From contig NC_087079.1 in the NCBI RefSeq assembly GCF_026151205.1, positions 5,289,230-5,353,229 of the forward strand: a stretch of DNA of 64,000 bases, given 5' to 3'. The position numbers and the translations under genes were made by a program. The notes under the pieces are model-generated. The model saw nothing but the letters and a program-made list of their open reading frames with translations, was not told the DNA's origin and searched no databases. The stretch comes from Bolinopsis microptera (Eukaryota; Ctenophora; Tentaculata; Lobata; Bolinopsidae). This document shows positions 1-64,000 of this stretch, one piece after another. Numbering within the stretch: the first letter of the stretch is position 1; each line of letters begins with the position of its first letter.

Positions 1-830
1 TAGAGATAGCGGATATAGTCACACCATCGATTATAAAACACCACCGCCTAAAAAGAGAAAGAGATCGCGGAAGAGGAACATCCTATGGTACAATCCCCCA
101 TTCAGTGCAAACGTTTCAACCAACATCGGAAGAAAGTTCTTCGCTCTTATCGATAAGCATTTCCCGAAAAACCTACCGTTACATAAAATCATCAATAGGA
201 ATACCGTGAAAATAAGCTATTGCTGCATGCCCAGTTTGGGAAGGATACTCAAAGGGCACAACAAATCAGTCCTAGAGAAACAATCTGAAAAGAAAAAAGC
301 TCCAGAAAAAGAGTGTAATTGCAGAGACGCCTCGAAGTGCCCCCTCAAAGGACAATGTCTGGCCAAATGCATAGTATACCAAGCAACCGTTAAAACGGCA
401 TCTAACAAGGAAACGGCCTATATTGGATTGACTGAAAACAGTTTTAAGACACGGTGGTACAATCATCGACAAAGTTTTAAGAATTCTAAGCACAGACTGA
501 GTACCGAGTTATCAAAATTGATATGGGACCTCAAGGAGAAGATGATTGAATATAGCATAGACTGGAAGATTATTACTAAATCGAAGAAATATAAGGCTGG
601 AGCGGGGCATTGTGGCCTCTGCTTAGACGAGAAACTATACATACTTAAAACCCCAGGCATTATTAATAAAAGATCAGAAATTATTTCTAAATGTAGGCAC
701 TCTAGGAAATTCTTAGTTAGACATATTTAGTTAGTATTTATTAGTTGTTAGGATTTGTAGTTATTTATATAGGTTTAGTAGTATTGAGTAATTGTTAATT
801 GTTAATTATAAAATTTGATAAAGGAGCACT
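1..830 (+). mobile_element. Penelope-like retroelement, 3' end
   Basis: The left edge carries the 3' end of a Penelope-like element: an open frame entering from outside the window, ending at 730, followed by an AT-rich tail. The reverse transcriptase part would lie to the left. The right boundary is not visible; no target duplication can be seen because the 5' end is missing. It lies in the same orientation as the large BEACH-family gene and probably sits in one of its upstream introns. Confidence 0.7.
2..730 (+). CDS. Penelope-like element polyprotein, C-terminal part with GIY-YIG endonuclease (partial)
   Basis: The frame is open from base 2 to the stop at 728-730, so the protein is truncated by the window edge and not started at an internal codon. 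Order of features: a basic stretch (KKRKRSRKR), the NPPFS...NIGRKFF...IDKHFP linker block typical of Penelope-like polyproteins, a Cys cluster (CNC-x5-C-x5-C-x3-C) and then the GIY-YIG nuclease. In the nuclease I see AYIGLTENSFKTRWYNH near nt 413-465, an ELSKLIWDLKE block, and a CGLCLDEKLYIL block whose Glu is the expected metal-binding residue. Known role of the family: the endonuclease nicks target DNA for reverse transcription. No internal stop is seen in this part, so the copy may be fairly young. Confidence 0.85.
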   Translation, partial: RDSGYSHTIDYKTPPPKKRKRSRKRNILWYNPPFSANVSTNIGRKFFALIDKHFPKNLPLHKIINRNTVKISYCCMPSLGRILKGHNKSVLEKQSEKKKAPEKECNCRDASKCPLKGQCLAKCIVYQATVKTASNKETAYIGLTENSFKTRWYNHRQSFKNSKHRLSTELSKLIWDLKEKMIEYSIDWKIITKSKKYKAGAGHCGLCLDEKLYILKTPGIINKRSEIISKCRHSRKFLVRHI

Positions 831-2287
831 GTGTTGTATTATGTTTGCCATTTTTATGTTAATTATGTCACTGAAGATTGCTTTTCAAACATGAAACTTA
901 TAGTTTGACAATTGCATAGTTTGCTTTGTACCGATATAATATATATATATATATATGTTTTTCCATATTTTTAAGAGTAATTACAATACTTTAGTATATA
1001 GGGTGGTGTCTGAGGTTAAAAACTCGTGCGCTGTGAAAGACGTTTGACCTTAACCATAATTATGGACATGTAGATTTGCGATCTTATATCATTGTACACA
1101 GCGATATAACTAAGTTGAAGTAAACAAATCGGATAGAAGAAAAACGGCCAGTAATGCAAAAAAGTGCGGTATTTATAGGTCGATTCTACATTCACCGCAC
1201 TTACATTCTGCCTCTGGCATGGCTGCAGATCTTAAGGGATGTAATCTGGCTCTCTGATGTATCATAAGCAAAGAATATTTACTAAAGATGACACCTTGGA
1301 CGCAGACTAGCCCTCTTGGATGGCAATCTCGCCATGAATGTATGTAAGAGCTAGAAAAGTGGCTGTAATTATAAAAGCGACTCTCTGTATCAGCTAAGAT
1401 TTTGGTTTATGCAAAAGCGCGGGCGCTACATTAGTGTTACTCTACACGTCCTGAAGAGCAGAATTTCCAACTCATAATTATATAGCTTATGTCTTAAGGT
1501 TGCTTTAACATAATTGACCTATAAATGCAGGAATATTGTGTTAAAGCGATCGGTTACGGAACATATTACATACTCCACTATAATCCATCTGAATCTAGAC
1601 ACGTAGACTATCACTAATAAAACCATACAAATGGTGCATCTCTTAACTTTAAAGTCTTACAAATTAAACATGTCAAGATAATCTACATTTATACACTAGT
1701 TTTGCAACTAACTGTCCTCAAATAAAATAGGACTGTAAAGTGTAAAATGAACAAATAAAAAGAAATGTAAGTGTCGCTTTATTCAAACGGAGTTCAAGTA
1801 TAAAAAGTAGAAGACGGGAATAAATCAGCAGCTGCACTACTCTAATCGCTTATATGGCATGATAGAGGTGACGACGTTATTGGTCGCTGACATTGACTGG
1901 CGTTATTACCATACATTACATATTATCTACACATATTCCTTTGTATTGGTCACATATGGATTATGTTGTAGCTCAGAATAATGCTTTTGCACAGAGAACA
2001 GCTAGTCGGCGGAATTAGCAGGATCACAAGGCTAAACTGATTGAGTAATAAGCGGAGCATAGCGAGGGATATGGTTTACATGTGATCAAGAGATATCATC
2101 TAGATCAATTTAGGACAATTACTGTCGAACTTTACGTAACCAATGCTGGAAAACATTTAAATATAAAAATCAGCGAATGCGTTTTAAGCCTGGCGATAAT
2201 GAGCTTGAAGCCAGGCAGAGCCCCGAGATCTGCTGGTCCGAATTTCTAAATCTCGTCACAAAATATCCTAATGTGTGATAACACCAG
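731..2287. other. Intergenic or intronic AT-rich sequence
   Basis: Contains the AT-rich tail of the Penelope-like element and a short (AT)n run at about 939-956. I find no convincing exon, RNA gene or repeat in the rest. It is probably an intron of the BEACH-family gene or its upstream flank. Confidence 0.4.
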
Positions 2288-2389
2288 GTAAAGTGGAAGA
2301 GCTAGGAGAAGATGCAATAGCTTCAGGGCACGCTTCCCCAGCTGGTTTTGATGTGGTCCAAGAGAGCGGATCTATACAGTCCCTGCCAG
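2288..2389 (+). CDS. BEACH-family gene, exon (acidic linker)
   Basis: Acceptor ACACCAG, donor CCAG|GTAAGA, phase 1 in and phase 1 out, 34 codons. Encodes a low-complexity acidic/Ser stretch ([13 protein letters not shown]). Supported only by splice signals, open frame and phase match to the next exon. Confidence 0.5.
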
Positions 2390-5300
2390 GTAAGATTCTT
2401 AAATCTTAGTCAAATTTATGATAAAGTTACGAGCACAACAAATCAGCGCAATCTTCTGCAATTTAAATCGATATTAAAGTATAGTATGTACATTGAATAA
2501 CAGGAGAAATGCATATAATGAGTTCCCAATGAGTTGCAAGGCTTGATAATATTAATGACTGATAATTGATAAAGCTAAATCCTTGCAATACCTAACCTTT
2601 AGAATGTGTAGATTGCACAGCTGTAGCTTGTTTACAATAGTGTTGTAAAAATCAACACCTATAAATTTTACGCCTGCCAAATAGTTTTAGAAGTAATTAG
2701 GAGAAATCGACTGCTGCAACACTTCTAATTAGTTATTGTAAATGTAAACACCAACGTCCAACTTGTATAGTAACGATCTAACAATAATTGTGTTCAGATG
2801 AGCCAGAAGCACAGATTAGCAACAATGATGAATCACATGGTAATTCATTTTTTCTCAGCCATTTTTGAGAAGACAAAACATTAGTCTGACTAAGATTAAA
2901 GACGATTTCATGGATTATAATTTATTTTTCGCTAAAGAAAAATTTGACTGAAGTATCTCCCATGTTTTGATAACTAAATTTCAGTGGAGAAGACCGAAAA
3001 TAGAGTTGCCAGATTCGTAATCCTCCTTGAAGAGATGTTAAGGGACTGTCCAACGAATCAAGAATCTTTACTAAGCACCAACGGATTTGCTGTTATCAGT
3101 GCACTTCTCATAAATGTACAAACATTTATCAAAACGTTACATTTGAATGAAAATGAGAGTAAAAACCCACCTCGACCTCGGGCGTGACGTTGCAGTTTGC
3201 CACCATCTTCGCCGATCAAAATAGTCGATCAAAAACTTTCATAAAATCTCGTAGTAATGACATTAAACGAAACGGTAGACCATTTATACCAAAAACGGCA
3301 ACCCCAATTGCTCCTTCATTAATTTTTTTCAGACACCTCCAGATGAATTGAATATGACATTGGTGAAGGCCCTACAATCTTTATGTCTGCTTCTGTCTTA
3401 CGATGTCAACCCAACTAATTCTAGTGACGAAGGTGATCATTGGGAAGTGTATTGCTTGTATGAACTATTCATTGTACTTAAATAGAGTTTATTTTCCAGC
3501 GTCGGGATTTATCGGAAATTTCTCCGGTTCTACTATTATACCTTAACGCTATTGAAAATATTATCGTTAGTTTTTTTATAAACTAACGATGGTTCTACTA
3601 CAATTCCAAGGTAGATATCTTACATCATAACGCTATTGAAATTGAAAATATTAATTAACGTCTAACGATAATATTATATTTTCAGCATACTCTCCTCTTC
3701 TACACGACATATACCAGCACATCTTGTTCAACTTTGAGCTGTGGTCAAAAGTGGATCATGAAGTGAGAATTGGTAAGTTGGCATGCAAAGCCTGTATTGG
3801 CGGGGTAGTGGGGAGGGGGGTTGGTTCGACGAAACCTTCGATATTTGTAAAAACTAGACTTGAATACTGGTAAAGCTAATCGTTGGAGTAAAGCCCCCTC
3901 AACTATGTAACATGATGAAACAAATTTAGTACAATGGTAATGTAATGGATAGGTATGGCAAAATATTCTTTGCTAATAGCGACGTTGCTATTTGCGCGAC
4001 TGAAATGCAATGAAAATGACCTGCCGAACATTGAAGTAAAATATTTTCTTGGAGAAATTCGAGTTTCTCTCATTTTCTTCTTGGACTAAGTGCTCACAAA
4101 GAAGGGCTTTGATGTTGATATCAAAAGGTATAATTATTTTACATAAAACTAAAAGAGCATAATTATTCTGTAAGTCGATGCTTTATAATATAAAATTCTA
4201 TTTTGGTATTTCGGTCATCATGTCTCACCACGGACATTTTCCGTACCATTTTGTCGAAGTCAAAACGATGGTAGGGATTAGGGAATAAAGAGTCGGGTTC
4301 AGATTTAAGAGACGACTCCGGGTGCCAGCAGGACAGCCACGCCCATATTTGGTCCAAATTATGCCAAATTATGCCAAATCATCTTAACATGCTTAAAACC
4401 CGGATTCCCCTGAACTCGTATATTAAGTTCCATCAAGATTGGACAAAAAATGACTGAGTTATGAGCCAAAAACCATATGCTAATATTTGGGCATACGCAC
4501 CAAATTTGATCGACTTTGGCCCATAAATTAAACAAAAATCAATATTTTCAATGAAACCAACTTTAAATAAAAGGTTAACATAAACAACACATCTTCTATC
4601 AGCTCAATATCTACCTAACTGTGGAGTGTGGATTCTGTGTTCAAATAATCGTAAAAAGTGAACAAAATCGCCCATATCTCAGTTCACGATATTCGCGAAA
4701 CTGATTTCGCTCAAAACAATAGAACTCAATAGGGTTTCAATATTTTTTCATGAAATTTTCAGAATCATCATAGAATTGCATGATGACCTTAAGTGTTTGA
4801 GTGGAATTTTGAGTTGGGCCTTTAACAAAATTTGGCGGCCAAATTCTGAAATTTGCCGGGCTTTGAGCATGTTAGGATGATTTTGGCATAATTTGGCACC
4901 GGTGGGCACCCGGAGTCCGGAACCCCCCAAAAGTTCGGCCACAGGTCTTAGTTTTCTGGTCAATTGCTGTCTCGATATCGAATTTCACAAGAAAATCAGG
5001 GTGAACCCCCCTTAATCAATTTTCTCAGCGTTTTCGAAAACACGTAAAATAGTTCGACACGTACTGTAGTTCGACAAACCCCAAATGTAAAGTTCGACTC
5101 TGTCGAACTAAAGTGCGCTACCTGTAGTAGTATAGTTCGACACGTACTAAAGTTAGACAGAGAACTGCGACTGGGCAATTACAACGAAACAAGTGCGTCC
5201 GTATGAACCGATTAAACCAACTTTTATCTTTTTTATTTTAAATATGCAGTCTGCACGCTTATGCAGCATTGAAATCGAATATTACTAGAACATGTCATGA

Positions 5301-8300
5301 CCTCTAAAGGAGTGAATATTACCAACATTACTACAACAATATAATAATTATAATAATTATATGGCCTAGGACACGTAACGTGCGATGACGTCAATGTAGA
5401 ATAATGCTGTGCAACAAAATTACAACATTCTAATAATGTAACTGACCAACTACAAAACCCACCGCGTTCAGAGTTCTTAATGTTCTGAGAGGTGCCGGTG
5501 ATGAGCGGTCACATACGCTATTTATTTGAAATAAACGCGCGAGCTGATTATAGAGGTAGCTGTCTACTCAAATTAACAAGAGATAAGCACAATCCACAGA
5601 ATGCCTGGCACTCCAAGCTCTCGTAAAATATTCTGCCTAAAAACTGTGCGTGCAGGATATAATACTGTCATATTCGGGAATAAACTGGACCCGATAATAA
5701 TCTCTAATATCAGCATGCGTCAATTACGATAAAAAATCTAGACAACATTCAGTCATTGTTTACGTCAACTCGACTAATGTACTTGCCTTCCGAGGAATTT
5801 TACTAATCTGCCTGGAATGCGTCCCAACTCACCTGTCACAACCATTAATTAAACCCTCTCCCCCTCAGCACACATTCGGTATCTTAGCGTGATAATAAAA
5901 GATAATCTACAACTTTCTCCTTTAATTAATTGATTATTTAATTAATCTCCCCCCTCAGCCCACATCCAGTATCTGAGCGTGATAATAAAGGATAATCTAC
6001 AACTGTGTCGCAGACTGTACGGAGTGCAGTTCATGTTGGACGCTGTTAGACTCTACTGTTCTAGCAATATAGAGCAGCCTGACACTGCGTGTGTCCTCAG
6101 ACGTGCCATATTTGGTGAGTTATTTTACCATATTTGGTGAGTTATTTTACCATGTTTGGTGAGTTATTTTACCATGTTTGGTGAGTTATTTTACCATATT
6201 TGGTGAGTTATTTTACCATATTTGGTGAGTTATTTTACCATGTTTGGTGAGTTATTTTACCATATTTGGTGAGTTATTTTACCATGTTTGGTGAGTTATT
6301 TTACCATATTTGGTGAGTTATTTTACCATATTTGGTGAGTTATTTTACCATATTTGGTGAGTTATTTTACCATGTTTGGTGAGTTATTTTACCATATTTG
6401 GTGAGTTATTTTACCATGTTTGGTTAGTTATTTTACCATGTTTGGTGAGTTATTTTACCATATTTGGTGAGTTTTTTTACCATGTTTGGTGAGTTGTTTC
6501 CCCATGTTTGGTGAGTTGTTTTCCCATGTTTGGTGAGTTGTTTTACCATATTTGGTGAGTTGTTTTACCATATTTGGTGAGTTATTTTATCATATTTGGT
6601 GAGTTATGTTACCATATTTGGTGATTTATTTTACCATGTTTGGTGAGATATTTTACCATGTTTGGTGAGTAGTTTTACCATATTTGGTGAGCTATTTTAC
6701 CATATTTGGTGAGTTATTTTACCATGTTTGGTGAGTTATTTTACCATATTTGGTGAGTTATTTTACCATGTTTGGTGAGTTATTTTACCATATTTGGTGA
6801 GTTATTTTACCATATTTGGTGAGTTATTTTACCATGTTTGGTGAGTTATTTTACCATATTTGGTGAGTTATTTTACCATGTTTGGTGAGTTATTTTACCA
6901 TATTTGGTGAGTTATTTTACCATATTTGGTGAGTTATTTTACCATGTTTGGTGAGTTGTTTTCCCATGTTTGGTGAGTTGTTTTCCCATGTTTGGTGAGT
7001 TGTTTTACCATATTTGGTGAGTTGTTTTACCATATTTGGTGAGTTATTTTATCATATTTGGTGAGTTATTTTACCATGTTTGGTGAGTTATTTTACCATA
7101 TTTGGTGAGTTATTTTACCATGTTTGGTGAGTTATTTTACCATATTTGGTGAGTTATTTTACCATATTTGGTGAGTTATTTTACCATATTTGGTGAGTTA
7201 TTTTACCATGTTTGGTGAGTTATTTTACCATATTTGGTGAGTTATTTTACCATGTTTGGTTAGTTATTTTACCATGTTTGGTGAGTTATTTTACCATATT
7301 TGGTGAGTTTTTTTACCATGTTTGGTGAGTTGTTTCCCCATGTTTGGTGAGTTGTTTTCCCATGTTTGGTGAGTTGTTTTACCATATTTGGTGAGTTGTT
7401 TTACCATATTTGGTGAGTTATTTTATCATATTTGGTGAGTTATGTTACCATATTTGGTGATTTATTTTACCATGTTTGGTGAGATATTTTACCATGTTTG
7501 GTGAGTAGTTTTACCATATTTGGTGAGCTATTTTACCATATTTGGTGAGTTATTTTACCATGTTTGGTGAGTTATTTTACCATATTTGGTGAGTTATTTT
7601 ACCATGTTTGGTGAGTTATTTTACCATATTTGGTGAGTTATTTTACCATATTTGGTGAGTTATTTTACCATGTTTGGTGAGTTATTTTACCATATTTGGT
7701 GAGTTATTTTACCATGTTTGGTGAGTTATTTTACCATATTTGGTGAGTTATTTTACCATATTTGGTGAGTTATTTTACCATGTTTGGTGAGTTGTTTTCC
7801 CATGTTTGGTGAGTTGTTTTCCCATGTTTGGTGAGTTGTTTTACCATATTTGGTGAGTTGTTTTACCATATTTGGTGAGTTATTTTATCATATTTGGTGA
7901 GTTATGTTACCATATTTGGTGATTTATTTTACCATGTTTGGTGAGATATTTTACCATGTTTGGTGAGTAGTTTTACCATATTTGGTGAGCTATTTTACCA
8001 TATTTGGTGAGTTATTTTACCATGTTTGGTGAGTTATTTTACCATATTTGGTGAGTTATTTTACCATATTTGGTGAGTTATTTTACCATATTTGGTGAGT
8101 TATTTTACCATATTTGGTGAGTTATTTTACCATGTTTCGTGAGTTATTTTACCATATTTGGTGAGTTATTTTACCATATTTGGTGAGTTATTTTACCATG
8201 TTTGGTGAGTTATTTTACCATATTTGGTGAGTTATTTTACCATATTTGGTGAGTTATTTTACCATGTTTGGTGAGTTATTTTACCATATTTGGTGAGTTA

Positions 8301-11300
8301 TTTTACCATGTTTGGTGAGTTATTTTACCATATTTGGTGAGTTATTTTACCATATTTGGTGAGTTTTTTTACCATGTTTGGTGAGTTGTTTTCCCATGTT
8401 TGGTGAGTTGTTTTCCCATGTTTGGTGAGTTGTTTTACCATATTTGGTGAATTGTTTTACCATATTTGGTGAGTTATTTTATCATATTTGGTGAGTTATG
8501 TTACCATATTTGGTGATTTATTTTACCATGTTTGGTGAGATATTTTACCATGTTTGGTGAGTAGTTTTACCATATTTGGTGAGCTATTTTACCATATTTG
8601 GTGAGTTATTTTACCATGTTTGGTGAGTTATTTTACCATATTTGGTGAGTTATTTTACCATATTTGGTGAGTTATTTTACCATATTTGGTGAGTTTTTTT
8701 ACCATGTTTGGTGAGTTGTTTTCCCATGTTTGGTGAGTTGTTTTCCCATGTTTGGTGAGTTGTTTTACCATATTTGGTGAGTTGTTTTACCATATTTGGT
8801 GAGTTATTTTATCATATTTGGTGAGTTATGTTACCATATTTGGTGATTTATTTTACCATGTTTGGTGAGATATTTTACCATGTTTGGTGAGTAGTTTTAC
8901 CATATTTGGTGAGCTATTTTACCATATTTGGTGAGTTATGTTACCATGTTTGGTGAGTTATTTTACCATATTTGGTGAGTTATTTTACCATATTTGGTGA
9001 GTTATTTTCCAATATTTGGTGAGCTATTTTACCATATTTGGTGAGTTATTTTACCATGTTTGGTGAGTTATTTTACCATGTTTGGTGAGTTTTTTTACTA
9101 TTTTTGGTTAGTTATTTTACCATGTTTGGTGAGTTGTTTTCCCATGTTTGGTGAGCTATTTTACCATATTTGGTGATTTATTTTACCATGTTTGGTGAGA
9201 TATTTTACCATGTTTGGTGAGTAGTTTTACCATATTTGGTGAGCTATTTTACCATATTTGGTGAGTTATTTTACCATGTTTGGTGAGTTATTTTACCATA
9301 TTTGGTGAGTTATTTTACCATATTTGGTGAGTTATTTTCCAATATTTGGTGAGCTATTTTACCATATTTGGTGAGTTATTTTACCATGTTTGGTGAGTTA
9401 TTTTACCATGCTTGGTGAGTTTTTTTACTATGTTTGGTTAGTTATTTTACCATGTTTGGTGAGTTGTTTTCCCATGTTTGGTGAGTTATTTTACCATGTT
9501 TGGTGAGTAGTTTTACCATATTTGGTGAGTTATTGCTAAAATTCGAGTATTTTTGCTGCGTCAGCAAGGCCCAGAAGGCTCCTCTCATAATCCAGTTAAC
9601 TAAAGATCTAAAATTTCTAACGGGTCTTTAAAATAATTCTTTGGTGCCATATTTGGTGCCATATTTGGTGCCATATCTGGTGAGTTGACTAGAGTATGTT
9701 ATATAATCTGTTACATATTAAGAATTATGCATCTATAACTTTATGTGTAATCGAAATGTTGAGCTGATGAAAGTGTTCTGGGGTGGAAGGATTTCCATAA
9801 CGACCACACGTGCCAACTATATAATTGCACTGCAGTTATGAATGCTGCATATCCAGTGAATTGTTGCTAGATGCAGTTAGTGGAAATTCTGTGGAACTTT
9901 CAGTATAATTATTAAAGTGGAATACTCGTTAACTCTAATCTGACTCCATAACTACTTCATAACTACCAATGTTTCTTTCTATCCAATAAGATGCCACCTC
10001 AATTTGCGAATCACCCTTTTTTTTGTGGGAAAAATTAGAGAAAAGTCGGACATGTTCAGAAAGATTTATCGAAAACTTTAGCTGTTGAAATATCGCTGAA
10101 TTGCTAATTTCACTCGCATTCTATGCACATCCGACTGTTCGTCAAGCAATATCGGATATTAATATGGAACACTAACTGTTACTATCTACTCAGGGTTCGT
10201 GAAGTTTTACATGAGACATGGTATCCAGGTAACGGAGGTCAAGTCTATTCTAGCTTTCATCGCAGTTACCCCAGATCTGGATCAGGTTAGACATAATTAA
10301 TTAATTAGACATAATTATATCAATATAATAAAACCCCGATATTCTGCGCACCTATTTACCACGGTCATTTCTTTTCCCCCAAACTCCGCGGTGAATCGGG
10401 ATTTTACTGTACTTAGTTAAATTCAATCCAGGTTCAAGATTGAGCAATCGAGAGACTTGGAAGTAGGGGCTTTGCACTTCCTCAAGCTAGTTTCATATCT
10501 ATCAACCTTATAACAATTTGAAATTGTAACAGAATAAAATCAGAATGATTTCCTACGCAGCGAACTGAATATCAGCTCTTCACAACTCTACACAACTCTA
10601 CCCACATCCATTCTGAGATATCTCATGAATTATTAAATGAGTAGACGACTAAACCAAAGAATTGGCTCTACTAAACTGTATACTGGAAACATTAAACAAC
10701 CGCCATCACTGACTGATTCCACTATAATTACTAAACTGCCCAGTGTATATAGGTACTCCTTCATAATAAAGTCGATTTCCAAGGATGGGAAGTACAGTAA
10801 TTGCCTCCCTAAAATAGCTTGTCTATAATGAAACCTGGAGACAATGCAGAGCCAACAAGGCAAACCAACAAGTGCACTAAGAGGCATGCGTACATAACAC
10901 TAATATCACTACACTCACGAACACTGTGCACTGTCACATACGAACTGCATAATGCCTAGATATTAACAATTTCACTACATTTACTCTTTCTGTAGAATTA
11001 GCTGCTCTGATTCACGGCAGATTTTAACCAGGTTTTATTTAAATCTTCTCATCAATAGTAATAATCTCAAGAGTGTGTTTCTGTCTGTCTGTCTGTCTGT
11101 GGGTAATTTCCGAACGGCTTTTGCATTTCAACTGCGATAGTGAAGTCCCGGCCGTAGGCACGGCCCGGGTTACACTAATATTCATATAACTTTAAAGACA
11201 TGTGGTTATGGGGATGAATAGCAAAATGGTCAAATCGGCAGTACAAACAAGTATTTCAACAGAAATGTAAGGGAGTTACTGCAGTGGACGAACAAAACCG

Positions 11301-14300
11301 TCCAGTGAGTGACGTGTTTACCTCCTCAAGTCTACCAATTAACAATATAATTTAATTTCAGTAGTACTATGTAATGGGATGGAAGTGCTTTAACCAGGTG
11401 TAGCCAGTCCACACCCTGACTCCATAATATGAAGGAATTGTTCTAATTCTGAATGAAAAGCTCGAATATGAGAGATTAAGATGCGCTATCAAAAAAATCA
11501 ACTTGAAACAGTACAAATCTGTTATACGTACTCCGGAATGACAATTTTGTGATAATTTATCAAAATAACGGTATTAATATATTTAATAAGATTGTACGTG
11601 ATAGCATGACCAGTACATGGTATCATTTTAAATTCATTTATCAAGCATATTCCTTTAATTAACATAATATGCATGATTAAGCTTTCCAATCATGCATAGC
11701 TTCATTTGATAATTATCCGAATATTCTGTCAATTGTCGGCGACCATAGAATACTGTATATGAATATTCTAGACAGCTTTCTTGGTTTAAACTAGAGTACA
11801 ATTCAAGCAAGCATTCGCAAATCGATTGACATACTTCTATATTTTATTTTACACACAGACTTAGTCCGGTAAACTGTGATACATGAATTCCCTTACCAAC
11901 CGCGCCTAGTCAAGAGAATGAAAAGCATAATCAATTAGCAGAAAGCTTAATCGATCAATTCATAAAACGTACAGGAAACTGAATAGAGCGTGTGGAAGCC
12001 ACAAGCTAGTTAACAACGATCTGCCTTCTATATAAGTATATACCATAACGCACTGTATTCGAGAGCATGCAGTGAGCTGTCTACCAACTACTAATGGAAC
12101 CATTACCGGGCAACCAATCACTGAGCAGCATAATACCCACGTGGGCTCGTCTCCACCACTCAGAGGGCTAGGAGTCTGCACGTGCTTGGCTTCTGTAGGA
12201 TATTGCCGCTGGGAGAGCATAGTAATGATGTAATTTGTACCTCGTGCAGTAAGATACGTCAAGATAACTACAATCTAACTAGTAGTTATCAACGATTGGT
12301 CAGGTACTAAAACTTTGATATTCCCACTTCTTTCTTATAATGTCCATTTATAACCCGCCAGTCACGGCTATAGTAAAACGTTGATTGATGCAGAGAAAGT
12401 ACCGTCTTATTATACTGCAGCAGCTATTCTGCTTGGAACAGCTCTTAATCTTAACACTGAGTAGATAAGATGCAAGTCGGATATAGATAGAATATCTCGA
12501 TATTGTGATTTACGGTTCTTTACCGATGGTTGAAATTCGTCATCTAGTGTCATCTAGCGCTAGATGTCTACTTTCCAAGGGTCGACCGAGGAATAGCGAT
12601 TTTTCCTCGGCCTCGGCCAACAAAATGAAACCTCGGTTGTCCTCGGCCTCAGTTTTATCAAAGCAAAATTTCCTCGGCCTCGACATCGGTCGCAAATCCT
12701 GCCCTCGGTCGACCCTTGCAGTACTTTCAACTATCGGCAATGATGATGATGAAAGCAAGCTTCTAAATTCGGGATAGCCTGTGGCAGGCAACACCCGATT
12801 CTAATGCTTCTACAGACCTACACAAGTGCAAGTAACCTAATTTAAATGCTGTGTGCATAGTTTCACTTAAAATTCAAGAAGTTTATCAGACAACTTTGCG
12901 TCAGCGAAAAACAAAACAATAACACATCTAACATCTCAATGCCTAATTGAGCAGATTTGTTTCAGATTCTTTACAATATCAGTCAATAAAGTTTTCAAAT
13001 ACATGTATTCTACGACCAACAGATATTATCGCACTACTCATTTGTTTATCATATCGTTGCAAAATCCCAGATCTACGGAGAAGCGTCGCTGGCTCACTCG
13101 GCATGGTCATTCGTTTCGTAACATCAGTATCTTTTGGCCACGCCTTGGTCATTTCAATGAACTAGATAATCGTCACACCTAGCTTGCAGTCTATGACTAG
13201 CACTTCATCCTATATCTACACAGAAGTTGCAGGTCTCTTATCGTCCGATCAGCAACTCGGAAACATTGTCCCAACACAAAGCATTCTCTAATTTTGCACT
13301 GGCCCCTACTTTTATTTTGACCCTACCGCAGTCTCATAGGTTTCCTAGTATTAGTAACTTAGTAATAATCTGGAGTGGAGTTTATTCCACTGTCCTCAGA
13401 CGTTGACATGGTCACAGTCTCTGTTGAAAAGACCTCCGTTTTTAAACTTATTTCCGAAAATGAGTCCTTAGTTATTGGAGCAGCTGATTCGGTTGTTCCT
13501 GTGGGTTGGGAACTCTGGGTACTCTGGCTGGCACCGGTTGATGAATCTGGGGGATTCACCCCTGAACCACTAGTTGATTCAGAAGGGTTCCGATTTGAAG
13601 AACTGGTGGGATAGTCACTTGTTTTAACAGCTGCCCTTGTTGAAGTGGGTGCTTGTTCAGTAGGTTTCTGACTTGGTGAGGTAGACTGAGGTCCTGGTGA
13701 TCCAGTTGAGTAGGATCCCTCTGAGTAAGATTCAGATTCTGGAGATGGGGGATCAGATTCTGGAGATGGGAGATCGGATCCCTCTGTAACTGTAAAGAGA
13801 GAGTTGGTGACGGCTCTGGATAAGCTGTCGTCCCGCAGCTGACGTGGCTCATCTGATACAGTGCTATCTGAAGTGCTATCTGAGGTTCCTGTAATGTAAC
13901 CCAAACTCCTGCCCTGAGGAGAACGGGGTTTATTTGTGGATAATTATCAAACTGATTTTATAGTATAAGTGTCATTTTGTCGTTAAATGTGTCGTCAATA
14001 TTGTCGTCATCTTGGAGTTTATTGGTGGTATCAGGTATGTGACAGTCACCTGGTAAGTTGCCTGTGAGCTGTCTGTCGGTGGTGTGCTACCTGATGTCCC
14101 ACTTCTTGTCAGAGTCGTACCGTCAGATGTAATACTCACCTCTGAGGAGGAAGACTGGAGTTCTGGTGTTGATATTACAGGAGCTCTGCTACTTTCTGAG
14201 CTTGTCTTCTTAATCTTGGGTGTTGTGAGTCTCTGGGTGGACGCAGAGGATGTGCTTGATGACACTGAATTTTCTGAAACAAGTTAAGGGTTCTAGAAGA

Positions 14301-17300
14301 TACAATATTACTAAATCAGAAACTAAACTTTCAGCCTTTTTTATCTATGATTTTAAAGGACGTCCTACCCAACACAATAACGAATTTTAAATTAAAAATG
14401 GGTCCACATACCAGTTACTACAGCAATAGTTGGAGTCAGTATTTCAGTCAGAGTATCAGTTGATGGACTCGATGACCCAGTCCCTGCTTCAGTTGATAAA
14501 CTTGCTGACCCTCTCTGTGGCTCAGTGGACGGAAGGTCTGATTTAGTAGCTGATTCTGTAGGAGCTCTAGGAACTACTTTCTGGGTACTTCCCGTGGTGA
14601 AGGCTCCCCCAAATTGCGTGGTTGATTCTGGCGAAGTTGCTGGATTCGTCGTTCCTTCGCCCTGTGAGAGGGTTTCTAATTATAATTCTTGCAGATGAAT
14701 ATACTTTTAAACGTTGTGTTCCTACTTTTGTCCTATCACTTTCTATCTTCAACTTTAAAGACCGATTAGCCTAAAGAATTCGGGGGTGGCTCAAAATGCA
14801 TATTAGTAACTATTCGAAGTTACAATTACTTCGCATAACTCGGATCTTGGCAGGTCTAAACTTTTCGGAACTGAGGTGCTGAAAGCTTAAAGAGAAAAAA
14901 TCTATGTATCCAGTTGACTCCAAGAAGTTAAGAAATCAAAAAATCGTAGTAAGGTGCATTGACTTATGTCATCTCTTCAAGAAATTTTGGAGTTTCATCA
15001 TGAAAGATAACCACAAATTCTGTGACACAAATGCCGAAGATGGATGTTGTATTGAATCTTTCTTTGGTTCCATTCAAGTAGTACATATTATATAGTAGGA
15101 CAATACAATAAAAAATACATTTTACTCTGATAATTTAGCTCCCATTGCATCTATTGATACCCGTATCGGATAAATGATAAATCAGAGTAATGTCTGATAA
15201 AAAAAGGAGACGGGCCACTTACAACTGAACACAATTCCTTGGTCCTGCATTGCAAAGCTGAATTAAAGTATCAATTATGACTGAATTAATTATGACTGGA
15301 GCTCTTTATTTATTTGGGTAAAGATCTGAAGTTGTTTGACGGTATTTTTAATCGAATATTGAGTGAAAATTGGAATGGATAAAAAGAGGGCAGAAAAATT
15401 GATCTAATTCATTTTATCAAATCAATTGAATTAAAAAATAGCACGACAAGTAATGTAAGGGTTCGACGAAGTAACCTCCCAAGAAGAACCCCTTTCTAGG
15501 ATAAACTAACCTCATCTAAAGTAACAGTAGCTGTAATAGTTACGCTCTCCGTCTCTGCGGACGCTGTTCTTACCATTAGGTTATCTAAACCGTCTTGTGT
15601 CATTGTACCTGTGATGGTTGTGTTAATGATCGCCTACTAAACCGTCCTGTGTCATTGTACCTGTGATGGTTGTGTTAATGATAGCCTAATAATTTGAGAT
15701 CTTGACCTTAATGTTATACATTATGATTTTTAAATATGAAACTATGTCACACAAAGTCAGGTAATATACGATAAGTTTAAAATTTGTGTTTAAGATTGTC
15801 CTTCCCCGGCTTTCCACAATCAAAATCCACAAAAAGCAAGACTTTCTTAACAACAGTTTTCAAACCTTTAGACAACTTGAACCTGTGAATTTAACCCGAG
15901 TAAGTATATTCTACGGACCTTTGCCCCAAGGGTTGGTGGTGGGACCCTTAGAGGGGTCCTTGTAACGGAGGCACTCCCGACGAGGGCAACAGGGGTCAGG
16001 ACTGTCAACTATTTCCACACAGTTCTCTAAGTCCGGGTTGTAGTAGGGTGAACACTTGGGGATACACCAGAAACCGTATCTGAGAGAGAGAGGAGATTTT
16101 AAAATATTTATTGTGGCGATTTTTCTTCACTGGAGAAGCGGTTATTGTGCCGTGAAAATAAGATGAATCGCTATATCAATCCTTTATAGATGGGGTCATT
16201 TATATCTGAAGTGACTTAAGAATATGATAGCCGGCCGTTATGGATCATTTAGCAGTAATTTGGTAGTCTACACCTTTATAGAGTAGTCGTCTAATGTCTA
16301 ATAGTCTCCTTTTGTAGTCTACACCTTTACACGTAGCATTGCATTAGTTCTAGTCTAGTACCTTCTCTAGAAGACTTCTACTAATTTTTAACAATCACCA
16401 AAATACGATTAAATTAAGGGATTCATTGGTTAAGGTCACTATTGATGTGACTATTGTCTCCTACAAATGCACTTTGCCTTAAACTGTCCCCTTTTATAGT
16501 CATATTTATAAGCTCCAGAAAAAGTGACAAATCGTATGCCCGCTGAAATTTCTTTGTCATATTGGATACAGTCATTACAGCTCAAGAATCTTTGAAGAGT
16601 CTTGGAGGATTGGAATTGGGAAAATAACGTTGGACAACGTTTCCCAGAATTGGGAAAATAACGTTAATCTCAACAATGGAATTAATTAAGCCGTTTTATC
16701 CAGTTTCATATCTATATCCCAATTTGTGGTTTACTACTCTACTACTATCATTAGAGACACGATTAGTGTAAACTTCAATCCCGGTTACTTTAAAACGTCC
16801 GTACGAAGCGATTTGAATTTTCCAAAACTTATTTGGGCCGGCAATTAGATTCTTCTGTTTTGAAAATAGGGCAAAATATTGGAGCCTGGTTGTCCGGGAT
16901 AAAATGGTGTGGGAGTATTAGTAGTTCTAAACCCGGACTTGTAGTTCTAAACCCGGACTTGCAGTTCTAAACCCGGAGTTGGATGTTTTACTGTAGTAAA
17001 ATGTGTTGCACGGTACAGACCCGGCACACTCACTATGTAACAAACTGTGTGGTACACACGGTACCTAGTACGTTATGTGGTACGGTACCTACATTTCCCA
17101 CACTGTTTTACTGTTATACTGTTAACTGTAGTACCTACCTATCACAAGTACATCTCCCACAGTCTAGATAAAACTGATGTCCCATAGCAACGTTCTTTTC
17201 ACTCCCCTTATCGTAACAAACTGAAAAGGGTCGGAGATTAAACACGGGTATTAACTAGAAAGAGGAAGTCGCGACTTTTTTATGTACCCTTCTCATAATG

Positions 17301-20300
17301 AATCTTTCGAGATTAATTCGGGTAATGAAAAAGTGACCAGAGATTGACGTTTGTGAAGCAAGGTCAGGTTTTCTTGAAGCGATAAATAATTTATTCAATT
17401 ATCATTATTATTAAGGGTATAATGATTTGTCTGACTAGGCTGTGGCGCTAAGAAGAACTGAACTGCAAGTACAAAACGTTTCAAAACCTTTTCAAAAACG
17501 TGAACGGGGGGGGGGGGTGGGGGGAGCCTTCAATACTTTCACACAACACAATTCAGCATTATAGTTACCCCTCTTCCCCAACAAACCTCCACGTTTAGAA
17601 CGGGTCCAGTCGACCCCATCAAAAGTGGGAATCTCCCTCTGAACACCTCTACCACCACTCTGTAGGTTAAACTCTGGGAGGGGTGCGGAGGAGACACCGT
17701 GGAGAAGGAGCAGGTATATGAGGAGCATCTGTTACAAACATATGGGGGTTGAGAAAGAGACAAAATATAAACCATGTAACAAGTGAAACTAACGGTTACG
17801 TTGTCAATATCAACTTGTCACGGTAAAATTTCATGAGTGATATCATTGTGGTTTAACAATACCAAATTAACAGATAGTTAAGACGAGATATTGTAAACAT
17901 GTGTTGCTCCCCCTGAAAAATATCAATTTCGGTTGGCTGGCCTACAGTCACGTGGGTAACGGTATTAAAAGTTTCAATATAAAATGCCCATTAAAAGTCC
18001 CTCGTAATCAAGTTACACAAACTACTCGGGGCACGGGCGAGGCTTATAACTTTAACAATAAAAGGAGCTCAAGAATTATCGGCCAGTGCATCAGAAATGA
18101 GTACTAACCTCAGCCCATAAAATATCACATGAAATATACATAAATACAGCCAGTACGGGGGATCAAGCACAGGTACGCGAAAGTGGGTGCAAATTACTAA
18201 ATTGTCAGAAAAATGTTCCTGAAATATTCAAAGCATATAATAGTTAGGCGATACTTACCACCCATGCCCTGGTAATCAAACGTTCAATTCATTTAATTTA
18301 TGTATGTCAGAGAAACTTCCCCGGGTATTCCGGCTTGGTAAACGTACTGCGGTTTCTTTTAAATTTAGTGTCCGTTACTCGGTACCACTTAGCACCGCCT
18401 GGGAGATCTCATTTCTGTCTGGTATTAAGGCTTATCATTGATGTAGATCCAAAGGGCAGACGACGGCAGAGAGTTGTTTGTAGAATGGAAAGATGTGTTC
18501 AGATGGTATGTTAATGGTATACTGGCAGACAACAAGGTGGAGGGTATGCAGCTATAAAATGGACATATTTATGCTAATTGGCTGCCAGTTATTGTTGCAA
18601 TTTTACGCAACTCGATACGAGGAAATCAGGCTTTTGACGAGTACCTGCTTTGTGGTAATGTGGCCTGGTCATTCGTTCAGCTAATACCATGCTTGTAAAG
18701 ATAGATAGAAGGAAGTTTCTGCATAATTCAAATGGTAATTTAAATTAGAGAGTAAAGTCATGTTATTCTGAATGCGGTTCAGATTTATCCTAACTAACCG
18801 GGATTTTTATGCCCTTACGATAAAACAAATTTTCCGGTTCAGGGTTATATCGTGACATTGAAAGTCAGACCTTGATTATTACTAAATAGATAATTACTAA
18901 ATAGTTCAAACAAATTCAAAGAATTCAATTAACGAATATCAGTAATTTCAAAAATATATAAAAAACTCCAACGATTAAAGATTATCAATATTGCAAATTA
19001 TATAAAACATTCCTGATATGTAATTGTAAGACAAAATAATTGTGCATTATTCTGTCTGCCCAACTAACCTGCAGCAAATTTACCGGAATTTCTAAGAAAA
19101 ATATTCCAGTAAATCAGACCTTTAATCACAGTGCTGACTGCTGGCAAGCATAACCGTCAACATTACACTCACTATACTATTTACCCCCTATACTATTATA
19201 CCCCCTTTACAGTTTTCAGGCATTAAGACTCACCGAAAGTAGTTCAGCAGGCATATTTTAAGTTCAAAACATTCTAATTGAATGTCAAAGATGTCAGGAA
19301 TAAGAAATAGTTATGTGGAGGTTTTTAAGAAATTTGCGCAAAATACGCGCCAGTACTGTTATACGAAACTCGGTAAAAAAACCCAAAATCGCCATATTTA
19401 GTGTCTTAAATAATATGTTAAAATTGAGTTAGAGATCTGAAACTTTGCAGGGCGTCTAGCCGTTGACCAAATCGACTGTAAACACATTTTCAAGTTTCAG
19501 GGGTATCAGGAAGTGGGTTTTCTGGAACCCCTGTTTTACAACAGATTGTCGTGAAGCTATATATATATATATGTATAGACGCTTTTGCAGTAAATTGTAG
19601 TCTACATTCAAGTGTCCGTAGATCGAAAAGTATAAAATTAAAAGATACAGTAATCGTTTACACTTCAGTTTACTTTATAATACAAAATAATTTAACGTCA
19701 TCATCACCACTTGATGACGTCATCAAGTTAACCGTTTTTAAAACTTGATTTTTGACAAAATAATAACTTTTCAAATCGATTTTACACCATTAAGGAGTAA
19801 TTTTATTCAAAATCTGAGGACATATTTAGATTAGATAATTGTTCAAGCATTCTGAAAAGCTATCGCAAAATTTTCCTATCTTGCTCCATCATAAAGATAT
19901 TCGCTATTAAAGTTAGTGCTTTTTTGAAGAATAATTTTATAAAAACACAAAAGCTGTGAATTAGTATTCTCTGGTGTTGGGCCTTCTCTTGGGTTGTGGA
20001 GCTCAATTTTGCTTCCTAAAGGTCTAAATTTTGTAATAGGCCAGTTTTTAAGTTGAAAATCGAAAAGTTGCACACGTGAGGACACGCCCAAATTGATAGA
20101 AAATTGCTAAAATCACTGAAAATTGCTATTTTCACGATTTTTATCAACTTTGGAGTTCCGTTGTGATCCTAGTTCTTTTTGAAATACAAAAATTTATGGT
20201 GATTCAATATTGTATGCGCACGCAACGTCCGCTCAAAGTTTGCACGTGCGAAAGGTGAGAATTTTGCTCATTCGTGATTTCGAATCAATTGTGCTTTCCC

Positions 20301-23300
20301 ACGACATTTATATGGCATTATATATGAATTTAATGCCAACTTGAATGAGTAAAAAGTGCCATATTCAGTCAGTTATCGATAGATATGCCTACCTAAACAC
20401 AATGAAATGTTTTCAAAGGTAAAGTTTCGAAATCGTTGAAATTACCTCCTTATTAATGAAGTTATGAGTTTACATTTCGGATTTCTAAATTATCCTGACA
20501 TGATAATCAAAAAGAGATGATATTTGACCAAAACCCATAATCATGGGTAGAGTGGACCGCAATAGTGTCTCTCTCTCCCAAACAAAAGGAAATGATATTA
20601 ATTTGAATAACCGTCCGCAAATGCAAATTCATACCGAGAATGAAATCGGTCGCTCGCTTTTCCCATTCATTAACAATTGTAATAGATTAAGAAGAACTAC
20701 CCGAAGGCAGCTGTATTCGGCAACAAAGATTCAATAAACAACAGCTAATTGGACACTAACTACCACCCTTATCCCGAAATACTAGGTATCGACCCGAAAG
20801 CAACCCAAAGAGATTTTACAGCATGTCATGGATATAATTAATTGAAACTTTATTACAATTCGTAAGCCGTGAATGAATGGGAAAAGCGAGCGACCGATTT
20901 CATTCTCGGTATCAATTTACATTTGCGGACGGTTATTCAAATTAATATCATTTCCTTTTGTTTGGGAGAGGGAGAGGGACACTGTTGTGGTCCACTCTAC
21001 CCATGATTATGGGTTTTGGTAAAATTTACTCCTGTAGTTAAGAAGTACCTCTTGCGGTACAACGAACTTTTAGGATAACATCGAAATCTTACTTATCATA
21101 GATAGTTAAACGAACAACAAATAAATTTCGAAATCATGTAACATAATTGTAGACTATTCCGAAGAAAGCGTAACCTGATCATTAACATAAAAATGAAGCA
21201 TAAGCTAGAGTAATAAAGTGTATTACTCTAGATTGTGCTTCGTTTTTAAGCTTGCTTACCAGTTACTGTTATTAGCAACACTGCTCATTTCACATCATAT
21301 TCATACTGACTCAGTATTACTGAGTGGGCTGGAATTCTCTGTGGAGTCATTACATAAACTTAAAGCCTTTCTAAAAAGCCCTATAAAACGTCTAAAGAGT
21401 AGATATACGGACCCGTTTCCTCCTAAATAGTGATCCCTGCTAGTAGGCGTTGCAATGTCTCTACGATACAAAATAGCAAAGATACGGATATCGAGACAAA
21501 AGTTAGCTTCAATCATCAGTCAGCAACAAGAATTCAACTATGTCGACCTAAAATAATTGTGGGGGTGTTAAACCTAAATTCCTAACGCTCTCTGAAAGTC
21601 AATAAGTATTGAAGGAGCATTTAAGGCTGGGCTGATAAAATATGTAGCGTTTAAAATTAAATGTATCAAATATGCAGCGTTTAAACTGAAATGTGGCAGA
21701 AGAATAAATGTAGCATATTAAAGCTGCAGACATTCATAACCCTCCAATATTGACAGGCTGTGAGTTACGGCTTGTATTTCACAGTACAAATACCTATGAA
21801 AATTGACACTGACGGATCTTTTTGATACATGTTTGCCGGTTGCAATTACAGAATTACGATAAAGTATCATAATCGACATTGACGTAAATTCTGTTTTTAA
21901 CGCATGTTCAGAGCAAAAATATTTCGAATTTTCGCTTCAAATGACAAAAACGTCTACTCAAGTATCGGAGCTTGAGTGTTTCGAAATTTCAGGGCTACTG
22001 TATCGCAAAGTTTCGATTTAAGAGACAAGAGCGTCTACTCAAGAATCAAATTTGACGTCGTATTATATAACAAAAGTTTCAATTATTAATTACAATAGTC
22101 TGATTTGGCAGTTATCATGCAAGAAATATCAATAAGCAAGAAAAACACATTTTAACCATAGAAAACATCTTCTTGTGTCAACAAGAAATTAATTTAATTG
22201 TAGCTCTTCACCTCTAAAGTTTCAATAAGTAAAACTGTGAAAACTTATTACCACAATAAATTAGTGATGCAAAGAAACATCAGCATGGGAAAAATCATTC
22301 TTGGAAAGTCATCAAATGGCCTTACTGCACTTCAAACGTATCAGCCAAAACCTGTCAACACTATCGAAGATCTCCCACTATTCGAGTCAGCTTTAAGACT
22401 GTTCCTCGACCAAGTTCCTGACAACAGCAGGCTGCACTGTTGTCTACAGCTACTCTGTTATAGACTGGAACCTCCAGTAGGGTGGTCTATGTACCATGTG
22501 CTGACCTTCTGGCTAAACCTCATCAAAGTATCAAAGCAAGTAAGTATAGCCAATAGATAAAGAGTAACACTAGTATATCAGTTGGCAGAACAAGCAAATA
22601 CACAGGTTCACAGAGAAAATACACAGTAAAAGTAAACAAACCTAAGTATACAACAAGTATGTACGATAAAACATGACTGGTAACCATGGTAACTGTGGTA
22701 AGTGTTCCTTCAGAGTGTAGATCCGTTACTTTTCAACAGCTGGTCGTTTAATTCATAGTTGAGAAAAACGCACTCCGCGAACTTTTAAAAGGTGCTGAAC
22801 TCCACGAACGTTTTTAAAGCTATTACCGAACTTTTGCCGGGCTTATTACCGAACTTTTGCCGGGCTTATTACCCACACTTAGTGTCACAGCAGGTTTCCT
22901 ACTTTATAATAATATTTACAAAGATTTATTTTCACAAGTGGTCGTTTAATTGACTCCAGAATGAATCCCAACCTATGAACAACTTAATGAACGACTTCAC
23001 GAACAACTGAATAAATCCTTAATTTAAAATGGATCCCGTATACCGTGAGAAATTAGATTAGCCTTATAAAGGCCGGTGGATGTTCCACGGTCACATAGGG
23101 CGGTTCCTTAATTTATTCAACTATTGACGAGGTTGTTTCCCACAACTAAATATAAATGACAGGCACACCTAGATGACATAAAGCATGACAAAAGATGACG
23201 GCAAAATAAACCGTGTCCCTAAAAGGAGACCTTTTTCTGCGACAAAGCAATTCCGTCATTTACGCGAACGTATAGACACAGCACCATTCACCCATGAAAC

Positions 23301-26300
23301 GCAGACTCAGCCTACGTCAAAAAAGTGTTTAAAAACACTCGTTTTTCAGGCGGCCACTTACCCTTACCGCTGACACTTCTAATCCAATTTGCTAATCTGG
23401 ACGGCTTTAGAAGGAACACATGTAGTAGTATATATGCAGACTGTTTGCACAATTTTCGGCAGTATCCAAGTAGCCCGTCATGTGTTCGCGAACAGGTGTG
23501 TTAGGGTTAGGGTTAGGGTTGGGGTTAGGGCTAACCCTAACCCTAGCCCTAGCCCTGTTCGGGATACTTGGATACCTAGAAGGAAAGATCAATATTCAAT
23601 AAGCAAGGGAAACACGATTTAACAATGGAAAACATATTCTTGTCTCCAAAAATTAATTGTTGTTGTATGTTTGGTTTGAGTACCGGGTAAAAGACCTTAA
23701 ATTCAAGAAACAAAAGATTATAAAATGCTTGTCTGTGAAATACTGGGTTATAATTTTTGTGATGAAATATTCATTAACATAGCACGCGACGGTAGTAATT
23801 AGGGAATAAAGGGGTTGTTAGGTGTTTTAGCGCTGATCAAAGCAGGTTAATTTCTCAACTTTTTAAAAGTTTAAGAGTGACAAATTTAGAAACCTACGTT
23901 TTATATTGGAGTAAATGTTCTTATCGTCACGAGCTTACGAGCTTCGAAATAATATCATAACTGTTCAATTTGCTCAGCAAAATTTTTTCTCTATTAGACT
24001 AGACAAACAGATTAGTATTTAAATTGTTTATCAAACCTTGGATCACAGTTTTTACTGAAAAATACCTATCTATGTGTAAAATCTTCCAATATAATTCACC
24101 TAAACTGTAATTTTAAAAAACTTGAACATAATATAATTGGTGTTGTTGTTCTCAATATCAGTCTCAAATTTCATATTCACTTCTGTGAAAATGTCCACTT
24201 GACTGACACTGACAGTTTTCATTTTCAGACTGTCAACGTGATCTTCTGGTTCCATCTTCTACCCATAAGAATATTTAATGAGAAGGTAGTCGTCAGGCAC
24301 TTCTCGCTCTTTTATACTCCATCTATTCTATCTTGTCCTGTAATATGACATCTTATTAAAGCTAAAGATAGAGTATATATTCCCAATTCCTCTCAAACCA
24401 ACCATGATCCGTGTTTCAAATAATGATCGGCCAAATTATTCTGCCAAATTTCTAATCTGCCAAATTTCTAATCTGCCAAATATTTGGGGATTGTATTATC
24501 ATTTTCTTTAAAAGTACGATGAAGTAAATATCCATTAACTTTAGTAACTTTGAATTCTAGGCTTGCTGTGACCTGAGGAAGAGGCGTTAACAAATCTTAA
24601 CATTTCCGGATAAAATTAAACGTCTACTTACAACCTTAAACCATAAACCATCCTTTAATATATCAAATGACCGTATTGTCTACTTGCTGAAGTAATGCTC
24701 GTTTAGCATAAACATTTAGTTTTAAGTTCATAGTATGACGTCATTTATGATATGTGTCAATAGTAAAAGCTTTCCTGTCACATCACAAGTACAAATACTG
24801 ACCTGAGCTGATGTACGGACAATATGCTCTGCTGAAGACATCACTCAATACACATCCTCAGCTTAAAGCCGTTAAATGAACTTTCCGCTATCAAATTCAG
24901 TTTGTTCTTTATAATGGCACTACACCAGGATTTGCCGGTTTTAATTGGGTTATTGGTGTTCCGTGGCAATGTGGTGCTATAATTAGATTGTAGCTGCCGT
25001 CAGTTAATTGATAGAGGTGCAAGAGGCGTGTAGATGGCGTGATAGTGACGAGTTGGGCGTTTTATCACACTTGAGATTATTCCTCACGTTGTGATTTGGG
25101 AGCGAAGCTTATTTTACAAAATTAGCAGCCGAAATGGATGCTCCAATGGGTGGCAGGGTGCGGCTAATTTGTGTGTCGCTATTTTCCGGTTCCTTACTCT
25201 CCCAAACAAAAACCATCAATTATTCAAATTTATCAGCACAGCTGCTTTCATCAATTCATCTGAAAGACCACAAACAAGAATGGCAAAATGACGTTTTTTC
25301 TATAAATTTCAGATAATAGAGTTTATAATAAAGATAAGATATATAGTGAGTAAAGATCAGGGATAAGATAAATGATTATCTGATAAGAGTAACTCCTTCA
25401 GAAACTAGAAGCTATAGAGCTGATAACAGTGCTAGTAGAAGTTCCGCCCACAAGTTTGCCTCTAGCAAGATGTCTAGCCTCGCAAGATGCTCAGGATCTG
25501 TTGGTAGGGCTGCTACATACCCCTTGTAATGAACTCAAGTCATCTCTCCTCAAGGTTAGTGTTAGTTTTGTATCTGTGAGCGTGTGGGTCTGAGAGGTGG
25601 GGTTTTTTTTTCTAAATTTCATTGAAGCTTCCGGGGTTTATACACAAATGGATTGCTTTTGAAAAACTAATTTCGAAAATATCCAAACGTCTCACAACTC
25701 CACCTCAACAACTCCGCCCTAACACCTCCCATTTTAACACCTCCCACCCTAAAACCTCCCACCCTAAGACCTCCCATCCTAACACCTCCCACCCTAACAC
25801 CTCCCACCCTAACAACTCCCACCCTAACACCTCCCACCTTAACACCTCCCACCCTAACACCACCCACCTTAACACCTCCCACCCTAACACCTCCCACCCT
25901 AACACCTCCCACCTTAACACCTCCCACCCTAACACCTCCCACCCTAACACCTCCCACCCTAACACCTCCCACCCTAACACCTCCCACCCTAACACCCCCA
26001 CCCTAACACCTCCCACCCTAACACCTCCCACCCTAACACCTCCCACCTTAACACCCTCCAGCTAGTACGAACAGTAGTAGACACGTGCTGTAAGAACAAG
26101 ATCCCGCTCCACTCCACCCAGCTGTGCTACGTAGGGGAGGCGGTGATGGCGTGCAGTATTGACGGTAACCCGGAGATAGTGAACGAGCTGCTGGCTACTG
26201 TCTCCATCGTCGTCAACAGTGCTACTGAACTTAGTGAGTTGTTTTATTGTACAAAGTGAGGTTGTGGGGGGAGGGGTGCAGTATAATAATATATAAACTA

Positions 26301-29300
26301 ATTACAAATATATTACATTTATTGAGGATGTAACAGGAGGTATATGTAGGGGGGGAGCCAAGTGGATATTTGTAGATATTTGGATAATGTCATCCACTTT
26401 TTTCGTGAATTATCCATTACAATAATCTACAAATATCTACATTTATCTACAAAAAATGTATATCTCAAATATGTGCCCAGAAATTGTACTGAATTTTTGG
26501 AGATAAATGTATAAATTTGTAGAATTTGTAGAATTTTCGTGAATTATCCATTGACAATAATCTACAAATATCTACATTTATCTACAAAAAATGTTATCTC
26601 AAATATGTGCCCAGAAATTCTACTGAATTTTTGGAGATAAATGTATAAATTTGTAGAATGTCATCCACTTTTTTCGTGGATTATCCATTCTACATTAATC
26701 TACAAATATCTACAAATATCCACTTGCCCCCCCCCCCCCCCCCCTATGTATAAAACAGTAATTTATTTTATTGAAACAATTATTTGATAAAACAATTTTT
26801 GTAATAAAGGGGTCATAATCCCCCTCCAGTTTCACTTTCTCGATATGGTTAGTTTTAATCGTTAAATTTCGTTACACCTCTCGGGTTTAGTGAACTGTTT
26901 AGTGTTTATCTCATCTAACTGCTGGTGGTTTGATTTGACCTCTCCGCAACATCTTACTATATATAAAGCGAGACGATATAATATGTTTATTTATATATCC
27001 GTACCATCAACCACGGCATCAACTTTAACGCGACTTTCCGCAAAAACGGTAAAAGATATACAACTTAAACTTTTTTGACTGGTTCAAATGCTTTAATGGC
27101 CATCAAATCAGCATGAATAAATAAAACATTGGCCATGGAATAAGAATTTTGGTGCCCACAATTTGGACACCCAAGTGGTGTCGAAAACGCGAATTAAATA
27201 TAAAATATGTAACAATTATTTTAGTCTCTTGAGTCTTGACACCACTTATGGGTCAGACGGGTTCCTGCTAGTGGTGGCAATGTGTTTACCGGTTGTAATT
27301 TTAACTACTGACTAATTAAAATCAGGTATCAGATAATTTAATGTAACGGTAGCTTTGAAAAAGCGCCAGAAAATAGCAATAGGTCTTATTGTGCTGTTAG
27401 AGATTTGAGAGATTTAAGATTATTACATTGACAAGTAACTTAGAAGGGAATACTTAGAACTTTTTAAAAATTCCCATAAAAATTTATATTTTGCTAAATG
27501 AAACAATGAGCTGTGGCGAGAGATTATAACCATTTCGAGATGAGAAACATTCAAACAATTTTTCAAATTATTGACAAATTTTGTAAAAAGGACTTTGAAT
27601 TTATTACTTAACAAATAAAAGTTAAAAGTTAACAAATACAATTTAAAATTAACACAACTAAATTTTCAGAAATACGATTCATGACAGACAAATAATTGTC
27701 AACCTTCTTTTTTCAGAATAGAAATAATTTCTGAGCTACAGTTCAATAATATCAAAAACTCAATCAATAGCATTGACCCATATTTTGGAATTTACTGCCG
27801 TAGTAACGTACGTAGTTAAAATATACGCGACGTACGCAGTTAAAATAGACGCAAAAATAACGTACGTAGTTAAAATATACGCAACTTAACTGCTCGAGGA
27901 AATTATCAGAGAAATTATAAACTATAGAGAAGCTACAAAGAAATTAACTACAGAAACCTACTTCATCATTTTATCTTTACAGAATAGGAAGTATCTCTCA
28001 AGTACAGAAAATGGGTTTAACAGAATCAAATGATCTTATTCACTCCTCAGTCTCATCACTGGGAATCAGTTCCTGTTCTTTTTGTTTCTTCAATGTTATA
28101 GTAGAGTGAAAATACCCATACCCAAAATACATCAAGACCCCAACAGCAAAGTAAGCAACAGTCATCAGATGTGCCATTACATTAAGGGAACTGAACAAAG
28201 CCAGATTGAGAAATATACCAATTGCTGGAATAAACGGTATTCCAGGACACACAAAACCAGGATTCTTCTGAGGCTGGATGTGGTAGGTCATCTTAATGTG
28301 GATCAGTATTAGAGTGTTTATCAACCCAAGTAATATCATTATTGGGAAACGAAATTTCCAGAAGGGCCATGAGCTTGGCCAGTAAATAAACGCGATGCAA
28401 ATTGTCGAACTAACTGTGAAAATACTCACCCAACTGATCACTTTCCACTCTTGATTTTCAATGTACCCAGAATCCTCACTGTCCTGCTGATCCCAAGATG
28501 TAAAAAGCTGATCTTCATTCATCATAACTTCGTTTTGAATAAGTCCCGAGGATTCATCAACAACTTCTTTTTGTTTAGAGTAAGAAATAATTATGAGAGT
28601 GAAGCAGACTGCTACAAAAGTAACCAATGCTCCTCCTGCGACCAGATGAATCAGAATCTCGTAGGAGAACACTATCGTAAAGAAAATTATCACAATTGTA
28701 GCGAAGACTGTTGCAATAATAGGTACTTTTGAGGACTCGGCCACCAAACCAATACAACTGAAAATCAATCCATCCTCAGATAGCACCATGAGCCCTCGAG
28801 CCAGTGTGGTAAGAGAGCACAAAGCTACACTTCCAGAAGCAAAAAGGATCGCTGCTGCGATAATGTACTTAGGGATTGTGAGCCCATGTGCCTGTAAGGA
28901 ACCAGGAATCCCCGTACTTTCGTTAAGGGTATACCAAGGTACCAGGTAGGAGATAGCAGCACTTACTAATAGATAAACTAGAACAGAAATTCCGAAGCTT
29001 AAACCTGTTGCAAGAGGGACGTCTCTTTTAGAATTCTTGGCTTCCGCTGAAAGGCTGACCACCGATTCGAAACCTGCGAAGGACATAATCACAACAGCCG
29101 CTCCAGTTACAACTCCTGAAAATCCATAAGGAAACACCCCTCCTCTTCCTGTTTCAGGGTCAGTGGAGTTGGTGAATGTCTTGCTACTGCCGTACATAAA
29201 TGAAATGATGCAGTACATGGCCAGAGAGATGAAACTAAATACCACTGTGAGGGTATTCACGATAGCGACCTGTTTGACTCCGATACAGTTGACGATACAA

Positions 29301-32300
29301 CAAAATAAGATTAAACCAATAGTCAACAAGTTGACATTTTCGGTTAAGTAATCCGGAAGAAAAGTACTAGCATACTCTACTTGAATTTTATGGGCGTTAC
29401 CCCCCAAGATAAACTTGTCGATATTCTGTCCAAATCCCACGGCCACCACGGCTACGGCCAATGCCATTTCTGTCATAATGAACGTTCCTACGAGTCCTGC
29501 AGCAAATTCTCCCAAAGCAGAGTACACGTACACATACGCGTTCCCAATACCTCTGTATCTAGCTCCCAAATCCATGTAAGCTAGAACAGTAAATATTAGA
29601 ACTGCTGCAGCTAAGAGATAAGAGACTACCAATCCTGGACCAGCAACCATCCTTATAACTCCTGGTGTCAAAATGAATATTCCTGCACCCACAATATGAG
29701 CCAATCCCTGCACTGTCAAATCGAAAATGTTCAGACATTTCTTTAAGTCCTGAGTTTGGAGTTCGGGGGAAGACTTCTGGACTAACCTCTCTAACAAAAA
29801 AGGAGGTTTACAATTGTAGTTTTCAACACAAGATTCCATGTAGTTTTCACAACAACAACCTGCCATAAAACTCCTGGGATATTTATTACTATATATCAGT
29901 TTCTGATAGTCATATTTCAGCTTAAATCAAAGTTAAGAGATTAAGCAGTGAACCTTCGGACGTAAACATAATAGAAAAAACAAATGTTCAATGTTCCTCT
30001 AATTACCTCGAAGAACAAACTTAATACATTCCAATGGTGGAATTTGAACAGTTTTCCTGGAAAATCTCTTACATGACAGACACGTTGATGATCAACACAC
30101 AAGGGTCTCGTACAAGGGTGCCGTACGCACAGATTAACAAGTACAATTATTATGTAAATTTATCAATTAAGCACATAAATTTAAATATGATAATTATTAA
30201 TTATGCGTCATATGAGGACTCATATATTTAGGTGTCTTGAGTCTGGCTACCATTATCTTGCTCTACACACTGCCCTACACCAAAGATAAAGATTAAAACC
30301 TCTTCATAGGGCTACCTTAACTCTACGCTAACTCGGGAACCAAAACATCTCACCAATTTAACAAAAATATGTCGCGTTACGCCGATCGATTACCACATTA
30401 TAGTAGTGTTTAGTAAAGTAATAAGTTTCAAGCCTTTGTTTATATATTAGATGCCTTGGACGTAAGGCTGAAAGAGGTGCAACGATGGTTCTAAAAAGAC
30501 TTAAGTGCGGTGGATGCAGAATCCTCTTTACTAATCGCAGCATTCATCGCTATCCGCACTTTCGGTTGTTTTACGAAATTTGCGAACCTTTTTATTCAAT
30601 TCTTCATAGCTTTGTCAATTCAAAAAGTTGGTACCAGGTTATTGCAGACTGCTGGGTTCAATGACATAATATTAACAGTCGATATGAATTATTATAGGTG
30701 ATCTTTAGTACAAAACAAGAGAGGGACTGATTTGCTGACCAGCCCTTTATCAACTCTCGACAATAATTTTCTTTCAAATATAACTACTTGACACCAAGAT
30801 TCTTGTTTTGTGCGTTTTCTTCCTTCGAATTGATCAAACATCGTTTAGTGTTTACTACTTTTTGTGAGGGTGACTGTAGTTTGTTCTGGCACTTCCTTTT
30901 TAATTTCAAGTAAGCGATTAAGGAAATTAATTAGCCTGATTGATTGTATCGCTGAGTGCTGACAAGTACCAAAACATTGTGCAACTTTCAAATCTGCTTA
31001 AGTAAACTTTGATCTCGTTTTCAGTAACCTTAAGTCACTCTGTGCCAGGCACTATATTTGCATACTAGCTGTATGAGGTTAGTCGTACGAGCCAGTGAGT
31101 TTTTACTTTGTATCATCATCCGAAGGCGTATTAATCAGCTGCTTAGTGATAATTGAATATTATAGTTATTTCAGGTATTATAGTTATAAATAAATGTATT
31201 ATTACGCAATAAACAACGTTCAAGGTCAATGTTTCGCACAGAGTTTCCCAAAAATGTATCACAGAATTTCTGCAGAAATTCTGTGATACATTTCCTTTAC
31301 CCTCATGAGCTTTTGTTCATATTGTGTTCGCGAAGGTATATTATAAAGTTATAATATAGATTAATTGTCTTAACAATTGGTCAATGTTCTCATTGTTCCA
31401 AATCACGTTAATAACAGATTAACTGATAACTAACCTTATGCATATCACATTTGACATCACATGTACATACGTATTATGTTATATCCTCATCTTTGCCTTT
31501 GTTCATAAGAGGGCCTCTGTGTATCGTCTTCTGACTGTTTGCAGTGTTCGGTTTTCCAGACATTGATTGGGGTGTCTAGTGGTTAACTTTATGTCTAGTG
31601 GTCTAAGTTTTTATATCTAAGTTTTAGGGAAGTTGGGAAGTTTTTGGCCGACAAAGTTACGTCAGCAGAGGAGTGGGTTAAGAAATGCTTGTGAAAGTGG
31701 ATTCCTGGAAACCAATTTTTCCACGGTTCATGCTACCCTGATCATTATGATCCTATTCCTAACCTTTTTTTTCGGTTTTCTGAAGTCTGTACCTAGTAGT
31801 ATAAGTACCTACCTCTCGATATACGATTCTTAAAGTTTTTTCCTGAAACTCCTTTTGTTCATGTTTCATGCTACTCAATCATGAGACTAATAAACAGCGA
31901 ACTATAACTCCATCATTTGATATGGTAACAAATGTTTCAATATCTAGTTTGATACAGTATCTTTTTTGTGTTTCAGTATCTTGTTTGTGTTCATTATATA
32001 GTTTCAATAAGCTTTCGAAAGAACCATATTTTATGTTAAGTGTGATATAGAATATAGATCTGAGATTAAATGTTTATAGATTAAATGGTTAACATAGTAA
32101 TTGACGGAAGTTTAATCTGGCGCTGTTTTGTTGCAATCCCCTCCTGATATACACAGACTGAAACAATAAGTACAACTATAATAGACGTATAATGCAGTAA
32201 TATGTGGTTGTACTTCATTAGAATCAAATTGAAAGGAGACTTCTACTTCGGGATTAGACAAGCTCAATTGCTAAATCAAAATAGCTTGACAATCAAAACT

Positions 32301-35300
32301 ATGTGTGCAGCGTTTTAACGTTATAATCGACATTTTTGTTTCGGCATTGTTTTGATATAGAGAGTCTCTATTAGCGACATTTACTGTACCGGAAGCGTTT
32401 CTCTACGTACCAAGATTCACATTCAACAATTTCAACAATTTCAACAATTTCAACAGTTTCAACAGTTTCAACAATAGATAAACGTTAACAACCGATATGT
32501 GGAATAGCAAATAGTTTACTAGGCATCACATCTATAAACACAATGGAAACAAAGAACACAAAAAACAAAGAAATGTGACTGAGCTCTCTATATTCGTTAA
32601 ATTGCGATAATATTGTGAACTGTCTGAATTATACAGTGTCTGATAGAACAAACAACGCTAAAACTTACATTAATACATTTGTTGAGGTAAAGTGAGGTTC
32701 AAGAGTTCTTCTATTTGAAATTGATAAACTTTTAAATTCCTATCAGTTTCATCTAAACATTTTATCTCTGGAGGGGGGTTCTTAAAACATATAAATGATA
32801 CGAAAAGTTGTGCTAAGATCTTATTTCTGGGTGTGGTTATTTGCACATGGTATTTCACTAGCATTTCCCAATTTTTGTCCTTTTTTGTCTTTTTTGTCCC
32901 GACACTACCCAGTTTTCTCAAACGGGAAACAACCCCCCCTCCCCCCCCCCCCCCCCCCCCCCGTGCACATGTAGTGTGTATTGTAACATGTGCCATCATA
33001 TGTCTACCCCCCCCCCCCCCCCCCGTGCACATGTAGTGTGTATTGTAACATGTGCCATCATATGTCTACCCCCCCCCCCCCCCCGTGCACATGTAGTGTG
33101 TATTGTAACATGTGCCATCATATGTCTACCCCCCCCCCCCCCCCCCCGTGCACATGTAGTGTGTATTGTAACATGTGCCAACATATGTCTACCTCTGTCG
33201 TATCCGAGAAAGTCTCCATCCTATTCTTATCCTATTGTTACTGAACCGGTCACTAATAATACTTTATACTTTGTACTTTATTTCCATGTTGTTAGTTGTT
33301 ACATGTTGATGTATTGATTTGATTCTTCTTTTATTTATAAAGCTTGTCCATGTGGTGATAGCCAATTCTATAAATAACGTGTCTGTTTTTATCTAACCCC
33401 ATTGTCTGTCTTAGCATATAATACATAGTACAGACAAATCTGCTTTTTTATGTCTTGCCTATCAAGCAACTTGCTATTTAACATCCTTTTTGAGGAAAAT
33501 GAGTTTGGAGAGGGGAGCACAAAAAGTTTAATTTTTTTGACAATTATAGAGTAAAGCAGGCTTTTTAAAACTTATAAATTCCCTCTTCTTCTTACTAGGG
33601 GGACCTTTCTTATCCTCTGTGGATGGATTTATTCTTGTGGACGTAAATAATAGGAAAAAAGAAGATTTTGTTAAGTGTAAAAAAGTGTAAAAAGGTGTAA
33701 AATATTGCAAAAAAGTTAAGTACACCACCCCCCCCCCCCCCCCCCTCCCCCCAGCTTTGTTCAAAATTTAACCAGCTTTGTTCAAATTGTAATTAGCTTT
33801 GTTCATGTCCCCTTAGTTTGGTTTGATCATTCGACATTCTGTGGACCGCTATTGTTTCTTTTTGCCCTTGTTAAATAATTGTTCTCCAGATTAGACTTGA
33901 CTACTTGAATTTAGGTACAGTAATGTTACACGGTCTTCTATATGGCTAGTGTATAAATGTGATTCCCCAGTGTCTGTTTTAGTGATAGTATAGTATAGTA
34001 CAGACAAATCCGATTAAAAATAGCTTTTCTATTTGTTGCCTTTCAAGCAGATTGAAATTACATCCTTTTTGAGAAAAAACAGTTTTTCCACGTGTCTCAA
34101 CTCTCAATCGATTTCAATCATTTTTGGCAGATTCAAATGTTGTTTTTTTTAATATTTATAATCAAATAAGGCAATTAATTTGAAAAATATTTTTTAAATG
34201 ATAGTAATAATCTCTCACTGCACTCCTAATAAAAATATTGATATGTCGTCTGACAAATTTTTGTGAAAACCGAACGTTTTGTGGGCTCCAATGGCCAGAT
34301 TATATTACTCAACATGGAAGAATGTCCTGTTTCTCTCATTAAATAACACAAAATTACTTCGTCGTGTATACTCAATCTATACAATATTGGTATGTAAAAT
34401 AGATACGTTCGAATAATCATTTTTCACTTTCTCTGCTAGCACTACGTGTTGGAAATATGACTACTGAAGCATTTATAGGAGTATAATGGCATCTTGCTTT
34501 GGCAACTACAACTGCAAGCCTCCTTCTTTCTTCGAGAGGCTATTCCAGAAATCTTCCCCCGAACTCCAAACTCAGGACTTAAAGAAATGTCTGAACATTT
34601 TCGATTTGACAGTGCAGGGATTGGCTCATATTGTGGGCGCGGGAATATTCATTTTGACACCAGGAGTTATAAGGATGGTTGCTGGTCCAGGATTGGTAGT
34701 CTCTTATCTCTTAGCTGCAGCAGTTCTAATATTTACTGTCCTAGCTTACATGGATTTGGGAGGTAGATACAGAGGTATTGGGAACGCGTATGTGTACGTA
34801 TACGCTGCTTTGGGAGAATTTGCTGCAGGACTTGTAGGAACGTTCATTATGACAGAAATGGCATTGGCCGTAGGCTTGGTGGCCGTGGGATTCGGGCAGA
34901 ATATGGACAAGTTTATCTGCGAGGGGAACGCTCATAAACTTCAAGTTGAGTATTCTAGCACTTTTCTTCCGGATTACTTAGCCGAAAATGTCAACTTGTT
35001 GGCTATTGCTTTGATGCTGTTTTGCTGTATCATAAACTGTATCGGAGTCAAACAGGTCGCTATCGTGAATACCCTCACAGTGGCATTTAGTTCCATCTCT
35101 CTGGCCATGTATTGCATCATTTCATGTATGTATGGCAGTAGCAAAACATTCGCCGACTCCACTGACCCTGAAACAGGAAGAGGAGGGGTGTTTCCTTATG
35201 GATTTTCAGGAGTTGTAACTGGAGCGGCTGTTGTGGTTGTTTCCTTTGCAGGTTTCGAATCGGTGGTCAGCCTTTCAGCGGAAGCCAAGAATTCTAAAAG

Positions 35301-38300
35301 AGACGTCCCTCTTGCAACAGGTTTAAGCTTCGGGATTTCTGTTCTAGTTTATCTATTAGTTAGTGCTGCTATCTCCTACCTGGTACCTTGGTATACCCTT
35401 AACGAAAGTACGGGGATTCCTGGCTCTTTGCAAGCGCACGGGCTCACAATCCCCAAGTTTATCATTGTAGCGGCGATCCTTTTTGCTTCTGGAAGTGTTG
35501 CTCTATGCTGCCTCACCACCCTAGCTCGAGGGCTCATGGTGCTCTCTGAGGATGGATTGATTTTCAGTTGCATTGGTTTGGTGGCCGAGTGCTCTAAGGT
35601 ACCTTTTATTGCAACAGTCTTCGCTACAGTTGTGATAATTTTCTTTACGATAGTGTTCTCCTACGAGATCCTAATTCATCTGTGTGCAGGAGGAGCATTG
35701 ATTACTTTTGTAGCAGTCTGCTTCACTCTCATAATTATTTCTTACTCTAAACAAAAGGAAGTTGTTGACGAATCCTCGGGACTTATTCAAAACGAAGTGA
35801 TGACTGAAGAACAGCCTTAACATCTTTGGATCAACAGGACAGTGAAATTCCCGGGGACATTGAAAATCAAGAGTGGAAAGTAATCAGTTGGATGACTATT
35901 TTCATATTTATTTCGACGATTTGCATCGCGTTTATTTACTGGCCAAGCTCATGGCCCTTCTGGAAAATTCGTCTCCCAATAATGATATTACTTGGGTTGA
36001 TAAACACTCTAATACTGATCCACATTAAGATGATCTACCACATCCAGCCTCAGAAGAATCCTGGTTTTGTGTGTCCTGGAATACCGTTTATTCCAGCAAT
36101 TGGTATATTTCTCAACCTGGCCTTGTTCAGTTCCCTTGATACAATGGCACATCTGATGACTGGTGCTTACTTTGCTGTTGGGGTCTTGATGTATTTTGGG
36201 TATGGGTATTTTCACTCTACTATAACATTGAAGAAACAAAAAGAACTAGAACTAATTTGGAGTGATGAGACTGAGGAAGATTTAAGCTAGTGATTAGATT
36301 CTGTTAAACTAATTTTCTGTACTTGAGAGATACTTCTTATTTTGTAAAGATAAAATGATGAAGTATGTTTCTGTAGTTAATTTCTCTGTAGCTTCTCTAT
36401 AGTTTATAATTTCTCTGGTATTTTCCTCGAGCAGTTAAGTTGCGTATATTTTAACTACGACAGTAAATTTCAAAATATGGGTCAATGCTATTGATTGAGT
36501 TTTTGATATTATTGAACAATAGCTTAGAAATTATTTCTCTTCTGTAAAATAAAGTTATTAACTATTTTTCTGAAAATTTTGTGTTCAAATTCACCGAAGT
36601 ACTAAATGTAAAGTCCTGTTTATAAAATGTATCAAAAAATTAAAAAAAGAAGATGTACTTCTCAATCTCGAAATCTCAGTAATGCAAGTCCCTTCAGTGA
36701 CCGGTGACCAACCATCAAAAACCCATTTTATCTGACTCGCAAAAAATCACATCAAAGCACTTAATCAATGAGGATTAAATGATGGTGTATTCAAAGAATT
36801 TCAATTGATTGATTTAGAAACTACTAGCAGGAACCCGTTTAAGACTAAAATAATTATTACCTATTTAATTCGCGTTTTTGACACCACTTGGGAGTCCAAA
36901 TTTTGGTCACTAAAATTCTTATTCCTTGGCCATTTTTTAATTTTTTATGCTGATTTGAAAAGCATAATTTGACCCATTCAAAAAAGTTTCAGTTGTATAT
37001 CTTTTACGGTTTTTGCGGTAAGTCGCATTAAAGTTGATGCCGTGGTGTCAGTAAAATGGCACGGATATATCCAATATCCATATATATAACAACGCTAAAA
37101 CTTACATTAACTAGCAGGAACCCGTCTAACCCTAAAGTGGTGTCAAGACTCAAGAGACTAAAATAATTATTACCTATTTAATTCGCGTTTTTGACACCAC
37201 TTGGGAGTCCAAATTTTGGTCACTAAAATTCTCATTCCTTGGCCATTTTTTAATTTTTCATGCTGATTTAAAAAGCATAAAAGCATTTGACCCATTCAAA
37301 AAAGTTTCAGTTGTATATCTTTTACGGTTTTTTCGGAAAGTCGCATTAAAGTTGATGCCGTGGTGTCAGTAAAATGGCACGGATATATCCATATATAAAC
37401 GGATTAAACGGATTAAACGTATTAAACGGATTAAACGTTAATTGGTCAAGAGAAGCCCTAACACTCCTGGCTTGACAATACAAGAATGAAATCATAACCT
37501 AGAAATCAGATACGAAAACCGTGAAAAAACAAATATCATAATTTAAGCTAAGTCTCTCGGGAAACGAAGTGAATCTATATTAACTAAGAATTTAGCAATC
37601 CCTTTTAAAAGCTTTGGTTGAGTGAATATGAGATCCATTCCCTCGAAGAGGTTGGTTTTAGCTTCAGGGCTAAGGCGGTCCCTGTTGTCTTGGTAGAGGG
37701 GGCAGGTTCTAAGCACATGAACCTCATCTTCAATTATGGGATCAAAGAAGGGTAACTCTGCCATGTAACAACGCTAAAACTTACATTAACTAGCAGGAAC
37801 CCGTCTAACTCTAAAGTGGTGTCAAGATTCAAGAGACTAAAATAATTATTACCTATTTAATTCGCGTTTTTGACACCACCTGGGGGTCCAAATGTTGGGC
37901 TCTTAAACTCCTATTTCTTGGCCAATTTTTTATTTTTTCATACTGATTTGAAGGCCATTAAAGCATTTGACCCAGTCAAAAAAGTTTCAGTTGTATATAT
38001 TTTACGGTTTTTGCGGAAAGTCGTGTTAAAGTTGATGCCGTGGTGTCAGTAAAATGGCACGGATAAATAAATATATATATATCGTCTCGCTTTATATATA
38101 GTAAGATACATTTGTTGAGGTAACGTGAGGAAGAGTTCTTCTATTTGAATTCCTATCAGTTTCATCTAAACATTTTATCTCTGGAGGGGGGTTCTTAAAA
38201 CATATAAATGATACGAAAAGTTGTGTTAATATCTTATTTCTGGGTGTGGTTATTTACAACTCCCTAGAGTACATGGTATTTCACTAGCATTTCCTAATTT

Positions 38301-41300
38301 TTGTCCTTTTTTGTCTTTTTTGTTCCGACACTACCCAGTTTTCCCAAACGGGTCTGTTTTATGTAACCCAATTGTCTGTCTTAGCATATAATACATAGTA
38401 CAGACAAATCTGCTTTTTTATGTCTTGCCTGTCAAGCAACTTGCTATTTAATATCCTTTTTGAGGAAAATAAGTTTGGAGAGGGGAGCATAAAAAGTTTA
38501 ATTTTTTTGATAATTATATATTAAAGCAGGCTTTTTAAAACTTAGAAATTCCCTCTTCTTCTTACTAACGGGACCTTTCTTGTCCTCTGTGGATGGATTT
38601 ATTCTTGTGGACGTAAATAATAGGAAAAAAGAAGATTTTAAAAAGATAATTTTGTTAAGTGTAAAAAAGTGTATAAAGGTGTAAAATAGTGCAAAAAAGT
38701 TTAGTGCACCACCCCCCGGCCCCCTGCATATTTAAGTTTAAATTTAGGAAAATCAAGGTTGTGGTGGAATATATTTGTGGTGGAATATATTTGTAGTGGA
38801 ATATATTTGCAGTGCAGCAATTCAAATTATAACCAGCTTTGTTCAAATTTTAACCAGCTTTGTTCAGATTGTAATTAGCTTTGTTCATGTCCTCTTAGTT
38901 TAGTTTGATCATTCGATATTCTGTGGACTGCTATTGTCTCTTCTTGCCCTTGTTAAATAATTATTCTCCAGTTTAGACTTGACAACTTGAATTTAGGTAC
39001 AGTAATGTTACCCGGTCTTCTATATGGCTAGTGTATAAATGTGATTCCCCAATGTCTGTTTTAGTGATAGTATAGTACAGACAAATCCGATTAAAAATCG
39101 CTTTTCTATTTGTTGCCTTTCAAGCAGATTGAAATTACATCCTTTTTAAGAATAATCAGTTTTTCCACGTGTCTCAACTCTCAATCGATTTCAATCATTT
39201 TTGGCAGATTCAAATGTTGTTTTTTTAAATAATTATAATCAAATAAGGCAATTAATTTGAAAAGCATTTTTTAAATGATAGTAATAATCTCTCACTACAT
39301 AAAAATATTAATATGTTGTCTCTCATTAAATAACACAAAATTACTTCGTCGTGTATATTCAATCTATACAATATATATATTATGTAAAATAGATACCGTC
39401 GAATAATCATTTTTCACTTTCTCTGCTAGCACTACGTGTTGGAAATATGACTACTGAAGTATTTACAGGAGCATAATGGCATCTTGCTTTGGCAACTACA
39501 ACTGCAAGCCTCCTTCTTTCTTCGAGAGGCTATTCCAGAAATCTTCCCCCGAACTCCAAACTCAGGACTTAAAGAAATGTCTGAACATTTTCGATTTGAC
39601 AGTGCAGGGATTGGCTCATATTGTGGGCGCAGGAATATTCATTTTGACACCAGGAGTTATAAGGATGGTTGCTGGTCCAGGATTGGTAGTCTCTTATCTC
39701 TTAGCTGCAGCAGTTCTAATATTTACTGTTCTAGCTTACATGGATTTGGGAGCTAGATACAGAGGTATTGGGAACGCGTATGTGTACGTGTACGCTGCTT
39801 TGGGAGAATTTGCTGCAGGACTCGTAGGAACGTTCATTATGACAGAAATGGCATTGGCCGTAGGCTTGGTGGCCGTGGGATTCGGGCAGAATATGGACAA
39901 GTTTATCTGCGAGGGGAACGCTCATAAACTTCAAGTTGAGTATTCTAGCACTTTTCTTCCGGATTACTTAGCCGAAAATGTCAACTTGTTGGCTATTGCT
40001 TTGATGCTGTTTTGCTGTATCATCAACTGTATCGGAGTCAAACAGGTCGCTATCGTGAATACCCTCACAGTGGCATTTAGTTCCATCTCTCTGGCCATGT
40101 ACTGCATCATTTCATTTGTGTATGGCAGTAGCAAGACATTCACCAACTCCACTGATCCTGAAACAGGAAGAGGAGGGGTGTTTCCTTATGGATTTTCAGG
40201 AGTTGTAACTGGAGCGGCTGTTGTGGTTACTTCCTTCACAGGTTTCGAATCGGTGGTCAGCCTTTCAGCGGAAGCCAAGAATTCTAAAAGAGACGTCCCT
40301 CTTGCAACAGGTTTAAGCTTCGGGATTTCTGTTCTAGTTTATCTATTAGTAAGTGCTGCTATCTCCTACCTGGTACCTTGGTATACCCTTAACGAAAGTA
40401 CGGGGATTCCTGGCTCTTTGCAAGCGCACGGTCTCACAATCCCCAAGTTTATCATTGTAGCAGCGATCCTTTTTGCTTCTGGAAGTGTTGCTCTATGCTG
40501 CCTCACCACCCTAGCTCGAGGGCTCATGGTGCTCTCTGAGGATGGATTGATTTTCAGTTGCATTGGTTTGGTGGCCGAGTGCTCTAAGGTACCTTTTATT
40601 GCAACAGTCTTCGCTACAGTTGTGATAATTTTCTTTACGATAGTGTTCTCCTACGAGATCCTTATTCATCTGTGTGCAGGAGGAGCATTGATTACTTTTG
40701 TAGCAGTCTGCTTCACTCTCATAATTATTTCTTACTCTAAACAAAAGGAAGTTGTTGATGAATCCTCGGGACTTATTCAAAACGAAGTGATGACTGAAGA
40801 ACAGCCTTCAACATCTTTGGATCAACAGGATAGTGAAATTCCCGGGGACATTGAAAATCAAGAGTGGAAAGTAATCAGTTGGATGACTATTTTCATATTT
40901 ATTTCGACGATTTGCATCGCGTTTATTTACTGGCCAAGCTCATGGCCCTTCTGGAAAATTCGTCTCCCAATAATGATATTACTTGGGTTGATAAACACTC
41001 TAATACTGATCCACATTAAGATGATCTACCACATCCAGCCTCAGAAGAATCCTGGTTTTGTGTGTCCTGGAATACCGTTTATTCCAGCAATTGGTATATT
41101 TCTCAACCTGGCTTTGTTCAGTTCCCTTGATACAATGGCGCATCTGATGACTGGTGCTTACTTTGCTGTTGGGGTCTTGATGTATTTTGGGTATGGGTAT
41201 TTTCACTCTACTATAACATTGAAGAAACAAAAAGAACTAGAACTAATTTGGAGTGATGAGACTGAGCAAGATTTAAGTTAATGATTAGATTCTGTTAAAC

Positions 41301-44300
41301 CAATTTTCTGTACTTGAGAGATACTTCCTATTTTGTAAAGATAAAATGATGAAGTATGTTTCTGTAATTAATTTCTCTGTAGCTTCTCTATAGTTTTTAA
41401 TTTCTCTGATATTTACCTCGGGCAGTTAAGTTGCGTATATTTTAACTACGACAGTAAATTCCAAAATATGGGTCAATGCTATTGATTGAGTTTTTGATAT
41501 TATTGAACTGTTGCTTAGAAATCATTTCTCTCCTGTATAATAAAGTTGTTAACTAATTTTTCTGAAAATGTTATGTTCAAATTCACCGAAGTACTAAATT
41601 TAAAGTCCTGTTTATAAAATGTATCAAAAAATTAAAAAAAGAAGATTTACTTCTCAATCTCGAAATCTCAGTAATGCAAGTCACTTCAGTGACCGGTGAC
41701 CAACCATCAAAAACCCATTTTATCTGACTCGCAAAAAATCACATCAAAGCACTTAATCGATGAGGATTAAATGATGGTGTATTCAAAGAATTTCAATTGA
41801 TTGATTTATAACGGCCAGGTAGCGCAGTTGGTTAAAACGCCAGCTTTGCAATCGTGAGGTTGCGGGTTCAAATCCCACTGTCTCATGGCCCTTCTGGAAA
41901 TTTCGTTTCCCAATAATGATAGCACTTGGGTTCATAAACACTCTAATACTGATCCACATTAAGATGACCTACCACATCCAGCTTCCGAATAATCCTGGTT
42001 TTGTATGTCCTGGAATACCGTTTATTCCAGCGATTGGTATATTTCTCAACCTGGCTTTGTTCAGCTCCCTTGATGCAATGGCACATCTGATGACTGGTGC
42101 CTCCTTTCTATACTTCCTATTTTGTAAAGATACAATGAATTATGATTCTGAAGTTAACTTCTCTGTAACTTCTCTATAGTTTATAATTTCTCTGATAATT
42201 TCCTCGGACAGTTAAGTTTTGTTTATTTTAACTGTGACAGTAAATTCCAAAATATGGGACAATGCTATTGATTAAGTTTTTGTCATTATTGAACTTTAAC
42301 TTGAAAATTATTCCTAATTTGTAACATAAAGTTATTCATTATTTTTTCTGTACTAAATTTAAAGTCCTATTTGTACAATTTATCAAAAAATTTAAAAAAG
42401 AAGATTTACTTCTCAATCTCGAAATCTCAGTAATGCAAGTCCCTTCAGTGACCGCTTTAAAATTATTTCTATTTTGTAAAAGAGAGTTACTAATAATTCT
42501 TCGTCTGTGAATAATATTTTGTTCTTAAGTCCTGTTTATAAAATGTATCAACATTTTTAAATGGTTTACTTCTCAATCTCGAAATCGGTTTAATCTCTCG
42601 CCAAAATTCACTGTTTCATCTTGCAAAATACAAAATATTTCAATGGATGGGAAACTGCGCAGAAATGATTTATCTTCATTGATGAAGGGCGACCAATAGA
42701 TCTTGAGATCCTGAAAAATTCATTTTTTCAAACGTTTCCCAACAACAAGATCACCTGCATTGGTCCTGAATCGCATAAATTATCCTCAAGCACTAAACTA
42801 TCTGGAAGGGGATTGTTTAAAACATAAAAGTGATACGAAAAGTTTGTTTATCAGGAGCTTTCAAAATACATGTGTAAACCGTCTTCAGCTAAATTGAACA
42901 GACTAAATTAAACAGACTAAATTATCTGTTTAGGCACTATACTACTTGCTATACTAGGTAGACAGCCAACCTAGACCTTGTTCAAAATTAAAATCTTTTC
43001 GACTTTTCAGATTATTCGGTATACAAAAGTCTCCGTCATACAATATATTATACAGTACATTGAATAAATATACTTTAGTTCTTCCTGTTTTCTAGAGTTT
43101 TAAGGTATTAATCATCGATGATTTGAGATGCCAACACTGCACTTTACTTTGCTCACTCATTTTAATATAAATTGGAATTTTTAAATTTTCAATTCGTGTT
43201 ATGATTAAAATGTAATATACTACATTAACAAGTACAACCCGAACTAAAAAAAATCGCCTTAGTGGAATTACCTTTCATTTTGTTGAACAGGGCAAATTAT
43301 TTTCCCTCATATCGTTTCTAAGAGCGATGAGGATCAAGGTCTTTTCTTTTTTCTTTTCAGTCAAGGTCTTACTAACCGGAACCACCAGGTCTAAAGAATG
43401 CCATCTTACACCGACTACTACAACTGTAAACCGCCTCCCTTGCTCGAACGGCTATTCCAGAAGTCTTCCCCCGAACACCAGGACCAAGACCTGAAGAAAT
43501 GTCTGAATATATTCGACCTGACAGTTCAGGGTGTGGCCCACATTGCTGGCACAAGTATCTTTATCCTGACTCCAGAGGTTGTAAAGCTGATAGCTGGACC
43601 AGGGACGGTGGTATCGTATCTGATATCTGCTTTTGTTCTGTTTTTCACTGTTCTAGCTTACATGGATTTGGGAGCTAGATACAGAGGTATTGGGAACGCG
43701 TATGTGTACGTGTACTCTGCTTTGGGAGAATTTGCTGCAGGACTTGTAGGAACGTTCATGATGACAGAGATTGCATTGACCTTGGCTCTGTATTCAGTAG
43801 GCTTTGGACAGAACTTGGATAGATATGTGATGGGGGGATACGCTCATGGCCTGCAAGTCAAGTATGCTGGAACCTTTCTCCCGGATTACTTAGCCGAGAA
43901 TGTCAACTTGATGGCTATAGCTCTGATTGTAGTGTGTTGTGTTATTAACTGTATCGGAGTTAAACAGGTGGCTATAACCAATATTATTTCAATATCCTAC
44001 GTTATCCTGGCTGACATTATGTACTGTATACTATCTCTGATATACGGAAGTAACAACACATTCGCCCACTCCACGGATCCTGATACTGGGAGGGGAGGAG
44101 TATTTCCTTATGGAGCTGCTGGTGTGGTTGCCGGGGCAGCGATCACTGTGGTTGCCTTCAATGGATTCGAAACAACAGTGTCTCTCTCAGCCGAGGCTAA
44201 GAACTCTAAAAGGGACGTCCCTCTGGCTGTGGCCCTGAGTTTCGCCATTTCCACCACGATATACGTATCAGTAACGCTAGCTATCGTCTACTTGGTACCA

Positions 44301-47300
44301 TGGTACAGCCTAGATGAGAGCACTGGGATGCCAGCTTCGCTAGATGCTCACGGTTTAACCGTACCCAAATACATTCTGATCGGGGCTATCATGTTAGCAG
44401 GTTTCAGTATTGCTCTGTGCTCTCTCACTACCATAGCTCGAGGACTGATGGTGTTCTCTAACGATGGGTTAATTCTGAGTTGTCTCAGTTTAGTGGCGGA
44501 CTGCTCTCAAGTGCCTGTAGTGGCCACCGTCACTGCTTCAGCTATAACCATTGTCTTCACCATCGTCTTCTCTTTCAAGCTACTTATACACATGGTATCA
44601 GGAGGAGCATTGTTGACTTTCTCAGCTGTGTGCTACACCCTTATCGTTATTTCTTACTCCAAACAAAAGGAAGTTGTTGATGAGTCCTCGGGTCTTGTTC
44701 AAAACGAAGTGGATAACCGATCATTCACCACGTCTGAGGCTCAAGTGACTCCAGGGTACGTTCACAATCAAGAGTGGAAGATAGTGGGATGGATGGCTTC
44801 TTTTTGTACCATCGTTACACTTTGCATCGTACTTATTTATGGGCCTAAATCCTGGTCTTTCTGGAAGGTTCGTCTGCCTATAATGATGGCACTGGGGTTT
44901 TTAAACATACTGATACTGAGCTACATCAAGCTGATTTATCATATTCAGCCCCAGAGGGACCCTGGTTTTGTTTGCCCCGGAATACCATTTGTCCCAGCTA
45001 CAGGGATAACACTGAACCTTGCCCTGTTCAGCGCTTTAGATTCAGCAGCCCATCTGATGACTATTGCTTACATTATAATTGGGATCTTCATCTATTTTGG
45101 GTATGGGTATTTTCACTCCACGATAACATTGAGTAAGAGAAAGGAACTGGAGTTAGCATCTGTCTCCGAACAGGATGAACATGATCAATGAAGTTTAATC
45201 CTATGAGAACTAGTAACGATTTTCCAGGAGATTTGTTTACAATACAATGATACACCTTCATGTTGTACGTATAATCGCCGAGTAAACACAAAAGGTTTAC
45301 AATCTTAGTCATCACTGAGAGAGGACTGGGACTATAGGGCGGGAGACTCTAGGGCGTGGAGAGATTTTTTAAACAGGGTTAGGTCTCTAGGGCGGTGGCA
45401 AAAAATCACAGAGTTGTTTTTAGTCAATTTTCTTTAAAATAACTAGCACCTATATGCTTATATGCTAATAGGACTATATATAAAGCGAGACGATATATAT
45501 TATATATGGATGGGTGGATCCGTACCATTTTACTGACACCACGGCATCAACTTTAACGTGACTTTCCACAAAAACCGTAAAATATATACAACCGAAACCT
45601 TTTTGACTGGGTCAAATGCTTTAATGGCCTCCAAATCAGCATGAAAAAATAAAAATTGGCCAAGAAATAGGAGTTTAAAGCCAAAAATTTGGACCCCCGA
45701 GTGGTGTCAAAAACGCGAATTAAATAGGTAATAATTATTTTAGTCTCTTGAGTCTTGACACCATTTTAGGGTTATACGGATTCCTGCTCGAAAACTTAAT
45801 AAAACAAAAATATTAACGTATAAAGTATTATACTAACTTCTAATAACATTAATATAGATTTTGTAATATTCCCTGATTATTGATAATAGTTACTTAACTT
45901 TATAGAACCATACAGTTTTGATTTATACTTTGTCACATATCCCCCCAATGTACAATGTAATAGTAAAACAACTAGGATTTATTAAACCATTTAAGTCAGC
46001 ATTGCGCTAATTGATATTTGATTTGAACCAGAAACTTCGTCCCCATCATAACATATCACATTAATTTTGATAAACGCCCCATGGTCGCTGAACTGGCAGG
46101 AAATATGAGAGGGGAAGGAAATGTTGTAGAGTATAAGGTAGGTGGGTCAGTGGGAGCAGGTGTGAAAACAGACTCACCAGGTGAGAAGGTGAGAGGAGCT
46201 GCAGGGCGAGGCTTGTGAGATTCTGGTAGGTGACTGGAGAAGGAACTGGGAGGTAAGCTGGAACTGGAAAGAAAGGGGTCATCGAAGTACAGAGGCTTTA
46301 CAAATGTGTGAGGCTTCACGAAAGGTAGAGGCTTAACAAAAATGGGTCCTCGAACACTATCTTTTTGAAAGAAAGTCGAAGCCTGACCGCTTTCATGAAA
46401 AAAACTTGAGTTATTCCGCTGATACAGTTTTTCGCCAGTATGAGTCATCTGATGGCTAACTATGAGTGAATTTTTGATTGAACTGTATGAACATTCTGAG
46501 CATTTATACGGTTTTTCACCGGTATGAGTCATCCGATGGTTAACTAGGTCTGATTTTTGGCTTGAACTGTAGGAAAATTCGGTGCATTTATATGGTTTTT
46601 CACCGGTCTGAGTCATCTGATGTCGAACCAGGGTTGATTTCCAGCCAGTACTAAAGGAACATTCAGAGCATTTATATGGTTTTTCACCTGTATGAGTCAT
46701 CTGATGGTTAAGCAAGTTTGATTTTTGGCTTGAACTGTAGGAACATTCAGAGCATTTATACGGTTTTCACCGGTATGAGTCATCTGATGTTGAATCAGGG
46801 TTGATTTCAAGCCAGTACTAAAGGAACATTCAGAGCATTTATACGGTTTTTCACCGGTATGAGTCTTCTGATGGCGAACTAAGTTTCCTTTTACGCTTGC
46901 ACTGTAGGAACATTCAGAGCATTTATACGGTTTTTCACCGTTATGAGTCATCTGATGATTAAGCAGGTTTGATTTTTGGCTTGAACTGAAGTAACATTTG
47001 GAGCATTTATACGGTTTTTCACCGGTATGAGTCCTCTGATGGTTAAGCAGGTTTGATTTTTGGCTTTAACTGTAGGAACATTCAGAGCATTTGTGTGGTT
47101 TTTCACCGGTATGAGTCATCTTATGGTTAAGCAGGTTTGTTTTTTGATTTGAACTGTAGGAACATTCAGAGCATTTATACGGTTTTTCACCGGTATGAGT
47201 CCTCTGATGTTTACTTAGGTTTGATTTTCGGCTTGAACTGTAGGAACATTCAGAGCATTTATACGGTTTTTGATTTTCACCGGTATGAGTCCGCTGATGC

Positions 47301-50300
47301 CAAACCAGTGTCGATTTTAGGCTTGAACTGTAGGAACAATCGGAGCATTTATACGGTTTTTCACCGGTATGAGTTTGCTGATGTGAAACTAAAGCTGTTT
47401 TTTGGTTTGCATTGTAGGAAAATTCGGAGCGAATGTAAGCATTTTCACTGGTATTAACCCACTGGTGGCAAGCTATTGCTGACTCCTGGTTGGGACAATC
47501 CAACTGAGAAACTGCATTTGAATACACTTCTGATTTAATAAGAAAATTATTTTCCTCCTTCTTAATCTCTGTCTTGATCAATTCTGGTGGAAAACTTTCT
47601 TCTTCCATCTTCATTTCATTTTTAACGTCTGGAACATTTTTCTGCTCCATTTCACTAATAAGTCAAGGACTGTACAAAACTAAATGTCAGTGTTTATTTG
47701 AAGAGCTTTTCGCTTTGTTTACATCTGACATCAGGCAGAAACAAGCTTATAAAAAGTGATGGTAGTAACCCAGAAAATAGAAAACAAACGAATGTGGTTA
47801 CCAAATTTGAAACAGGTTAACAAGGTATTCGGATAATGCTGATACTTATAAAGCTACATAAAGCTATTAAACTACGAAACTTAATGTTCTAAACATTTAC
47901 TAGAAGTGATCTCCAAACTAAAGCTTCAGTACAACTGTTAGTTTGAGCTTCGCACCATAGGTTTTAAATAACAGCAGTTCACTGTTCAGATGTTATATGA
48001 GCTAGCCTCTATGTGGTCCACAGGGCGGAGGAACAATACTGTGTGTGTATAATAAGTGTATAACTGCAAATTACATTGTCTAAAGCCAAATGTTTAACTT
48101 AAAAGTCTAAATTTCAATGAGGTTCAGGAATAGCGATCCAGCTTGAGGAGTAATTGATTTTCCAAGTTTCGCCCTCTTTTGTTCTTTTTCATTTATTGAT
48201 ATAAGTATAATTTGCCATCTGATAAAATGCATTACTAATGAAATTACTTGACAGTACATTTTTGTTGGAGGAAAAAATTGTTCTATATACTTTCTTTCGC
48301 ATGTTTTTGATGTTACGTCATAAAAAACTTTTGACCCTAAATATACAGTCATTATCACAATACACTGATGATGCAATACGGATTACGATAAATCATTCTA
48401 CACTAGAATGACTATTGCTTACATTATAATTGGGATCTTCATCTATTTTGGGTATGGGTATTTTCACTCCGCGATAACATTGAGTAAGAGAAAGGAACTG
48501 GAGTTAGCATCTGTCTCCGAACAGGATGAACCTGATCAATGAAGTTTAATCCTATGAGAACTAGTAACGATTTTCCAGGAGATTTGTTTACAATACAATG
48601 ATACACCTTCATGTTGTACGTATAATCGCCGAGTAAACACAAAAGGTTTACAATCTTAGTCATCACTGAGAGAGGACTGGGACTATAGGGCGGGAGACTC
48701 TAGGGCGTGGAGAGATTTTTTAAACAGGGTTAGGTCTCTAGGGCGGTGGCAAAAAATCACAGAGTTGTTTTTAGTCAATTTTCTTTAAAATAACTAGCAC
48801 CTATATGCTTATATGCTAATAGGACTATATATAAAGCGAGACGATATATATGGATGGGTGGATCCGTACCATTTTACTGACACCACGGCATCAACTTTAA
48901 CGTGACTTTCCACAAAAACCGTAAAATATATACAACCGAAACCTTTTTGACTGGGTCTTGACACCATTTTAGGGTTATACGGATTCCTGCTCGAAAACTT
49001 AATAAAACAAAAATATTAACGTATAAAGTATTATACTAACTTCTAATAACATTAATATAGATTTTGTAATATTCCCTGATTATTGATAATAGTTACTTAA
49101 CTTTATAGAACCATACAGTTTTGATTTATACTTTGTCACATATCCCCCCAATGTACAATGTAATAGTAAAACAACTAGGATTTATTAAACCATTTAAGTC
49201 AGCATTGCGCTAATTGATATTTGATTTGAACCAGAAACTTCGTCCCCATCATAACATATCACATAAATTTTGATAAACGCCCCATGGTCGCTGAACTGGC
49301 AGGAAATATGAGAGGGGAAGGAAATGTTGTAGAGTATAAGGTAGGTGGGACAGTGGGAGCAGGTGTGAAAACAGACTCACCAGGTGAGAAGGTGAGAGGA
49401 GCTGCAGGGCGAGGCTTGTGAGATTCTGGTAGGTGACTGGAGAAGGAACTGGGAGGTAAGCTGGAACTGGAAAGAAAGGGGTCATCGAAGTACAGAGGCT
49501 TTACAAATGTGAGAGGCTTCACGAAAGATAGAGGCTTAACAAAAATAGGTCCTCGAACACTATCTTTTTGAAAGAAAGTCGAAGCCTGACCACTTTCATG
49601 AAAAAAACTTGAGTTATTCCGCTGATACAGTTTTTCGCCAGTATGAGTCATCTGATGGCTAACTATGAGTGAATTTTTGATTGAACTGTATGAACATTCA
49701 GAGCATTTATACGGTTTTTCACCGGTATGAGTCATCCGATGGTTAACTAGGTCTGATTTTTGGCTTGAACTGTAGGAACATTCGGTGCATTTATATGGTT
49801 TTTCACCGGTATGAGTCATCTGATGTTTACTTAGGTCTGATTTTCGGATTGAACTGTAGGAACATTCGGAGCATTTATACGGTTTTTCACCGGTATGAGT
49901 CATCTGATGGCGAACTAAGAGTGAATTTTTGATTGAACTGTAGGAACATTCAGAGCATTTATACGGTTTTTCACCGGTCTGAGTCATCTGATGTCGAACC
50001 AGGGTTGATTTCCAGCCAGTACTAAAGGAACATTCAGAGCATTTATATGGTTTTTCACCGGTATGAGTCATCTGATGGTTAAGCAAGTTTGATTTTCGGC
50101 CTGAACTGTAGGAACATTCAGAGCATTTATACGGTTTTTCACCGGTATGAGTCATCTGATGTCGAATCAGGGTTGATTTCAAGCCAGTACTAAAGGAACA
50201 TTCAGAGCATTTATACGGTTTTTCACCGGTATGAGTCATCTGATGGCGAACTAAGAGTGAATTTTTGATTGAACTGTAGGAACATTCAGAGCATTTATAC

Positions 50301-53300
50301 GGTTTTTCACCAGTATGAGTCATCTGATGTCGAACCAGGGTTGATTTCCAGCCAGTACTAAAGGAACATTCAGAGCATTTATATGGTTTTTCACCGGTAT
50401 GAGTCATCTGATGGTTAAGCAAGTTTGATTTTCGGCTTGAACTGTAGGAACATTCAGAGTATTTATACGGTTTTTCACCGGTATGAGTCATCTGATGTCG
50501 AATCAGGGTTGATTTCAAGCCAGTACTAAAGGAACATTCAGAGCATTTATACGGTTTTTCACCGGTATGAGTCTTCTGATGGCGAACTAAGTTTCCTTTT
50601 ACGCTTGCACTGTAGGAACATTCAGAGCATTTATACGGTTTTTCACCGTTATGAGTCATCTGATGGTTAAGCAGGTTTGGTTTTAGGCTTGAACTGTAGG
50701 AACATTCAGAGCATTTGTGTGGTTTTTCACCGGTATGAGTCATCTTATGGTAAAGCAGGTTTGATTTTTGATTTGAACTGTAGGAACATTCAGAGCATTT
50801 ATACGGTTTTTCACCGGTATGAGTCCTCTGATGTCGAATCAGGTTTGATTTCCAGCCAGTACTAAAGGAACATTCATAGCATTTATACGGTTTTTCACCG
50901 GTATGACTCATCTGATGTTTACTTAGGTTTGATTTTCGGCTTGAACTGTAGGAACATTCAGAGCATTTATACGGTTTTTGATTTTCACCGGTATGAGTCC
51001 GCTGATGCCAAACCAGTGTTGATTTTAGGCTTGAACTGTAGGAACATTCGGAGCATTTATACGGTTTTTCACCGGTATGAGTTTGCTGATGTGAAACTAA
51101 AGCTGTTTTTTGGTTTGCATTGTAGGAAAATTCGGAGCGAATGTAAGCATTTTCACTGGTATTAACCCACTGGTGGCAAGCTATTGCTGACTCCTGGTTG
51201 GGACAATCCAACTGAGAAACTGCATTTGAATACACTTCTGATTTAATAAGAAAATTATCTTCCTCCTTCTTAATCTCTGTCATGATCAATTCTGGTGGAA
51301 AACTTTCTTCTTCCATCTTCATTTCATTTTTAACGTCTGGAACATTTTTCTGCTCCATTTCACTAATAAGTCAAGGACTGTACCAAACTAAATGTCAGTG
51401 CTTATTTGAAGAGCTTTTCGCTTTGTTTACATCTGACATCAGGCAGAAACAAGCTTATAAAAAGTGATGGTAGTAACCCAGAAAATAGAAAACAAACGAA
51501 TGTGGTTAACAAATTTGAAACAGGTTAACAAGGTATTCGGATAATGCTGATACTTATAAAGCTACATAAAGCTATTAAACTACGAAACGTAATGTTCTAA
51601 ACATTTACTAGAAGTGATCTCCAAACTAAAGCTTCAGTACAACTGTTAGTTTGAGCTTCGCACCATAGGTTTTAAATAACAACAGTTCACTGTTCAGATG
51701 TTATATGAGCTAGCCTCTATGTGGTCCACAGGGCGGAGGAACAATACTGTGTGTGTATAATAAGTGTATAACTGCAAATTACATTGTCTAAAGCCAAATG
51801 TTTAACTTAAAAGCCTAAATTTCAATGAGGTTCAGGAATAGCGATCCAGCTTGAGGAGTAATTGATTTTCCAAGTTTCGCCCTCTTTTGTTCTTTTTCAA
51901 GTATTGATATAAGTATAATTTGCCATCTGATAAAATGCATTACTAATGAAATTACTTGACAGTACATTTTTGTTGGAGGAAAAAATTGTTCTATATACTT
52001 TCTTTCGCATGTTTTTGATGTTACGTCATAAAAAACTTTTGACCCTAAATATACAGTAGTTATCACAATACAATGACGATGCAATACGGATTACGATAAA
52101 TCATTCTACACTAGAATGACTATTGCTTACATTATAATTGGGATCTTCATCTATTTTGGGTATGGGTATTTTCACTCCACGATAACATTGAGTAAGAGAA
52201 AGGAACTGGAGTTAGCATCTGTCTCCGAACAGGATGAACCTGATCAATGAAGTTTAATCCTATGAGAACTAGTAACGATTTTCCAGGAGATTTGTTTACA
52301 ATACAATGAAACACCTTCATGTTGTACGTATAATCGCCGAGTAAACACAAAAGGTTTACAATCTTAGTCATCACTGAGAGAGGACTGGGACTATAGGGCG
52401 GGAGACTCTAGGGCGTGGGGAGATTTTTTTAACAGGGTCAGGTCTTTAGGGCGGTGACAAAAAATCACAGAGTTGTTTTTAATCAATTTTCTTTAAAATG
52501 ACTAGCACATATATCAATATGGGACCCGTCCGATGTTGGATGTCCCTGTTTGCAAGGCTTGTTCTAACGATCAGTTCTTCCATTGGTTTCTGATACTTGC
52601 TTTTACTTGCTAGGCTAATTATGCTAAGGTCACTATGAGTTATGACCATCTCATCGTTATGACCATCTGCTCTGCCGAAGCCCGAAGGTGCTTGGCTTAA
52701 ACAGCTGTACAATATCGCCATTCGATTCTCCCACATCCTCTAAAATTACACAAATTTATATCGATAGATATGGATTTTATGATATGATTTAAAAAGGTAC
52801 AGTAAGTAAAAGTCTCCGCCCAAAATTGTTTATGTACAGGGTGTTTCAAAAGTCTGGTAGAATGTGGTGCGCTCTAAAATGTACATTAGTGGGCTAGTGT
52901 CTGTTTTCCAAATATTAGCACTTTTGCAGGCTAGACACTCTTTTGTCTTTAGAAATTGAAGAAATATCACGGTGATATTATATTTTTAGTTAGTCTTTGT
53001 TCGTAATGAGATTTAATTTGTTATAAAATATTGTACACCTTTATCACATGTTAGCTGTACATTGTACAATATACATACAATGTACAATGTACATTTTACT
53101 AACAAGTTGAAAACCTGAACACATTTTTAAAACTCACGCTTTGCATTCCTCTGTTTTTTAACGATAAACACATCTTTTGATAAGGCTAAATTCCACCTTT
53201 GTTCTGGAACAATTCATACTACACTCAGTTTCTTTTGATAGACCTCAGCTGTTTCCCACTCTATATAACTATATTACGGTAAACTATATTACGCAGTTTT

Positions 53301-56300
53301 AACGTTTCATCTCAAATCTACTGCTCATGTACATTGTACAATAGCGCTCGGAAATTCGGACAAGGATGACGTGTCATCATGACGTCATCATGACGTGTCC
53401 AGATACAGGGTCCGCAGATAGAAGTGGACCCTGAGTACGTACAAAATCACATCCTCCCTTTTCTGTGTATTCGTATTCTCGGTAGAAATCTCTACATAGT
53501 CTGTGATCTCAACTTCCAATTTCATCTGGAAAATCTAAGCCCGTTATTTCTTGCTCTTTAAAGTGTGTAACGCCCTCGCGAGAATAAAGATGCTATTCAG
53601 CTGCATGGTCCAGTATCTTTTTACTGCTGGTTTTCCTATCATGTTACCATTCACTCTTGTAGTGTAGTATCGAACGCTTCTGGACCGCTGTGACCGCTGC
53701 AACATTGCCTTCAAGCTGTATATATTTTATTAACGTTAGTACCACTATAGTACGTTAATTGACAACATCTGTTATATTTGTAAGAAAATCAGTTGAACGC
53801 TAATATCCTTCAAGCACTTTACACTTCGTTAGTGTTCTCCTTTGTTCATTTCATGTTTAATTCCTGTTTAATTCTACTATTTTTGATAAAGTCAATGCAC
53901 TGAATATACACACGAGTATTGAACGAATCAGGACAGGCCGTGTATTCCATGAGGACCGTCACGAATTTCACGGTATACATTTTCGTACTTTCCTTACTAC
54001 ATACGTTATTATTTCCTCTCGCTCTTTTCTGTACTATAGACTATATAATATGTAATATCCGGGAATATTGTTTATTAGTCGCATTGTTCATTGTTGTGAT
54101 GTTTAGAGTTCAACATTTTCTTTTACTGGTGGATTCGTGTAGTGTTGTTGAATCTCATGATTTGATAGTTCTTTCATTCAAATTTCTGATTGTTTCTGAA
54201 TAGACTCAGTGAAGACAGATTCTAATTTTCTTTTACCTGAAACAGCAGCTTTTTCCTTTGTCGCATGTACGGAATTAACAGAAATTTTGAACTCTTAACG
54301 TAGACTATAAATTATTACAAATTATTTTAGTATAATATAGTTATTAGTTTGTACTCCGCAAGCTATCACGGTGGGGCTGTAGTATAATTTACGGTTTGCT
54401 GAATATGTCACCATCACACTCGACTTCTTATACTTCTTGGAGAGATAACCAATGTCCTTGATTAACAGCCATCGGATGATGATAGGAATTTGGGCATCAG
54501 TATTTTTGCGTTGAAATAATGAGTGTATCAGGAATTTTGCGTAATGACAATTCGTAAATTAGCGTCTGATAATCCAACGTCAACAGGTCTTTGTGAGTGA
54601 ATTATAGAATTTTGTGACCGCTTCATTCCATGTTTCACCATTACAGTTAAGGTATAATATTATTGGACAATGCTTGTGTCTATTAGTATTAGAGTGTCAG
54701 TAAGTCTTTGTTTTTTAATAACAAAGCCGGGTCAACAGTATATAAAATTTAATATCTGCACGTCTTTATTGAGCAGTTGTTCTCTATTTCCCCATTGCTT
54801 TATTTCCAATCTCTCAATTATTACACGTATACACGTACAAATGTACTCGCCGCAACTCTCCGAGCGTCATTTAGAAGTTTCCTCTTTGGTCTGGGTCATT
54901 GATGTATTGGCTATCTCTCACCTTTTATCTTTTTAAGGTTTCTTGGATACCTAACATTGATGTATTGGCTATCTCTCACCTTTTATCGTTTTGACTTTGA
55001 GGTTTCTTAATTACCTAACATTGATGTATTGGCTATCTCTCACCTTTTATCGTTTTAAGGTTTCTTGAATACCTAATATTGTCTTAAAATAAAGTTCCGT
55101 ATTTCTATGAGCTTTATTGACGACGGGTGCTTCTACAGGTTGTTTCACAATCCTTGAAATTTGTAGATTATTTCATTGTGTAACCCATTCTTTCCTAGCC
55201 ATGCTTACACTTCATCACAAGCATCGACTTTAATGCTCTGGAGGACTGTGAATCACAAGGACTAACACAAAACAGGGACATACCAAGATCCACCATGTCA
55301 TCATGCAATGAAAACTACAACTGCAGACCACCTCCCTTCCTCGAGCGGATATTCCAAAAGTCAACCCCTGAAGATCAACCCCAGGACCTGAAGAAATGTC
55401 TGAACCTCTTCGACCTGACGGTTCAGGGGCTAGCGCACATAATCGGGACTGGCATCTTCATCATGACACCGGGTATAATAAAGATGATAGCTGGGCCTGG
55501 TATGGTGGTATCCTATCTCATAGCGGCAGCAGTCCTGGTTTTCACCGTCCTCTCTTACATGGACCTTGGAGCTAGGTTCAAAGGTATTGGGAACGCGTAT
55601 GTGTACGTATACGCTGCTTTGGGAGAGTTCGCTGCTGGACTTATTGGCATCTTCATACTCACCGAGCTTGCCCTGGGTCTTGCCCTGGTGTCCGTTGGGT
55701 TTGGTCAGAATGTAGAAATGTTTTTCCTGAATGGTCACGGTCGTAACCTCCACATCGAGTACTCGGGCTCGCATCTTATAAAATATTTCGCCCAGAACGT
55801 CAACATCATGGCAATCCTCCTGATCGTTATCTGCTGCTGTATAAACTGTGCAGGCATCAAGAAGGTAGTGTTCACTAACATTTTCACAGTGTCCTACAGC
55901 ATCTTAGCTCTGACCATGTACTGCATACTATCTCTGATATACGGAAGTAACAGCACATTCGCCCACTCCACGGATCCTGATACTGGGAGAGGAGGAGTAT
56001 TTCCTTATGGAGCTGCTGGTGTGATTACTGGAGCAGCAGTCACAGTGGTCTCTTACGGTGGGTTTGAAACAGTTGTGAGTCTCTCAGCGGAAGCTAACAA
56101 CTCTAAACGAGACGTTCCCCTGGCGATCGGACTGAGTTTTGGGTTAACAACTGTGATCTACGTGTCTGTTACCTTGGCTATCGTGTATCTTGCTCCTTGG
56201 TATAGCTTAGATGAAGGTACTGGCATACCGGGATCTTTAGAAGCGCACGATCTAACCATTCCAAAGCACATCATCATTGGAGCTATCATGATGGCGTCCG

Positions 56301-59300
56301 CTAGTCTTGTCTTGTGCACACTCACCACACTGGCACGAGGACTCATGGTCCTCTCTGAAGATGGGCTCATATTCAAATGTCTGAGTTGTGTGGCAGAGTG
56401 TACTAAAGTACCGATTGCTGCTACAGTCACCGCGGCAGGTATAACTATTGTCTTCACACTTGCCTTCTCCTACGAGATCTTGATTCATCTGGTATCCGGT
56501 GGAGCCTTGCTAACGTTCGCTGCCGTGTGCTACTGCCTCATCGTTATTTCCTACACCAGAACCACGAAACCTGTGACCGAATCTTCGAGGCTCATCGAAA
56601 ATGAAGTGCTGCCAAGCGAAGCAGAGTCAACAACATCATCACTAGATCTTGAGGAGACAGCAGGTTATATTCAACATCAGGAATGGAAGGTCGTGTTCTG
56701 GATGGCATCTTTCTGGAAACTTCTAGCGGTCGCTATAATCCTATTTTACTGGCCCACTGGTTGGGACTTCTGGCATGTTCGTGTGCCACTGATGGTACTC
56801 TTGGGGTTGATTAACATATCTATACTGTCGTACATCAAGTTTAACTACTACATCCAGCCTCAGACAGATCCTGGCTTTGTGTGTCCAGGAATACCGTTTG
56901 TGCCGGCCATGGGCATAACTCTGAATCTGGCCTTGTTCAGTGCGCTTGATTTATTAGCCCATTTGATGACTGTGGCATATTTTGCTGTTGGATTTGTGAT
57001 TTATTTTGGGTACGGGTATTTTCATTCAAGGATCACATTGAGGAAGCAGAAAGAGATGGAGATAAATTTTAATAATGAAACTCAAGAAATGAGAATGGAA
57101 TAGTCTTAAATTTTAATGCTAAATTAGATTTTAATATTAGAAATTTGTAGTACTCAATAGCGTAAAAATAATCCGATATCATTCCTTCACTCGAGTATTT
57201 CCGTGTTACAACAAATCTCTGTCAAGAATATTTATTGGTGAAAATAGCGAAAATTATTGTGAACGGTTTGTATCAAGAAAAGTACGGCTATTTGCCTTTA
57301 ATAAGTAGTACTATTTTCGATATCCCTCTTTTTACAATATCATACATAATACAATCAACAATAATAATTACTTAATATAATATAGTTATGCTGGATTTTG
57401 TGATTAAACATGGTTTCTTTTATGTTGATTTTCTGTTTTTGCATCTAAATTAATGTTTTGTAGCTTATACTTTGTTGCTTTCCTGAAGTGCGTCTATAAT
57501 TCGATTCATTTGTTCTGTAATATGTTATAATTATTTCCGGGAATTATATCCCCGAAAAGTCGTGAACACTGAGCACTGATAATATATCTCGAGACTGCCA
57601 TTCGCCTTGATGAGCAGTGCCAGAAGTTAATGAAAATAAATAACCGTAGCAATGAACAGCCAAGGTATTATTGTATTATAAACTACAAACTCCCTCACTC
57701 GTCGTGAAAAATTATTTAGTGGACATGAAGTTCTCTTCGACGTTCTGATCCGACAAAAAACCGCCCAGCTGATTACTTTCTGTGAATCTTCTCGGTCCGA
57801 GCTCAGTACTGATTTTACTGTATCCTCAACTGATCTAATCACTGCAGTGTTCATATCAACATGTTGAAAATGTTGAATATGCTGAATATGTTGCTGGTCT
57901 TTTGCAGCGGTCAGTTCTCCCTGTAAATACGTAACAATTCCCTCAGTAACTTCAATTTTAGATCTGAGTTTCTGATTCTGCCTCTCCAGCTGAATTATAT
58001 ACTGGCCCTGCCAGTTTACAATGTTCAACACGTTACTCAGTTTCTCAGCTAGGATATCCTTGGTGGTCTCCCGGCCCGTTGAAGAAGACGCGGTGACTCC
58101 CTGAACAAACTGAGTTTTAACCATCTGGAGAATCGACTTCACCCTCTCAGTTTCATCTTCATCCTTACCGGTACCCTCAATCATCAAAACAGTGGTCAAG
58201 TCCATAGTTCTTTATAGTCTCGAGTCTAGTCAGAAAAACTCAGAAACATTCGTGAAAGTATCACCAAATGAGACACAATAACGCTGCACATCACATGTCC
58301 ATAGTGTACACGATCAATAGTAGCTGCAGTACTACAGTAGATGAAGAATAGTCCTGCCCAACGAGTTGATACCTATCAAAGATAAGCCGACACTTATACA
58401 AGATCTGTAACAACGTATATAAAAGTTGAAATTTACGATGTGTGGCTAGTGGCTACCAAGTACCTACTATGCTGTGAGGTAAATCGAGAAATGATGGAGG
58501 CTAACTACCCCGGGGACTTTTATCTGTTTTTTGCTGTATGTTAATATAACATGCTGCTCGGTAATGGGTTAATTACTGATTTACTTGACTTAAGGCGGCT
58601 TCAGCCTCCGATTATTGATGCGCTGTCTCCATAGAACTCTACTAATGATGTTATAAAGATTTTGTTGGAACTTTTTAACTCATTCGTTGTCTGACTGTGG
58701 GAACTATTGATTTTTGATCTTCCATAGAACTCTATCCGCCATAAGTCCGCCCATTTCTCCAGTGTCGGCTATCAACATAAGTCATGGCTGGTCTTCCCCT
58801 ACTCCTCACCTCATGAGTTGGTTCCCAAAGTAGCAAGCGGTTTGCGAATAGTTCTGGGTGCCAGTGGATATGGCCTGCTAGTCGCATCCTGCGCTCTTGG
58901 ATCTTCATGGTTGCTATCGGTAGGTTGCCATAGACTTCTTTGTTGGTTTTGCGCTGCTTCCAGTCCACATTTAGTGCCATCCTTAGCATTCTAGTGTAAT
59001 AGCCATCAATGCGTTTCTTCAATTGCTCTGTCCACGTCCACGTTTCAGAACCATAATATAGAAGTATTGACTCCACAGTAGCAACAAATAGACGGATCTT
59101 TAGTCCTCTTCTAAGGTCAGACTTGCACATCTTCTTTAGCGTGTTGCAGGCTGCCCAAACCTTAGCTTTTCTGACCCACAGGTCCCTCTCTGTTGTTGCT
59201 ATCCATGCTCCAATGTATACAAAGTCTGTCACCTTTTCCAGCTGGTTTCCAGAACAGCTATCAAGACTACTCGCCTCCTCTGTCATGTTCAGTCACTTCA

Positions 59301-62300
59301 GAGTCATGAATTTAGTTTTAATGTCGTTCATGGCTAGCCCCACACTCAGTGCTGCGTTAATTAGATAATTAGGTATTGAACAGCAGCACTAACCAGACTA
59401 GTTCAACGGCTCAGAAAGTGACATGACTCCTGTTGATCACTAGTAGAAATTAGTAAAGCTATTAATAATTAGCAAAACAACCTGCCTTCGGTAACTGTTG
59501 GTAGGGAGCATCACGGCTCTCTGCATTTGTAGTTAAAAAGGCACCATCCAGATACAATTTTGTTCTAATGTGACCGCGAGATTATTCCCTGCGTTATTAA
59601 CTATTTAAAACAGCTGGAGGCTGACCAGATCTGATGAGCGGTCCAAAGTACGAACTGCAGCAGCAGGGCGCTTGCGTTGAACAAATAAACACTACGCCTA
59701 TTATGTAATTTCACAAGAAACTGCTTAGTTACGTTATATTAGAACATTGCGTGTCTCAACATAAACTATACATATCACAGTATCCACTTGATGATGTGAA
59801 AATTATACAATAAAATCGTATTAAAAAGATAACTATTATAATGATAACATGTTATCATTATAATAGTTATCTTTTTAATACGTTATAACAGATAAGACTG
59901 AAATATCCTTATAATGTAATAAATGCATCTAAAAACACTTCAATACGAGTACCTACCTCGATAAGAATTCGAATGAGCACTACAGTAACGCCCCCTCTAG
60001 TAACCAAAGTAACGCCCCCTCTAGCAACCAAAGTAACACCCCCTCCCCCCCCCCCCCCCCCCCTTTAGTAACCAAAGTAACTTCCCCTCTAGTAACCAAA
60101 GTACCCCGCCCCAACCCCATCCCCCCCCCCGGCTCCCTCTGTAACCAAAGTAACACCCCCCTCTCTTCAGACCAACTACCGGACATGTTGTTAATGCAGT
60201 CTCTAGTGCAGCTACTGCCCCTCTAGTAACCAAAGTGCCCCCCCCCCTCCCCCCCCCCCCCCCTCCCCCCCCCCCCCCCCCTAGTACCCAAAGTAACAAC
60301 CCTCTCTCTTCAGACCAACTACCGGACGTGTTGTTAATGCAGTCTCTAGTGCAGCTACTACCCCGGTTTGGTCTCACTACTCGCCTGCACGTGGTACAGG
60401 AGCTACTGGTACTCACTAGAACTAACCTAAAGTTGGGGGAACAGTACAGTTTACTACCTTCCTGGTACAACGCCGTACTCTGTCTTATGCTCGGTTAGTC
60501 ACGCTATGTCACGTGGTTAGTCACGTTATGTCACGTGGTTAGTCACGTTATGTCACGTGGTTAGTCACGTTATGTCACGCTATGTCACGTGGTTAGTCAC
60601 GTTATGTCACGTGGTTAGTCACGTTATGTCACGTGGTTAGTCACGCTATGTCACGTGGTAAGTCACGTTATGTCACGTGGTTAGTCACGCTATGTCACGT
60701 GGTTAGTCACGTTATGTCACGTGGTTAGTCACGTTCTGTCACGTGGTTAGTCACGTTATGTCACGTGGTTAGTCACGTTATGTCACGTGGTTAGTCACGT
60801 TATGTCACGTGGTTTAGTTAGTTACGTTATGTCACGTGGTAAGTCACGTTATGTCACGCGGTTAGTCACGTTATGTCACGTGGTTCAGTTAGTGTAGACA
60901 ATAGACATGACTCTCTTTGGTGAACATTTTTTATAAGTTGGCTAATTTCTTACCAATTTAATACCAGGTGTTTTGAAAGTTTAAACATGACTCTATTGGG
61001 TGTTTTGAAAATGTCTTATAAGTTGGCTAATTTCTTATAAATAAGCGTTAAAAATAATTTGGTGTATTTTTTTTCGAAATTTCAATAAAATTGAGAAAAA
61101 TTTCGAAAAATTCCATTTATTTCGAAAAATAAAGCCCCAATCGTTCTGAAACTATCATTCGCCTGCCATAAAGTGGCCATTGCGGTCATTTTGCACCCCC
61201 TATGGAGATCTCAAGACCTTCGGGAGCCGAATAACCAATATTAGGGGTGGGGCGTATGGGTTCCTGGAGAAAAATGACTATGAAAATTTTTGCCCAAAAG
61301 TTTCAGCTGGACGGTTTTTTTTTGTGGTTCCTGGGACTATGGACAACACATTCCTGTAGACAAACCTTTGTTACGAATTTGTTCACAGATTGACCCATAA
61401 ACAGCAATTCTTGCCCTAACTATTAGTCAACCTCCTCTTTAGCTGAAGTCATGAGCTGCAATAAATTGTTTTATTGATTTGTTAATTACATGATATTTGG
61501 TAAAAGTACACTGGATTAATCAGGAGGAGGGAGTGAGGAGGAGGGAGGACTACAAGAGCAACTATTTGTAACTATAATGGAGCTGCTACACACCATACTG
61601 TGGAGGTACTACGAGAAAGCAGGCTCCCTCACTAAGGACCAGATAGGAAGGATACTGCTTGCTGTTGATGAGCTGGAGAGCAAGATATTTAAAACTACTT
61701 CTGTTATCAAGATGAGGTAATTATTAGTAACCAGTTTAGTAACTATTGGTAACCAGTTTAGTAACTATTGGTAACCAGATTAGGGTTACTGTTAGTTACT
61801 AGGGTATCAGATTATTTGGGGTTTTGTAGGTTGCGATTCGAAAAGTTTGTTTCTATCTCTTATATCGTCAATTACAGTGATTTCTTCAATTCTTCTGGAT
61901 GAGAAACAAGATTTATGTATTATAAATGTTAATAAGATTTATAATTCAGTTCAACATTGAGTACGATAAAGTTAAAGTAGGTGGACATAGATATTCGTCT
62001 CATAAAATTCGTATGATACTATCGGTGTTACAGCAATCATTATCCAGTTTATTTCTTACTCTTCTTCTTTGCCTCTGATTGATTAATTATCAAAATTGAA
62101 AAAGGGCTGTGTTTGAGGGTTAGCCTGTGTGACCAGATGCTAAATAGTATACTGAAAAGAGTTTACTTTTTTGGGTTTCGTTACTTTTTAAATGTTTTTA
62201 GGGGGCTCCTCTCTTTAATCAACAGCAGTGATTTCATTAGTTTTTTTTCTAAAAAGGGCTTACGATTGACAATTTATTCCAACTTTGGGTGTTTTATATA

Positions 62301-64000: not shown

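Follow-up and report, generated by a model that had tools for sequence, protein, structure and literature searches.

The window, a stretch of 64,000 nucleotides of the genome of the ctenophore Bolinopsis microptera (contig NC_087079.1, forward strand), contains an internal coding exon of a neurobeachin-family gene whose 3' boundary opens a long tandem array of 22-bp units, each full unit carrying again a GT at the donor position. This array is a mirage-type minisatellite, an extreme case of a known oddity, and it is one of many arrays of this genome that are anchored at splice sites. We consider it highly probable that the mirage was born by duplication of the exon-intron boundary and enlarged by repeat turnover, the first donor being most likely the one in use and the array most likely a tolerated by-product.

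Anatomy of the 22-bp array and its host gene

Cut into units, the array consists of 155 full copies and one 17-base partial copy (TRF: period 22, 155.9 copies, 92% matches, score 5619; Table 1). The unit, CCATATTTG|GTGAGTTATTTTA, is made of the last 9 bases of the exon and the first 13 bases of the intron, and a repeat unit lying across an exon-intron boundary is what characterises a mirage. The first donor, CCATATTTG|GTGAGT, sits at 6114/6115 inside the first repeat unit, as described in the initial annotation, which had also reported a 5' splice site in about 155 tandem copies with a strong donor in nearly every unit. The census bears out both statements: the donor position is occupied by GT in 155/155 full units, by GTGAGT in 129/155 and by GGTGAGT in 128/155, and the U1 duplex of 128 of the 155 later donors is at least as strong as that of the first donor (-9.2 kcal/mol), a strength reached by 3.3% of 1500 GTs sampled from the window, array included. 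At the scale of the whole genome (264,652,675 bases in 232 contigs), the junction 15-mer CCATATTTGGTGAGT was found at 67 places, 66 of them within the array. The short 12-bp array that lies further downstream (9640-9682) has CCATATTTGGTG in common with the 22-bp unit.

Joined at the first donor, the exons match the Pfam family DUF4704 (neurobeachin alpha-solenoid; E=1.3e-22, query 6-187 on profile 61-256) and the match runs contiguously over the junction at 6114, which agrees with the earlier reading of 5959-6114 as a real coding exon. The same strand encodes a BEACH domain some 4 kb past the end of the window (C8:5357307-5358879), and the main exon of this domain matches human neurobeachin 1mi1 (E 5.8e-69). 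The presence of both DUF4704 and BEACH domains places the host gene in the neurobeachin/BEACH family, and we infer that the two halves belong to one transcript. If the upstream LamG-like exons, recognised by eye, and the BEACH exons share one transcript, a gene length of about 110 kb would result. The array-bearing exons had no match in the PDB.

Table 1. Features of the window, GC content 37.7% (positions are counted from its first nucleotide)
Feature	Position	Strand	Basis
Acceptor and first ~46 exon bases duplicated upstream (decoy acceptor)	5845..5914	+	Local alignment to 5938-6004
Internal coding exon, neurobeachin-family gene (...VLRRAIF G|), 1 base over at 3' end	5959..6114	+	Open frame, DUF4704 match
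22-bp minisatellite, 155.9 copies	6106..9534	+	TRF, unit census
Presumed true 5' splice site GTGAGT, at the head of about 156 donors	6115..6120	+	Sole donor keeping frame without stop; best DUF4704 match among joins tried
12-bp array TTTGGTGCCATA x3.6 (9640-9682), then another donor-like CTGGTGAGTT	9640..9685	+	TRF, sequence
Next exon (31 residues with carried-over base), after CTACTCAG	10194..10285	+	Frame; inside DUF4704 match
Acceptor-side 15-bp array x22.7 (CCCTAACACCTCCCA), ends 7 bases before acceptor 26062	25717..26055	+	TRF
Second donor-anchored array, same gene, 22-bp unit with GTTAGT, left edge -1 from donor 60494	60493..60885	+	TRF
Donor-anchored 22-bp array x3.0, left edge 0 from donor 61717	61717..61783	+	TRF
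Donor-anchored 47-bp array x6.1, left edge +2 from donor 63126	63128..63416	+	TRF
Exon start; exon end ..GGCTATGAGAAG|GTAAGT just beyond window	63893..64000	+	Opens 23-bp array

Donor choice and origin of the array

The initial annotation expected later donors soon to give an in-frame stop. Indeed, a stop codon lies inside the extension for 154/155 of them, while the first later donor (+22) instead shifts the frame, with no stop before the end of exon 10194-10285; all donors but the first would therefore spoil the protein. Only the first keeps the frame without a stop. The DUF4704 scores of the conceptual translations also favour the first donor (80.8 bits, against 75.4 for +66 with X at the stop, 70.7 for +22 and 60.4 with the exon skipped). 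Among the options put forward in the initial annotation, a cell that always picks the first site would fit best.

Mechanistically, the spliceosome would choose the first donor through exon definition, because this donor is the nearest to the upstream acceptor and delimits an exon of 156 nt, whereas the use of a later donor would make the exon longer and introduce a stop or shift the frame. In classic work on duplicated donors, the intron-proximal site was often favoured, which would count against first-donor use. We nevertheless hold use of the first donor to be the most likely outcome. Given that a real exon has the array on its intron side, the mRNA would stay intact while this donor is used, and the array itself would have no function.

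Concerning its origin, a 22-bp segment straddling the exon-intron boundary would have duplicated in tandem, seeding the minisatellite, and ordinary repeat turnover, including a large segmental duplication, would then have enlarged and homogenised the array; birth by boundary duplication is the step that we infer from the composition of the unit, and the existing intron appears to have been lengthened in this way. The array holds 24 full-length unit types linked by 23 inferred changes, and an exact run of 37 units occurs twice in it at an offset of 38 units (836 bp), a segmental structure typical of minisatellites. Divergence increases downstream and is greatest in the final fifth of the array (site 5 excluded: rho 0.26, nominal p 0.001, the units not being independent). 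In the 23-bp array described below, divergence does not rise in this way (rho 0.08). An enlargement from the donor end has some support in the 22-bp array and none in the 23-bp array.

The exact duplicate of 37 units may alternatively betray a mis-assembly, the array being absent from the genome or inflated in length, and a lancelet mirage was reportedly misassembled in a draft genome (PMC3087553). The 24 unit types in structured order, together with similar arrays in many introns, nevertheless make an invention by the assembler unlikely; we regard such an artefact as extremely improbable, with some error in the length of the array being possible. An arrival of the array with a transposon or intron-making element, whose end would bear tandem repeats and a donor, is suggested by the flank 9551-9638, whose 84-85% copies at two places of contig C2 are both separated by about 0.8 kb from a 30-bp array. 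Against such an element, the units differ among introns, several contain bases of their own exon and the junction 15-mer hardly occurs outside this locus, and we consider this origin highly unlikely compared with duplication of the boundary.

Arrays at other splice sites of the genome

Splice sites of three BEACH-family genes were mapped by hand from reading frames, not blind to the arrays, and compared with the edges of the TRF arrays (gene 1: 28 donors, 26 acceptors and 79 arrays; gene 2: 12, 8 and 28; gene 3: 13, 13 and 21). These statistics exclude the random loci L024-L028 (29 merged arrays), L013 and L034 (2 arrays) and the candidate exons without placeable ends. A first test, based on exact local self-similarity at donors, revealed no enrichment (2/28; P 0.57 versus random positions, 0.84 and 0.22 versus GT positions). 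Its background was dominated by positions inside arrays, and the test was therefore switched to array edges and later to a stricter null.

The left edge of an array lies within 10 bp of the donor for 13/53 donors (7, 3 and 3 in genes 1, 2 and 3), compared with a null mean of 0.94 and a maximum of 6 in 5000 shifts, so that 0/5000 shifts reach the observed number. On the acceptor side, a right edge was found within 10 bp for 6/47 sites (reached by 3/5000 shifts) and within 30 bp for 11/47 (null 2.4, maximum 9, 0/5000 shifts). Edges on the wrong side, i.e. right edges at donors or left edges at acceptors, number 0; few arrays would be expected inside exons anyway, which makes this control a weak one. 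Under the stricter null, in which each array is placed randomly inside the intron that holds it (28 arrays and 35 bounded introns) and whose result would change with a missed exon, 10/28 arrays are donor-anchored versus 2.74 expected (P=5e-6), and anchoring at acceptors is not significant (5 versus 2.74 expected, P=0.087).

Both types of boundary are affected, the acceptor side being illustrated by the duplicate at 5845-5914 and by the acceptor array of gene 2 (17168-18503), in which a 33-base word that straddles the acceptor is present in 18 copies, each with 24 exon bases, the presumed true site being the last; the exon behind it has an open frame and no Pfam match. Array units of gene 3 include 29 and 49 exon bases. 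Just beyond the window, the exon end GGCTATGAGAAG|GTAAGT opens a 23-bp array of 74.3 copies (64038-65770 on the scale of the window, locus L022), which contains 68 AAGGTAAGT and whose units include 8 bases of their own exon. A DUF4800 match to loosely joined exons near this array (18.9 bits, below the cutoff of 28.8) was not used as evidence.

As a replicate, the 14 donors and 17 acceptors of two further loci were fixed before the arrays were called. One of the replicate donor words occurs four times (8966, 9013, 9107 and 9161); its first copy was scored and the exon end was read at 9013. Only 1/14 donors falls within 10 bp of an array (null 0.28, 1218/5000 shifts), a weak result that is not significant alone; for acceptors, the numbers are 2/17 within 10 bp (233/5000 shifts) and 4/17 within 30 bp (106/5000). 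The replicate agrees in direction with the result of the three genes.

Across the genome, three spaced copies of the donor word AGGTAAGT were found at 450+762 = 1212 places versus 11 for the reversed word, and a scrambled word of the same composition, GATGAAGT, at 148 places versus 342 for its reversal, all of these being counts of places and not of arrays. The matches listed for AGGTAAGT comprise 7 arrays on contigs C1 and C2, or 5 distinct ones after merging two look-alike pairs. One of the listed arrays adjoins an exon of ADAM type (21.4 bits for Reprolysin, whose cutoff is 20.8). Another is located at a 58-aa open frame with no family match, its edges reaching 10 and 40 bases into the presumed exon; the flanks of the other 5/7 contain no evident exon. 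As a separate observation, the word TCACGTGA is over-represented on both strands (28 versus 4.0 expected, with arrays masked only in the region of gene 1).

Several of these results bear on the view that, in a minisatellite-rich genome, the 22-bp array just happens by chance to overlap the end of an exon. The 79 merged arrays within 114 kb around gene 1, the single anchored donor of the replicate and the 3/5 distinct arrays without an evident upstream exon among the listed donor-word matches would all be in line with such a coincidence. The 13/53 donors and the stricter null speak against it, as does the exon sequence present inside the units of several arrays, and we judge coincidence very unlikely.

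The same data allow us to weigh a role of the array in splicing, for which the initial annotation had proposed a U1 sponge, a delay element or a length-dependent switch, and to which a guard against premature polyadenylation may be added. The strong U1 pairing of the later donors, the repeated AAGGTAAGT of the 23-bp array and the excess of spaced AGGTAAGT triplets over reversed and control words are features that a splicing role could explain. However, the donor bases show no better conservation than the other bases of the 22-bp unit: out of 23 inferred changes, 6 affect these 7 bases, compared with 7.3 expected. Moreover, arrays also occur on the acceptor side, units without a donor are seen in several splice-site arrays and, for 7/13 arrays anchored at a donor, the repeats start only after its GT; the proposals of a U1 sponge, a delay element or a switch are therefore not supported. 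Overall, a splicing role seems to us very improbable, and we retain the reading of the array as a tolerated by-product.

More tentatively, tandem duplications may arise preferentially at splice sites in this genome through a process tied to transcription or splicing. Minisatellites would then be seeded at exon edges and introns would grow from their ends, above all from the 5' end, with the 155-donor array as an extreme product. We present this generalisation as a possibility that is rather doubtful at present.

Significance and comparison with known systems

With its near-identical donors in one intron, this natural array would allow the choice of the first among many equal 5' splice sites by the spliceosome to be tested directly. 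The reason for such frequent juxtaposition of arrays and splice sites in these genes is of interest. If anchoring at splice sites is true genome-wide, it would be relevant to the starting points of tandem duplications and to the growth of introns. Mirages, which the cited papers describe from lancelets, would then also be known from another animal lineage. In the open-licence literature searched, we found no report of ctenophore mirages or intronic minisatellites.

The human gene IFI6 (6-16, G1P3) reportedly contains a minisatellite with multiple splice donors, a description that goes back to Turri in 1995. According to a later article, two downstream repeat units of this gene serve as donors and give rise to isoforms (PMC4526556). 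IFI6 likewise has a donor-bearing repeat at an exon end, with several units able to serve as donors, but here later donors give stops or a frameshift instead of isoforms. A Rogers-type model, as cited in PMC3087553, explains the gain or growth of introns by tandem duplication of AG|GT segments. Splice signals carried by tandem duplication are common to this model and to our array, with the difference that an existing intron has seemingly been lengthened here and no new intron position is shown. Human minisatellite papers and C. elegans CeRep25B (PMC4039745), considered as parallels, did not fit.

The closest likeness is with the lancelet mirages, in which an intron-exon boundary, either 5' or 3', is duplicated in the manner of a minisatellite, reportedly without disturbing regular splicing (PMC3087553). 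Their units measure 10-72 bp in Adh3 and 150-160 bp in the globin gene BflGb6, which has 6 and 3 units in two haplotypes (PMC3087553), and the Adh and troponin C mirages yield no aberrant mRNAs according to PMC3902484. By analogy with these reports (PMC3087553, PMC3902484), use of the first donor would fit best here too. In the mirages of Adh3, BflGb6/BflGb9 and troponin C, with PGBD5 being similar, the unit spans the exon-intron boundary and many units carry AG/GT signals, as in our array. In contrast to the 6 and 3 units of BflGb6, the present case has about 155 copies of 22 bp, in a ctenophore genome in which such arrays are common in the three genes examined.

Tandem duplications at exon edges

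The exon bearing the 22-bp array (5959-6114) is preceded by a duplicate of its acceptor together with its first ~46 bases (5845-5914 versus 5938-6004), and tandem duplications are therefore found at both ends of this exon. An array whose left edge starts at or near a 5' splice site is also present in a gene of contig C10 (fetched locus L023, reverse complement, 7106-7325), where the exon tail and donor are seen again 89 bases on. In a third BEACH-family gene, with splice sites mapped by hand, the repeated unit includes the final 49 exon bases and the donor, which occur three times in total.

Sequence flanking the 22-bp array

The segment directly following the array (9551-9638) has copies of 84-85% identity at two places of contig C2, both located ~0.8 kb away from a 30-bp minisatellite.

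Open frames and other repeats

Several open frames (within 28040-56950) are situated between the first and second half of the neurobeachin-family gene. The 628-aa frame and the plus-strand stretches similar to it resemble an amino-acid transporter. When read on the minus strand, the 84-bp repeats resemble C2H2 zinc fingers by eye. The 369-aa frame may be part of a Penelope-type retroelement, which it resembles.

Coordinates of open frames and repeats (window unless a locus is named)
Feature	Position	Strand	Remark
Third BEACH-family gene array	L032 5282-5571		92-bp unit x3.2
628-aa open frame	28040-29926	minus	
Open stretches similar to 628-aa frame	34501, 39491, 43404, 55208	plus	
84-bp repeats	46422-47374, 49625-51082		
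369-aa open frame	1-730		reaching upstream of window
Long 153-bp tandem repeats	L028 (random locus) 1775-9869
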